NCBI GenBank assembly: GCA_027923505.1
Contig: BROI01000009.1
Coordinates: forward strand, 744,001 to 808,000
Reading direction: 5' to 3'
Length of the DNA: 64,000 nucleotides
From: Mayamaea pseudoterrestris
Taxonomy: Eukaryota > Bacillariophyta > Bacillariophyceae > Sellaphorales > Sellaphoraceae
The notes under the pieces were generated by a model that was not told the origin of the DNA, made no database searches, and saw only the letters and a program-made list of their open reading frames with translations. A program made the translations under genes and the position numbers. Shown here piece after piece: positions 1 to 64,000 of this stretch. Numbering within the stretch: position 1 is the stretch's first letter; every line of letters begins with the position of its first letter.

Positions 1-1142
1 TCCGTATATATCAATTCTCCATGCGTCATGAAGTAGGTAACGATAGGAAGCGCCCATACTCTCGAAAAGAGCATACGATTGATCTCCAGCGCTTGGTCCA
101 CGACGGGTTTAAAGGCAGGTTTTGTGTAAAGATCAAAGTTGCAGACGGATGCGTTTCGCGGAACAGGACCGGCTTCCCAGATTGGCAAATAAAACGGCTC
201 GTCAATCACAGGGGAAGGCGGTCCAAGATCCTCCGACAAGGAAAGATCCTGATTAATGCTGTCCCATTCCGCCGATTTGACAGTCTTTTCCCAGAGTGGA
301 TCTTGATCGAGAATTTTGATCGCATCGTGGAATCCGTATATGTTGCGCGAAATATTACCCGGATTCTGTTCGTAGCCTGACTCACCCTCGTGAAAGAGCC
401 AGTCAGTGTAAACCCATTCTTGATTTTCATACGCGTATTGCTCCCAGCCCTTTCGTTGACTTTCCTTGACAATCGGCGCGTAGTAAATGAGACCTGATCC
501 GGAAAGTTTTCGGGCCTCATCCGCGCGTCGATCGAACCTTGAAATGGTCACGTTGGGAAAGGCGCCGTTGGCGAGCGAATGCGATGTGAGCGTGACACTG
601 AGCAGTTTGATTTGACCAAAAATATTCTTGGTGGTCGCGTCAATAGTTTGATGCGCAGCGTCGGCGTATTCGGCAAACTAAAGGATTAAGTGTAGCATGC
701 GAGTGAGAAAGGAGCGAGATGATGTTGCCGATGACATCTGGTGCCATCATTTTACCCCGAGAAAGCTCCTCCAAGGCTCACGTACCTCAAGAGTGAAGCT
801 GTCGTCCTCGGATCTTTTCGTAAAAAAGTAAGTCAAAGTGCCAACCGTCGTGGCCGCAAAGATAAGCGAAAGATAAACCAGGAACTTGGTTCGATTCACA
901 TTCTTGGTATCTTGCTTGGTCACTGCACATATCTCTGTCGCTCGTTCTTCGCCACCAGTTCTGGATCCAAAGTCCGTCGTGGAGGGGTTGCTTGAAGAAT
1001 GTCCGGCCGAGCTCGAGTTTTCGTTGCTCGATTTGCCGTCCTCTATGTCTTCATAGATGGAATCGTCAACCATATGGCTTTTGAGAACCTCATCTTGAAG
1101 AGCCCTGGCTGCGTCCGACTTTTTGGGTGCGAGGATGTTCAT
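1..1142 (-). CDS. Receptor-type guanylate-cyclase-like membrane protein, N-terminal part (runs off left edge)
   Basis: The coding sequence starts at the ATG at 1142 and leaves the window at base 1, so only the N-terminal part is visible. Exon 1 is 1142-786 (119 codons). A GT-AG intron follows at 785-678 (108 bp; donor GTACGT, acceptor TTTAG), and exon 2 runs from 677 leftwards. A Ser- and acidic-rich cytosolic head (about residues 1-90) is followed by one hydrophobic segment near residues 94-112 (FLVYLSLIFAATTVGTLTYF). After that comes an extracytoplasmic region with FADAA, PNVTI, FDRRADEAR and GWEQYAYENQ. From memory, this head and sensor arrangement is typical of a large diatom family whose longer members end in a nucleotide cyclase domain. 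The cyclase domain would lie outside the window, so the enzymatic assignment is inference. The gene is divergent from the one at 1439. Confidence 0.62.
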
Positions 1143-1438
1143 GGTCTCCTGTCGTTGCCGCTCCTGCTGTTGACGACAAACTGATGGGACGGGGGCCGCG
1201 GAACAATTGATTGTCGCTTGCTTCCACCACAGGGATATGTAGACATAACGCAACTCCAACCTGCGAATGTGCGGCGTTATTTCGCAGTCATCCGGAGTTA
1301 TAGAATGGGTCGTGTCAATTGGGGCTATAATCTTCAAAATGACCGGCATTGGCGCGCAACTGAAAAGGTCGGCGATATGTCGCAGCGAAACTCAATGCCG
1401 ACAGCCCGATTTCCGCCATCCACAAATCTCCAAGCACC

Positions 1439-2248
1439 ATGGCACTGTCAATGTTTTCTTCGCAATTTTGCAGTTTGACGCGACAATTGCATCGAGTAGC
1501 GCTGTCTCAGTCTCCTCAATCGTTTAGGAGACCGATACCTATCGCAACACAGCTCACGACGCGACCGTTCGCCTCCAAGAAGAAGGGTCCACCAAAATCG
1601 AAAAGCAATAGCAAGCATCGAAATGCTCCTGCTACGGCATCTTCCAAGGCACCGGCTGAATCAGCGTCAGCGTCTCACCAAGAATGGGTAAAATTCCAAA
1701 ATGCCATTGCTGTTGAAGGTTTCGAAACCGGCCAAGTTGTGGATGCTTCCAACGCTGGCAAGAAGCCTCGAGGTGGCAAGGCGGCTCGTGGCAAGGATCG
1801 CATGCGCAAGGCTCTAGATGAAAAGCTTGCTGAGCGACAGCGTCTCACGGAATCTGGAGGTGGTCAGTTTCCACCCATGCGCTACGAAGACTCGGAAACG
1901 GAGCGACTGCTGGCGGAAGCGTACGCTGCCATTCCGGAGAGGGCGGGCAAGCGAGGAACGCGCAATTTGAAGCGACAAAGCAAACGTTGGTTCTTGGTGC
2001 GACAGATTCATGCCAAGTACAAGAATCACATGGCCAGGTTTCAAGAGAAGAAGATGGAGAAGCGCAAGGATAGAATGGCGCAAGTGCGCGAGGCGTTGGA
2101 AGCAGCTCCGGCTCAGCGGGCTGCCGATCGCGAATACCAGGCCAAGGTTTTTCAGCGCTGGGCGGCGACAATGGCGCTTGATCAAGGTGAAGACTTATCA
2201 GTAGTGGTTGTGGATGCGCAAGACGAAGGAAAGAAACAGAATGCGTAG
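1439..2248 (+). CDS. Basic, probably mitochondrial protein, possibly mL40-like ribosomal protein
   Basis: Single-exon frame of 269 aa from the ATG at 1439. The N-terminus (residues 1-50) is rich in Ser, Arg and Gln, lacks acidic residues and ends in RPFASKKKG, as expected of a mitochondrial presequence. A Lys/Ser/Ala-rich low-complexity stretch follows (about 45-80). The C-terminal half is a charged helix with RNLKRQSKRWFLVRQIHAKY and KKMEKRKDRMAQVREALEA. That helix resembles the MRPL28/mL40 family of mitochondrial ribosomal proteins, but only weakly; the gene could equally encode another basic organellar RNA-binding protein. It lies divergently from the receptor-like gene, with a 296-bp shared promoter region (1143-1438). 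Confidence 0.6.
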   Translation: MALSMFSSQFCSLTRQLHRVALSQSPQSFRRPIPIATQLTTRPFASKKKGPPKSKSNSKHRNAPATASSKAPAESASASHQEWVKFQNAIAVEGFETGQVVDASNAGKKPRGGKAARGKDRMRKALDEKLAERQRLTESGGGQFPPMRYEDSETERLLAEAYAAIPERAGKRGTRNLKRQSKRWFLVRQIHAKYKNHMARFQEKKMEKRKDRMAQVREALEAAPAQRAADREYQAKVFQRWAATMALDQGEDLSVVVVDAQDEGKKQNA

Positions 2249-2385
2249 TGATATTGTCAGCGTTTATACCGGATTCATGTATTCAAGTAGTAAAACGTTT
2301 AAGTTAATCTTTTTTGCTCTTGTTGAGCTGCTTATACACTATGTGTTATGAATATTTACGGAGACAAGATAAGTCGTGCCTTTTG

Positions 2386-4083
2386 TTAGCAAGACCGAAA
2401 GTCCTCCGTAAGCTGGAGATAGGTGCGATTCGCCTCCTCTGCCAAAACCAAGTGGTTTGACTCGCCTACAGATCTTGCTTTATCGAGTAGCTCCATGGTT
2501 TGCTCCGTCACAATCAATCGCTCAGCTTCTTGACTATTCGTCGCCAATATGCGCAAACACCGAATGGCAAGAACCGCTTCATGTTGTGAGGCGAGTCTAG
2601 TGCCCACAGCGACGGACGCGTGCCGCATTGCTCCGTGAGCATCGTCCATCAGTGCCTTTAGCAAAGACGGCGAAACTAGCGCGGACGATGGACTCACCAA
2701 AATTCGAGGCAACAATGCTTGACTTTCCAAGAGTTCAAGCGAGTTTGTAAAGGCACGTAACGCCATGGACCGCATCTTGCTTCCATGGTGCTCATCGCCA
2801 CATGCATCAATCGTCGCCATTGTTGGTGTTGCCGCGACTCGCAACGACTCGGTGCTGCTTCGCTTCGGCGACCCATCCCCAAAGAGTGACGAGGCACACT
2901 TGAGTGCTGCAATGCCACGAACCGGAGCAGCTGCATCTGCATCCACCAAGACTTCGGTTTCTGCTACTTGCTCACCAGGCATGGTGCGCTTTACCAGGAG
3001 CGACATGATCCAGTCTTTATGCAGTTCCCGCAGAAACGTGGGAGATTGCTGTAGAGTCGATGCGCCGGGAGCGCCCGACACTGCCAGCGCGCAATGTACA
3101 GCCGTGTCGGTACAAGTCGCTGTGGTATCGGTCAATGACACCAAATATTCCATTCCCAATTCTTGAGCTTCCAGTCGATCCTTGCGCAACATGGATAACA
3201 CATGCTCCAGCGCATCAAGTGCTTCCGCATATTGCTGTGATTGGTGCAAAGGTGATGGTGGCGGCGAACATGTTTGTGATGACGACAATATCCTGTTGCT
3301 GGATTTCTTGTTTGTCAATCGCACAAACTCCAAAGCGGACGACGCATTGGGCGCCGAAGTATTCATTGCGCCAGAATCCAAACTTTCGGCAGCCTCCAGC
3401 AAGGCATGAACAGTCCTATGAAAGGTCAAGAGTGGACCACGAACCCGCAGGCAGTCGACAATCAATCCGTCACTGCCAGAATTGCCGCTTGGTAGTGTAG
3501 TATTTGGGTATGACAATGAAGCATTTCTCTTCTCCTTCTTGTTGTTGTTGCTGCTACTTGTCATTGCCGATGTTTTTATCGACGGCGCTCTCCACAGCTG
3601 CACTTGAAAATGACACCGATCGATTGTCATGCAACTTGCCGACGCTGATTCCTCATCGTATTCCACTGCAACGGATCGCAGTCGCAAGCATTCGGCAATC
3701 CGAATCGCCACGACGGACGCGGGTGTATTTTTGATGCATCGACTCGTCTGATGGCAAAGCGGCGGATACATGAATGGGAGTTTGGGCAGCTGCGTGTCGG
3801 AAACGGCCCATAGGCGACGGGGTCGTTTGGGCGGCAAGCCTTCCTCGTCGCGATCGAATGTATGGGTTGGATGAAGCATTGTTGGTTTTTTGATGCGAGT
3901 ATGATGCGAAGCTAGCGGATAGAAAGTAACGCTTGTTTGAGCCAGCGAGTCGGAAATGGTTTCCGTCGGCAACAAGAATGAATCGGAGGTGACTGCTAAT
4001 TCTTGCTCGGAATGCAACTGCCGTGGATGACTCTCCGATTGCTTCGATGGATTTCGAGTAAGTCTTCCCGGATTGCTTGCCAT
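2386..4083 (-). CDS. Unknown protein with C-terminal helical (armadillo-like) repeats
   Basis: Open frame read from the ATG at 4083 (565 aa). The frame stays open further upstream but has no ATG there. I do not recognise a named family. The N-terminal 130 residues are basic and Ser/Thr-rich with no predicted structure. A central part contains LRLRSVAVEYDEE, MTIDRCHFQVQLW and ALEFVRLTNKK. The C-terminal 250 residues are regular amphipathic helices (ALDALEHVLSMLRKDRLEAQ, EAVLAIRCLRILATN, MELLDKARSV), which suggests an ARM/HEAT-like solenoid. Acidic, Ser-rich and Asn-rich insertions separate the helices. The 342-bp gap to the RTF2 start at 4426 is a divergent promoter region. Confidence 0.6.
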   Translation of the reverse strand: MASNPGRLTRNPSKQSESHPRQLHSEQELAVTSDSFLLPTETISDSLAQTSVTFYPLASHHTRIKKPTMLHPTHTFDRDEEGLPPKRPRRLWAVSDTQLPKLPFMYPPLCHQTSRCIKNTPASVVAIRIAECLRLRSVAVEYDEESASASCMTIDRCHFQVQLWRAPSIKTSAMTSSSNNNKKEKRNASLSYPNTTLPSGNSGSDGLIVDCLRVRGPLLTFHRTVHALLEAAESLDSGAMNTSAPNASSALEFVRLTNKKSSNRILSSSQTCSPPPSPLHQSQQYAEALDALEHVLSMLRKDRLEAQELGMEYLVSLTDTTATCTDTAVHCALAVSGAPGASTLQQSPTFLRELHKDWIMSLLVKRTMPGEQVAETEVLVDADAAAPVRGIAALKCASSLFGDGSPKRSSTESLRVAATPTMATIDACGDEHHGSKMRSMALRAFTNSLELLESQALLPRILVSPSSALVSPSLLKALMDDAHGAMRHASVAVGTRLASQHEAVLAIRCLRILATNSQEAERLIVTEQTMELLDKARSVGESNHLVLAEEANRTYLQLTEDFRSC

Positions 4084-4425
4084 TACTGGCAAGTCCTCGT
4101 CTCGCCGACACGATACTCTTCGTAGCCCAACGTGTTCCAAGGTGATCCCATAAGCGTGACAACAACATGTGGATGGAGAGGGTTATGTGGAAGAGGGTCG
4201 TGTCTTTCGACGGAAAATTCGAAACGCTCGCACGAGTCGAACGCGTTGGGCGTGTCACGCGAAGTAAAATGTCGTAGCGGTTATTAAGCGTCATACCGGC
4301 ACACGATGGTTTCTCCGTGGGTCTCGAGTCTCGAGGCGGTTCCTTTCGATCGTGTCGCCATTGTTATACTCCCCTGAACTTGTTGACAAGACGCGCCAAA
4401 CCAGACAAGAAAGTGTTACATAAAC

Positions 4426-5151
4426 ATGGGAGCAGACGGAGGCGTAATTGCCTCGAGTAGGCGCTACTTGCGAGGCGCCGGAATGGCCGACACGGCAGGC
4501 GACGCCACCAAGCAATCGTCAAGCAAGGACCATGCCTTGGAGGTGGAGGAACTGGAGCGCAGCATGACGACCTGTGCATTGACGGGACAGCAATTGGAAT
4601 TTGGACGTCAAGCAATAGTCGCATGTCCGTATGGAAAGCTATATGCCAAGGAGGCAGCGATTGAGGCACTCCTTCGACGAAAAACGCATGGTCGAGATGA
4701 CTTGGGAACTCACGTGCACAAGTTGCGAGATTTGCACGAAGTACGGTTTCACACAAGCAAAGGCAAAGATGGATTGCTGGTGCCGACTTGTCCAGTGACG
4801 GAGAAGGAATTAAATGGACAGATCCCTGCCTACTTGTTGCTGCCTGGAAATTTAGAGAATGCAAATGTACTTTCGGAACGAGCTTTAACGGAGATGAAGG
4901 AACTGCTAGAAGAGTACGGGCCGATTGAGAAAAGGATCCGTTTGGCGCCTCCGTCATCCGTTTTGGAGGAAATCAAAAAGGAACTGGAGGGCGGACAAGC
5001 GGAAAGCAAGCTTAAGAAACGAAAGCAAAATGGAAATGATGTTGCTGCTCCGTCAAAAAAGTCAAGGAACAAGCTCGTGGACAAGACTCGGGCCAAGGTT
5101 TCTGCTGCCATTCAGAACAACGAGGTCCTATCCAGCATTTTCACAAAGTAA
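4426..5151 (+). CDS. RTF2: RTF2-like replication termination factor (C2HC2/RING-like)
   Basis: Single exon, 241 aa, starting MGADGGVI, which matches the conserved MGCDGG start of eukaryotic Rtf2. The first half of the zinc-binding fold is present: TTCALTGQQL (C50), IVACPYGKLY (C67), KEAAIEALL. The second half keeps TCPVTEKELNG and VLSERAL, but where most family members have closely spaced cysteines before the SERAL helix this protein reads PGNLENANVLSERAL, and no CxxC pair follows. The C-terminal tail is Lys-rich and basic (KLKKRKQNG), likely nuclear. Rtf2 family proteins act at stalled replication forks and in pre-mRNA splicing. Whether the second zinc site still works is uncertain. Confidence 0.85.
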   Translation: MGADGGVIASSRRYLRGAGMADTAGDATKQSSSKDHALEVEELERSMTTCALTGQQLEFGRQAIVACPYGKLYAKEAAIEALLRRKTHGRDDLGTHVHKLRDLHEVRFHTSKGKDGLLVPTCPVTEKELNGQIPAYLLLPGNLENANVLSERALTEMKELLEEYGPIEKRIRLAPPSSVLEEIKKELEGGQAESKLKKRKQNGNDVAAPSKKSRNKLVDKTRAKVSAAIQNNEVLSSIFTK

Positions 5152-5703
5152 ACGGCTTTTGTAAGCGAAAACAAAATGTAGCGCATGGGACGTTGTTTGG
5201 CACACTAGACTGGACACATCAGGTGCGATTTTAACTGGTAAATAGCTGAAGTGTGATTTTACTATTTGAAGATGGCTTTGTCAATGTCTGTTATAGCAAA
5301 CATTCCAAATAGTGTTGCTAAGCATTTCCCAACGACATCAAACGCAACGAGCGATATCGGGCGCGCGCCAAGTGTTGGATGCAATCAACACACACGTGTG
5401 AATACTCGAGAGAATTCAACGGATGACGACGTCAGTGATGCTCTAAGTACGCCAGTCAACCCGAATAAAACACGTCAGTTGCGAAGATATTGTTCTAAGT
5501 AACAATATCGCGCTTAATTAAATATGTCGCAAGCCAAAGCGTCGGGCGGCAAGCGAAACGATGTGCGAGCTTCGACAATCGCTCCTCGCGATCACAATGA
5601 ACCGTTTCGCATTATCGAGCGGCAAAACTATTGAACGCTTGCTTTTCAACGCGGCTCATTGCCACGCTTCACTCGGGGAACTGTCGAATAAGGAAAGTTG
5701 TCG
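5152..5703. other. 552-bp gap between RTF2 and TPR gene, with CRE-like sites
   Basis: No convincing gene. A 77-codon frame starts at the ATG at 5272 but shows no recognisable motif. The gap holds a perfect palindrome CACACGTGTG around 5391-5400 and an overlapping TGACG/ACGTCA pair (TGACGACGTCA, about 5424-5434). It probably contains the 3' end of RTF2 and the promoter and leader of the TPR gene. Confidence 0.4.
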
Positions 5704-8160
5704 ATGTACACTTCTAGAATATCCCCTCTGCATCGGCTGCGTCGCAACAAAGAGACGCCGTCGTCAACCATTTCGGCGACATCACCAAAGCGAAAATCTA
5801 TGTCAGTGACCCCCATAGTCTCCCCAACATCACCACGAATGTGCGGTGATTATCAAGTGCTACGGAAAACTGTCGATGCATCTCGTGAAGAATTAAGAGA
5901 GAGCCGAAGAGCGCTGGCGTCCGCACTAGATCGATTGGGGGAACATCACGTACGGAAAAATGAATTAGACTCCGCAATGGACGCATTTACGGAAGCATTG
6001 CACGAGAAGCGGAGTATTTTCTCAATAGAATCGGGATCGAAGTCTGCGAATGGGTCTGGCTATGCTTCATCCTTTCGAGAGAGCGACGAATGTTCATTTG
6101 AGCTTCGGGATCAAGCGATTGATGAAGTAATTTCGACTCTGCGAAACATGGGAAACGTTCATTCGCTTCGGGGTGAGCAGGATGAGGCAATGCGATATTA
6201 CACAGAAGTGACTAATCTTAAAGCTAGCAAGTCGGTCACCGTGGGGAACGATGAGCCGACTACGCTACTATCGGGGTTTGGGGAGGAAGACAACTCCACG
6301 CTGATGAGCGAGATAAATGAAGACGTCAAAGCTCTTGATGACATGTTTCGCAGCATTTCATTTCGGAATCATGACAATTCCACGCCTATGGCTAGTAGAC
6401 GACAGACAAAACCATTAGCTGCACAAGCGGAAAATACCTATCCCGCAAGCAGCAAGCGTCGGAAGAGCGCCGTTGCGCAAGGGCAAGGGCAAGGGCAAGG
6501 GGGTGCAACGAGTTACGAGAGCGAACCGTTTCGACGATCTGCTTCCAATGCTTGCAACTTTCCTGCCAGTGGTAATGAGCTTATAGAGGCTTTGGATCTC
6601 TATACCAAAGTTCTCGATTCTTACAAGGGTCCTCTGTTTGAGCAACATAGTGAGTCATTAAATTCACTTGCTTTGCGAGTGGACCTACTTACGGACGACC
6701 TAGCTCGCTCCGACAGCGCATCGAACTTTTGTGGCAATGCCATGGACCTCGAGTTGACACTCGAGATTTTTCAGCACGTTCTATCAGTGCAACATGAGAT
6801 GAATGAGTCGCAAGGTCCCCGACCCGATCGTCAATTGAGTGCGAGTATCGCGTCGACACTCATTCGCATGGGTTCCCTGTACTACAAGCTTGGTAACCGA
6901 CTCGAAGAACTTCGAATGTACACTGAGGCAAAAGATACGTACTGCAAGGCTTTTGGAGAGAATTCAACATTTGTCGCCGGCGCAAGAAAGAATATGGGCA
7001 TGGTCCTTGCCGAACGAGGCTTGTACGAGGAGAGTCTTGCAGAGTTCGACATGGCCAAGCAAATTTACCTGAAAACAGAGGGTGGTACTTCAATGTCTCG
7101 CAATGTAGCTAGTGCAATCTCTTGCATGGGCAACGTGAAGAACCGCATCGGAGAACTCGACCAAGCGCTGGAAAAATACATGGAGGCTCTGAGTATTTAC
7201 AAGCATGTACAAGAAGAAGCCGTCGACAAAGATAGCATAGCTATTGCTTGCTTTGAAGTCACTGCAACACTTAAGGTCATCGGACTCGTCTATTCCAAGA
7301 AAGGCGATTTGGATCTCGCTATGTCCTTTTTTCAGGAAGCCATGGCTCTTCTCAGCACATCTGGAGTAGACGGTACGGTGACTGGGTGCGAGACAAAAGC
7401 GTCCATCCTAACTCGAATGGCAAGCATCTACGTCAAAAAGGGTGAGTTAAACATGGCAATGGAACACTATCGCGACGCTTACCAAGTGACCGTCGACAAT
7501 CGAGGATCAACGAATCATCACGAGGTTGCCGGAATCCTGCATCACATTGGCTCCGTCCTGCACAAGAAATCCGAGTACGACGAAGCAATGGATTGCTACC
7601 AGGAGGCTCTCCGCATATACCACACCACAGTTGGACCAGGCAATCCGATAGTGGCTGGCACACTTGTGATGATTGGTAGCATCAACTACAAGAAGCGTAA
7701 TCTTGACAGCGCCATGATGTTTTACAAAGAAGCCTTGCGTCTTAACCGCGATGCTTATGGCATGCATCACCCAGACGTTGCACCGATTCTCAAAAGCATT
7801 GGTACAATTTTATGCAAGCAACACCATTACTCGGAAGCCTACGATGTCTTTCGCGACGTGTTGAGCATCAAGAGCACTCTTCACGGAGCCCTTGCTTATG
7901 AAACGGCTTCGGCTTACAAGAGTCTGGGCAATGTCCACTACAAGCTCGGAGAGCTTGCTGATGCGGAACGCCAATATCGTCATGCTTTGAACATATATCG
8001 CCGCACTCGCGGAGAGGAACACCCAGATACCATGGCGGCCCGAACAACGATTGAGCACATTCGCTATTGGATGAAGGAACGTGGGCAGCGACATGTGGAA
8101 GGTCGGCATTGCCGAACCACAAGTAGGACCCAACATGACGAAGACGAACGTAGCTGTTAA
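5704..8160 (+). CDS. Kinesin-light-chain-like tetratricopeptide repeat protein
   Basis: Single exon of 818 aa from the first in-frame ATG at 5704. A Ser/Thr/Arg-rich N-terminus (about 1-50) precedes a first TPR-like pair (RRALASALDRLGEHHVRKNE). A disordered segment contains an in-frame GQ repeat (bases 6477-6503, a CAAGGG hexamer repeat). At least eight TPR units follow between about residues 380 and 790, with the alternating pattern of kinesin light chain repeats: SIGxxxxxxxxYxEAxxxFxxALxI with intervening PGNP, HHPDVA and EEHPDT loops. No motor, kinase or membrane segment is visible. It presumably works as a protein-binding scaffold; the partner is unknown. A related but distinct TPR protein lies at 42193-44715. 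Confidence 0.85.
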   Translation: MYTSRISPLHRLRRNKETPSSTISATSPKRKSMSVTPIVSPTSPRMCGDYQVLRKTVDASREELRESRRALASALDRLGEHHVRKNELDSAMDAFTEALHEKRSIFSIESGSKSANGSGYASSFRESDECSFELRDQAIDEVISTLRNMGNVHSLRGEQDEAMRYYTEVTNLKASKSVTVGNDEPTTLLSGFGEEDNSTLMSEINEDVKALDDMFRSISFRNHDNSTPMASRRQTKPLAAQAENTYPASSKRRKSAVAQGQGQGQGGATSYESEPFRRSASNACNFPASGNELIEALDLYTKVLDSYKGPLFEQHSESLNSLALRVDLLTDDLARSDSASNFCGNAMDLELTLEIFQHVLSVQHEMNESQGPRPDRQLSASIASTLIRMGSLYYKLGNRLEELRMYTEAKDTYCKAFGENSTFVAGARKNMGMVLAERGLYEESLAEFDMAKQIYLKTEGGTSMSRNVASAISCMGNVKNRIGELDQALEKYMEALSIYKHVQEEAVDKDSIAIACFEVTATLKVIGLVYSKKGDLDLAMSFFQEAMALLSTSGVDGTVTGCETKASILTRMASIYVKKGELNMAMEHYRDAYQVTVDNRGSTNHHEVAGILHHIGSVLHKKSEYDEAMDCYQEALRIYHTTVGPGNPIVAGTLVMIGSINYKKRNLDSAMMFYKEALRLNRDAYGMHHPDVAPILKSIGTILCKQHHYSEAYDVFRDVLSIKSTLHGALAYETASAYKSLGNVHYKLGELADAERQYRHALNIYRRTRGEEHPDTMAARTTIEHIRYWMKERGQRHVEGRHCRTTSRTQHDEDERSC

Positions 8161-8493
8161 ACATTGTGACGCTATATTTCGTACTTGATTACAGCTTATA
8201 AACAGATAAAATTGTACAAAACAATGTTAACTATTTATTTTTCTATGCAACTTATACCGGTAACTCTCTGCCAATCTTTTGGAGAGGCATGTCTAGTCCC
8301 ACTTGGTCGAAAGTAGACGTGCTAGCATTATATAACGAAGACTGCACTTTGCGCTTGCGGGATTAAGATAAACCCGTCAATCACCATTACTCACTACATA
8401 GTATAATGCCGCTTCACGATTCCTCGCCATAATTATTTGCGACCCATGGCGCGACGACCACAATATCGCGGCCTTACGACGTGTAATTGATTA
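8161..8493. other. Gap downstream of TPR gene
   Basis: 333 bp, AT-rich near the TPR stop (possible 3' end signals such as TAAACAGATAAAA) and with no gene I can support. It leads into the 42-bp repeat array upstream of PP6. Confidence 0.3.
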
Positions 8494-8680
8494 TGACGCA
8501 GTTTTCACTGGCACTCGTTTCGTACTATTGCCTTGTGACGCAGTTTTCACTGGCACCCGTTTCATACTATTGCCTTGTGACGTAATTGACACTGGCACTC
8601 GTTTCATACTATTGCCTTGTGACGAAATTGACATTGACACTGGCACTATCGCTAGTGACGTACTGGACACTGGCGCCTTC
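8494..8680 (+). repeat. 42-bp tandem repeat array upstream of PP6
   Basis: Five copies of a 42-bp unit, starting TGACGCA at 8494, 8536 and 8578 (TGACGTA), 8620 (TGACGAA) and 8656 (TGACGTA; the preceding unit is 36 bp). The consensus begins TGACGYAGTTTTCACTGGC, continues with ACYCGTTTC and ends TACTATTGCCTTG. The last units degenerate. The array ends about 80 bp before the PP6 start codon. Related arrays lie at 38031 and 47224. Forty-two is a multiple of three, so translated frames across the array look repetitive; I treat these as chance frames. Confidence 0.9.
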
Positions 8681-8762
8681 GACCTTGCATTGAGAATTGT
8701 TGCAGCCGCTTGGTCGTATACCTTCCACCTCTCGTCTCGGTACTATTCAATACTATTAAAGC

Positions 8763-9806
8763 ATGCCTCTGGACGTCGACAAGTGCATTGAAACACTTAG
8801 AAATGGGGAAATAATCTCAGAGAACGAACTTAAGCTTCTTTGTCAGCGCGTCTCCGAGCTGCACGTGGAGGAATCCAACGTGCAGCCCGTCATGAGCCCC
8901 GTCACAATCGTTGGAGACCTGCATGGACAAGTTTTTGATCTATTAAATCTACTCAACGTGGGTGGTTGGCCTCCACAAACATCCTATATCTTTTTGGGTG
9001 ATTACGTCGACAGAGGACACAATTCAATTGAAACACTGGAACTGCTCTTGGCATTGAAGGTCAAGTATCCAGCCCACGTGACGCTACTGCGAGGCAATCA
9101 CGAGTCTCGGCAAATTACTCAAGTTTACGGCTTTTTTGATGAGTGCGTTCGCAAGTACGGGAATGCTAGTCCCTGGCGACACTCGGTGCAGTGCTTTGAT
9201 ACTTTTGGATTAGCCGCACTCATTGACGAGCAAGTCTTGTGCGTTCATGGTGGATTATCGCCCGATATACGCACGTTGGATCAAGTGCGAGCCATTGATC
9301 GTAATCAGGAAATTCCTCATGAGGGAGCCTTTTGCGACTTAGTATGGTCCGTCTGTATGTTGTGTCGGACCATTTTGTCTGAGAGCTTTGCTTACATTTC
9401 CTACTAATTCATTTCCGTCTATTCATACAGGTCGGACCCCGAGGAAATATCGGGAGCTTGGCAATTGTCGCCACGCGGTGCCGGCTACTTATTTGGGAAG
9501 CGAGTCACAGATGAGTTTTGCTCGGTGAATAGTTTGCAGCTGGTGGCACGCGCGCATCAGCTCGTCATGGAGGGTCGAAAGTACCATTTTGACGACAAAT
9601 TGGTGACGGTGTGGAGCGCGCCCAACTACTGCTATCGTTGCGGCAATGTGGCGGCCATTATGGAAATTGGAGGCGAGTACGGACCCGACTGCGAGGGTGC
9701 ACCTGGGAGTATTCCGCAACGCTTCAGATTTTTCAAAGAGACGCCCCACTCGGCTCATGGACCAAAGGGAGAAGCTCGAGCTCAGCTCGTGCCGTACTTT
9801 TTGTAG
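8763..9806 (+). CDS. PPP6C: Serine/threonine protein phosphatase 6 catalytic subunit
   Basis: Two exons, 8763-9346 and 9431-9806, give 319 aa. The 84-bp intron (9347-9430, GTCCGT to ACAG) is needed to restore the family motif VWSDPEE. The start MPLDVDK and the EESNVQPV segment are those of PP6/Sit4 rather than PP2A or PP4. All PPP-family catalytic motifs are visible: [51 protein letters not shown]. The C-terminus ends LVPYFL, the methylation-type tail of PP2A-like enzymes (human PP6 ends TTPYFL). PP6 works with SAPS-type regulatory subunits in cell-cycle and DNA-damage signalling. The promoter contains the 42-bp array. Confidence 0.93.
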
Positions 9807-9927
9807 TGCTTGTGGAAGTAATTATGGTGGTTGAAAAAGTAGTGCAGGCGAATGTTAGGCAACTACTGGTAGCTGCCCAGCAGTCATGATCATAGAAAGA
9901 TTGTTATGCTCCAATGCTTATTCCTCG

Positions 9928-10674
9928 CTACAATTCATGCAGAGGCTCATAGTTTGGAATCTCACCTTTGCCGTCGCAATCAACGCAGACGAGTATGCGC
10001 TCTCCCTTGCATCGAAAGCACACGCGTGCATCAATGAGTACGCCCCCGTTGCGCTCCTTGGCTCGCAAAATGTCTTCCAGCGTAAGCCATCCCATTCTCC
10101 ACACTCTCTTTTCGCGGAGCTCCTCCTCGGGTATCCAAAAATCAGCTTGGGATCCGCAACAGTTTCTCATTCGAATTTCAAGTGTTCCCTTTCGCTTGAT
10201 ACCACGTGTTTCGACGACGGTATGATGCCGATGGCCATTGTATACTTCAACCGACGACCATTGACTATGCACTAATCGATCGACGCTGAAAGTGTTTCGT
10301 TTGTGGTGTCCCGTCGCGCGAACGACGCCTCGTCCTACGCAGACGGAACACCGGCAGACGCCTCGTCCTCGGCATTTGTGGCATACTTTGGGAGGTCTAG
10401 AAAGTCGTATTGGACCGTAGGGTGTTATAATGCGGGGCGGGGTTGGCTCTTGCATAGCTTTTCGCTTCTCACGTCGTATCTTCTTGCCTCGAAGGCCCAT
10501 GTGTAGACTGGACGTCGTCAGTGAAGATGTCAACTTTGGATCTCTAGCCAGAAATGTAGATCGTTGAGCAGCCGGAATGATAGCAACGATGCCCGGAGAC
10601 GACCATGCTTTGACAAAAAGGTCGATTTCAGCATATAAGCAGATGAAGATCAATATGTAGCATAATCTTTTCAT
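9928..10674 (-). CDS. DnaJ-type zinc-finger protein, predicted plastid-targeted
   Basis: Single exon, 248 aa, ATG at 10674. Four CxxCxGxG-like motifs of the DnaJ central domain are present as two pairs: CHKCRGRG (98-105), CSVCVGRG (109-116), CFRCKGER (219-226) and CVDCDGKG (230-237). There is no J domain. This is the arrangement of plastid BSD2/PSA2-like zinc-finger proteins that assist photosynthetic complex assembly. The N-terminus is a hydrophobic signal peptide (RLCYILIFICLYAEIDLF) followed by VKAWSSPG. An Ala then an aromatic residue after the cleavage site is the diatom plastid-import signature. The exact client protein is unknown. Confidence 0.78.
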   Translation of the reverse strand: MKRLCYILIFICLYAEIDLFVKAWSSPGIVAIIPAAQRSTFLARDPKLTSSLTTSSLHMGLRGKKIRREKRKAMQEPTPPRIITPYGPIRLSRPPKVCHKCRGRGVCRCSVCVGRGVVRATGHHKRNTFSVDRLVHSQWSSVEVYNGHRHHTVVETRGIKRKGTLEIRMRNCCGSQADFWIPEEELREKRVWRMGWLTLEDILRAKERNGGVLIDARVCFRCKGERILVCVDCDGKGEIPNYEPLHEL

Positions 10675-11111
10675 TATGCATTAAAAGACCAGCGCAATCT
10701 GTAAACGACGCACCACCGATGAAAAAACTGATCGCCATGGTGAACCGCGCCCCTGCAAATACTCCAGTACCGGTACGAAATGACGTGGTCAACAATTTTG
10801 CACGAATGAATTGACAGGCAATGGTTCGTCCACTGACAGAACGACTGTCGATCGTCTTGCCGTCTTGCCGCAGACGATGTTTGTTCCAGCCTTGCAGCCT
10901 CTGTAATACATCTTGCCATTCTTCAATCTGCTGATGTCGTGTCTCGATCGATCTGCACGCAACGTCATATCGTGTCGGTTTAAGGATGCGCCGAATGTGA
11001 ATCTCTTCCAGCTTACTCTTAACTCTTGAACACACCGACTACCGACTATGCAGTTTGCATTCAATGGCATCTTTAAGTATTCATTTATGTACGAACATAA
11101 TAAACACGACA
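10675..11111. other. 437-bp gap between zinc-finger gene and bZIP gene
   Basis: Holds the promoter of the zinc-finger gene (-) and the 3' flank of the bZIP gene (-). A long minus-strand frame crosses it, but it has no ATG start and no recognisable motif. Nothing else seen. Confidence 0.35.
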
Positions 11112-11981
11112 CTATTTCTTACTTGGCAACATTGGCGCCGCTTTGTCCGCAGGAGCTTGTGGTCGAGCGATTCCATGCAAGTTCACTAGAGAGCCAAGAC
11201 GCTGGAGTAAAGGAATCGAATTCGTCTGCACCGAGACCGAGTTCGCGCGGCGATTCGCCAAGGCTTGAGCAAGCGAAGCAGCTGGGATAGATGGCGCTAT
11301 CATTGGCGATAAATGCGACTGTCGAGCAACTTGGGCTTCATAGGGACTGGAGCAGGGGAACTGCGGCGATGTTCTAGTGTCGTTTGTTGGCAAGCCGCAA
11401 AAGAACGTCGGCTGTGCGACTGGGACTGGTGCTTGCGCATGTTGCGAGTATTGGTTCGTGTTTGCATCAATTGGGCTTCCGCGAAGTTGCTCAAGTAGGG
11501 CTGCAACGAATGGGTTGCTACTCATGCCACCTTGCTGCGGAATCGCAAAATGGTTGATAGGAGGAGGGCCGACTCCTGGGCCCAAATTTTCAGTAATGTA
11601 TTGGCGCAAGAGTCTATTCTCTTCTGCAAGCATGGATGAGATATATGCCGATGCATTGCTGATCTGCTCTAGCAACCCATTTCTCCTCATGTACTCTTGA
11701 ATCTGTTCAGTCAGCCCAGCGATGGTTTCCTTCTGTCTCTTTCGTGCTCTAGCAGACATCATGCGATCTGTGTGCAAATAGAACAAGATCATGTGAACAA
11801 GTTTTATACCAGCAATGGCTAGAACATCGATCCATTTCTATCGAGTAGACTTACTGTATGCCCGCTTCTCCTCTTCCGACATGTCCTGCAGCTTCTTGTC
11901 AATCCGAAAGGGCTCATCGCTTGTTTCAGAGTCGTCTAGCTTGCGTTTGCCGTTTGGCGAAGGCGGACCATAAGGCTCCAT
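11112..11981 (-). CDS. bZIP transcription factor
   Basis: Two exons: 11981-11855 (127 nt) and 11767-11112 (656 nt), with an 87-bp intron (GTAAGT to CACAG) and 260 aa in total. Joining the exons builds the basic region EEKRAYNRMMSARARKRQKE, with an N-x7-R-like spacing (N43 to R51). It runs into a leucine-zipper-like helix (IAGLTEQIQEYMRRNGLLEQI, then SMLAEENRLLRQY). The N-terminus is short and acidic (KLDDSETSDEP) and contains the basic cluster GKRK. The C-terminal 150 residues are Pro/Gln/Ala/Ser-rich, as in activation regions. Target sites cannot be read from the sequence, although bZIP factors commonly bind TGACG-type cores such as those in the repeat arrays here. Confidence 0.88.
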
Positions 11982-12581
11982 TGTCGCAGTCCGGCTTTTC
12001 TCAAACCGCCTTGGGGAAATATAAAATTGAGAAATTCTCGATAATATGTGATCGTCTCACAATGAGCCACTATCTGACTTGTGCGAACAGGTACTATACG
12101 ATTCGAGAAAAAATTGACAGCTCGCGTTCGCTACCGCCGCGAAGCGAGTGAAGGAGTAAGTGCCTGCAGTTCACCTGCCTAGTTTCCGATCCTCACAGGT
12201 ATAAAAGCCCGTGAGCTTTACGTGTATAAAAACCGATTCGGTTCTCACATCTGCCAGAGTCTTGTCCTCGTTGTAGTCGAAGAGAAATCTACGACAGTCT
12301 TTCTGACGTAGAACATGCGCAATTCTGCTTCTCAGCTTGATTCTCGAATCAAGTAAACGCGAAGGACGTACTACAACAACTCCGCAAAACCGACAGCATC
12401 GTCATAATACATTGTTGAGGTTAGCTACTGTCGCAGCGAAACTGATACGTGTCGTACTGTTTCTGCAGCTGGTCCACAGCTTGGGATGGAGCAGCATCTC
12501 ATCTTGCTGCAGTCGAGCGGGATCTTGCGCGGTGCAGTGAGATAGTTTTAATTGTTAACAGTCCCACATCTATCTTTGCGA
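11982..12581. promoter_or_regulatory. 600-bp divergent promoter with two TATA-like boxes
   Basis: Lies between the bZIP gene (-) and mitochondrial uL1 (+). Two TATA-like sequences, TATAAAAG at 12200-12207 and TATAAAAA at 12225-12232, sit 25 bp apart on the plus strand. They are followed by a short perfect inverted repeat AACCG-ATT-CGGTT (12231-12243) and a TGACGTA at 12304-12310. A 13-codon upstream frame begins at the ATG at 12314. The distance from the TATA boxes to the uL1 start is about 350 bp, so a leader intron or an undetected non-coding transcript is possible. Confidence 0.4.
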
Positions 12582-13574
12582 ATGATCCTGTCTAGTAAAA
12601 TGTTTACTTTGCTTGCATCTCGAAGCGCTGCGAAACTTTCGCGAACGCCATCGCTGCTGTCGACGGCGTCAAGGACCTATCAGAGTCGAGCGCATCCGCG
12701 CCCCATCCCGGAGGTACCGCTCATCGACGCGATGAATGACCTTTTAACTCTTTGCGAACAAAAGAATCGACGACGTCAACGAAAATTGAAGCGAAACCAA
12801 GCTAGTATTGCAAGTCCTCCCCCAGAGGACGTTGCATCTGAATCCACTGACGTTGCTGCTTCTCCCAAACTCGATGAAACGGTGGAACTCGCCGTCAATC
12901 TCAATTTGGATCCTCGCAAACCAGGCCAGGCGTTGCGAGGAAGCGTGGAGCTCCCGCACGGAACCGGCAAATCATTGGCGTGCGCTGTCTTTACCAAGGA
13001 TGAAGGCTTGATGGCAATGGCCAAGCAACGCGGAGCTCTCTATGCCGGCGACGATGGCTTGGTGGAGGATATCGTTGAAGGAAAAGTACCCGTCGATAGC
13101 TTTCAACGCGCTTTAGCCACCTCGGACATGCTGCCCGTCTTGTCGCAGCGAGCTGCACGCTTGCTTGGACCGCGTGGATTAATGCCAAACGCCAAGTCCA
13201 ACACCCTTTTTTCGACGAAGGATGAGCTACTGGAGTCACTTGAGTCGCAGCTGGCAGGCAAGGAGGTGCAGTATAGGACGGACAAGGAGGGTATTGTTCA
13301 TGTTCCAGTGGGCAAGGCTTCGTTCGGTATGGAAAAGTTGCTTGAGAATACCGGTCAAGTAATGAAGGAGCTTTTGAACGTTAAACCCGAGTCGTACGGT
13401 AAGGGCAAGAAGAGTGGCAAGTCAACTGGAAAGTCGGCGAAGTATTTTTTAAAAGCCAGTCTTAGTTCGACTCAGGGCAAGGGAGTGCGACTTGATATGC
13501 GGACGGTGGATCCGTCCAGTCCGTTCTTCCTGACGAGTGTTGAGGATAGCGTTAGCGCTGAGAAGGCTGCCTAA
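12582..13574 (+). CDS. MRPL1: Mitochondrial large-subunit ribosomal protein uL1m
   Basis: Single exon, 330 aa from the ATG at 12582. The ATG at 12600 (MFTLLASRSAAKLSRT) is an equally good start, and both give an Arg/Ser-rich presequence ending near TYQSRAHPRP. L1 family features: LNLDPRKPGQALRGSVELPHG, then ACAVFTKDEGLMAMAKQRGA, then the signature GPRGLMPNAKSNTL (bacterial form GPRGLMPNPK), then VQYRTDKEGIVHVPVGKASF. Ribosomal protein L1 forms the stalk at the E site that moves deacylated tRNA. The presequence points to the mitochondrial ribosome. A charged insertion (about residues 65-95) is not part of the bacterial protein. Confidence 0.88.
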   Translation: MILSSKMFTLLASRSAAKLSRTPSLLSTASRTYQSRAHPRPIPEVPLIDAMNDLLTLCEQKNRRRQRKLKRNQASIASPPPEDVASESTDVAASPKLDETVELAVNLNLDPRKPGQALRGSVELPHGTGKSLACAVFTKDEGLMAMAKQRGALYAGDDGLVEDIVEGKVPVDSFQRALATSDMLPVLSQRAARLLGPRGLMPNAKSNTLFSTKDELLESLESQLAGKEVQYRTDKEGIVHVPVGKASFGMEKLLENTGQVMKELLNVKPESYGKGKKSGKSTGKSAKYFLKASLSSTQGKGVRLDMRTVDPSSPFFLTSVEDSVSAEKAA

Positions 13575-13985
13575 ACAATTCTTTTTTGGTACTTGCATTG
13601 TTGTATACATATTATAGTGCTGCTCGTATCATACTCGTACTTTAACTACTGTACAAGTATTACCCCGCAATCTGCTTGGATCGGCCGCTATTAGGAAGTC
13701 AAGTACCGCTACGAATCGTAGATGACTCGCGAAAGGCTTGCCGTTTCGACCATGACAAAGATGAACGAGGGCACTTTGAGCTCTCCTATATGCTTGTCCC
13801 AGCTCGTAGTTGAAGAAGTACTACATTTAAACTAGCTACAAGACTGACCAGAACCAAAGTCTCTTCAGAGTAAAATCAACCACAGGACCACAGGCAACAC
13901 CACCTCGCTTGCCGTTGCAAATTTTCCAAGCAATCCTTAATCTTCACATCAGTCTTTACTGCTCCACTGACTTTATTCCACCAAA
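13575..13985. other. 411-bp gap before golgin gene
   Basis: Contains the uL1m 3' flank and the golgin promoter and leader, with both flanking genes on the plus strand. No RNA gene, repeat or extra coding frame recognised. Confidence 0.3.
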
Positions 13986-16922
13986 ATGTGGGGGAATTTT
14001 GGAGGTATCAATCTCAAGGACTTGGCTGAAAAGGCCAAGGCAGCAGCTGAAAAACTTGATAAGCAGTTGAACGAAAGCGTTGGCGTAGAAACGCCGACTG
14101 CCAACAGGCAAGCAGAAGCATCAACTTCCAACATCAACATGGAAGGCTTGGATGATGCTTGGGGAGACGACGATGAAGACGTGTTGCTGAAAGAAGTTGA
14201 CAATAATCTAAAAGTGGACACTGAGAATGCATTAAAAGACTATGGTCAGGAGGGGCAGCTCAAGCAGCAAGAGACAGCTGCGTTTGACTCACTGCTCACA
14301 CCGATTGCCTTCAAGGAGGAAGATGACCCACCCACACCCTCCCAGGACCAGCATGAGTCGATTGGTGATAATGGATGGAATGGTGACATGGACGACGAAA
14401 ATCTACAGCTCGATGAGCCCGCCGTCGACGGTAAGGAGCATGGTGTTTTTGTAGCTCCGCAGGCGCCTTTGGAAGAAAATAATATAGCTTTTGGTGCGCA
14501 GAACATAGAGAGAGAAGAAGATGTATCGGGCGAACAGCTTTTAAATGTTGACCATGCGTCCGAGCATATCGGAGATGAGTATGCGGCAGGGGAAACACAG
14601 AATGGAAATGACCCGTTCAATGAAAATGGCGGCGGAGCGGAATCTCAGACACACTCATTTGTCCAAGACAGCATTTTTGATCAGAATGATCAGTTTATAG
14701 ACGGGTCTTTTGTGGCGCCACCGAATCTTGTTACTGACGAGCATGGCAATTTCAATGAGGAGGCGTCAGTTGACAAGAAAGCGCTCGCTGGGAATCATAG
14801 CAATGAGGTGGACAAGTCGTCGGAAGAGGGCGCATTCGATTTTAAACCAAATATTATAGATGATAGAGCAGGCGCTGCGGCGGATGAGAATTCGTGTGAG
14901 CCGATAACGGAGGAAGTAGAGCAGCAGCTACAACAGCACGACACGCCTCCGCCAAGCGGCGTAGCGATCAATCATGACAACCTGCTACTTCAAGAGCAGC
15001 TGCAACAGCTCCAAGCCAAACTGCAAGATTCACAGATGGCACTGCAGCAACGGGAGGAGCAGCTTATGAGCAAAACGGAGCAGCTGGCCGAAATTGAGTC
15101 TATGCATGAGAAGGAAAAGGACGACCTTCGACAGAAGATTAAGGACACCAAAGAGGAAGCTAAGAAGAGGATACAAAAGGCAAAGGAACGAGTAGAAGCT
15201 ACTGAGTTGCAACTCCAGACTTTCAAGGCTGCTCAAAGTAATTTAGAGGACGATGTGGGCAAGCAGGCTGCAATTATTGCCGAGCTGCGCGCCGAAGGCG
15301 AGAGTCTGGCGCGAAAGCAAGCGGACATGGAGATGGCGGTGCGAGCGGCAAAGGGAGATGCTCGGGAGATAAGAGAAGCTCTGGAGCATGAAACAGCATC
15401 AAAAGAGAAGGCGTTAAACAAAATTGAACTGCTAGAAAAGGATTTGAAGGAAACCAAGGAGAATCTTGCTGCAGCCCGTCGAGGCGAAAGTATGGCTGAC
15501 AAGTTTGAGGAGCAGTTGCGAAAAGCAAAGGAAGAGGATGAACGCAAAGGGTCGTTAATACTGTCTTTGGAGCAGCAGTTGAAAGAACTAAAGGTTGAAG
15601 CACGTGACCTCATGGCGGAACTTGAGTCATCACAAAAAGGCGCAGCCGTAGAGACGCAGCAAACTGTCAAGCGCCTTCGAAAAGAGCTTAGTGACGCAAT
15701 GGCAGAGATGGAAGCTAAGCTTCACAAGACTGAAAAGGATGCTCAAGCAAGAGAAGATGCGTTGCGCCGCGAGGTTGATGAAGTTCGAAAGCGCTGGCAG
15801 GATGCAGTCCGACGGGCCGATTCGTTGTCAATGGATATTCAGTCGAGCACTGCTCCACTCTTACGTCAGCTAGAGAGTGCCGAACGCCAAAGTCGAGCAA
15901 GAGGAGCAGCCGCTGCCGAAATAGAAACTAAACTACGAACTGAACTCGAAGACACGATAATGTCCAAAGAGAAACTTGCCAAGGAGCGCAACGAATTCAA
16001 TTCGAAGCTAAACCTGCTCGAGCGCGCCGCGAATGACAACGAACACGAACTCAAAGCGACAAAGCAAGCACTTGACGAGCGGATCGCAATGGTCAACTTG
16101 TTAGAGACAAAGATTGTAAAGCTTGAAACTGAAATGTCAAAGAAGCAAGAGCAGTGGAAGGAGGTTGAGCGCCTGGCGAACGAAGGTGTCTCGCGCGTGA
16201 GAATTGAAATGACGCAGACGGTGGTTGATAGCGAGGAACGCCACCGATCCCAGTTGGACTCTATACAAAAAGAGCTGTCTCAGGAACGCGAAAAGCGATG
16301 TCAGCTCGAACAACAGTTGTCAGGACTTCTCGAAAATGCCTCCATGCTCGTATCAACACCCCAAGAGCTGATTATGCCAAAGGAAGTAAAACAAAAGAAA
16401 CTCAGACAGTCCGAGGGGCAAATTGAGATCCTTGCAGGTGCATTGGGTGGCTTGGGTCGATTGGACGGCGACGAGGAAGAGACCGAAAGTGACGATGATG
16501 ACGGTTTGCTGGCTGGTCAGCAACACAATGGTACAGTCAATAGTTTTGCTGCGCTTGCTGAGATGCAGTCGCGCATGAAAGCAACAAAACGAGAGCTAGA
16601 GGACTTGCGTAGGAGTCTTATTGAATCCGAGAAGGCGAAGGAACGACTCGTAATTGTTTTGCGCGATGGTCGCAACGCCAAGGAAAAGTTGCCGTTGTTT
16701 GAAGCAAGATGTCAAGAGCTGACCGAGGAAAATCAACGGTTGGAGATGGAAGTAGATGTGTTGACGGAGGAAATGGAGGAAATGCGCCTTGTATATCGTT
16801 CGCAGTTGGAGGCTTACATGATGGCGCTCAGCTCGGTCAATGCGCAAGGGCAAGAACAATCGCCCGTCGATGATCTGCCTACTGTAGCTGCGGATGCGTT
16901 GCAAAGCAACGGGAACGTATAG
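13986..16922 (+). CDS. TMF1-like golgin, long coiled-coil Golgi tether
   Basis: Single exon, 978 aa. The N-terminus (MWGNFGGINLKDLAEKAKAA) is a short amphipathic helix like that of TMF/ARA160 golgins. Residues 35-320 are acidic, with repeated DDENLQLDEP-like clusters, and low in predicted structure. From about 330 to the end the protein is continuous coiled coil (QLQQLQAKLQDSQMALQQRE and onward). Residues about 604-760 match the TMF central domain: RWQDAVRRADSLSMDIQSS, then TAPLLRQLESAERQ. An acidic break (EEETESDDDD, near residue 830) precedes a final coiled coil containing LVYRSQLEAYM. TMF golgins capture Golgi-derived vesicles and bind Rab6. No GRIP or membrane anchor is visible. Confidence 0.78.
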   Translation: MWGNFGGINLKDLAEKAKAAAEKLDKQLNESVGVETPTANRQAEASTSNINMEGLDDAWGDDDEDVLLKEVDNNLKVDTENALKDYGQEGQLKQQETAAFDSLLTPIAFKEEDDPPTPSQDQHESIGDNGWNGDMDDENLQLDEPAVDGKEHGVFVAPQAPLEENNIAFGAQNIEREEDVSGEQLLNVDHASEHIGDEYAAGETQNGNDPFNENGGGAESQTHSFVQDSIFDQNDQFIDGSFVAPPNLVTDEHGNFNEEASVDKKALAGNHSNEVDKSSEEGAFDFKPNIIDDRAGAAADENSCEPITEEVEQQLQQHDTPPPSGVAINHDNLLLQEQLQQLQAKLQDSQMALQQREEQLMSKTEQLAEIESMHEKEKDDLRQKIKDTKEEAKKRIQKAKERVEATELQLQTFKAAQSNLEDDVGKQAAIIAELRAEGESLARKQADMEMAVRAAKGDAREIREALEHETASKEKALNKIELLEKDLKETKENLAAARRGESMADKFEEQLRKAKEEDERKGSLILSLEQQLKELKVEARDLMAELESSQKGAAVETQQTVKRLRKELSDAMAEMEAKLHKTEKDAQAREDALRREVDEVRKRWQDAVRRADSLSMDIQSSTAPLLRQLESAERQSRARGAAAAEIETKLRTELEDTIMSKEKLAKERNEFNSKLNLLERAANDNEHELKATKQALDERIAMVNLLETKIVKLETEMSKKQEQWKEVERLANEGVSRVRIEMTQTVVDSEERHRSQLDSIQKELSQEREKRCQLEQQLSGLLENASMLVSTPQELIMPKEVKQKKLRQSEGQIEILAGALGGLGRLDGDEEETESDDDDGLLAGQQHNGTVNSFAALAEMQSRMKATKRELEDLRRSLIESEKAKERLVIVLRDGRNAKEKLPLFEARCQELTEENQRLEMEVDVLTEEMEEMRLVYRSQLEAYMMALSSVNAQGQEQSPVDDLPTVAADALQSNGNV

Positions 16923-17040
16923 CTAGTTTCACACTTTACTGATTCAACGTCTTTATATGTAGGTACGCTATTTTAACATGCGTTTTAATTGCCGCACTCG
17001 TGCAAATTCGAGTCATCTATCGCCCTTTTTCATCGCAACC

Positions 17041-17769
17041 CTACTCGTCAACAACATTATACTTTGCAAACAAGTTCTCCTTCGTAGTCATAGCTTTTAT
17101 CTCAAGGTTATTGGAAGACGGGTCTTTGAAGAACATCGTGTACTGTTCGCCAGGTTTCCCGTGAAATCGCAGGTGCGGTTCAATAATAAAATTCACTCCG
17201 TGCTCCTTGAGTCGATTGGCAAGCTGATGAAACTGCTCGACGGTCAGAACGAGTCCGGCATGTGGGACCGGCACTTCATCTCCATCTACAGGGTTGTAGT
17301 AGTCGACATGCCTGTAATCGTTACCAACCCAGTGGCAGACAATCTGATGGCCATGCAAGCTGTAATCTTGCCATTTTTCACTGGACCTGCCTTCCTCGCA
17401 CCCCATCACATTGCCGTAAAATTCCTTGGCGGCTTCCAAATCGTGCACTGGAAAGGCATAGTGGAAAGGTGATCCAGGAGCGGGCTGGGCGCGAACCTCG
17501 TATTCTGGCGAAATAGTCTTTGACAAAGATGATTCGCTGCTGCCAGCGCGAATTTGTAAGAGCCGCTGTCTGGTTGTCGTTGGTAGCGAAGTTAGAGGCG
17601 CATCGCTGGCGCTCAACAATCCAAATGTGCAGCCCTTAATAGAAGTAGATTTTGTCTTGGCATGATGATATCTGATAGTCGTTGTTGCAGGTGCATTTCT
17701 TGACGAGACGGGTGCAAGTGTAGCCAGCGTTGATGCCAAGAAGCGACGAAAAAATGGGCTCATGGTCAT
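17041..17769 (-). CDS. VOC-superfamily (glyoxalase/dioxygenase-fold) protein, organellar
   Basis: Single exon, 242 aa, ATG at 17769 (a second ATG two codons later is equally possible). A 90-residue Ser/Thr/Arg-rich leader (FFRRFLASTLATLAPVSSRN) suggests import into an organelle. The core has the paired beta-alpha-beta3 pattern of the VOC fold: FHYAFPVHDLEAAKEFYGNV in the first half; VPVPHAGLVL, GEQYTMFFKDPSSNNLEIKA in the second. The candidate metal ligands are the His of FHYAFPVHD, the His of VPHAGL and the Glu of NLEI. The family includes glyoxalase I and extradiol-type enzymes; the substrate cannot be inferred. Confidence 0.75.
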   Translation of the reverse strand: MTMSPFFRRFLASTLATLAPVSSRNAPATTTIRYHHAKTKSTSIKGCTFGLLSASDAPLTSLPTTTRQRLLQIRAGSSESSLSKTISPEYEVRAQPAPGSPFHYAFPVHDLEAAKEFYGNVMGCEEGRSSEKWQDYSLHGHQIVCHWVGNDYRHVDYYNPVDGDEVPVPHAGLVLTVEQFHQLANRLKEHGVNFIIEPHLRFHGKPGEQYTMFFKDPSSNNLEIKAMTTKENLFAKYNVVDE

Positions 17770-18156
17770 GCCGAAGCTAAATTGTTAGTAAAGGATGGAT
17801 GAGCACTTATGTAGCTCTATTTAAGGCTTGTACAAGGACAGATCTGCGTAAGAATGAGCTGACTGCTGGCTGTTGAGTGATGCTCGTCCTCTTTCTCCAT
17901 GGTCATTGTCGTGCGCGAATGACGTCAGATACATGTACTTTCCGAGTCGGAGCGGTATCAAAGCGACATTCGTCGCCACCATCGAAGAGTCGATCTCGGT
18001 TTTTGTTCTTTCATTTCTTGCTCCTCAAACCCAAGCCTGTAACAATCAAGGCTTACTTGCAGTCGCAAATGCAATAGTATCACTTCCGAAGCAATCTCTC
18101 TGTTGAGTGTGTAGAAGCGTGCGATCATTAGAAAGCGGCCTTTTCATTGATTACGA
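17770..18156. promoter_or_regulatory. 387-bp divergent promoter with a perfect CRE palindrome
   Basis: Lies between the VOC gene (-) and the RRM gene (+). It contains the palindrome TGACGTCA at 17920-17927. TGACGT and ACGTCA are the cores of CO2/cAMP-responsive elements described in diatoms, so regulation by a bZIP factor is plausible but untested. No gene seen. Confidence 0.4.
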
Positions 18157-20424
18157 ATGCTACTTTCGGGCATCGCCTTGACGCGTCGAACGACCAAGCA
18201 AAGTCCATCGGTTGTTTCATTTGCTCGAGCTCGGCGAAAGATCCAATTTACGGGGAAAAGTCAAATACACTATTGGGCATCTACCCAGCATGATGGCGAT
18301 GAAGCAAAAATAAAACTGCCTCTTAATGATGCATCAAATACATCATTCGACAATCAACGGAAACTCATGGCAGCTCGCAACTTTCATTGTCGACTGGCGC
18401 TGACCTCTGGACCTAGCTGTCAAGCGCGCTCTTTATCTTCAGTGTCAGTTCAAGACGATGTTAAGCAGATAATACCGACATCTAGTCTAAAGACTACAGG
18501 TAAAGTCAAAGATAGAGACGAAGCAGCCTCTGCTCGAAGTAACAATACATTTCTTCGTCGACGCCGCATGAATGATCGCCGCAAAAAGGTGGAACGCCGA
18601 AAGCGCATCAAGAAGCAGCAAAGTCAGCGAGATATTTCGATGTCGAAATTGCCAGTTCGATCGTTTCAGGAGATTGCCGACTTTGCCGACTACTTGACGC
18701 GAACTTTTCCATCCAAGAGTCTGCAACCAGTGTTAATGACGCTTCAAGCATTAGTCGCTGCAACATGCGAAAACGACGATGCTGAGCTTCCTTTGGCAAC
18801 TGTCTTTCAGACCTTACTACATGCGACGAATCCAAACAAACCCGCACAACTCGCCATTTTAAAGTTTCTCCTGCAACCTGATCGAGAGGGAGATGTCAAG
18901 TCAGCTGGGCTGGAAGATGTCGGCGAGGATGACACTGTTGCAGTGCAGACAATGGTCGCCGCTCGACAACGCGCTGCAGCGAATGACTTGCAATGGAGTC
19001 AAGCGCATCGGCGCGACACGACGATCCAATTGCCGACAGTGGAGAAACAATTAGCCTCTCTCGCGACCAAGTCACTTGAGTTTCAACAGCAAGACGCCCG
19101 CGAATTTCTCAAGGTCTTGCGAGAAAGCATGCCGTTGAAGCCGTACTATAATACATTGAGATTGTTTGAAATGTACAATGGAGAGAAAGCGGTATCTGAC
19201 GACGCTGATGAATCGTCTATTGACTTTCACGACAATGATGACGATGAAGAGTCAACAAGTGACGTTGAGTCCCCAGTCGACGCGTCGCGACCATTTCGTA
19301 TGCGCAACCTTTCCAGCCATTTGGCTCAGAGAGCTGGCGCGCACTTCTACTTGGTGGCCGAGCCTGCTGCATCATACTTTGGTTTGAGGCACGTTAAAAT
19401 GGAGAAAGTGGCCAAGTACAATCGAGCAAAGATAAAGCTGGAGAAGCTTCTACATAAAACAACTACTACACTGACAGATTTACAACAAAAACTGCAAGAA
19501 TCGCTAGGTTTCTTTTCCGATGACGAAGAGGATGATGATGACGACGATAACATCGATGACGACGACGAGTCGGTCGAGGATTTGGATATGGCAGTGCAGC
19601 AAGAATTAACAGATGCTATTGTTCATGAGACAGACGATCTTCTAAAACGTTCTGCAAGAGCAAAAATTGTGTCACCACTAATAAACGGGGACCAACGTTT
19701 TCGAAGAGGATCTCACATTAAATATGACGTGGTACAATTGCGCGAAAATAGCCACCTTGCTACTGACATATCGACGCCGCCAGTCGATCGCATGGTATTC
19801 CTCGACAATCTGCCTATTGACATCACGACTGATCGACTTATTGAGCTGTACTCAAGGTGCGGTGACGTCGCCTCCGTTACCATCTACAATCAAAGGCCTG
19901 ACCTAGATCCTGGTCCGCTGACGATAGCGAGTTTGCGTGCTCGTCGGAAGAAGCAGTATAAAGTAGCAGGTGCACAAAATCGGCGATGGCAACGACCTCG
20001 ATCTCCCGTGTATGCAGAACTAACGTTCTCCGATGCGGCAGGCCATCGAGCATGCTGCATTGATGAGCTTCGTATTTTTGGAATGATTGTGCAAATGCAT
20101 CCGATTCGTAGTTTACGTGCATCGGACATGACGAGTCTTTTTGTTGAGAACATCCCTGATAAAACATTCTGTATTGACTTTGAGGAGATTCTTAACGGAA
20201 TTGTGCGCGAAGGTTTGTTTGCGACTGCGGCTGCGGGTGAGAACCGCCGAGCTATAGTTGGAAGCTGCGAGATCAAGTTTCCGTCATTTGAGATCTCTTA
20301 TGAATCATTTCATAAGCTACTCGAATCTGATCTTTTACAGAACAGATCGGACTCTGCGGTGCACTGGTTTCGCACTCCATTCGATGCTGAAGCATGGTGG
20401 AAACGAAAGCGAGGCTTTGACTAG
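18157..20424 (+). CDS. RRM-containing RNA-binding protein, probably organellar
   Basis: Single exon, 755 aa, ATG at 18157. The N-terminus is basic and Ser/Thr-rich (MLLSGIALTRRTTKQSPSVV), as in mitochondrial precursors. A charged block RRRRMNDRRKKVERRKRIKK follows at about 130-150. A helical region (PVRSFQEIADFADYLTRTFP, then QQQDAREFLKVLRESMPL) precedes long acidic runs, including about 20 Asp/Glu residues near 455-475. An RRM fold starts near residue 546: MVFLDNLPIDITTDRLIELY (RNP2-like), then PVYAELTFSDAAGHRACCID (degenerate RNP1), with a 35-residue basic insertion between. A second RRM-like start, SLFVENIPDKTF, follows. The RNA target is unknown. Confidence 0.7.
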   Translation: MLLSGIALTRRTTKQSPSVVSFARARRKIQFTGKSQIHYWASTQHDGDEAKIKLPLNDASNTSFDNQRKLMAARNFHCRLALTSGPSCQARSLSSVSVQDDVKQIIPTSSLKTTGKVKDRDEAASARSNNTFLRRRRMNDRRKKVERRKRIKKQQSQRDISMSKLPVRSFQEIADFADYLTRTFPSKSLQPVLMTLQALVAATCENDDAELPLATVFQTLLHATNPNKPAQLAILKFLLQPDREGDVKSAGLEDVGEDDTVAVQTMVAARQRAAANDLQWSQAHRRDTTIQLPTVEKQLASLATKSLEFQQQDAREFLKVLRESMPLKPYYNTLRLFEMYNGEKAVSDDADESSIDFHDNDDDEESTSDVESPVDASRPFRMRNLSSHLAQRAGAHFYLVAEPAASYFGLRHVKMEKVAKYNRAKIKLEKLLHKTTTTLTDLQQKLQESLGFFSDDEEDDDDDDNIDDDDESVEDLDMAVQQELTDAIVHETDDLLKRSARAKIVSPLINGDQRFRRGSHIKYDVVQLRENSHLATDISTPPVDRMVFLDNLPIDITTDRLIELYSRCGDVASVTIYNQRPDLDPGPLTIASLRARRKKQYKVAGAQNRRWQRPRSPVYAELTFSDAAGHRACCIDELRIFGMIVQMHPIRSLRASDMTSLFVENIPDKTFCIDFEEILNGIVREGLFATAAAGENRRAIVGSCEIKFPSFEISYESFHKLLESDLLQNRSDSAVHWFRTPFDAEAWWKRKRGFD

Positions 20425-20470
20425 ATACAAAAAAGCATAAACAACAACCATCCCTTTTTATTCAAAATTA

Positions 20471-22420
20471 CTATGACCGAAACCAGGTAAATAAGCTCGC
20501 TCTCTTCGGCTCGTGTGCTTCGATAAAGTCTTGTAATTCCTCAATAGGGAACTCGCCTGCTCCAACATGCTGATACGCAATGTCGAAAAACGTTGGCTTA
20601 AAAGGCATGATAATTGGAAGAGGCGGTGAATCACATAGGACTGCTCCTGCATCGAAGTCATCCAACCGAAGCCACAGGGGACGGTTCGTCTGACGTCCGT
20701 AGTGCACCGACTCTTGGTCTAGATATTGTGTCGCTTCGACGCGGCAAGTCATAAGTGTAATGTGCTGCTGCAGCTCATCAAGGCCCACCAAGTACGCTCG
20801 CGCTCCCTTCATAATATCTTCACATGCACTTATCTCCTCCCTGGCCCGCTTCAATAGCTTACTCGCTTGCGCCAGCAAGGCCAAGCACTGCTGCGGAGTT
20901 CCATCCAAGGCATTTTCATAGAGTCTTGCCAGGTAGTAGCAACGGAATGCCCGAATGCGCAAGACGTGCGCCTGCGCCTCGAGCCAATGTGGATCATCCT
21001 CGTGTTCATTGGCCGACAAGGAGGCAGACGCTGCCGACGGTAGCAATTCAAGCATGGCTTGCACATTTTGCTGCAGAATGTCATACGCGTGGACCAATGC
21101 GGCATCATCAGTCATTGTAACAATTCGTTCTTCTTGCTGAAGTCGCCAAATTTGTAGCTTTAAATACTGAAAGTAAGCTAGAAGCATATCAAGCTCTTCC
21201 CGCTTAGCTGTGACAGCCGGCCCTGTAGGTAGGGACGCATAGTAGGCTTGTTCCGTCTTGACTTGATCCAGCACGTCATCCAAGTCACATGATAATTGAA
21301 GAAATTGATCGTCACTAAACTCTATGTTGCCTTTGTCTAATCCCTCTTCGATTACAAACAACCGATTCATTGCCTCTTCGAGTTTCAGGTAGAGCACGAC
21401 CAGGTTCTTGTACGAATCCAGCGCCATGTCCTTGCCTCCGAAACTTACGACAATAGCCGCTCCATCGGTCGCTGACAAAGCAGCGTCTCCGATAAAACTG
21501 TTGTCATCCGTGAGAGCAACCTTTGCTTGGTAGGCACAATACCTCACCAGGGGCTTGAGGACTGTTTCGGCGCGCGTCCTCCAAACGTCCGCCAAGACGA
21601 TTGCATCGCTAGCCGACGAATGATCCGTCGCCAACTGCAGCAGTAGCGACATGCTTCGTTGATAAGCCTCTAACGCAGATTTGTAGTCAGCCCGTTCAAG
21701 AGCAACGTTTCCTTGCATCCAACTAGAATATGATTCGCATTCGGTTAATAAGGTTGACATTTTCACGTCATTCTTTGACTCGCTAGGAACATTAGCAGCA
21801 GCATCAACAACCTGTTTCATCCAATCGAACAATTGAGCACTCCACTTGCCTGCTTTTTTCAATCGTTGCAGACAATGCTTATGGTTGTAGGCCGACGAGT
21901 TTCCCGATTGTTGCTGGTGTTGCTGCATGGTACAGGCTTGCGCCCAGCAGCGTTCCGACTGATAAAGTAAGGTATACGCATACAGATTTTTCCATGCAGA
22001 ATCGCCTATTGTAGAATCATCGTTGGAATGCATCGGATCGTCGTTCAAAGCATTTGCGTCCCTGGCTTCCTCTGCTTTGTGCGTCGTCGACAACAATGAC
22101 GGAGATGGTGCAGCACGCGCTCCGTATCCATGACGTCGCTGTTTAGCACTCGCAGCCTTTTTGTTAATCTTAGTCTCACTAGATTTCGAATCAGTCAAAC
22201 TTGCTTCAGCTGCGGTAATATACTTTGGATTATTGACCAAATGCGAGCGAGCATCCTTGTGATGCCGAAGTCGGTCAAGGCGATTGGTGCAGTACCGGTG
22301 GTATTGCGCATAATCCTGATGGAGAATTCCATGACTGGTCTGAGATTCAGATATTGTTGCAAACAAGGAGACGTCCTGCACTCGCAACGTAGTGGATGAA
22401 TTGGAAGGTGCGTCCGCCAT
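20471..22420 (-). CDS. SRP68: Signal recognition particle subunit SRP68
   Basis: Single exon. I use the ATG at 22420 (649 aa, MADAPSNSS); the frame continues upstream to another ATG at 22627, but that extension is Cys-rich and does not resemble the family. The RNA-binding N-terminal domain is clear: SQTSHGILHQDYAQYHRYC, then TNRLDRLRHHKD, matching the family pattern HGLRHGDYxRYRxYC. The middle is a helical, TPR-like region (ALERADYKSALEAYQRSMSL). The C-terminus PTFFDIAYQHVGAGEF through LFTWFRS corresponds to the conserved SRP72-binding end of SRP68. SRP68/72 binds SRP RNA and is needed for protein targeting to the ER. The gene is divergent from the nucleotide transporter at 22657. Confidence 0.9.
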   Translation of the reverse strand: MADAPSNSSTTLRVQDVSLFATISESQTSHGILHQDYAQYHRYCTNRLDRLRHHKDARSHLVNNPKYITAAEASLTDSKSSETKINKKAASAKQRRHGYGARAAPSPSLLSTTHKAEEARDANALNDDPMHSNDDSTIGDSAWKNLYAYTLLYQSERCWAQACTMQQHQQQSGNSSAYNHKHCLQRLKKAGKWSAQLFDWMKQVVDAAANVPSESKNDVKMSTLLTECESYSSWMQGNVALERADYKSALEAYQRSMSLLLQLATDHSSASDAIVLADVWRTRAETVLKPLVRYCAYQAKVALTDDNSFIGDAALSATDGAAIVVSFGGKDMALDSYKNLVVLYLKLEEAMNRLFVIEEGLDKGNIEFSDDQFLQLSCDLDDVLDQVKTEQAYYASLPTGPAVTAKREELDMLLAYFQYLKLQIWRLQQEERIVTMTDDAALVHAYDILQQNVQAMLELLPSAASASLSANEHEDDPHWLEAQAHVLRIRAFRCYYLARLYENALDGTPQQCLALLAQASKLLKRAREEISACEDIMKGARAYLVGLDELQQHITLMTCRVEATQYLDQESVHYGRQTNRPLWLRLDDFDAGAVLCDSPPLPIIMPFKPTFFDIAYQHVGAGEFPIEELQDFIEAHEPKRASLFTWFRS

Positions 22421-22656
22421 GGTGATCTTATACGAGTAGGCCAAGAAAAATGAACCGACGAGCGGCTCGGAGGGGTCGACGCTGCATCTTGAGTAACGGT
22501 CCGACACACATATGCTGACGTACGCCCCCACGTCGCGTTCAAAGAACAAAATCGACAGCATTGCTTGCTGGCAAAATAAGCCGCAGTTTTGACCACCACC
22601 ACATTCATCTGTTCGTTGCTGCAGCATTGTTTACTACCCCTTGATACATTTGCACC

Positions 22657-24467
22657 ATGCAGCTTTTGACTCGGTCGGCTGCCAGTCTATTGCAGTCACA
22701 TGTTCCATCGCTGCAGCGACATGCCTTGAATGCAGCAGCGTTGCCACTGGCCGTGACGGCCACCCGCGGAGGTCGACTAGAGTCAAACACCGTCGCATTG
22801 TCCATGAGCGGGACAAGTGCTGATGCTTCCATTGACGCAGCTGCGGAAAGCTTGCCAGTGGTAGTCTCCGTGACGAGCACTGAGGTGGATGTGGTCGCTG
22901 CATCCAGCGCTGATGGATCGACCAATGCAACAACTGCTGCTGCCGTCACTCACGTCGAGTCTATAGTGACAGCTGCTGCGACTTCGACGACCATTGTCGA
23001 AGGAACTTCTGCTACGACGCCAAATAAATTTCTATTCAACATGTCGCTTTTTACATGTCTGTCGGAATGTGCTTTCACTTTAGCGGCTACGAGTTTATTC
23101 GCAACTCTTGCTTGGCCCTCTTCACATCCAGCGAATTTGGCTTTGCCAGCGCCACCAGCTGGGCTTTTCCTTTGGCCAATGCATTAGTTTCACCCTTTAG
23201 CATTGGACTGCTTTGGATATATGGGACGCAACTCGATAAAGGTGGTCCAAGATTCGCATTGAAGCAAACGACTGCCATGAGTGTCATTGTCATTGGAGTT
23301 GTTGCAGCCTTGCTGCGTGTTTGTCAAGTTTGCGCGCTACCACGGAAAATGACCATGGCGCTGGTTGGATTCATCTTTTTGTTTCAGAATTCATACCAGT
23401 ATCTCATTTACACCCAGCAGTGGTCATTCTTGAGCAGTGTACTCACACCCGATGAAGGCAGCAAGTGGTTCTCACGCATTGCTGGACTCAGCAGCATGAT
23501 GTGCGGACTCTTTGGAACATTGGTGCCGTATATGCTGCCAGTGACTGGTTTATTAGGCTTGCTCGCGACGACGTGCGTCACGCTCACGGCGGCCATGTTT
23601 TGTCAGGATCGAGCTTACAAGCTGGCGCAGCAGAATGGCTTTGATCCGGCCGAGCAAATGATGGCCAAGAAGGCACAAAAGAAGAAGGAAGCAGAAGCAA
23701 AAGCAGTCGCAGCTTCTTTAATTGGAGAGTCTAGCAGCGATGTCAAAGATGAAAAGGAAAGCAAGTGGGGCGAGGCAAAGAAGCTCTTTCAGCGCGTTCC
23801 GACGCTCCGAGCACTCATGATCGAGACACTGACCTTCCAGAGTCTCGCTAATATTCTAAACGTTGCCTTTGTCATTGCATTGAAGGAGACATATACAAAT
23901 GATCTCGCTCGAAGTGCATTCACAGGACGTTTTTACGCGGCCACCAACATTCTATCAGCTTCGCTACAATTTCTGGTCGTACCGATGATGATGAAGTACG
24001 CAGAAGCTAAATGGATTTGGAGACTCATGCCCTTGGTGCCAATAACCTTTCTGCTAGGCCAATTGACGCAGGCAAACCTTAGCTTGTCGCTGTTGGCTGC
24101 GGCGTTCGGACTCGCCAAGATCATGGACTATTCTATGCGCAACGTCGTTTATCCAATGGCCTACCAACCGCTTGATTTTGAGTCGCGATACGTTGGCAAG
24201 GAAATTATTGGTGTTTTAGGAAGCCGCTTTGGCAAGTCTGGTATGTCGCTCTTTCTGTCTGGCTTGACAGGCTTGTTCGGAAGTGCCTTTGGAGTGCGTC
24301 AGCTCATATACTTGGCCTTTGGCACCTCGGGTGCATGGATGGGCAGCACTTGGTGGTTGTCGAGCATGCTGCCCAAGCAGGCTGAAGCAGAGGCTATTGT
24401 CGCGACCCGAAATAAACAGAGAAAAGACGAGAAGGCCGAAGAGGAAGCGAATAAGAAAATGAAGTAA
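22657..24467 (+). CDS. NTT/Tlc-type nucleotide transporter, with an apparent frameshift near 23048-23052
   Basis: The N-terminal part (ATG at 22657, reading to about 23050) and the membrane part (23055-24467) are in different frames. Frame 1 gives an organelle-type leader (LLTRSAASLLQSHVPSLQRH), a Ser/Thr/Ala-rich linker and NKFLFNMSLF. Frame 2 continues MSVGMCFHFSGYEFIRNSCL, which is the expected first helix. The switch falls at a run of five T bases; one more T would make the frame continuous. The membrane part has about 10-11 hydrophobic segments, a KKAQKKKEAEAK loop and conserved ATP/ADP-carrier-like spacing (QNSYQYLIYTQQWSFLSSVL). Diatom NTTs move nucleotides across plastid membranes. 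A 400-plus-residue protein from the ATG at 23055 is also conceivable. Confidence 0.75.
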
Positions 24468-24585
24468 ATGTTGAGTGAAACGACAAAAGCCTACCCACAT
24501 GTTTGTGCTGTTTAGGATAGACGAGTGAACTGACAAAATGTTATAAACCAATAGACTAATTTACATTTTGTAAAGAAGATTTTAG

Positions 24586-26644
24586 TCATGGAGAAAACAA
24601 AGAAGGAGGAGGTGGACCTTTACTGCGAGTATGGCGCGCATGCACATGAGATACAGCGCTTCGTTGCCTCAATTCTCGAAGCATGGCCTTGGCCTGCTCC
24701 TTTTCTGGTCCAGCATACTCCAGCAGGCGCGAGCAAAACAATGCCGCAGTGTCAAACTCTTTGTGCTCCTTGTGATAGTGCGCCAAATACAGCAACGCTT
24801 CTGCTTCCGGCGCTTCGACCGCAAGCCCATACAGCATGCTGTCCAGACCAGCTCCTCCCGAAGCAGTTCCGTGAGGGTTCGTGGCTTGATGACGCAATTC
24901 CAAATGACGCAAATAACATTGTGCCGCCTTTTCAACCTCTCCGATTTTCTTGTATAATGCAGCCAGCTTCTGTGTCGCCACTCCTTCCGTGTCATCCTGC
25001 TGTATGGCTCTTTCAAACGCTCGAATGGCATCATTCGGCCGCGCCATGTGATCAAAGGTAGTGCCCAGTGCGCACCACATGCGTGCATCGAAAGGTCGCA
25101 ACTGAGTTGCGCGTTTGTAGTAGTGGAGCGCGTACAAAGACATGTTTAAACACTCATACACTTGACCCAATCCATAGTAGGCGCGGTAATCATTTGGAGA
25201 GACTTGAAGTGCACGACGGTAAGCTTCCGTGGCATTAGCAGTACGTTTCCACTCAACGTACTCGTGTCCCATTAGTGTCCATGCCGATGTAAAGTTGCGA
25301 TCAATTTTAACGGCCCGCTGAAAGTACTGAATTGCTTTGGCTCGCTGCTGCTTCATACTGTAGTAGTTTCCAACGATACAGCAAGTTTCGGCCCGGTACT
25401 TATCAACCTTGACGGCGGTGTGCGCCAGCTGGCTGAGCGACACTGAATCTTGCTGGACGTAGAGGATGTTGCTCAAAATCTCCATTGAATCGAGTCGATA
25501 CGGGTGGTGATCATGCAAATCCCCGAGCATACTCTTGGCTATAGAAAATTGTCGCATATGATACTGCATGACTCCATACTGCGTCAGTAGAAAGAGGCTC
25601 GCTCCAAATAGTGACTGATCCATCCATTGTTCATAAATGTTGAGCGCCACTTCATGCGCCTGCCGCTCCGCCTGCAAGTGCGCACAGAAGAAATGGTACA
25701 TGAAGTGATCCGATACGAGCGGCTGCAAATAGTCACCTATCTCTTGTTCAATGTGACCGTCTTCTAAAGCACATGCAGTCAAGTCAAGCCATGCACTCCA
25801 ATTGTAGGGAAAGATTTGAATGGACTTCATGAGGACGGCTTGAGCAGACGGTGCGTTTGGCAGTTGGGGCAACGCCCGACCCGCAAGAAGAACCATACCG
25901 TAAACATAAAGTCCAAAGGCATCAAGCTTGTCTTCCTCATAGGCATCAAATAGCTCATGTAATAGCTGCTTGATGTATGGGTTGAACGAAGGATTGTGTT
26001 GCTGTCCTTCACTGTGACGAGTAACATTGTGAGAGCGTGAAAATCCATCTGACAATGACCAGCGACAATACAACGTACCCTTTCAGTTCCATATATTCTT
26101 CCTCCTTGCGTCGCTCTCCCGCCATGTAAAGCGCATAGGCTCGCAGGTAAAATCCATAAACGGAAAGATCCGCCAACGGCGCAGGCATTGTTTCAACCGT
26201 CTTGCTATGCGACGGTTGACTCAAGGTAGCAGCCGCATGTGCGTACTCTCCCAAATCCATGAGCGTTTTGGCGTACAATACAGCCGGGCATGTCTCCTTT
26301 TGATATTTTCCAACGATATAATCACTCGGAATCCAAGGACTGCTCGTCGTAATGGTAGCATCCGAAACAATTTCAGCCGGCAAACCCATCCATTGCTCAA
26401 TGGCAAACTTGGCGGCAATCTTCAAATTATGATCCGATAGCAGCTGAGCGGCGATATGCAAGTCGGCTCGGACTTGGGCTGCGTTCCACGGCAAACTAGA
26501 CGTGTCGTCGGACAAATGCGAGTGAAGCGGTGGCGGTAGTGGACTGAGGCGACTGTACGGCGACACTCCATGGGCACCAGCGATTCCTCCTTGCGGCGTG
26601 ACTGCAATGTTTGGTCGGTTCGAGGCCATGGGAGATTTCTTCAT
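24586..26644 (-). CDS. CDC23: Anaphase-promoting complex subunit 8 (CDC23), TPR protein
   Basis: Two exons: 26644-26079 and 26011-24586, with a 67-bp intron (26078-26012, GTACGT to CACAG). Together they give 663 aa from the ATG at 26644; the ATG at 26629 (MASNRPN) is an alternative. Exon 1 carries the APC8 N-terminal domain (VRADLHIAAQLLSDHNLKIA, YGFYLRAYALYMAGERRKEE). Exon 2 has the family block DKLDAFGLYVYGMVLL and a long TPR array: QYFQRAVKIDRNFTSAWTLM, GHEYVEWKRTANATEAYRRA, RAYYGLGQVYECLNM. This arrangement is diagnostic for the TPR subunit that helps form the lobe of the APC/C ubiquitin ligase. The intron position was chosen because it is the only GT-AG pair that restores the frame. Confidence 0.92.
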
Positions 26645-26890
26645 GACAAGGCAAGCGGCGTGAAAGGCAATGATGGCTATGTTAGCACTTGTAGTTGTTG
26701 CTTGCCCTCTCATCGAGCAATTCGGCGCGCTTGAATGATGAGAGGTTGCGGCGATGTCGCAGCACGACACAATTTTCGACGAGAAGGACGAATGACCGCC
26801 ATGGCAAAACGACTGTTCCAAGCAACTCACAGCCAATCTTGCACATTGTTCCACGTCTCGCTTAGTAGAGTATATTTGCTAATATGATCC

Positions 26891-28150
26891 ATGAGTCATG
26901 TATTTCTCAAACGACAAAAGCGAAAGAACCAAAAGTCGATCCGCTGGTTGTCGAGAGTTGTCATGGGTTGGCAGTGGCAGTTGCGTTTGATCATGATTGC
27001 TGCCATTGTTGGCTTTCTGCTGTCAGCAACACACCAAACACTTAAAATTAGTACGCATCTCGCTCCAAAGGAGCTGGATGTTCTTTCAATACTTCAGGGG
27101 AGTGACTGCGAAGACTACGGATGCCCGATCTACCCACTTGACGTTGCATCGGATCCTTTCGTCAACGCCTCCCTGCAACGACTGCGAAACGACCCATCGC
27201 GATCAATGGACGTTCCTTTTGCAAGCAAAAGTGCAACTACAGTCACTCGAAGGGGTAACGAAGGCCATCCAAATCAAGACAGGTCTTTTATAATAAATCC
27301 GTTCATCACGAAGCAGACCCCGAGCCATGCGAAATCATTCTTGATAGCCATCCTCGACGGACACGGAACACGAGGCCACCTTGTCTCTCAGTATCTGCAA
27401 AACAAAATTCCCCAGAAACTGGCTGGCAAACTAAATTCGCGCCATTGCTGCCAAAATGACGACTGGATCAAGCAGCAGCTTATTGACACGTTTATTGAAG
27501 CGGATCAGGAAGGAAGTCCTAATCTGCTAACGGGTGGATCAACCGCATCCGTCACACTTCGAATCGGCTCCAAACTATACTTTGCCAATTGCGGAGATAG
27601 TCAAACTATACTTGTTCGACACGACAAGAATGTGCTTGACAAGGGAAATGCTACTATGGCTACGACAATTCTCTACCAAACGCGTCGCGACAAGCCTCAC
27701 TTGCCGGACGAACGCGAGCGTATTGAACGCATGGGCGGAACCATCTTTACGCCCCAACAATTTTCGAATCAGTCTCGAGTCATTGTATACTCGGTGGCCA
27801 GCCTTCCGCACGAGCCCATTGGACTAGCCATGAGTCGATCCATTGGAGACTGGGAATGGAAATTGTTTGGTGTCACTGCAGAACCTATTGTTGACGTCGT
27901 TTCTATGAACGAACTACCGGTGGTATCAAAAGATCACGATGACTCTCTCTTCTTCATCATTGCCGCAAGTGACGGTGTTTGGGATATGCGGCCGCGTCGC
28001 GAGTTCTTTGCCAAGCGATTTGCAGCCGCAATAAGGAGTGGCACGGAGCCGCTCTGGAAGATTGCAGTTGATAGCATGTGGGCCGTGACACCTCTAAACC
28101 CAAATTGGTATCGAGACGATATGACCCTCCTGATAATGTGTGTCATGTGA
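26891..28150 (+). CDS. PP2C-family protein phosphatase with N-terminal membrane anchor
   Basis: Single exon, 419 aa, ATG at 26891. A basic N-terminus (KRQKRKNQKS) precedes one hydrophobic segment at about residues 31-46 (LRLIMIAAIVGFLLSA), so the catalytic domain is probably lumenal or peripheral to a membrane. PP2C motifs are in order: GNEGHPNQDRSFI, LIAILDGHGTRGH (metal-binding Asp and Gly), GGSTASVTLRIGSKLYFANC, GDSQTI, PHLPDERERIERMGGTIF, GLAMSRSIGDWEWK, IAASDGVWD, and WYRDDMTLLI. All metal-ligand positions of an active PP2C appear present. The substrate is unknown. Confidence 0.88.
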   Translation: MSHVFLKRQKRKNQKSIRWLSRVVMGWQWQLRLIMIAAIVGFLLSATHQTLKISTHLAPKELDVLSILQGSDCEDYGCPIYPLDVASDPFVNASLQRLRNDPSRSMDVPFASKSATTVTRRGNEGHPNQDRSFIINPFITKQTPSHAKSFLIAILDGHGTRGHLVSQYLQNKIPQKLAGKLNSRHCCQNDDWIKQQLIDTFIEADQEGSPNLLTGGSTASVTLRIGSKLYFANCGDSQTILVRHDKNVLDKGNATMATTILYQTRRDKPHLPDERERIERMGGTIFTPQQFSNQSRVIVYSVASLPHEPIGLAMSRSIGDWEWKLFGVTAEPIVDVVSMNELPVVSKDHDDSLFFIIAASDGVWDMRPRREFFAKRFAAAIRSGTEPLWKIAVDSMWAVTPLNPNWYRDDMTLLIMCVM

Positions 28151-28858
28151 GCGAGACTGGCGATGGAACCTAATGTCTGTCACTGCACGTTGAAGCAAGC
28201 AAGGAAGCACGAGAGCGAACAACGCAACTCGAGCAAGGCCATCATGGCGCTCAGTTGCAGCTATTAATAGCAAGAAGGAAAGGAGCATGCCTTTGCATGA
28301 TCTACAGGTACGCCAAGTGCCGAGCCGCGCAGCATGCTGTCCTGTGCTCCTGTGCAGTGATCATCAATTAGTACTCCATTACTCATTGTGAGTTCGAGAG
28401 TTCGCGCAGAAGTCATTTCAGTCGTTCATGACTTTAAGGGCTATTGTCGAGACGAAAAACTGAAATTTGACACGAATGACAAGATCGCAAGAAGCACGCG
28501 TTGGATGCATGCCGAGCGTGCCAAATTAACAAAGCGACGAAACCTGAGTAAAGTGATGTATTTAAACGAGCAGGCCTTTTCTTAACATTCGTGTCAGTTG
28601 CTCATGATAGTCATATTCACTATAGTACTTAATCCCTTCCAAAACAACTGGCTTTTGAAAAGGCTTTTCTATATGCGTGCACGCCGTGCACGCGCTTACA
28701 CGCGCTTAACTTGCCATCCATTCGGTCTCCTGATACCCTCACAATCCGAATCGACACTTGAATCCGTCCTCGCCTGCCGACGAGCGATCTAAAGTTCAAT
28801 AAGAAAGCACTTGCTTGTCTCATTCTTCCTTAATTCATAGAACAAGCGAGCAGACATC
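28151..28858. promoter_or_regulatory. 708-bp gap, promoter of the iron permease, with tandem GC-rich motifs
   Basis: The first half has no gene I can support. Close to the FTR1 start lies a cluster: GTGCAC at 28677-28682 and again at 28686-28691, then two adjacent copies of CACGCGCTTA at 28689-28698 and 28699-28708. These are about 150 bp before the start codon of FTR1. A long open stretch at 28388-28585 has no ATG start. Confidence 0.35.
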
Positions 28859-29962
28859 ATGGCCAAGGATCTTTTCAGCATGGCAATCGCCACTATTTTC
28901 GCACGCGAGTGCATGGAAGCCATGATCATCATCGGTACGTTGACTCGTCTTTAAAAAGTAATAGATTATGCCTCTCCAAACATTTACTCACCTCCACTTT
29001 CCACCTGCATTCTCTCAATAGGCGAATTCCGAACGGGTATCATTTTGAGTGAGAACAAGCACGACGAAGCCACAAAGAAGCAGCTCCTCCGCGCCGTCAC
29101 TACATCGGCACTTGCCGCTGCCTTTGTCGCCATTGTTGTGGTGGCCATTGTCGCCATTCCATTAGCCGTCTTGTCGACCGAAATTAATGACGCCATTATT
29201 GAACTCATCGAAGGCGTGTCAAAGATTGTTGCCGCATTTTGCGTCGTGCAGTTGTCCATGAAAATGCCAAAGTGGCTGGGCTTCTACAAGAGCAAGAAGG
29301 CTGGCAAGGTACAGTCTGGACTAGACTTGACACCTGCAACGATTCGCTTCAATGTTGCCTGGAATATCTGGAGAGAAACAGCCGAATGCGGCATCTTCTT
29401 GCTACCAGCCTTTTTGACTGGGCAGAACTTGAAACAGATCCCTATATCCGCCATTATCGGAATTGTTGTTGGATGCGCAGCCGGCTTTGGCATTTACATG
29501 GCCAATCGCACCATGAAGAACAAACTCTACTTGTGCATCTTTACAACTTTGGTTGTTATTTTCTTGTCAGTTGGTCTGATCGTTGGTGGATGTCACGAGT
29601 TTGAGGAAGTCCTTGGCGAAACGCCAGATGTTTGGCAGGTCAAGAATGCATTTTGGGACGATGGACGCTTACCGATGGTTCTGTTGAAGCCCTTTGGATA
29701 CAGCAGCCCTCGTACAGTGTTGCAAATTTGCATCTTTTGGTTGTGGTTGTTGCTCTGCGCAGCGCTGCACTATTTCAAGTACTGGCAAACGGCCAAGATC
29801 AACGCTGGGCTTGCCAGTGGCGAGCTGGAACACGAGAACGTTGACGATGCCAAGGTTTTGGACGAGGAGACGAATGATGATGACGTCGAAAAGGCTCTTG
29901 ACGAAGGCAATGATGGTCAGGAAAAGGCAGTCAGCGACGATGACGAGGACCGAGCGCCTTAA
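28859..29962 (+). CDS. FTR1: FTR1-family high-affinity iron permease
   Basis: Two exons, 28859-28934 and 29022-29962, with an 87-bp intron (28935-29021, GTACGT to AATAG) and 338 aa. The splice makes the first REXXE-type signature contiguous: FARECMEAMIIIGEFRTG (R16 to E20). A second copy, RETAE, is at 143-147, in WRETAECGIFLLPAF. Two such motifs in transmembrane helices are the hallmark of FTR1/OFeT permeases, which take up ferric iron delivered by a multicopper ferroxidase. Six to seven hydrophobic segments are evident (LAAAFVAIVVVAIVAIPLAV, LYLCIFTTLVVIFLSVGLI, ICIFWLWLLLCAALHYF). The acidic C-terminus (DEETNDDDVEKALDEG) is cytosolic-like. No ferroxidase gene is visible in the window. Confidence 0.88.
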
Positions 29963-30164
29963 AGGGCGAGAAGCAACACGAAACGTGAATTATATACAGT
30001 ACCAAGTAAAGTCTAGGACTTTTAAACCATAATAAAGTTATGACTCAGTAAGATGTCTATTGACGTATAGTCTGCCAACAAAGGCAAAAGATATCGGCGT
30101 CATTTCGTAGAGAATGCCATATCGGCGTTTGCATGTCTCTACCAAATTGACAACTAATGCATCC

Positions 30165-30965
30165 CTACTTCTTACCTTCACCAAAACTTGCAAATCCCAT
30201 CATGGCTGCCATTGCAGGGTCCATAGCTGGTTCGTCATCTTCATCGTCCTCGCCTTCATCCGCGCCTTGCTTCCGCAAACGCTTTTCTTCCTCCATCCGC
30301 TGCCTCTCCTTCTTCTCCTTTCGCCGTTGCTCTCGCTCTTGTTTCAGTTGCTTCGCTTGCTCGTCCTTAGCTTTCACAATGTCTTGTAAATTCGGCGTTT
30401 CATCATCCTCGCTGTTATTTGCTTTTTGCCGTTCTTCAGCCAGCTTTTGCAGCGTCTCCTGCAACTGATCCTTGGTTGATCGTTCAACATGCATACTGTA
30501 CCCAAGCTTACGCTGGTGCTTGCGGCCATTGATGTGATCCAAATATGTATGCGAGTCCTTCAAAAAGCAGTCACAGACTCGGCAGTGCCAGCCGACTCCC
30601 GTCTTGGTAACGCCGCTATCCTTGGTGAGTGCTGAAGCAGAAGATGTGGTTCCCGACGCTTGCGAGGAAATAATTTCGGCAGTTCCAACCTTGGAATCAA
30701 TGTCGGCATGACTGGTTCTTGGTTTCAAGTAAGCTTGATCCGATCCTTCGGGTTTGACGGCATTCTTTGGGGCAGGAACAAATTCATCGGGAAGCGACGC
30801 CGAAAGCTTTGTTGATGCTGCAGGTGCGTCGCTTTTTGCGGCACGCCTGTTCGACTGATCCTCCTCCGCTTGGCGTCGTTCCTGCGCCTTCTTTTCGTAC
30901 GTCTCCTTATCCCAGGTTCTCCTAGTAACGTTTGAGACTTGTTTATAGTTCAGATTGGTTGACAT
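30165..30965 (-). CDS. ZMAT2: SNU23/ZMAT2 splicing factor (U1-type C2H2 zinc finger)
   Basis: Single exon, 266 aa. The N-terminus has RRTWDKETYEKKAQERR, the family's conserved WDK-xxYxxxAxxR segment. The matrin/U1-type zinc finger is at residues 128-150: C128-x2-C131-x12-H144-x5-H150, in WHCRVCDCFLKDSHTYLDHI, followed by NGRKHQRKLGYSMHVERST. This is almost the human ZMAT2 sequence pattern. The C-terminal third is a charged helix (KQLKQEREQRRKEKKERQRM) with an acidic end. SNU23/ZMAT2 is a component of the tri-snRNP and pre-B spliceosome near the 5' splice site. About 200 bp separate it from FTR1 (tail-to-tail). Confidence 0.92.
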   Translation of the reverse strand: MSTNLNYKQVSNVTRRTWDKETYEKKAQERRQAEEDQSNRRAAKSDAPAASTKLSASLPDEFVPAPKNAVKPEGSDQAYLKPRTSHADIDSKVGTAEIISSQASGTTSSASALTKDSGVTKTGVGWHCRVCDCFLKDSHTYLDHINGRKHQRKLGYSMHVERSTKDQLQETLQKLAEERQKANNSEDDETPNLQDIVKAKDEQAKQLKQEREQRRKEKKERQRMEEEKRLRKQGADEGEDDEDDEPAMDPAMAAMMGFASFGEGKK

Positions 30966-31202
30966 GCTGATTTAAGGAGCTGAACCTTGTTTGATTTATA
31001 TAGTGTGGCAACGATCCGACAAAAATCATTACCGGTGCGATCTAGTGACTTTTCACACTTCCGGAACGCGATCGAACATCGATTTTGGAACAGTTGCGAG
31101 CATCGATCAATTGAACCATCGACGAGCTTTCGCTATATTGCCGTACAAATAACCTTGAACGACGAATCGAAGCAAAAACTAGTGAGCAAATAATACTGAA
31201 CG

Positions 31203-31823
31203 ATGTGGGACGATCGTTATAGCGCACAAGAGTACGTGTACGGGACGGAACCGAATGAGTTCTTACGAGACTGCGTCAAGTCCATCCAAATCCAAAACAA
31301 CGGCTCGCTATCAACCCAGCTTACTTGTCTCATGCTCGCCGACGGTGAGGGACGAAACGGGGTTTACATGGCGGAACAAGGTTTACAAGTTACATCGGTT
31401 GACATATCCGCCGTTGGTTTGGAAAAGACCCAGAAGCTAGCGTTAACACGAAACGTTTCCATCACGACGGTGCTCGCCGATTTGGCAGACTACGACATGG
31501 GCATGTCCAAATGGGACTTCATTGTAGGTATTTTCTGTCACTTTCCGCCTAACGTTCGCGACAAAGTTTTGAAGGCGATCCCAGGTGCACTCAAGCCAGG
31601 TGGCCGCGTCATTTTCGAATGCTACACGCCAAAGCAGATTGAATACAAGACGGGTGGACCATCCGATCCAACATGGTTGTACTCGTCCGAAATTTTTCAT
31701 GAGGTTTTTGGCGACACATTGGAGTTGGAACGAAACGAAGAGCTGGTGCGTCACGTCGTTGAGGGCACGTTTCATTCGGGTGATGCGAGTGTCGTGCAAC
31801 TGATCGCTCGAAAGGTAAAGTGA
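31203..31823 (+). CDS. Class I SAM-dependent methyltransferase
   Basis: Single exon, 206 aa, ATG at 31203. The protein begins WDDRYSAQEYVYGTEPNEFL, the usual start of TehB-like/thiopurine-type small methyltransferases. Motif I is MLADGEGRNGVYMAEQG, ending in an acidic residue VTSVDIS (motif II). Motif III-like DFIVGIFCHFPPNVRDKVL and LKPGGRVIFECYTPKQ complete the Rossmann fold. The substrate cannot be inferred; relatives act on small acceptors such as thiopurines, tellurite or arsenite. The start codons of SNU23 (-) and this gene are 237 bp apart. Confidence 0.82.
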   Translation: MWDDRYSAQEYVYGTEPNEFLRDCVKSIQIQNNGSLSTQLTCLMLADGEGRNGVYMAEQGLQVTSVDISAVGLEKTQKLALTRNVSITTVLADLADYDMGMSKWDFIVGIFCHFPPNVRDKVLKAIPGALKPGGRVIFECYTPKQIEYKTGGPSDPTWLYSSEIFHEVFGDTLELERNEELVRHVVEGTFHSGDASVVQLIARKVK

Positions 31824-31933
31824 GATTTCGGATCAATGACGCCATGTAGCCATAAGGCAATACAACAAATAATCATAGATACAAATAAGCTCTTTGTTAT
31901 ACATTTTCCTTGCGTCATTTGTGCGCAGCCCGC

Positions 31934-34900
31934 TTATAAATGAACAGTAGAGTGAATTCTTATAGCAGGAGGAGGCTTGATCTCACGATACACGGACGAC
32001 AAACGAAATGGATCCATACAATGCACATTTGCTGGATTGCGCGGGCAGTTGGTTCGTTCATGCTCTTCCGCCAACACTCTTGAATTAAAACTCCGAAAAC
32101 AGTGGTCGCAGACAACTGTATGCAACAAAGAAGTATTGTTTTGCTCGATTCGCTTTGTCATATGGTGTCCAGCTTCAAGCGCCGCACTAAACTCCTTTGT
32201 AACCTCGTAGTGCGTATTGACTGTTAGCACAGTCACTGGTCCTGTGGCGCCAATTCGATGTGCGCGGCTGGTCACTTGTTCGAGCAAAGCAGCGTCATCG
32301 ATTGGCTCAAGTAGGAAAATGTGAGTGACGAAAGAGAGATCTAAACCATGCGACAAGGATGCATCTAGTGCCATGACAAAGACGTCCTCAGTCACTTTTT
32401 CTATCGGCTGGTCCGACAAACGTGGCCCTGTATACCAATGCGCAGAATGAAAGCGAAAACAAGGCTGCCATTTTCGCAACTCTACTTCGAGGAGGCCGCT
32501 GCCATTGCGGACTTCCGGCAGAGGTCCAAAGTACCACTCGCTTCCCTCAAACTTGTTTCTCAGCGCTAAATCCTTGCACCTCCCGGAGCCCATCTCGTCG
32601 TGCCAGATCTGCTCAGACTTTCTCATTGCAAGAAGAGGATGAGGATTTCGAATGTCGATCCCTAAGCAGTCGCCTACACGCCAAAATGTCTGTGACTCCC
32701 TGTAGGCGAGCAGTGATTCCCCGTTCATGCGACTCAAAGGGATATCAATTGCTTCAAAAATGCGCTCGGGTTCAATTAAAAACCTCTGACAAAGGCCGTC
32801 TAATGACTCAACTTCTAACAATTGATTGCCGCATCCCGTTCCACCCTGCATGACAGAAAAGTTCGTCTCATTTCTATTACAAACAGGGCAAACTTTACAA
32901 TGTTTGGTATTACTCCGAAAACGAGCCAATTCAGCATTCATGTCGCCAATTTGTCGGGACTGATATAGCTCAGCCACATGTTCGTTACCCAATTCACGAA
33001 GTATGCATTCGCCAATAGAAAGTAAAATATTGTGTTCGGAAGAGTATACCACGGCTTTAACGGGACGCGTATCTCTTCGTTCTCCGTCGCCAACTTTTGT
33101 GCCGCTAAGCTTCCAGAGATTTTCTCGTGCTGTTCGCAAATATTGCATGATAAAGTTGGCCTGGGCTTGGTCTACGAGGGACTGAAAGGTGGGACCGTGA
33201 AGGTATTCGTCAAATTTTTTGACGAGTGACTGACCGGAACCACAAGCAGCGAGCAAATCACGTTCAATCTCCTTTGGCACAAAAAGTTCCCACTGTACTT
33301 GTTTAAAAGTTGGCGATGGCAGCTTGATATCCTCCTTGCGGTGCATCACCATGACAGACTTCAAGACACGAATTAGTTCTGCCTTACCACTCTGATCTTT
33401 CACTAGAAAAGGCTTCTTTATATTTACAACCCATTTGCTACGAATTGCTTCGTGGACAGTCTCTGAAGGATGACCGTAAATGGGATGTCGAAGAAAGACA
33501 AGCAAACGCTGCAGTTGATCCAGCGCATCGGAAGAGAAACTCGTATCGTCCTCATTCCCATTCATTGGCGTCCCTGACAACACCCACCGTCGTTCTGCGG
33601 CGATTTGGTTGACAAATCGAGTAACGCTGCTATCAGTCGCATGCTGGCCCAGCTCATGGCCTTCATCAACAACTAGTCGCAACCAGCGTATCTTCAAAAA
33701 TGAACTAGATGTCTTCGTGTCTGTTGCAATAGCCATGTGGGGTCGCTTCTTCGTACGATCGACGCGCCCAGCTGCAATTTCTTCTTTCAGCTGGAGCTCG
33801 CATCGCGAAAATGTTGTGACCACCACGACATATTGACTGAGCTCCCATGGCTGTGCGACCGGCTTTTTAAGATTGACATGCCGTAACGACGCATCGCCTT
33901 GGTCAAGACTAGCCATGTCTCCCCACCCATCCAAGTAACAAACGCCGTGGGTATTTGTGACTCCATGCGAAAAAACATCTAGATCAAAATGCATTTGAAT
34001 TTGCTGGAACCAATGCTCCAGCAAAGCATCTGGGACAATAATCAGCGTTGCGCTGGATGGTATCAAGCTTCTTTCCCATCGCAAGTATGCTCCGCTGCGC
34101 GATGCAAATAGGCGTCGGCTGCGCTTGTCCAATCCAGCGCGAAGTTCGATGAATGCTTGACGGAGCTGCTCGACAAGCACTGGTGGTACAAAAGCTTTGA
34201 TGACACGTTTAATATAGCGTTCCAAACTGTCTACTGTCGGAAACCGATCGTCCGGATACGGTGGTGCGATGAATCTCATGAGTTCGGAAATCACTTGCGC
34301 CTCTGTGCTTGTTGGATTGACATTGCACTTGCTCCACCATCGCAACTCGCGTGTAGCTTCAAAGATATTTCTCCGTGTGGCTTCGTTGATCCGGGCGCTC
34401 TGCCACGCTTCAGCACATTGGTCACCCCAAAACTCGGCTGGAGCAACTACTCGCTGGCCGGCTGTCGCAGCAACAAGTGCGAGTAGTGTAATCGTCTTCC
34501 CACTGCATTAGCGTAAAAAAGATAATACTGAGTTTAGACATGCTTGAGATGCAAAAAAATCGACAAAAAGAACTTACAGACCCGGTGCATCACCCAGAAT
34601 GCCTCCGCGCAGCTCTCCATACTGCTCGGTACGATTCTCCGCCTCGTGCATGGCTTTCAACGACGCCAACTGATGAGGAAATAATCCTCCTCCCTTCGTC
34701 AATAAACCTGGAACGCCTGGGTATGGCAGCAAGTAGTCATTTCCGTCGCCGCAGTGCGAATAAGCTGTTGTAGCAAGTTGCTGGCGGAGTGATTTTGAAA
34801 CACACTTGAGATTCGCAAACTCGTGCATGGTGAGCCAATCCCAGCACCCTGGAACATTGGAATTCGTGTACAAGCCAAGAAAGAGGTATAATAGGTCTGG

Positions 34901-35071
34901 CGAGCCGGAATCTATCGGTCGGTCAGTCGAAGTCATTCTGTCGTCGCTCGTTTCGTTGTCACGCTGGTGGTCAACGTGGCACTCTGAGTCGCGATGATCG
35001 TTAACTTCATTCACATTTAAAGTGCACGACTCTTCCGAACTTTGATGCGATAGATCTGTAGATTCACTCAT
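31934..35071 (-). CDS. F-box/SNF2-type ATPase with zinc-finger elements
   Basis: Two exons, 35071-34578 (494 nt) and 34502-31934 (2569 nt), with a 75-bp intron (GTAAGT to TGCAG), and 1020 aa. The N-terminal F-box-like segment is CWDWLTMHEFANLKCVSKSL. The Walker A motif is split by the intron: LFPHQLASLKAMHEAEN, then GGILGDAPGLGKTITLLALV. Motif II is WLRLVVDEGHELG (DEGH) and motif III is RWVLSGTPMNG. The C-terminal helicase lobe contains SLSHGLDLSFVTHIFLLEPI, then QVTSRAHRIGATGPVTVLTV (motifs V and VI). A CPVC zinc-binding cluster interrupts the ATPase lobes and a C2H2-like finger (CDHCFRSF) is near the end. The same F-box plus SNF2 architecture exists in plants. The function (chromatin remodelling with ubiquitin ligase adaptor) is inferred. 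Confidence 0.85.
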
Positions 35072-35347
35072 GCTATAGATTGTAGAACAGGCTCCGAATG
35101 GGCAATGGGCAAGATACAAGATATTCGTTCCGTTTCATCGAGATGTGATTGGCGCGGCGGCAGCAGTTGCGTGTCGCAGTGGTTCGTTGTGAAACGCTAA
35201 ATTGAGTTTTCATTCCCGGATGCTTTTACGACCACAGCGAACGAGCCCGCGCCAAAATCTCGGCGAGGCGTCGCTCGTTCCAACCATCAACTTCAGCTGC
35301 GCGCTCTGCACCTTTCGATTGCCTCTTATCATCTACTGTTTTAAGTC

Positions 35348-36052
35348 ATGACTGTAGAAGACGATGAACTCATGTATGGCGATGGCTTTGCGATGAAATT
35401 GGAAAATGATGAAGACTTTATGCTTGCTTTCGAAAAGACTCTTGATGAATCCGGCGCTGTTGCTCGAAGCGACGCGTCCTCACCGGCCGCCGTTTCGCTG
35501 CAAGATTCTACTGCGGCGGCTGTGTTATCAGGTCGACTTCCCCTGTGCATGTACTTGACTTGCGACGACGATCATTTTACCAAGTTTCAGTGTCTCCTGC
35601 GAAGGCAGATTGAGTTCTTCGAAACAACCTCGTGCCCTTCTGTTTTGAATCCCAAGAAGCAAGGACGCAATCGACCGATTGTTCTTGGCCAAGTCGGTCT
35701 TCGATGCATGCACTGCCGCGTAAGTGTCATGCAGGAACTAGCCTCGCGGGGTGCCGTGTATTATCCGAGCACGCTGGATGGCATTTACCAGGCTGCACAA
35801 AACATGGCGACGCATCACTTTCTCGCCGATCAATGTCCGAATATACCAGCCTCTGTTAAACAGCAAATGATTGATGCGAATCAGAATCAAGAGAAGAAGA
35901 GCACCGGCGGCAAGCAAATGTGGGCAAAGAAAGCATGGGCTCTTGGAGTGCGCGAGGACACCATTGATGGAACGCTCCGCTTTCAAAGGTTGGATGATCG
36001 CATCGAGTCATTGCAAGAAATGTTTCAGGATGACTCCATTATGTCAGATTAA
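35348..36052 (+). CDS. Diatom-expanded Cys/His protein of unknown function
   Basis: Single exon, 234 aa, ATG at 35348. The N-terminus is acidic. The conserved core is LPLCMYLTCDDDHFTKFQCL, LRRQIEFFETT, then QGRNRPIVLGQVGLRCMHC, GAVYYPSTLDGIYQAAQNMA, THHFLADQCPNIPASVKQQM and KQMWAKKAWALGVREDTIDG. I recognise this pattern as a family with many copies in diatom genomes and no assigned role. The paired Cys (CMHC) with later His (ATHH) and Cys could form one zinc site. The core looks like an effector or DNA/RNA-binding module, but that is speculation. Confidence 0.75.
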   Translation: MTVEDDELMYGDGFAMKLENDEDFMLAFEKTLDESGAVARSDASSPAAVSLQDSTAAAVLSGRLPLCMYLTCDDDHFTKFQCLLRRQIEFFETTSCPSVLNPKKQGRNRPIVLGQVGLRCMHCRVSVMQELASRGAVYYPSTLDGIYQAAQNMATHHFLADQCPNIPASVKQQMIDANQNQEKKSTGGKQMWAKKAWALGVREDTIDGTLRFQRLDDRIESLQEMFQDDSIMSD

Positions 36053-36386
36053 TGTACATCTGAATATATAAATCAAAAATATGCTGCCTTTCTTTCGTCC
36101 TTACAGTTAGTCAGTTACTGGTTAGAGTTACTCGTAATCGCGATTTTTCTGATCCAAACTGGTGATGTGCATTCGAAAGGCACACAATGCACACACGGGC
36201 ATCGGTTACCTGTTGTACGACATTGTAGATAGCTTCATCGGCGTTGTGTTTGTACTGTGGTTTACTAGATCCACCATGTTCATGAGCGCAGGATTGCCAA
36301 GCTCACCAACGATAATTGTTCAAAGAAATGCTGCACAATGCATCAGCCCTCAAGGTCAAAAGCGTTGATTTGTCGTTGCTTTGATA
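36053..36386. other. 334-bp intergenic gap (tail-to-tail)
   Basis: Separates the 3' ends of the Cys/His protein gene (+) and the thiouridylase gene (-). No repeat, RNA gene or convincing frame recognised. Confidence 0.3.
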
Positions 36387-37952
36387 TCAAAGCGCATATC
36401 TGCCGCCTATACTCGTACAAAGCAGCTCGCGGCCTTGTTCGTACAGTGTTTGACCGACACTGGCGATTGGTCCACCGCCCAGACAAATTGCGCCAACGTA
36501 AAAAGCGGCAAACTGTCCCTTTGTCACGCCACGAACAGGCTCATCAAAGTCGACAATAAGCTCATCATGTGCTTGTGTCGCTCCTTCATTGTTGTAAACA
36601 AGGGTCGCGTCCATCAACGGTTGCAAATGCCGAATTCTGCATTGGATCCGCATTGTTCCATTCGCTTGCAGCGGCGCCGGTATGGCTCCTGCTACCCAAT
36701 GCATATTCTTAACAGTTAAGGACTCGGCAAAAAGCGCAGTGTGGTTTGTTCCAGCGCAAACAAAGACACGATTGCTGGACGCTGCATCATGTCCAGCCAC
36801 GAAGTACTTCTGCGCGCTACCTCCAATCTTGGCGCCTTGTCCAATCGTCCAAAGGCAGGCAAAGTCTGATTCCAAGGTCGTTCCTACAAGTGCATTGCTT
36901 TCAACGTCGACAAATTCAACACGATCCATTGCTGGCACTGGCAAGTATTCCTGCAAAAACCTTCGGAATCCGCCATGTCGCGTTCCAACAAAGCAAATGC
37001 CCACGCTGTCGCGCTTGGCGGCCGTCGGCAATTGATACGTTTGCGCCAATGCTCTGACACTCTGTGAGCCGACTTTTTTGTTCAAATGACCGAGTGGAAA
37101 AGACACATTTCGAAAGGAAGTGGCGCTGCAGGCTGCCAAGAAATATGTTTGGTCCTTGGAAGCATCAACGGCAGAAAGTAGCAATGGAGAGTCCTCGTTG
37201 TCATCTACCAACCATGGATTCTCGTTCAATGTTTCGATAACGTGTTCAGTCGTCTCATCCTCGTCTCCTGGTCGATACAGACGAGCGTAGTGCCCTGTGG
37301 CAAGTTGATAGCCATCATCTCCAAACTGCTGCGCGCACCAGTCGGTCAGAGCGCCAAACTTTACATGTTTGTTGCAGTCAATGTCGGGATTTCCCATGGT
37401 AAATGTATTGTTAAAGCTGCCTAAATTGTGTATTGCTGGGTCAGGCACATTTTCATTGTTGATTGCTGTACTAGTAGCATCAGACGCCGATAGTTGATCC
37501 ACAAATGGCTCCCAAACATTTATCCAGTATTCGCGCTCGAACGATAGTCGCTGAATATGAGGCAATGCCAAATGTTTTGCCACGGCTTGTGCATCCTTCC
37601 AATCCGCGTCAGAGCTACAAGAAACTGTTGGCGCCAATGAAGCGTCATCCTGCGCGTTCCAGTTGGACATGTGAATGGCGTGAATTTTGAAAGCGTTCGG
37701 TTGTTGTTGCTGCTGCTGCAGCATTACTTGACAGGCTGCAACGCTGCTATCAACACCGCCCGATAAGGCAATGACTGTTGTTTTTGATTCCCTGGTGGGA
37801 TTTGTTGCGCGTGAGAAACATGTTGCAAGTGTTCGATGGTGCAAACATGAACAGCATGCCGATGGCTCGATACGACGACGGCAGCGACGATGACCCTTTG
37901 CGAGCGAAATGACAGCATCAGCTCCCGCTACTGTTCTTCGTAATGCGATCAT
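36387..37952 (-). CDS. TRMU: Mitochondrial tRNA-specific 2-thiouridylase
   Basis: Single exon, 521 aa, ATG at 37952. A basic, Cys/Arg-rich leader (residues 1-55) suits mitochondrial import. The PP-loop ATP-pyrophosphatase motif SGGVDSS is at 64-70. The catalytic cysteine lies in TMGNPDIDCNKHVKFGALTD and the second cysteine in KRDSVGICFVGTRHGGF. The family's tRNA-binding region DASKDQTYFLAACSATSFRN and the C-terminal beta-barrel (RHLQPLMDATLVYNNEG, GVTKGQFAAFYVGAICLGGG) are present. The enzyme makes the 2-thio group of the wobble uridine in mitochondrial Lys, Glu and Gln tRNAs using sulfur from a cysteine desulfurase. Its promoter holds a 42-bp repeat array 78 bp upstream. Confidence 0.93.
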   Translation of the reverse strand: MIALRRTVAGADAVISLAKGHRRCRRRIEPSACCSCLHHRTLATCFSRATNPTRESKTTVIALSGGVDSSVAACQVMLQQQQQQPNAFKIHAIHMSNWNAQDDASLAPTVSCSSDADWKDAQAVAKHLALPHIQRLSFEREYWINVWEPFVDQLSASDATSTAINNENVPDPAIHNLGSFNNTFTMGNPDIDCNKHVKFGALTDWCAQQFGDDGYQLATGHYARLYRPGDEDETTEHVIETLNENPWLVDDNEDSPLLLSAVDASKDQTYFLAACSATSFRNVSFPLGHLNKKVGSQSVRALAQTYQLPTAAKRDSVGICFVGTRHGGFRRFLQEYLPVPAMDRVEFVDVESNALVGTTLESDFACLWTIGQGAKIGGSAQKYFVAGHDAASSNRVFVCAGTNHTALFAESLTVKNMHWVAGAIPAPLQANGTMRIQCRIRHLQPLMDATLVYNNEGATQAHDELIVDFDEPVRGVTKGQFAAFYVGAICLGGGPIASVGQTLYEQGRELLCTSIGGRYAL

Positions 37953-38030
37953 GATGACAGGCTTCCATGTATAAGCAAGTTGCTCCCTTTTTTTAATGAT
38001 CGGTCAAGCAACCAGAACGACGAGATCGCA

Positions 38031-38265
38031 CGAAACGAGTGCCAGTGAAAACTACGTCCCAAGGCAATAGTACGAAACGGGTGCCAGTGATAACTACGTC
38101 AAAAGGCAATAGTACGAAACGGGTGCCAGTGATAACTACGTCAAAAGGCAATAGTACGAAACGAGTGCCAGTGAAAACTGCGTCACAGGGCAATAGTATG
38201 AAACGAGTGCCAGTGAAAACTGCGTCACTGGGCAAAGGGTCGAAACGTGCGCCAGCGTCGATTCG
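38031..38265 (-). repeat. 42-bp tandem repeat array upstream of TRMU; left edge of duplication
   Basis: Five clear 42-bp units, starting at 38031, 38073, 38115, 38157 and 38199 on the plus strand, and a degenerate sixth. Read on the minus strand (the TRMU direction), the units begin TGACGYAGTTWTCACTGGCA and match the array upstream of PP6. The second and third units are identical. The left end coincides to within 3 bp with the left breakpoint of the 10,090-bp duplication. Confidence 0.92.
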
Positions 38266-38384
38266 CAGTTGCGACCATGGGCTTCCCTTGCCAGTTGGGA
38301 CACTATTCAAGCTTGCATTTATAGCAACGACAAAAGCATGATAAGCCAGCCATTAAGAACTGCTATTTTACTTACTCATTTTCA

Positions 38385-39185
38385 TTATCCAAACATGTAC
38401 CACAAGGTAAAGCCCACGCAAGAAGCAATCACACCCGCGACAATCTTGTCGTCGCGCGATCGCTTTCGCCGAATCTGATCCACCAAATGGTTCAAACCGG
38501 GAATGTTAGTCGTCAATGTGCTCATGAGCGAGTTTGTTCCACGCAACGATCGACCCTGATGGTACAAATCGCTGCGAATTGAATCAGCTTGCCCAAGAAC
38601 ATTCGAGGCAGCGTTCATAGAATTTTCAATATGATTGCGTTCGCGAAGCAAATGGTCCATGGCTGGATCATGCGATCCGTTGCCTGCCAATGTGGAGCTA
38701 CTAGCAGCACCAGCCATGAGTTCCTGGCGTTCCTTGGTGCGGCGAACCGTCGCCGCGCACTTGTCAAAGTCGCCCTTGGAGTCAAGCAAGATTTCTCGAT
38801 ATCGCTTGACGGCGGCTTGATGCTGACTTGTTGAGGCCGACGCATTGAGACGACCGGAAATTAAATCTTGAAGGCGCTGAATGAGTCGTTGAATATCCGA
38901 CTGGAGGGTGGCCTCCTCATCCCAAAGAATCGATTGGCCTTCCTCGGCGCGAGCCAAGGAAAGGTTGGCATCCCACTGATTTAATTTTTGCGCCAACTGA
39001 CAAAATACAATGGATAGAAGCAAGATTAAAATTAACGTAGCAAGCGTATGCGATGCGATAAATCAAATGAGTTGCATGTACAGTAAAGTGTCGTAAAGAG
39101 TACTTACCTGTTGGTAGCGCGAAATCTTGTCCTCAAGCTGACGCTCCAGATTGGCGGCTTCGCGCTTCAATTGATCGAACGACAT
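38385..39185 (-). CDS. GOSR1: GOS1/GOSR1-type Golgi Qb-SNARE, copy A
   Basis: Two exons, 39185-39108 and 38996-38385, with a 111-bp intron (39107-38997, GTAAGT to TGTCAG), and 229 aa from the ATG at 39185 (MSFDQLKREAANLERQLEDK). The frame stays open upstream without an ATG, so I use this start. The N-terminal helix ISRYQQLAQKLNQWD and the middle helices match GOS28. The SNARE motif runs through LLRERNHIENSMNAASNVLG, then QADSIRSDLYHQGRSLRG, and the C-terminal anchor is KIVAGVIASCVGFTLWYMFG. GOS28 acts in ER-Golgi and intra-Golgi membrane fusion. Copy B is at 48475-49275. Confidence 0.9.
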
Positions 39186-39668
39186 GTCTCCGCCTTCCGA
39201 CGAATATTCACCGATGACTAGCGAGGATGAGGATGGTGGTGCCGATGAATGAGTCGTTTCCAGTCCTCGACGCTGGCGGAGGGCTTCCAAGTGACTCGTC
39301 GTGATGGTGGCGGTTCTTGTTGACGTTGACGCTTGTGCCTCACAATGGAAATTTGCGATAGTTCACGTGCGGAATGATGTTCTGCCTCTGTCTCACTAGC
39401 TTGCCAACTGACAGAGAGATCTATTTGCTAGTAAAGTTGGTAGCGAAGATGGAAAGGGGCGACTGCATGCATGATGATGCGATGACCATACCTTCCCTTG
39501 TCGTACCGGCAGCGACATTTCAGACGCGAAATGGGTCGTGCATCCCACGCGCAGTTCACATGAACCTGCTGAATCGACCCAATTGATGCCCAGGCAACTT
39601 TCTCCTTCCGTCGCTTCGTCGTCCAGATTACATATTGACCAAGCGAAAGATTCACAATACGTACGAAC
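39186..39668. promoter_or_regulatory. 483-bp divergent promoter between GOSR1 and the oxygenase-CTR fusion (copy A)
   Basis: Shared promoter region of the SNARE gene (-) and the fusion gene (+). The plus-strand frame from 39374 is open but resembles nothing known. I recognise no specific copper-response motif. An identical stretch lies at 49276-49758. Confidence 0.35.
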
Positions 39669-41704
39669 ATGATGATGAAATCTTTTACGCTGCTGGTAGC
39701 GTTGCAGAATATATTTTGCAGCACAGCAACTGCATCGTCAGACGGGGCAGATGCCGTCTACAGACCGCCGCTGTTTACCCTCTCGGATCTTCGGAATGGC
39801 CATCGGCTGGATGAACTGCGTTCGGTTATGAGCACGACGGGTTTGCTGCAAGTCTCGTTGGAAGAAAGTGACGTATCATCAGCGGGACTGGAGGTTCTCT
39901 GTCAATGCTCGAGCGTACTGTCTAAGGTTCCTGGAGTTGACTCGGTTACTTTAGCCGACGATTCGACGAGACGAACCTCGCTAGGTACGGCGACGGTTGG
40001 GAGTCGACCATTGCCGCTGCCGGAGGAATTGAGTAATGTCTGCGGGTCGGATGCAGTGATTTCAATGGAAGCAATACGCGATGAAGTTGCACTTGCTGCC
40101 GATGTTTTTCAAGCGGCATGGGATGGATTACTGCAGAGCGATTCCTCGTCGTTTAGAAAGTCAATGCCATTGCTAAAGAATAAGAATGGAATTGTATACG
40201 AATCGATGCAGCAGATCTCGCAAGCTTCGACGCACTTGGAGCACTTTCATTTATATGCCAAGCTTGGCGAACAGCATGAACAAGAAGAGCCAGCCTTTGC
40301 CCTCGACTGGCACACTGACGCTGGCTTGTTTCTAGCCTTTGTTCCAGCGCATAGTTGCGATGTTGATGGTCCAGAAGATGACTCATTTTATATCATGGAT
40401 ACCTTTGATAATCATCGAAAGAATGTCAAGTTTCATCCCAACGCCGTTGCAATCATGCTCGGCACTGGAGCGGAACATTGGCTGAACAATACAGTTTTGC
40501 GACACAAGGCAGCCCGGCATGCGGTGCAAATGCGCCCAGGACAGTCCAGAGCGTGGTATGGAATGAGTAAGTTGCTAATTGGATTGCAGTAATAGTTTGT
40601 TGAACGTACAGAGTGAATGAAATTGACATGTCATCATTTGCTTCTTTGTGCACAGTGCACCTCGTACCAGATGGTGCTATAATTCAGTCATCTCCGGAAC
40701 AAACCTTTGGCGATATGAAACAGAGCATGCGATATAACAAGGATCGCGGTTATTTGGAATCAGAAGGCGTTTCGATTGGCTGTGGTAGTGAGAGTGTGGA
40801 ACCTCTCGACGCTGCGATACAGTCGCTCGAATCATCTTCGATCCAAAGCACTGACCGACGACGACTCCAGCACGTTCAAAACGCGGACGCCTGCAACAAC
40901 TCGACCAACTTCTTTTGCTGGATGCAGTGCCTCGAAGTACCCGACTTTAAGCAAGCCGAAGGCTATTTGCGGGAAGGGTATTCGCTGTATTGTTTAGATC
41001 CAGCCACACTGGCAGCTTCCAGCAACCGCGTGTCGGCCGCTGTGGAGCCTTGCCAAGACGGTTACGTCCACAACGCATACTGCACTGGTTCATGGCAACC
41101 AACCGCCCCGGGTGTGACTGCCATTCCAGTGGCGACAAATGCATCGTCGCCATCATTGACTAATGAGCAATGGTGCTACGGAGCAACTTCCATGTATATG
41201 GACGGCTTTCACTGGCGCAATAGTGTTTGTGTCATTTACTTGTTTCCGCAGTGGATATTGTCGACACCGGGCAAGGTTGTTGGAGCAAGCATTGGGACGT
41301 TGGCATTTGGCGTTGGTTTGGAAAAGACGATTCACCACCGCCGACTTGTAGTTACCTCCATGAAGGCTGGTTACTATCGATTAGCAGCGTCAGCCTTTCT
41401 ATACGCCTTTCAGTTGACCATGGGGTACTTGCTGATGCTCATTATTATGACATACTCTGGTCCATTGTTTCTTTGTGTAATACTTGGTTTGGTTGGCGGA
41501 CACGTCTTGTTCAACGCCAAGGACGCACTGCTGGTGCCAAAGGGCGACGTTTGCGCTGCCAGGGAATGCGCCGAGGAGTGTCCACAAGATTGCCGCACCG
41601 AAGATAGTGAAATAGTCAAGGGATGCCCATGCGAACAAATTGAGGAGAATCAACGTGCTGGTGTTCCGGAGGGGATTACTCCGTGCTGCCAGAATACCCT
41701 GTAG
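39669..41704 (+). CDS. 2OG-Fe(II) oxygenase-like domain fused to CTR copper transporter, copy A
   Basis: Two exons, 39669-40566 and 40656-41704, with an 89-bp intron (GTAAGT to CACAG); the joined frame gives 648 aa and the family-like segment RAWYGMMHLVPDGAI. Residues 1-23 form a signal peptide. The oxygenase-like domain has HTD (H215, D217) in LDWHTDAGLFLAFVP, a distal His (H284) in RHAV, and R294 ten residues later, as in 2-oxoglutarate enzymes. A Cys-rich region (about 375-475) follows. The CTR domain has MYMDGFHW (479-486), MLIIM (560-564, the MxxxM motif) and GLVGG (577-581, GxxxG). A tail holds nine or more Cys, including GCPC and CC. The oxygenase domain would face the lumen or outside. 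The fusion depends on the intron. Confidence 0.82.
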
Positions 41705-42192
41705 TTGGGAATATATATACATAGTTACTTTTAGAAGCGTTACCATACGATATGCTTGGTGTCTGACCCCTTGACTATCCAGTTAGCTACTCTATAGGAT
41801 GTTTACATGCCTGGACCTAAATGAGGCGACCATCGCCAAAGAAGTTACTCCTTCACAATCGTCTTCAACACTTCGCACCTCAGCTTTCGATCGTGCATGA
41901 GTCAACGTCGCACCGCTCGGCCAGTGCCGGCTTGCGCGCAAGGTCATCAACAGTCGTCGCAGCGACAAAAGGTCGTGCGAGCAGGCATGCAACTTCCAAG
42001 TCGAGCAGTTCTTGTCGATGCTGTTATAATAAGAGAGAAAGTGAGAGATTGATTGATACAGTTAACCTACTAGTGAACGCGGAAGCAGCAATCAGCCGAG
42101 TAATCAATCATTGCAGCTGCTGACTTGCTGTCCACTGATTGCCATACGCTATCGCTCGAGTCTACTTTTATCATCAACCAGATTAGACGACG
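41705..42192. other. 488-bp gap between fusion gene and TPR gene (copy A)
   Basis: Contains the fusion gene 3' flank (TATATATACATAG) and the TPR gene promoter. No gene, RNA or array recognised. Duplicated at 51795-52282. Confidence 0.3.
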
Positions 42193-44715
42193 ATGAAACT
42201 CCTAGACCGTCTCCGAGGAGGCAGCGCCAAGAAGGAAAGCAAATCAGACGAGTTATTGCTGCTGCAGCATCAACCAACAACAACATTTGAAGACATTCCT
42301 TCCTCGCCAGATACGTCGCCTGCAACAACCGAAGACTTGTCGCCGCGCAATCACCACGAGAATGGCGGAGAAACCGACGAAAGTTATCCAAAGAGTCCTA
42401 AAGAAGGCACAAGCGGCAAGCATCATAATCAGCAACAATTTTCCTGGGGTTTGCGACGGAAACGCAAGGATGAGTCGCCGGTGCAGCAGGATTTGGTTGG
42501 TTGCAATAGCAGGAATCTTAATCAACCAACACTGTCCGTTCCCAATACTCCGCAGAATCGCGACATTTACATTGAGGACGATCATGGCAGCCAGAAATCA
42601 CTGCTTCAGACACCATTGGATGATTCGGCTGCCTTGCCGCAGCAACGATCGTCTCATTTAAAGGCAAAGAATTTGTTTGTCTCGACGATTGCGCCGGTTG
42701 TGGAACTTCCGTCTACGAAAGCTGCTTCGGTGTTTGCGAGACTTGCTCATCCTGCGAGTCAAAAGTCGACAGATGCAACTGAAGACGAAACTTACGACGA
42801 AGCTGCTTGGGATTATGATTTAGACATCCCTCTGTTCGTCGATGAGGAAGACTTTCCGGTTATTCATCGCATTCTCATGATGCAGACACCCAAACGATTG
42901 GTGCTGCCTAAACCAAGCCCATCCAACTCGCACGAGCAGGACAGTGAGCGCAACATTGTAGCTCGCGCCGTGGCTGCTTTGGATAAGGCGGGTAATGACC
43001 TTTTTGCGCAAGGACGCTATGAAGATGCCTACCTGCGGTATGAGCGGGCGCTATTGTTGAAGAAGCGCACGTTGGAAGTGGACGAGCAAGAGAATGGGGA
43101 GCATGATGAACAATTAGTGCATGCCGCAAATGGCACGGGTAAATTAAATTCAGCTTCACTGAATACGATAAATGAACTGGAGCAGGCGCAAATGAATGCA
43201 AAGGCTGCCAATAGTAAGGAGCAAAAGGCGACGATTCTCGCATCGGTTGCCACTTCAATCAACAATATTACCTATATTAAGCAACGCACTGGACAAGCCA
43301 CGACGGAAGAAACAATGGCATCGTACTTGAAAAGTCTACAGATTAAGCGAGACATCTTGGGACCAGATCACTTGTCGGTTGGAAAAACGCTCAACAATAT
43401 TGGGAGCGTTTTTTACTTGAAGCGCGAGTACGAACCGGCGCTGACTGCCTACAAGGATGCATATCGCATTATGGAACAAGCGTTGGGTGTGGATCATTTG
43501 GATGTTGGCACGGTGGTGTCCAATGTTGGTGATGTTTACTTTGCACTGGGCGACAAGGCGCAAGCATTGGAGCATTATAATCGTGCGCTCGATGTACGAT
43601 GGTCCAAGTTGAAATCGCAGGACCAAAAGGTGGTACGGTTGATGCAGCAAGTAGCGCTGCTCGAGACGGGTGTGCAGCCGAGCATGGATGCTTTGGCCAA
43701 GGAAGGTGTGAGTGATCCTGCTGAAACTGAAGTAATTCGAGAAATGGAGCGGCACCAGATGTCAGTCTTTATCGAGGATATACAGAAGCTGCAAGAGGAA
43801 GTCAAGGACGATATGCGATATTTCGATTTGGCCGAGCGGCAGTTGGAGATCGACATGGTGAAGGACCGCATGCGCATTTTCCGGGAGATGCGCGAAATAT
43901 ACAATGCATCCGAAGATGATTTCAATATTGAGGATTCACTCCGCGAGTCAATGAAAATTATACCCGGTCTTGCCGCACAGTTGAAACGGGTGCAGAATCA
44001 CGAGTATGATGATGTATATCGCGAACCGCTGGACAATCCAGATGCCATTGATGAAGCTCCAGTTGTGCAAAGTGACGGCAAAGTGCAAATAGACTCTGCA
44101 ATTAATGGAATGTATTCGGGTGGTGACAAGGAATCAGAGACGACAAAAACTGACGATGCAATACAACCAGGCAGCGCATACAGCGAGATTGTTTTGGCTA
44201 CACCCCAAAAGGGTGCACCTTTGATGGAAGTGGCGTGTGGGATAGCAGAAACCGACAGACAGGTAGAAAATGAGCATCCGCAAACTATACCAATTCCTGT
44301 ATCAATGTCCGGAACCCTGCCGACACCAGAATCATCATTCGGAATGGGATCGGTGTTGCAGAACGCAAATGATGGTGTAAAAGGAGATGTTGCGACGACA
44401 CGATCTTCGGAGGATAGTTTAGTCAAAGCAAACACTTTGGAGGATCGCAAAGCGGCTTTGAACGATGTTAGAAATCGGTTGGATCGATTGAGACGGGAGA
44501 GAGATCAAAGAGTCACATGGGAGGTCAAGGAGCGCTTAGAAGCGAGTGAGCCTCCACAGGAGACGAAGCGGCGGTCTTACATGTTCCCCACAATTGCCTC
44601 TGCCGCGAAAGCAATGACGCCGAAGAAACTACGGAGAGTGCACAGCGGCTTCTATTGGAACAGAAAGAGTACTCCGAAAAATCAGCCTAGCATACCAACC
44701 ACGGCCGAGGAGTGA
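42193..44715 (+). CDS. Kinesin-light-chain-like TPR protein, copy A
   Basis: Single exon, 840 aa, ATG at 42193. The N-terminal 250 residues are disordered, Ser/Pro/Asp-rich, with a basic patch (KLLDRLRGGSAKKESKSDEL). TPR units occur at about 258-290 (RAVAALDKAGNDLFAQGRYE) and 375-470, with KLC-like loops: LGPDHLSVGKTLNNIGSVFY, LGVDHLDVGTVVSNVGDVYF, DKAQALEHYNRALDVRW. The remainder is coiled coil (about 510-600) and a disordered tail with KKLRRVHSGFYWNRKS. It is probably a scaffold; nothing points to an enzyme. It is not the same protein as the TPR at 5704, but the repeats are of the same type. Copy B is at 52283. Confidence 0.85.
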   Translation: MKLLDRLRGGSAKKESKSDELLLLQHQPTTTFEDIPSSPDTSPATTEDLSPRNHHENGGETDESYPKSPKEGTSGKHHNQQQFSWGLRRKRKDESPVQQDLVGCNSRNLNQPTLSVPNTPQNRDIYIEDDHGSQKSLLQTPLDDSAALPQQRSSHLKAKNLFVSTIAPVVELPSTKAASVFARLAHPASQKSTDATEDETYDEAAWDYDLDIPLFVDEEDFPVIHRILMMQTPKRLVLPKPSPSNSHEQDSERNIVARAVAALDKAGNDLFAQGRYEDAYLRYERALLLKKRTLEVDEQENGEHDEQLVHAANGTGKLNSASLNTINELEQAQMNAKAANSKEQKATILASVATSINNITYIKQRTGQATTEETMASYLKSLQIKRDILGPDHLSVGKTLNNIGSVFYLKREYEPALTAYKDAYRIMEQALGVDHLDVGTVVSNVGDVYFALGDKAQALEHYNRALDVRWSKLKSQDQKVVRLMQQVALLETGVQPSMDALAKEGVSDPAETEVIREMERHQMSVFIEDIQKLQEEVKDDMRYFDLAERQLEIDMVKDRMRIFREMREIYNASEDDFNIEDSLRESMKIIPGLAAQLKRVQNHEYDDVYREPLDNPDAIDEAPVVQSDGKVQIDSAINGMYSGGDKESETTKTDDAIQPGSAYSEIVLATPQKGAPLMEVACGIAETDRQVENEHPQTIPIPVSMSGTLPTPESSFGMGSVLQNANDGVKGDVATTRSSEDSLVKANTLEDRKAALNDVRNRLDRLRRERDQRVTWEVKERLEASEPPQETKRRSYMFPTIASAAKAMTPKKLRRVHSGFYWNRKSTPKNQPSIPTTAEE

Positions 44716-44858
44716 AAAGCCAACAGTTATTGGGTCTTGTATATTATGTAGCACAGTCTTTTTATATCAAAACCTTGTGCAGCTTTTTAGTACGCTTCTT
44801 ATTAGATTGATATAATAGTATGTAAGGGAAGTTACGTCTGACTACCGGTCGCAACACG

Positions 44859-47063
44859 CTAATTGTTCCGACGGCGCTTACCTACGCGAGCAGCTACATC
44901 AACGTCGTCCGCCTTCCGTTTTGCCGGAAATCCAAGCATAGACGAAACTTTGTCAATTGTCCAACCAATCCAGCCAAGCTGCTCGTCGTTGGCAGTCTCT
45001 AGGGCGTGAAAATGTTCATCGAGGCTTACCACCTTTTCTTGTTTTGAGAAACGTGTCTGGAGCGCCTGCTTAATGATGTTGCCGTGATCCTGGAGTAGTG
45101 CGGCCGCATCATTACCGGTAGATCCGTTGCTGGACGCATCACGACGAACGACCGCCGCAACAATGAATGTAGTGTCGTCTACCCAGACAATGTTAAATTC
45201 AACTTTTCGTCCTGATGCATCTGACAAGTCAGAGCAGCAGCGAACAATATCACGTGTGGCAACTGAAGGGTCGATTCCGCTCACATGATAAGCTGCACTG
45301 GAGATCATTCCACGTTTGAGTGCATCAGCTAAAGAGTTCTGAAGATCCAATGTAAACATGGACATTTGAAAAATCTTGTTGCGGCCAAAGTACTCGCGTT
45401 GATCGCATGCGAGCGCCAGTGGGTATTCGCTGTCGCCTTGCAAATGCATCATGTCGCCAAGAATTGGATTGGAGTTCATCGCACCTTCAGACCGTTCCCG
45501 AACAATGTGCTTGCAAAGTCCAATGTAGATCGACCCAGTCATGAACGCGTCGTACGCCGCTTCGTGTTCCTGCTGTGAATCTTCTCGTGTTATAATGCTT
45601 TTCAACACCGATGGGTTTTCGCGAACCACGCCATTGTATAAGTTTGACAGATTAGTCTGCTCGTTTGTCCAAACAGCAGTGTGCTCCGTTGAGATCACCT
45701 TGGTATCGTAAACGACTGGGAAGTAGCTCGTGATCATTTCCTTGCAAACAGTGAGTGAGTCTGGGAGCGTCGGCGAAGCAAAGTGCGTCATGAGAAACAA
45801 GATATCCATAAACCCATTGTGAACAACAAGTGGCACTCTTCGTCCCTGCCACGCTGGTTCAACCGCATCAAAATCGACAGTGTCAAAGGATGGCGCAAAC
45901 AAGGGTGACTGCATCGAGAGCGGTGCACCGCGACATGCTCGCGACAGCGCTTCAAACACCCTCCACATGCCGACATTCAAAATCATCTTGCTCCAAGCCT
46001 CGCGCTGAAGTTTCACCTTGCGCTCCGCCTTTTCCAACTCGGAAAGACGCAACACGCGAATGTGCCCTCCTCCGCCATTTTCCAAAATCAAGTCGGGGTA
46101 CTCTCGCTCGATATTTTCGTACAGCGCCCGCCGCAAAAATGCATTGCAGGAGGGCAGCAATAGCGTCGTGGTAGACTGGTTGAACATTCCACCATTGTCG
46201 AGCCATTCTCGCAAGGTTGCCATGGTGGTCGCAAAAAATCGAACGTCATCCGTTCGAGTCAGTTCCACGGTACGGCGCAAGGTTTGCTCCACTGACTGGG
46301 ATGATCGCTTGGTTTGCTGTTGCTGCTGCTCCTCTTGGTGCTTGATTGCATAATCGGCAATGATTTGCTCTGCCCGGTCGCCTGTAACGTAATTAACGCC
46401 TTGCTTGGTCCACAGGTCAAAGCTCATATTGTGCTCGTTCAAAAAGGCAACGCTGGATGGATTGAGAACAACCTCTCTCGAAGCAGAAGCATCATCCCAG
46501 CGAGCTGACGACGACGGAAACATGTAAAAGTTGTAGGAGCGAACAGTCCATGTAGGTTCCGTAGCATCAATGGCTTGATTCGCCGATGGCAGAGTCTTGG
46601 CCGCAGCAGCAACAGCAGCTGCAACATCGTCCTCCATTTGTCCTTCCTCTTCCTCGTCATCGCTGGGCGCCTCTGCTTTGACCGGAGACGCCACTATATT
46701 CGAATGAAACAATGAAACTCCTAATTGTATAATGCTGTATCGTTCCGGCGCTCGTTTGAGGTCAGGATATGTAATTTTGGGCGGCAAATCTTTGCGGGGT
46801 GGACCACGACGTGATCCGTTTGGAACTTGAATACCTGTCATTTCCTCGTCAATCGCGACAAAAGCAGCCGTCTGCAAATGATGAATCAAATCATTCGATT
46901 GCTGTGGAAGCAGAATGTAGACAACAAGTGTAAGTTTACAGCAAAGTCGGACAATTACTGCAAGCGCAATTGTTCGTTCTAAAGTCATTGCATCAAATTT
47001 CATCGAGCACTAGCTGCAGCAACCTCATACCTCGATAAAATTCTCCTTGGTTACGTTCACCAT
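44859..47063 (-). CDS. PARN: Poly(A)-specific ribonuclease (PARN), copy A
   Basis: Two exons, 47063-47031 (11 codons, MVNVTKENFIE) and 46901-44859, with a 129-bp intron (GTATGA to CCACAG) and 691 aa. The DEDD nuclease signature is complete: AAFVAIDEEMTGIQV (D29, E31), VPLVVHNGFMDILFLMTHFA for the third acidic residue, and HEAAYDAFMTGSIYIGLC for the fourth with its nearby His. The order and spacing match CAF1/PARN exonucleases. The long minus-strand frame would extend upstream through the intron without the short exon, but only the splice gives the conserved NF-x-E start. PARN shortens poly(A) tails and matures small RNAs. Copy B is at 54949-57153. Its promoter holds a 42-bp array. Confidence 0.9.
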
Positions 47064-47506
47064 CTTGTGCTGGCTGTATAGTCTACGACTATGGATGCAG
47101 GCAGGATTCTCAGATGTGAGTAGCGGGTCCAACCACTCCGCTTTGGATCGTCGCATCGAAAATCCTCCCGGGCTTACCGTTACGACTTGCCTAGGGGTAC
47201 TCTTTGTCAAACAGTATTTAATTAGGCAATAGTAGGAAACGAGTGCCAGTGAAAACTGCGTCATAAGGCAATATTAAAAAACGAGTGCCAGTGAAAACTG
47301 CGTCACAAGGCAATAGTTTGAAACGAGTGCCAGTGAAAACTACGTCATGCTTATATATGCCTACAACGCCAAGGTGCCAGCGCAAAAAATTGTGCGCGGG
47401 CGTCTTATTCATTCGTCTACTCGCACGTATGTACAGTATGTATTGACCTTACATCTGCATGAGAATAGAGCATAGTAATCAAAGAAGATAGAGAGAATCG
47501 AGAAAT
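47064..47506. promoter_or_regulatory. 443-bp divergent promoter PARN/Cu-ATPase (copy A)
   Basis: Separates PARN (-) from the truncated ATPase (+) and contains a three-unit 42-bp array at 47224-47350. The region is repeated unchanged at 57154-57596, so both ATPase copies have the same upstream region. Confidence 0.45.
47224..47350 (-). repeat. 42-bp repeat array between PARN and ATPase (copy A)
   Basis: Three units. On the minus strand each reads TGACG(T/C)AGTTTTCACTGGCA, as at PP6 and TRMU. The array is 160 bp upstream of PARN in PARN orientation, and about 155 bp before the ATPase start in the opposite orientation. Confidence 0.88.
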
Positions 47507-48160
47507 ATGCAGAGCAATTTTTTCGGTAGGCTCAACACTCCTCCAGACGACAATCAGCCAGCTGTAGCTGCTGCTTCACTGCAAACGACGGAGACTACTG
47601 TTGCAAACGACAAGGACTTGGAAGAGGCGCAGCAAAACTCGTTGCTGCACATGCAGTATCAATTCGCACTCCATGGCCTGACGTGCAGCGCCTGTTCCGG
47701 AGCCGTTGAGGAAGCTGTCACGACACTTCTCATGGAGAGTTACAACAACAATCAACGCAAGGAGAATGAAGAAGCACCAAGTAACGGCGACGGCCCTCCG
47801 ACGATTCAAGTTTCTCTCTTTCCGGAAGCGACTCTGCGAGTAAAAAATATTCTGAAAGGACTTGTTTCGCCGTATCAAATCATTGAGACGATTCAAGACA
47901 TTGGGTTTGACGCGGAACTCACCAGTGAACAGGCTGCAGACACACTTAACACAGCTGCATCTTCCACTCTGCGAGTCGTTCTGTTTACGTTTACGAATGC
48001 AGAGACTGCTGAAAGGGCGTTTGCATCTTTGACGAAAAATCCCAAGGTTCAAAGCGTTCATCCAGTCGAAGATCAGCCGCAAGAGACCAAGCGAAATTGC
48101 AGTTATTTTGTTTGGAAGCACGAAACGAGTGCCAGTGAAAACTACGTCCCAAGGCAATAG
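47507..48160 (+). pseudogene. Truncated copper P1B-ATPase copy (N-terminal HMA domain only)
   Basis: Residues 1-204 are identical to the N-terminus of the full ATPase at 57597. At 48118 the sequence jumps to the 42-bp array, and the frame adds HETSASENYVPRQ before a stop. The remaining frame of 217 codons still encodes the whole metal-binding head: [17 protein letters not shown] with C60-x2-C63, and a second, CxxC-less HMA-like fold up to VHPVEDQPQ. All membrane, actuator and phosphorylation domains are missing. The promoter region is an exact copy of the intact gene's. It could be a dead fragment, or it could make a free copper-binding domain like small copper chaperones; the sequence alone cannot decide. 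Confidence 0.88.
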
Positions 48161-48355
48161 TACGAAACGGGTGCCAGTGATAACTACGTCAAAAGGCAAT
48201 AGTACGAAACGGGTGCCAGTGATAACTACGTCAAAAGGCAATAGTACGAAACGAGTGCCAGTGAAAACTGCGTCACAGGGCAATAGTATGAAACGAGTGC
48301 CAGTGAAAACTGCGTCACTGGGCAAAGGGTCGAAACGTGCGCCAGCGTCGATTCG
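48121..48355 (-). repeat. 42-bp repeat array, duplicated copy at the junction
   Basis: Exact copy of the array at 38031-38265. Here it no longer precedes TRMU; it follows the truncated ATPase and lies 3' of the second SNARE gene. The gap 48161-48474 contains nothing else I recognise. Confidence 0.92.
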
Positions 48356-48474
48356 CAGTTGCGACCATGGGCTTCCCTTGCCAGTTGGGACACTATTCAA
48401 GCTTGCATTTATAGCAACGACAAAAGCATGATAAGCCAGCCATTAAGAACTGCTATTTTACTTACTCATTTTCA

Positions 48475-49275
48475 TTATCCAAACATGTACCACAAGGTAA
48501 AGCCCACGCAAGAAGCAATCACACCCGCGACAATCTTGTCGTCGCGCGATCGCTTTCGCCGAATCTGATCCACCAAATGGTTCAAACCGGGAATGTTAGT
48601 CGTCAATGTGCTCATGAGCGAGTTTGTTCCACGCAACGATCGACCCTGATGGTACAAATCGCTGCGAATTGAATCAGCTTGCCCAAGAACATTCGAGGCA
48701 GCGTTCATAGAATTTTCAATATGATTGCGTTCGCGAAGCAAATGGTCCATGGCTGGATCATGCGATCCGTTGCCTGCCAATGTGGAGCTACTAGCAGCAC
48801 CAGCCATGAGTTCCTGGCGTTCCTTGGTGCGGCGAACCGTCGCCGCGCACTTGTCAAAGTCGCCCTTGGAGTCAAGCAAGATTTCTCGATATCGCTTGAC
48901 GGCGGCTTGATGCTGACTTGTTGAGGCCGACGCATTGAGACGACCGGAAATTAAATCTTGAAGGCGCTGAATGAGTCGTTGAATATCCGACTGGAGGGTG
49001 GCCTCCTCATCCCAAAGAATCGATTGGCCTTCCTCGGCGCGAGCCAAGGAAAGGTTGGCATCCCACTGATTTAATTTTTGCGCCAACTGACAAAATACAA
49101 TGGATAGAAGCAAGATTAAAATTAACGTAGCAAGCGTATGCGATGCGATAAATCAAATGAGTTGCATGTACAGTAAAGTGTCGTAAAGAGTACTTACCTG
49201 TTGGTAGCGCGAAATCTTGTCCTCAAGCTGACGCTCCAGATTGGCGGCTTCGCGCTTCAATTGATCGAACGACAT
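48475..49275 (-). CDS. GOSR1: GOS1/GOSR1-type Golgi Qb-SNARE, copy B
   Basis: Exact counterpart of the gene at 38385-39185: exons 49275-49198 and 49086-48475, same 111-bp intron, 229 aa with no amino acid change. The SNARE motif and C-terminal anchor are intact. The two copies share the whole promoter, so both should be expressed if the duplication is real. Confidence 0.9.
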
Positions 49276-49758
49276 GTCTCCGCCTTCCGACGAATATTCA
49301 CCGATGACTAGCGAGGATGAGGATGGTGGTGCCGATGAATGAGTCGTTTCCAGTCCTCGACGCTGGCGGAGGGCTTCCAAGTGACTCGTCGTGATGGTGG
49401 CGGTTCTTGTTGACGTTGACGCTTGTGCCTCACAATGGAAATTTGCGATAGTTCACGTGCGGAATGATGTTCTGCCTCTGTCTCACTAGCTTGCCAACTG
49501 ACAGAGAGATCTATTTGCTAGTAAAGTTGGTAGCGAAGATGGAAAGGGGCGACTGCATGCATGATGATGCGATGACCATACCTTCCCTTGTCGTACCGGC
49601 AGCGACATTTCAGACGCGAAATGGGTCGTGCATCCCACGCGCAGTTCACATGAACCTGCTGAATCGACCCAATTGATGCCCAGGCAACTTTCTCCTTCCG
49701 TCGCTTCGTCGTCCAGATTACATATTGACCAAGCGAAAGATTCACAATACGTACGAAC

Positions 49759-51794
49759 ATGATGATGAAATCTTTTACGCTGCTGGTAGCGTTGCAGAAT
49801 ATATTTTGCAGCACAGCAACTGCATCGTCAGACGGGGCAGATGCCGTCTACAGACCGCCGCTGTTTACCCTCTCGGATCTTCGGAATGGCCATCGGCTGG
49901 ATGAACTGCGTTCGGTTATGAGCACGACGGGTTTGCTGCAAGTCTCGTTGGAAGAAAGTGACGTATCATCAGCGGGACTGGAGGTTCTCTGTCAATGCTC
50001 GAGCGTACTGTCTAAGGTTCCTGGAGTTGACTCGGTTACTTTAGCCGACGATTCGACGAGACGAACCTCGCTAGGTACGGCGACGGTTGGGAGTCGACCA
50101 TTGCCGCTGCCGGAGGAATTGAGTAATGTCTGCGGGTCGGATGCAGTGATTTCAATGGAAGCAATACGCGATGAAGTTGCACTTGCTGCCGATGTTTTTC
50201 AAGCGGCATGGGATGGATTACTGCAGAGCGATTCCTCGTCGTTTAGAAAGTCAATGCCATTGCTAAAGAATAAGAATGGAATTGTATACGAATCGATGCA
50301 GCAGATCTCGCAAGCTTCGACGCACTTGGAGCACTTTCATTTATATGCCAAGCTTGGCGAACAGCATGAACAAGAAGAGCCAGCCTTTGCCCTCGACTGG
50401 CACACTGACGCTGGCTTGTTTCTAGCCTTTGTTCCAGCGCATAGTTGCGATGTTGATGGTCCAGAAGATGACTCATTTTATATCATGGATACCTTTGATA
50501 ATCATCGAAAGAATGTCAAGTTTCATCCCAACGCCGTTGCAATCATGCTCGGCACTGGAGCGGAACATTGGCTGAACAATACAGTTTTGCGACACAAGGC
50601 AGCCCGGCATGCGGTGCAAATGCGCCCAGGACAGTCCAGAGCGTGGTATGGAATGAGTAAGTTGCTAATTGGATTGCAGTAATAGTTTGTTGAACGTACA
50701 GAGTGAATGAAATTGACATGTCATCATTTGCTTCTTTGTGCACAGTGCACCTCGTACCAGATGGTGCTATAATTCAGTCATCTCCGGAACAAACCTTTGG
50801 CGATATGAAACAGAGCATGCGATATAACAAGGATCGCGGTTATTTGGAATCAGAAGGCGTTTCGATTGGCTGTGGTAGTGAGAGTGTGGAACCTCTCGAC
50901 GCTGCGATACAGTCGCTCGAATCATCTTCGATCCAAAGCACTGACCGACGACGACTCCAGCACGTTCAAAACGCGGACGCCTGCAACAACTCGACCAACT
51001 TCTTTTGCTGGATGCAGTGCCTCGAAGTACCCGACTTTAAGCAAGCCGAAGGCTATTTGCGGGAAGGGTATTCGCTGTATTGTTTAGATCCAGCCACACT
51101 GGCAGCTTCCAGCAACCGCGTGTCGGCCGCTGTGGAGCCTTGCCAAGACGGTTACGTCCACAACGCATACTGCACTGGTTCATGGCAACCAACCGCCCCG
51201 GGTGTGACTGCCATTCCAGTGGCGACAAATGCATCGTCGCCATCATTGACTAATGAGCAATGGTGCTACGGAGCAACTTCCATGTATATGGACGGCTTTC
51301 ACTGGCGCAATAGTGTTTGTGTCATTTACTTGTTTCCGCAGTGGATATTGTCGACACCGGGCAAGGTTGTTGGAGCAAGCATTGGGACGTTGGCATTTGG
51401 CGTTGGTTTGGAAAAGACGATTCACCACCGCCGACTTGTAGTTACCTCCATGAAGGCTGGTTACTATCGATTAGCAGCGTCAGCCTTTCTATACGCCTTT
51501 CAGTTGACCATGGGGTACTTGCTGATGCTCATTATTATGACATACTCTGGTCCATTGTTTCTTTGTGTAATACTTGGTTTGGTTGGCGGACACGTCTTGT
51601 TCAACGCCAAGGACGCACTGCTGGTGCCAAAGGGCGACGTTTGCGCTGCCAGGGAATGCGCCGAGGAGTGTCCACAAGATTGCCGCACCGAAGATAGTGA
51701 AATAGTCAAGGGATGCCCATGCGAACAAATTGAGGAGAATCAACGTGCTGGTGTTCCGGAGGGGATTACTCCGTGCTGCCAGAATACCCTGTAG
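49759..51794 (+). CDS. 2OG-Fe(II) oxygenase-like/CTR copper transporter fusion, copy B
   Basis: Exact counterpart of 39669-41704: exons 49759-50656 and 50746-51794, with the intron at 50657-50745, 648 aa. HTD, distal His, MYMDGFHW, MxxxM and GxxxG are unchanged. The promoter (49276-49758) is also identical, so copy number of this putative copper importer would double if the duplication is real. Confidence 0.82.
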
Positions 51795-52282
51795 TTGGGA
51801 ATATATATACATAGTTACTTTTAGAAGCGTTACCATACGATATGCTTGGTGTCTGACCCCTTGACTATCCAGTTAGCTACTCTATAGGATGTTTACATGC
51901 CTGGACCTAAATGAGGCGACCATCGCCAAAGAAGTTACTCCTTCACAATCGTCTTCAACACTTCGCACCTCAGCTTTCGATCGTGCATGAGTCAACGTCG
52001 CACCGCTCGGCCAGTGCCGGCTTGCGCGCAAGGTCATCAACAGTCGTCGCAGCGACAAAAGGTCGTGCGAGCAGGCATGCAACTTCCAAGTCGAGCAGTT
52101 CTTGTCGATGCTGTTATAATAAGAGAGAAAGTGAGAGATTGATTGATACAGTTAACCTACTAGTGAACGCGGAAGCAGCAATCAGCCGAGTAATCAATCA
52201 TTGCAGCTGCTGACTTGCTGTCCACTGATTGCCATACGCTATCGCTCGAGTCTACTTTTATCATCAACCAGATTAGACGACG

Positions 52283-54805
52283 ATGAAACTCCTAGACCGT
52301 CTCCGAGGAGGCAGCGCCAAGAAGGAAAGCAAATCAGACGAGTTATTGCTGCTGCAGCATCAACCAACAACAACATTTGAAGACATTCCTTCCTCGCCAG
52401 ATACGTCGCCTGCAACAACCGAAGACTTGTCGCCGCGCAATCACCACGAGAATGGCGGAGAAACCGACGAAAGTTATCCAAAGAGTCCTAAAGAAGGCAC
52501 AAGCGGCAAGCATCATAATCAGCAACAATTTTCCTGGGGTTTGCGACGGAAACGCAAGGATGAGTCGCCGGTGCAGCAGGATTTGGTTGGTTGCAATAGC
52601 AGGAATCTTAATCAACCAACACTGTCCGTTCCCAATACTCCGCAGAATCGCGACATTTACATTGAGGACGATCATGGCAGCCAGAAATCACTGCTTCAGA
52701 CACCATTGGATGATTCGGCTGCCTTGCCGCAGCAACGATCGTCTCATTTAAAGGCAAAGAATTTGTTTGTCTCGACGATTGCGCCGGTTGTGGAACTTCC
52801 GTCTACGAAAGCTGCTTCGGTGTTTGCGAGACTTGCTCATCCTGCGAGTCAAAAGTCGACAGATGCAACTGAAGACGAAACTTACGACGAAGCTGCTTGG
52901 GATTATGATTTAGACATCCCTCTGTTCGTCGATGAGGAAGACTTTCCGGTTATTCATCGCATTCTCATGATGCAGACACCCAAACGATTGGTGCTGCCTA
53001 AACCAAGCCCATCCAACTCGCACGAGCAGGACAGTGAGCGCAACATTGTAGCTCGCGCCGTGGCTGCTTTGGATAAGGCGGGTAATGACCTTTTTGCGCA
53101 AGGACGCTATGAAGATGCCTACCTGCGGTATGAGCGGGCGCTATTGTTGAAGAAGCGCACGTTGGAAGTGGACGAGCAAGAGAATGGGGAGCATGATGAA
53201 CAATTAGTGCATGCCGCAAATGGCACGGGTAAATTAAATTCAGCTTCACTGAATACGATAAATGAACTGGAGCAGGCGCAAATGAATGCAAAGGCTGCCA
53301 ATAGTAAGGAGCAAAAGGCGACGATTCTCGCATCGGTTGCCACTTCAATCAACAATATTACCTATATTAAGCAACGCACTGGACAAGCCACGACGGAAGA
53401 AACAATGGCATCGTACTTGAAAAGTCTACAGATTAAGCGAGACATCTTGGGACCAGATCACTTGTCGGTTGGAAAAACGCTCAACAATATTGGGAGCGTT
53501 TTTTACTTGAAGCGCGAGTACGAACCGGCGCTGACTGCCTACAAGGATGCATATCGCATTATGGAACAAGCGTTGGGTGTGGATCATTTGGATGTTGGCA
53601 CGGTGGTGTCCAATGTTGGTGATGTTTACTTTGCACTGGGCGACAAGGCGCAAGCATTGGAGCATTATAATCGTGCGCTCGATGTACGATGGTCCAAGTT
53701 GAAATCGCAGGACCAAAAGGTGGTACGGTTGATGCAGCAAGTAGCGCTGCTCGAGACGGGTGTGCAGCCGAGCATGGATGCTTTGGCCAAGGAAGGTGTG
53801 AGTGATCCTGCTGAAACTGAAGTAATTCGAGAAATGGAGCGGCACCAGATGTCAGTCTTTATCGAGGATATACAGAAGCTGCAAGAGGAAGTCAAGGACG
53901 ATATGCGATATTTCGATTTGGCCGAGCGGCAGTTGGAGATCGACATGGTGAAGGACCGCATGCGCATTTTCCGGGAGATGCGCGAAATATACAATGCATC
54001 CGAAGATGATTTCAATATTGAGGATTCACTCCGCGAGTCAATGAAAATTATACCCGGTCTTGCCGCACAGTTGAAACGGGTGCAGAATCACGAGTATGAT
54101 GATGTATATCGCGAACCGCTGGACAATCCAGATGCCATTGATGAAGCTCCAGTTGTGCAAAGTGACGGCAAAGTGCAAATAGACTCTGCAATTAATGGAA
54201 TGTATTCGGGTGGTGACAAGGAATCAGAGACGACAAAAACTGACGATGCAATACAACCAGGCAGCGCATACAGCGAGATTGTTTTGGCTACACCCCAAAA
54301 GGGTGCACCTTTGATGGAAGTGGCGTGTGGGATAGCAGAAACCGACAGACAGGTAGAAAATGAGCATCCGCAAACTATACCAATTCCTGTATCAATGTCC
54401 GGAACCCTGCCGACACCAGAATCATCATTCGGAATGGGATCGGTGTTGCAGAACGCAAATGATGGTGTAAAAGGAGATGTTGCGACGACACGATCTTCGG
54501 AGGATAGTTTAGTCAAAGCAAACACTTTGGAGGATCGCAAAGCGGCTTTGAACGATGTTAGAAATCGGTTGGATCGATTGAGACGGGAGAGAGATCAAAG
54601 AGTCACATGGGAGGTCAAGGAGCGCTTAGAAGCGAGTGAGCCTCCACAGGAGACGAAGCGGCGGTCTTACATGTTCCCCACAATTGCCTCTGCCGCGAAA
54701 GCAATGACGCCGAAGAAACTACGGAGAGTGCACAGCGGCTTCTATTGGAACAGAAAGAGTACTCCGAAAAATCAGCCTAGCATACCAACCACGGCCGAGG
54801 AGTGA
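52283..54805 (+). CDS. Kinesin-light-chain-like TPR protein, copy B
   Basis: Identical in translation to the 840-aa protein at 42193-44715; single exon, same start and stop context. The upstream gap (51795-52282) and downstream gap are identical as well. Confidence 0.85.
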   Translation: MKLLDRLRGGSAKKESKSDELLLLQHQPTTTFEDIPSSPDTSPATTEDLSPRNHHENGGETDESYPKSPKEGTSGKHHNQQQFSWGLRRKRKDESPVQQDLVGCNSRNLNQPTLSVPNTPQNRDIYIEDDHGSQKSLLQTPLDDSAALPQQRSSHLKAKNLFVSTIAPVVELPSTKAASVFARLAHPASQKSTDATEDETYDEAAWDYDLDIPLFVDEEDFPVIHRILMMQTPKRLVLPKPSPSNSHEQDSERNIVARAVAALDKAGNDLFAQGRYEDAYLRYERALLLKKRTLEVDEQENGEHDEQLVHAANGTGKLNSASLNTINELEQAQMNAKAANSKEQKATILASVATSINNITYIKQRTGQATTEETMASYLKSLQIKRDILGPDHLSVGKTLNNIGSVFYLKREYEPALTAYKDAYRIMEQALGVDHLDVGTVVSNVGDVYFALGDKAQALEHYNRALDVRWSKLKSQDQKVVRLMQQVALLETGVQPSMDALAKEGVSDPAETEVIREMERHQMSVFIEDIQKLQEEVKDDMRYFDLAERQLEIDMVKDRMRIFREMREIYNASEDDFNIEDSLRESMKIIPGLAAQLKRVQNHEYDDVYREPLDNPDAIDEAPVVQSDGKVQIDSAINGMYSGGDKESETTKTDDAIQPGSAYSEIVLATPQKGAPLMEVACGIAETDRQVENEHPQTIPIPVSMSGTLPTPESSFGMGSVLQNANDGVKGDVATTRSSEDSLVKANTLEDRKAALNDVRNRLDRLRRERDQRVTWEVKERLEASEPPQETKRRSYMFPTIASAAKAMTPKKLRRVHSGFYWNRKSTPKNQPSIPTTAEE

Positions 54806-54948
54806 AAAGCCAACAGTTATTGGGTCTTGTATATTATGTAGCACAGTCTTTTTATATCAAAACCTTGTGCAGCTTTTTAGTACGCTTCTTATTAGATTGA
54901 TATAATAGTATGTAAGGGAAGTTACGTCTGACTACCGGTCGCAACACG

Positions 54949-57153
54949 CTAATTGTTCCGACGGCGCTTACCTACGCGAGCAGCTACATCAACGTCGTCC
55001 GCCTTCCGTTTTGCCGGAAATCCAAGCATAGACGAAACTTTGTCAATTGTCCAACCAATCCAGCCAAGCTGCTCGTCGTTGGCAGTCTCTAGGGCGTGAA
55101 AATGTTCATCGAGGCTTACCACCTTTTCTTGTTTTGAGAAACGTGTCTGGAGCGCCTGCTTAATGATGTTGCCGTGATCCTGGAGTAGTGCGGCCGCATC
55201 ATTACCGGTAGATCCGTTGCTGGACGCATCACGACGAACGACCGCCGCAACAATGAATGTAGTGTCGTCTACCCAGACAATGTTAAATTCAACTTTTCGT
55301 CCTGATGCATCTGACAAGTCAGAGCAGCAGCGAACAATATCACGTGTGGCAACTGAAGGGTCGATTCCGCTCACATGATAAGCTGCACTGGAGATCATTC
55401 CACGTTTGAGTGCATCAGCTAAAGAGTTCTGAAGATCCAATGTAAACATGGACATTTGAAAAATCTTGTTGCGGCCAAAGTACTCGCGTTGATCGCATGC
55501 GAGCGCCAGTGGGTATTCGCTGTCGCCTTGCAAATGCATCATGTCGCCAAGAATTGGATTGGAGTTCATCGCACCTTCAGACCGTTCCCGAACAATGTGC
55601 TTGCAAAGTCCAATGTAGATCGACCCAGTCATGAACGCGTCGTACGCCGCTTCGTGTTCCTGCTGTGAATCTTCTCGTGTTATAATGCTTTTCAACACCG
55701 ATGGGTTTTCGCGAACCACGCCATTGTATAAGTTTGACAGATTAGTCTGCTCGTTTGTCCAAACAGCAGTGTGCTCCGTTGAGATCACCTTGGTATCGTA
55801 AACGACTGGGAAGTAGCTCGTGATCATTTCCTTGCAAACAGTGAGTGAGTCTGGGAGCGTCGGCGAAGCAAAGTGCGTCATGAGAAACAAGATATCCATA
55901 AACCCATTGTGAACAACAAGTGGCACTCTTCGTCCCTGCCACGCTGGTTCAACCGCATCAAAATCGACAGTGTCAAAGGATGGCGCAAACAAGGGTGACT
56001 GCATCGAGAGCGGTGCACCGCGACATGCTCGCGACAGCGCTTCAAACACCCTCCACATGCCGACATTCAAAATCATCTTGCTCCAAGCCTCGCGCTGAAG
56101 TTTCACCTTGCGCTCCGCCTTTTCCAACTCGGAAAGACGCAACACGCGAATGTGCCCTCCTCCGCCATTTTCCAAAATCAAGTCGGGGTACTCTCGCTCG
56201 ATATTTTCGTACAGCGCCCGCCGCAAAAATGCATTGCAGGAGGGCAGCAATAGCGTCGTGGTAGACTGGTTGAACATTCCACCATTGTCGAGCCATTCTC
56301 GCAAGGTTGCCATGGTGGTCGCAAAAAATCGAACGTCATCCGTTCGAGTCAGTTCCACGGTACGGCGCAAGGTTTGCTCCACTGACTGGGATGATCGCTT
56401 GGTTTGCTGTTGCTGCTGCTCCTCTTGGTGCTTGATTGCATAATCGGCAATGATTTGCTCTGCCCGGTCGCCTGTAACGTAATTAACGCCTTGCTTGGTC
56501 CACAGGTCAAAGCTCATATTGTGCTCGTTCAAAAAGGCAACGCTGGATGGATTGAGAACAACCTCTCTCGAAGCAGAAGCATCATCCCAGCGAGCTGACG
56601 ACGACGGAAACATGTAAAAGTTGTAGGAGCGAACAGTCCATGTAGGTTCCGTAGCATCAATGGCTTGATTCGCCGATGGCAGAGTCTTGGCCGCAGCAGC
56701 AACAGCAGCTGCAACATCGTCCTCCATTTGTCCTTCCTCTTCCTCGTCATCGCTGGGCGCCTCTGCTTTGACCGGAGACGCCACTATATTCGAATGAAAC
56801 AATGAAACTCCTAATTGTATAATGCTGTATCGTTCCGGCGCTCGTTTGAGGTCAGGATATGTAATTTTGGGCGGCAAATCTTTGCGGGGTGGACCACGAC
56901 GTGATCCGTTTGGAACTTGAATACCTGTCATTTCCTCGTCAATCGCGACAAAAGCAGCCGTCTGCAAATGATGAATCAAATCATTCGATTGCTGTGGAAG
57001 CAGAATGTAGACAACAAGTGTAAGTTTACAGCAAAGTCGGACAATTACTGCAAGCGCAATTGTTCGTTCTAAAGTCATTGCATCAAATTTCATCGAGCAC
57101 TAGCTGCAGCAACCTCATACCTCGATAAAATTCTCCTTGGTTACGTTCACCAT
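54949..57153 (-). CDS. PARN: Poly(A)-specific ribonuclease (PARN), copy B
   Basis: Identical to the gene at 44859-47063: exons 57153-57121 and 56991-54949, 129-bp intron, 691 aa with all four DEDD acidic residues. The promoter array (57314-57440) is also duplicated. Confidence 0.9.
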
Positions 57154-57313
57154 CTTGTGCTGGCTGTATAGTCTACGACTATGGATGCAGGCAGGATTCT
57201 CAGATGTGAGTAGCGGGTCCAACCACTCCGCTTTGGATCGTCGCATCGAAAATCCTCCCGGGCTTACCGTTACGACTTGCCTAGGGGTACTCTTTGTCAA
57301 ACAGTATTTAATT

Positions 57314-57440
57314 AGGCAATAGTAGGAAACGAGTGCCAGTGAAAACTGCGTCATAAGGCAATATTAAAAAACGAGTGCCAGTGAAAACTGCGTCACAAGG
57401 CAATAGTTTGAAACGAGTGCCAGTGAAAACTACGTCATGC
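57314..57440 (-). repeat. 42-bp repeat array between PARN and Cu-ATPase (copy B)
   Basis: Exact copy of the three-unit array at 47224-47350, here in front of the complete ATPase gene. The promoter interval is 57154-57596. Confidence 0.88.
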
Positions 57441-57596
57441 TTATATATGCCTACAACGCCAAGGTGCCAGCGCAAAAAATTGTGCGCGGGCGTCTTATTC
57501 ATTCGTCTACTCGCACGTATGTACAGTATGTATTGACCTTACATCTGCATGAGAATAGAGCATAGTAATCAAAGAAGATAGAGAGAATCGAGAAAT

Positions 57597-60500
57597 ATGC
57601 AGAGCAATTTTTTCGGTAGGCTCAACACTCCTCCAGACGACAATCAGCCAGCTGTAGCTGCTGCTTCACTGCAAACGACGGAGACTACTGTTGCAAACGA
57701 CAAGGACTTGGAAGAGGCGCAGCAAAACTCGTTGCTGCACATGCAGTATCAATTCGCACTCCATGGCCTGACGTGCAGCGCCTGTTCCGGAGCCGTTGAG
57801 GAAGCTGTCACGACACTTCTCATGGAGAGTTACAACAACAATCAACGCAAGGAGAATGAAGAAGCACCAAGTAACGGCGACGGCCCTCCGACGATTCAAG
57901 TTTCTCTCTTTCCGGAAGCGACTCTGCGAGTAAAAAATATTCTGAAAGGACTTGTTTCGCCGTATCAAATCATTGAGACGATTCAAGACATTGGGTTTGA
58001 CGCGGAACTCACCAGTGAACAGGCTGCAGACACACTTAACACAGCTGCATCTTCCACTCTGCGAGTCGTTCTGTTTACGTTTACGAATGCAGAGACTGCT
58101 GAAAGGGCGTTTGCATCTTTGACGAAAAATCCCAAGGTTCAAAGCGTTCATCCAGTCGAAGATCAGCCGCAAGAGACCAAGCGAAATTGCAGTTATTTTG
58201 TTTGGAAGCCAAAGGGACGACGAAAATCATCAAAATACTTGGAGCTAGGCGAAGACAAAGGAGAGAGATTAGAAAGTACAGAGTTTGTAAGCTGCACGCT
58301 CCGTGTAACCTTTGACGAAACGTCGGGGATGGGCGTTCGAACGCTTTTGCGTGAGTTGCAAGAGCAGTTGGGATTCAAAAATTCACATGACGACGACATT
58401 GAAGTCCAAGACGCGCTGGGCTTTCAATGTAATCAAGAGGCGGTTGAAGCGCGGCGACGCGCAGAGGTTGCGCGAGTGCGTTGCGATTTTTTCTTTGCGC
58501 TGGCGCTCGCTGTTCCGGTTGGAGTTGTTTCCATGTTGCTTGGAATGATACCAAGAACCATGATGCTTGTCCATACTTATCCCTTTTGGCGGATTACTTG
58601 GCTTGAATTTATCACGTGGCTACTAACGACGCCGATTCAGTTCATTTCCGGCGCTCGCTTTTATCGAGAATCCTACTACTCGATCAAGTCGCGACACTTT
58701 GGAATGGGTTTCCTCATCTGCCTTGGTACTAGTGCGGCATACTTTTACTCGGTGGCTGCCACATTATACAACGCCATGCAGCCAGAAGGCACTGAGATGC
58801 TTGCCACGGCGTTTGAAACGTCGGCCTTTCTGATAACCTTTGTGATTCTCGGAAAATATCTGGAGCTCAAGGCAAAGTCTCGAACGTCGCGAGCCATTGC
58901 GAGTCTGGCGCAGCTCACTCCTCAGTCGGCAACCCTTGTAGGCACATGGAATCTTGATCTTGATCGAGAGGATTCCTGCGTCGAGGAGAGGATTAATTCT
59001 GTTTTAATACAACGTGACGATGTATTGTTGGTACGACCTGGCGAAAATGTTCCAATGGATGGCATTGTGGTGCATGGTGCCTCATCCATTGACGAAAGCA
59101 TGTTGACCGGCGAGTCTTTACCCATCGTCAAGCAGGCTGGTGACAGCGTTATTGGTGGAACTGTGAACCTGGATGGAGCGATCCGAGTTCGGGTAACAAA
59201 GGTGGGCAGTGATACAGCCATGGCGCAGATCATTCGCTTGATCGAATCGGCGCAGTCTACCAAGGCTCCGGTAAGCTTTAAAGAAGTGCTTATTCGCTTT
59301 TCTTCTATAATGAGAACTAAGTCTTATCCCGAATTGCATTTTTTATGCAGATTCAAGAATACGCCGACTGGTTGTCGGCACGTTTTGTGCCCGTGGTTCT
59401 GCTCATCTCTGTTTGTACCTTCATTCTTTGGGCAATCCTTCTGAATACAGCGGCACTTGATCACGTAAAAGGTAGCTGGTCGTATTTGGACCATGGGTTG
59501 AATGATTGGACGCTTCCACTCATATTCGCGATTTCAGTGCTGGTGATTTCCTGTCCATGTGCGCTGGGCCTGGCCACACCGGTAAGTCTTATTCGGATTA
59601 TGGTTGGTTCCAAGAATGATCGTCCTATAAATGTCTTATTGAAATCAACGTGTTTGTTTACAGACGGCAATAATGGTTGGATCAGGTGTAGGAGCCCGAA
59701 ACGGAATTCTTTTGAAAAGTGGCGAAGCGATTGAGCAATCGCGTGAGCTTAGGGCAATCGTGTTCGATAAAACAGGCACGTTGACCTTTGGCCGGCCATC
59801 AGTGCAAGACGTGTTACTCTTGTCGGATCGTTGTGCTACAATTTTCGACTCTTTTGTCGATGAAAAGGTTATGTCGCAAGTGCAGACAGCTGGTGGCGCA
59901 ACTATAATTGAGTCAAGCGTGAACCGTATCAAGACATTGGAGAACATATTTTTTCTGGCTGCAAGCGCGGAGCATGGCAGCGAACATCCACTCGCAAAAG
60001 GTGAGAGGAGTTCTATGGCACCTGACTTCTGTTTGAAAGGACGCGCGTCTGACATGTCTTATTTTCAGGAATTATCGGCAAGGCAGCAGACCTGGGCATT
60101 GGCGATGGACTTTCGCGACCATTAATTCGCCCGGATGACTTCGAGAATGAACCGGGCGCTGGTATACGCTGCACTATTAGTGGGCATCGCATTCATATTG
60201 GTAACCGACGCAGTTTGAAGACGAATGTTATTGCGTTCGGGACAGATGCCATGGACGCAATGGAATACCTAGAAACGAAGGGGCAAACAGCGGTCATTGT
60301 GTCTGTTGACGGTCAAGCCGAAGCAGTGATTGGTCTTATTGACAAGGCTAAGGACGAAGCGGCAACAACTGTTAATGTATTGAGACGGGGACTTGGAATT
60401 GACGTTTACATGCTGACTGGTGACAATATTCGGACTGCAAGAGTTGTCGCATCGGAGGTTGGTATCGCTCCGTCGAATGTGATTGCCGATGTGCTTCCAG

Positions 60501-61316
60501 AAGGAAAAGTTGATTGCATTAAAGCTTTGCAAGCAAAGTTTGGCGGTGGTGTAGCCATGGTCGGCGACGGAGTTAATGATGCGGCCTCACTGGCTTGTGT
60601 AAGTTTACGAGGATGTCAATGATTACGCGACGTCTGGCTGATATTTAAAAGTGCCTCTCGTTATTCTGCAGGCTAACATAGGAATAGCAGTCGCAGCTGG
60701 CACCAATGTCGCGATCGAGTCGGCATCGGTAGTACTCATCAATTCGAATTTGACTGATGTTGTCACAGCAATTCACCTGTCCAAGAGTATCTACAATCGC
60801 ATTCGCTTAAACTTTCTTTGGGCGTTTGGATACAACACTCTTGCCATCCCTTTGGCCGCAGGAGCATTTTATCCAATCATGAACATGGTCGTTCCTCCTT
60901 ATATTGCTGGATTGGCAATGATACTCTCTTCGCTCACTGTATTGTCATCGTCCTTGTTGCTAAATCAATATCAGCCTCCGAAATACGATAAGGAGTACAA
61001 GCGATTTGGCGACGGTGTGGCTTTATCAAAGGTGCACATGACTGCAGCTGGCCAAAGGGTGACGATTCAGTGCTGTGAAGGAATGCGGCAGGGAAAGCCC
61101 TGTTGCTGCCCGCCCGATGCTTGCTTCTGCGATGAATGTACGGAGCACGGGCGTACTTTGACAAGAGACGACGATTCATCGACTGTATCAAGTCAGATTG
61201 AAAGTAATTATCCTGGTTGCCAGTCATCCTGGGGCAAGCCCTGCAACTGCAAGGACAACTGTCGATGCGGTCCGGGCTGCAAATGTTGCCACGATGCAAC
61301 CAAACGGACGACGTAA
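57597..61316 (+). CDS. Copper-exporting P1B-type ATPase with Cys-rich C-terminal tail
   Basis: Five exons: 57597-59270, 59351-59581, 59664-60000, 60069-60598, 60672-61316. The introns are 80, 82, 68 and 73 bp, all GT-AG, and the joined frame gives 1138 aa. One HMA domain has [12 protein letters not shown] (C60, C63), with a CxxC-less second HMA-like fold after it. Membrane segments follow. The actuator has SMLTGESLP. The metal site is CPC (626-628) in [11 protein letters not shown], the Cu(I) signature. Phosphorylation is at D670 (DKTGTLT), the HP motif at 743-744 (SEHPLAK), and MLTGDN and [11 protein letters not shown] are present. The last 85 residues hold 16 Cys in clusters ([29 protein letters not shown]) like a metallothionein. 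It exports or sequesters copper. Confidence 0.92.
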
Positions 61317-61356
61317 ACGAAATAGCAGACTTCACCGAGTACTGAAAGTTAACTTA

Positions 61357-62159
61357 TTATTCAATTTGCCCACCTTTCAAAACAAGTATATGCCTATGGT
61401 TGATGTGAGGTAAAGATTGAAGATGAGGAGGATTCTTCCAATGCAAAAAGTCGCGAACGTCCTGTAGACGAGAGCGTAGCTCCATTTCTGCGTCAGCGAC
61501 ATCGTCCTCTGTGCAGTCTTCACCCAGTTTCCATCTTTTTGCATAAAGAAGTGACAAGCGTGAGCGAAGGTGATTGCCGTGAGACAACGCCTGATTAGCA
61601 CAATTTTTGCCGCAAGTTCATCATCTTGTCAGAAGTATGCAGCATAAGCTCGTCACATTCCCACTTACAAAATCCAGTGGCATACATTTTCGCCAACATG
61701 ATACGAAAAGGAGTTTTCCGCTAATACCTTCAAGGGTTGAGTGGACGATGGCCGAGGTACGTGCAAGAGTCCGTCATCTGCAACTGTCGGCACCAACCCA
61801 AACTTTTCGTAAAGTATGAAATCGTACATTGTCCTGTATTCTTTCAATACTCTTATCATGTGCAATTCATAAAGGTTTTGATGCTTCTTGGACCGCTTTA
61901 GTGCGTCAAGTTGATTGGTACTGACAATGCTTTGCAATTCGCTCCAGGTTGGCGGAGGGACTTCCTTGTATTCGGCACCATGCATCTGGGTGGTGCTACT
62001 GCGCTGCCAACTGACGACTTGAACAAGATGCTTGATATTCAAAGCAGCATATATCATCGGAACGTTAAAGACCTGAAAGCCTGATGATATTTCTATTCTA
62101 GGAAAGAGCACAGTGAAGGCAGCCATGATTTGACTTCTGCGGCCGGCGCCGAGGACCAT
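61357..62159 (-). CDS. DUF3605-like protein with two apparent frameshifts near 61605-61670
   Basis: The N-terminal frame runs from about 62159 (ATG) to HWIL at 61665. It contains PTWSELQSIVSTNQLDALKR, LYELHMIRVLKEYRTMYDFI and LKVLAENSFSYHVGENVCHW, the pattern of the DUF3605 family. The next stretch, CKWECDELMLHTSDKMMNLR, is one base out of frame. The end, ALSHGNHLRSRLSLLYAKRW to NPPHLQSLPHINHRHILVLK (61587-61357), is shifted by one more. Removing one base at each of two short T and A runs (TTTT, AAAAA) would restore one frame. A canonical 78-bp GTAAGT...TCAG intron exists here, but joining it gives the wrong phase. So this is either a decaying gene or consensus errors. The function of the family is unknown. 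Confidence 0.5.
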
Positions 62160-62451
62160 GTTGATGGATGTCCCTGCAGATGGTACGTGATACGTCACCG
62201 GGAGAACTAGCTCCTATTAGGGATGCCTTGTAGCGTTGTTTGTTTAAATTCCTTGCAAGATACTGTAGTTGCGTGCCGTGAAGGACGGAAGTGCCTGCAC
62301 ATGCAAGATTTGCGACGCGACGGAAAATGATCACCTGTCGGAGCGCAACTGAATCTGTCATAGCGGTAATCAGTCATTCGCGGCCCGCGCCGCTGCGCGC
62401 GATTTTGTCAATCCAAAAAAAAACGATCATCCGACATCCGACGGCGCAACC
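62160..62451. other. 292-bp divergent promoter region
   Basis: Between the DUF3605-like gene (-) and the glycosyltransferase gene (+). An A8 run precedes the glycosyltransferase start. No other feature recognised. Confidence 0.3.
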
Positions 62452-63816
62452 ATGGTGCAGGTCCATCGCCTCGCGACGCCCCGCAGTCGCACCAAGCCTC
62501 ATCTTGTATTGAATGGAACCAAAATACTTTGTGGCGTGATCGTTCTGATTTGCGTCATTCTCTTCATCGAAACGTCAACAAGCACGACGAGTCGACCTGA
62601 TGCTGCAGCTCGATCGTCCTTACTGCAGCTTCGCACGAAGAACGCCGATGACGTCTCGCAAAAGAAGGGATTAGCTACAGTTGCTTTTGCTGTAAGCATT
62701 ACCGGATGTGGTTCTGATCCGATCACGGAAGGAGCTGCAGTATTAATGCACTCCATTCATCGAGCATCAGTGCTCGGATCGCTTGGCGGAAAGTACGACT
62801 ACGACTTGTTTGCCATTTACCACCCGCAGGCTGCAGAATGTGCAAAGCCACTACAGAAGCTTGGGTGGAAATTGCTTGAAAGAGATGTTTTTGTAAAGGT
62901 TAGCGACATTAAAGGAGACTATCTGCGCGAAAAGATTGAATCAAATGGATGCTGTGGAGAAAAGGAACTGATCAAGCTTGAAGCGTATACGCTCACCGAC
63001 TATCCCATTGTCGTACACCTTGATCTTGATGTATTGGTATTAAAGCCCATGGATGACGTCTTTGACATGATGCTGGCGACAGAGCCAGTCGATGCGGCCC
63101 AATACTCGGACGTTTTGATGCAGTATCCACCGCAAACAACGCCTGCTCGCATCAACGCCTTCTTCACCTACGACTACAATATGGTCAGTCCTCACACGGT
63201 GCATAAACCAGTACAAGGAGGTCTGATCATTCTTCGTCCCGATTTGCACGTTTACGAGGAATTTCGGCAGATTGTTTTGGAAGGTGACTTTCGCTCGAGC
63301 CAAGGCTCAAACGGCTCTGGATGGGGCGGCAAAGTTGGGCCGTTTCACGGATCCATGACTTTTCAAGGCATTGTTCCATACTACTACAATGTTTTGCACG
63401 AGGGAAAGGAATCACTAGTTTTGAATCGCTGCGTCTACAACCAAATGTGTGACAATCCACGCGACCGTCCGACTAAAAACGATATCGTTTCCGGAACATG
63501 TCGAACGGGAGAAGCAGAATGCGAGGATTGTCGGTCTCGGCCGCTCGAGGACGTAGTGACGACGCATTTTACACTCTGCCAAAAGCCATGGTGGTGTCTT
63601 CCCCATACACAGGATGCGATACAGCACCGACTCTGTCAGAAGCTGACACGCGAATGGTATCGGGTGCGTTCTGAAATGGAACAGTCATGGGGTCGGTCTG
63701 GTCAAGGTGCAGGCAACTATATGCAGGATATTTTCTTTGGATATTGCCAGCACAGTGGCCACCAAGGGTACACACCTATTGGCGAACCATATGGAGCTGT
63801 CAGCAGCAAATTGTAA
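62452..63816 (+). CDS. GT8-like glycosyltransferase, type II membrane protein
   Basis: Single exon, 454 aa, ATG at 62452. A single N-terminal hydrophobic segment at about 25-39 (ILCGVIVLICVILFI) fits a Golgi type II membrane protein. The catalytic domain begins VAFAVSITGCGSDPITEGAA. A donor-binding DxD motif is in YPIVVHLDLDVLVLKPMDDV, with the acceptor-site block VKPVQGGLIILRPDLHVYEE. The C-terminal part has many Cys (CRTGEAECEDCRSRP, CQKPWWCLP), probably disulfides. GT8 enzymes add sugars from nucleotide sugars (glycogenin, galactinol synthase and related). The acceptor is unknown. The gene is close to the right edge but complete. Confidence 0.8.
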   Translation: MVQVHRLATPRSRTKPHLVLNGTKILCGVIVLICVILFIETSTSTTSRPDAAARSSLLQLRTKNADDVSQKKGLATVAFAVSITGCGSDPITEGAAVLMHSIHRASVLGSLGGKYDYDLFAIYHPQAAECAKPLQKLGWKLLERDVFVKVSDIKGDYLREKIESNGCCGEKELIKLEAYTLTDYPIVVHLDLDVLVLKPMDDVFDMMLATEPVDAAQYSDVLMQYPPQTTPARINAFFTYDYNMVSPHTVHKPVQGGLIILRPDLHVYEEFRQIVLEGDFRSSQGSNGSGWGGKVGPFHGSMTFQGIVPYYYNVLHEGKESLVLNRCVYNQMCDNPRDRPTKNDIVSGTCRTGEAECEDCRSRPLEDVVTTHFTLCQKPWWCLPHTQDAIQHRLCQKLTREWYRVRSEMEQSWGRSGQGAGNYMQDIFFGYCQHSGHQGYTPIGEPYGAVSSKL

Positions 63817-64000
63817 TTGATGGTATTGCAACACTTGTTATACGCGAGCCAGGCAGAAACGGCGCCGATGAAGCACAACCTAAAGCATCCAACGTGTTTT
63901 CGCACTGCTTAAAGGTGCTTAATGACCGTCGACTACGACCAGACATTTGAGCCCTGTCTCGTTTCAGTTGCCATTTGGAAATAATATCCACGGCGACTGC
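63817..64000. other. Right edge, non-coding
   Basis: 184 bp after the glycosyltransferase stop. No supported gene. Confidence 0.3.

Follow-up and report, generated by a model that had tools for sequence, protein, structure and literature searches.

Non-recurrent tandem duplications in human rearrangements, which the available text of PMC2583991 assigns to FoSTeS/MMBIR or NHEJ, are direct, have one novel junction and carry short homology there, with junction microhomology of two to five bases at template-switch joins. The other described system that comes close is an error of assembly. In the excerpted text of PMC9516828, false homotype duplications consist of adjacent copies without haplotype differences, and false duplications are most commonly marked by a gap between the copies, and sometimes by an unsupported joint or by low depth. 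Here we describe two adjacent, directly oriented copies in a 64,000-nucleotide stretch of Mayamaea pseudoterrestris (the window, meaning the whole stretch of DNA that was analysed), which resemble both kinds of system. The human cases differ from ours in their host, since the present one is in a compact genome, and ours is simple, without inserted or rearranged pieces. Among the literature matches listed, the titles and abstract openings hold no description of the present duplication or of its 42-bp repeat, and in the available text of the telomere-to-telomere Phaeodactylum paper (PMC9266582) the word "tandem" does not occur, while "duplicat" occurs once, with reference to telomeres.

By self-BLAST and direct comparison of the window, 38028-48119 and 48118-58209 form a single exact run of 10,092 bases at an offset of 10,090, with 0 mismatches and 0 gaps between the copies, and the repeat comparison agrees. 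The second-longest identical run at that offset is 8 bases. An identity of this length cannot be a product of chance, and with the two copies adjacent and in direct orientation the locus is a tandem segmental duplication. The window does not contain any N. Its G+C content of 48.9%, gene density and gene content would fit a diatom, and a search for plastid presequences gave a single, uninformative hit.

38028-48117, no strand: duplication unit 1, 10,090 bp, an exact match to 48118-58207
48118-58207, no strand: duplication unit 2, with identity continuing two bases more, to 58209
48118-48119, no strand: shared GC at the novel junction, common to the left edge (38028-38029) and the right edge (58208-58209)

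The first-pass annotation had placed a 10,090-bp head-to-tail repeat at these coordinates and had described its units as identical and free of indels, and all of this agrees with the exact run. Its count of four genes complete inside the unit and a fifth, the Cu-ATPase, cut is borne out by the open reading frames and Pfam matches. It had read the repeat as a recent head-to-tail duplication, and that is still the best reading, most likely an ordinary and very young event. It had also named the right alternatives (a young event, gene conversion or the assembler), which sequence alone cannot separate. We consider it probable, at roughly 0.64, that this is a real and very recent duplication, direct and in tandem, in the compact nuclear genome of a eukaryote, with one break at a minisatellite array edge, one in the Cu-ATPase gene, and a two-base join. 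We infer the presence of the arrangement in the DNA of the cell, its mechanism and any effect.

Gene identities rest on Pfam domain matches, and the names GOSR1, KLC-like and PARN come from the first-pass annotation. The matches to V-SNARE_C, Ctr, TPR_12, CAF1 and E1-E2_ATPase exceed the curated cut-offs.

36387-38003, minus strand: tRNA methyl transferase-type gene (Pfam E 5.1e-48)
38385-39185 (copy 48475-49275), minus strand: SNARE gene, GOSR1-like (V-SNARE_C E 1.8e-10)
39669-41704 (copy 49759-51794), plus strand: apparent fusion of a 2OG-oxygenase-like protein and a Ctr copper transporter (Ctr E 8.4e-13)
42193-44715 (copy 52283-54805), plus strand: TPR protein (TPR_12 E 4.7e-21)
44859-47003 (copy 54949-57093), minus strand: CAF1-family ribonuclease, PARN-like (CAF1 E 8.7e-66)
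47507-48160, plus strand: truncated Cu-ATPase copy, 204 native residues and a 13-residue tail from the minisatellite
57597-61316, plus strand: apparently whole Cu-ATPase gene with several exons, spanning the right edge at 58209 (E1-E2_ATPase E 1.3e-32)

The SNARE gene has a probable first exon encoding MSFDQLKR. In the fusion gene, a proposed 89-base intron (40567-40655) joins the upstream open reading frame to the Ctr frame and keeps the frame open, giving 658 residues when counted from the start of the ORF, and an alternative acceptor at 40670 (a 104-base intron) likewise leaves it open. The oxygenase half has no Pfam match at E 0.001 (2OG-FeII_Oxy is sub-threshold, at E 0.0023 and 18.7 bits against a cut-off of 23), and phmmer against solved structures found no relative of it up to E 1. 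A Cys-containing tail is present on the putative 2OG-oxygenase-like/Ctr fusion (39669-41704, 49759-51794). Pattern searches with the nuclease protein gave 1 match in viral_contigs and 14 in genome_contigs, and those with the Ctr half gave 4 in viral_contigs; none was confirmed, and these viral or prokaryotic collections have little bearing on a eukaryote. Outside the unit, an FTR1 iron permease match at 28955-29962 (E 1.1e-7, 31.9 bits against a Pfam cut-off of 25.3) points to a further metal transporter, with about 10 kb between it and the Ctr gene. The window has 0 tRNAs by ARAGORN (bacterial code) and 0 Rfam RNAs.

With hyphens setting off the shared bases, the left edge reads GAGATC-GC-ACGAAACG, the inner junction TTTGGAA-GC-ACGAAACG, and the right edge TTTGGAA-GC-CAAAGGG, so that GC are the only bases common to all three and the overlap is two bases. 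When up to 200,000 random position pairs were sampled from the first 37 kb of the window, 0.16 of them overlapped by at least 2 bases, and the observed overlap is therefore compatible with short-homology joining and no proof of it. The left edge lies between the tRNA methyl transferase-type gene and the SNARE gene. The only inverted repeat near the edges is a 10-base pair on the left, its arms separated by 330 bases; the right edge has none.

The Cu-ATPase frame continues unbroken across the right edge at 58209 (ORF 57582-59444), whereas at the inner junction at 48118 it is cut after residue 204 and followed by 13 added residues and a stop. Because the frame passes through the right edge intact but is interrupted at the inner junction, and because a metal-binding site precedes the ATPase in the usual domain order, the inner junction is, judging by these two features, the new join and the right edge old sequence. 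No alignment with a relative extends across residue 204, the best stretches of the solved relatives listed starting at residue 267 or later. The new join, the two-base homology, the 42-bp minisatellite at the left edge and the truncated Cu-ATPase product are additions to the first-pass annotation.

Three arrays of one 42-bp family are found in the non-redundant window.

38030-38255 (copy 48120-48345), plus strand: 42-bp array at the unit's left edge, five good units at 38030-38239 and then a decayed tail
47214-47348 (copy 57304-57438), plus strand: second 42-bp array, within the unit, in the spacer that separates the divergent genes for the CAF1-family nuclease and the Cu-ATPase
8491-8641, minus strand: third 42-bp array, outside the unit, of the same family on the opposite strand

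The five good units of the left-edge array match the consensus at 41, 39, 39, 40 and 35 of 42 positions, compared with 21 for the next 42 bases and 14 for the preceding 42. Within the two-base ambiguity (38028-38030), the first base of the duplicated unit is the first base of this array. Only 30 of the 53,908 non-redundant positions lie 2 bases or less from one of the six array edges, and the chance that one of two breakpoints falls at an array edge is about 0.0011, a post hoc figure for one event. Compared with shuffled DNA, the array shows little or no gain in folding (z -1.47 on the plus strand and 0.50 on the minus strand), which leaves the idea that it is a strong hairpin former unsupported, and since it has no notable single-strand fold, it is only its position that marks it as fragile. 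A coding role for the arrays is likewise unsupported, short of full exclusion: each of the six frames of the inner array (47214-47348) is interrupted by stops, and the open frames, one in 8491-8641 and two in 38030-38255, have no Met ahead of the array in frame. In a repeat with a 42-base unit, moreover, a frame that is open in one unit will of itself remain open in the next.

Judged by the open reading frames, all three arrays are intergenic and lie upstream of a gene start. They contain 3, 4 and 3 TGACGT/C hexamers (in 8491-8641, 38030-38255 and 47214-47348, respectively), all in the coding orientation of a single neighbouring gene downstream, which for 47214-47348 is the nuclease, with the divergent Cu-ATPase on the opposite strand. 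This is 10 hexamers in 512 array bases, against 1.4 per kb elsewhere, an excess that is the direct result of tandem repetition. The available text of PMC11142338 reports TGACGT/C as a target of bZIP11 in Phaeodactylum. A 21-base array pattern was searched for in viral_contigs and genome_contigs, with 0 matches in each; as viral or prokaryotic collections, these say little about a eukaryote.

In the origin that we propose, one break would have occurred at the left edge of the 42-bp minisatellite (38028-38030) and the other within the Cu-ATPase coding region (58208-58210), and the two shared bases may have mediated the join, either when a stalled fork switched template (FoSTeS/MMBIR) or through end joining of sister chromatids or homologues. 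Four whole genes would thereby have been copied, with one apparently whole Cu-ATPase left at the right and a 217-residue N-terminal fragment created. Template switching or end joining fits the anatomy best, because the junction homology is two bases and there is no long repeat at both edges; FoSTeS/MMBIR and end joining leave a few shared bases at most and no long edge homology, as here, and two bases are not diagnostic. Non-allelic homologous recombination (NAHR) between minisatellite arrays was considered as the direct cause and rejected, since the right edge is in coding sequence outside any array, and the second array is set back from that edge by about 770 bases, within the unit.

A serious rival, though in our judgement a less likely one, is that the assembly placed two contigs one after the other without trimming an overlap of 10,092 bases, and so falsely doubled a single sequence. 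Such an overlap would give the same perfect identity over 10 kb, one edge does fall at a repeat, where assemblies presumably tend to break, and false duplications are described as widespread in the excerpted text of PMC9516828. The junction, however, is without N, in which it differs from a false homotype duplication, and an array of 226 bases should not break long-read contigs. The main source of false duplications is, according to that same excerpt, haplotype divergence, and the available text of PMC6604790 gives a heterozygosity of 0.9% for Phaeodactylum. Two haplotypes at this value, which may not be that of the host, should show about 91 differences, homozygosity at the locus aside, against the 0 observed, so that two haplotypes placed in tandem (a false heterotype duplication) are unlikely.

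For the real and very young duplication that we prefer, the absence of differences also gives a sense of age. The base substitution rate in Phaeodactylum tricornutum is 4.77e-10 per site per generation (PMC6604790, available text). At this rate, zero differences place the event under about 3.1e5 generations ago (95% level), a figure that indicates scale only, the rate possibly not being that of the host, and that is void if gene conversion acted. Tandem copies readily undergo gene conversion, and an older real duplication could have been kept identical by ongoing conversion between its copies. Conversion normally leaves some sites unconverted, chiefly near the ends, whereas here the copies show 0 differences over the full 10,092 bases, from edge to edge and through intergenic DNA and arrays alike, and no such process is needed; we regard this history as highly improbable.

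If the young duplication is real, a gene block has been caught before divergence, with its junction mapped and a partial gene newly made, this chromosome copy carries four genes twice, and any influence of dosage on copper handling and on mRNA decay is directly testable. The doubled dosage of a copper importer and of PARN, which the first-pass annotation had claimed, is something that we can only infer. If it is false, the assembly contains four genes and part of a fifth one time too many. The minisatellite at the breakpoint offers a checkable idea of where such duplications begin. A much broader proposal, that the edges of dispersed promoter-side 42-bp arrays are recurrent breakpoints for young tandem duplications genome-wide and that a new copper-binding protein, in the form of a free N-terminus of the Cu-ATPase, and the additional copper importer amount to an incipient copper-dosage adaptation, is the least likely of all and would surprise us.

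The truncated Cu-ATPase copy is an open frame with a predicted product of 217 residues, which retains the upstream region and one CxxC site (CSAC). The frameshift in E. coli CopA yields a stand-alone copper chaperone from the N-terminus of a Cu-ATPase. Like that product, the present N-terminal fragment with a CxxC could exist alone; unlike it, the fragment would arise by DNA duplication, ends in a chance 13-residue tail, and is predicted from sequence. Pfam HMA scores 17.8 bits on the fragment against a cut-off of 24.8, across 21 residues only, and single-sequence structure models, built for the fragment and for the N-terminus as a whole, are of low confidence (mean pLDDT 42.7 and 36.1). In these poor models the cut appears to fall between strands of a second ferredoxin-like stretch, which would be left incomplete. 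Because the HMA score is under the cut-off and the models have low pLDDT, a chaperone-like role for the fragment is speculation. A sub-threshold match to PF23387 across the fragment junction (E 0.00058, 20.2 bits, cut-off 25.6) was taken as chance.

In the apparently whole Cu-ATPase gene, the P-type motifs CPC (59552), DKTGT (59766), TGDN (60416) and GDGVND (60563) are spread across two frames, a pattern that fits an intron-containing gene, and its solved relatives carry the names Copper-transporting ATPase HMA4 and Copper-transporting ATPase 2. The last part of the region, at 61068-61316 (ORF 60642-61316), is a Cys-rich stretch, which we take to be metallothionein-like.
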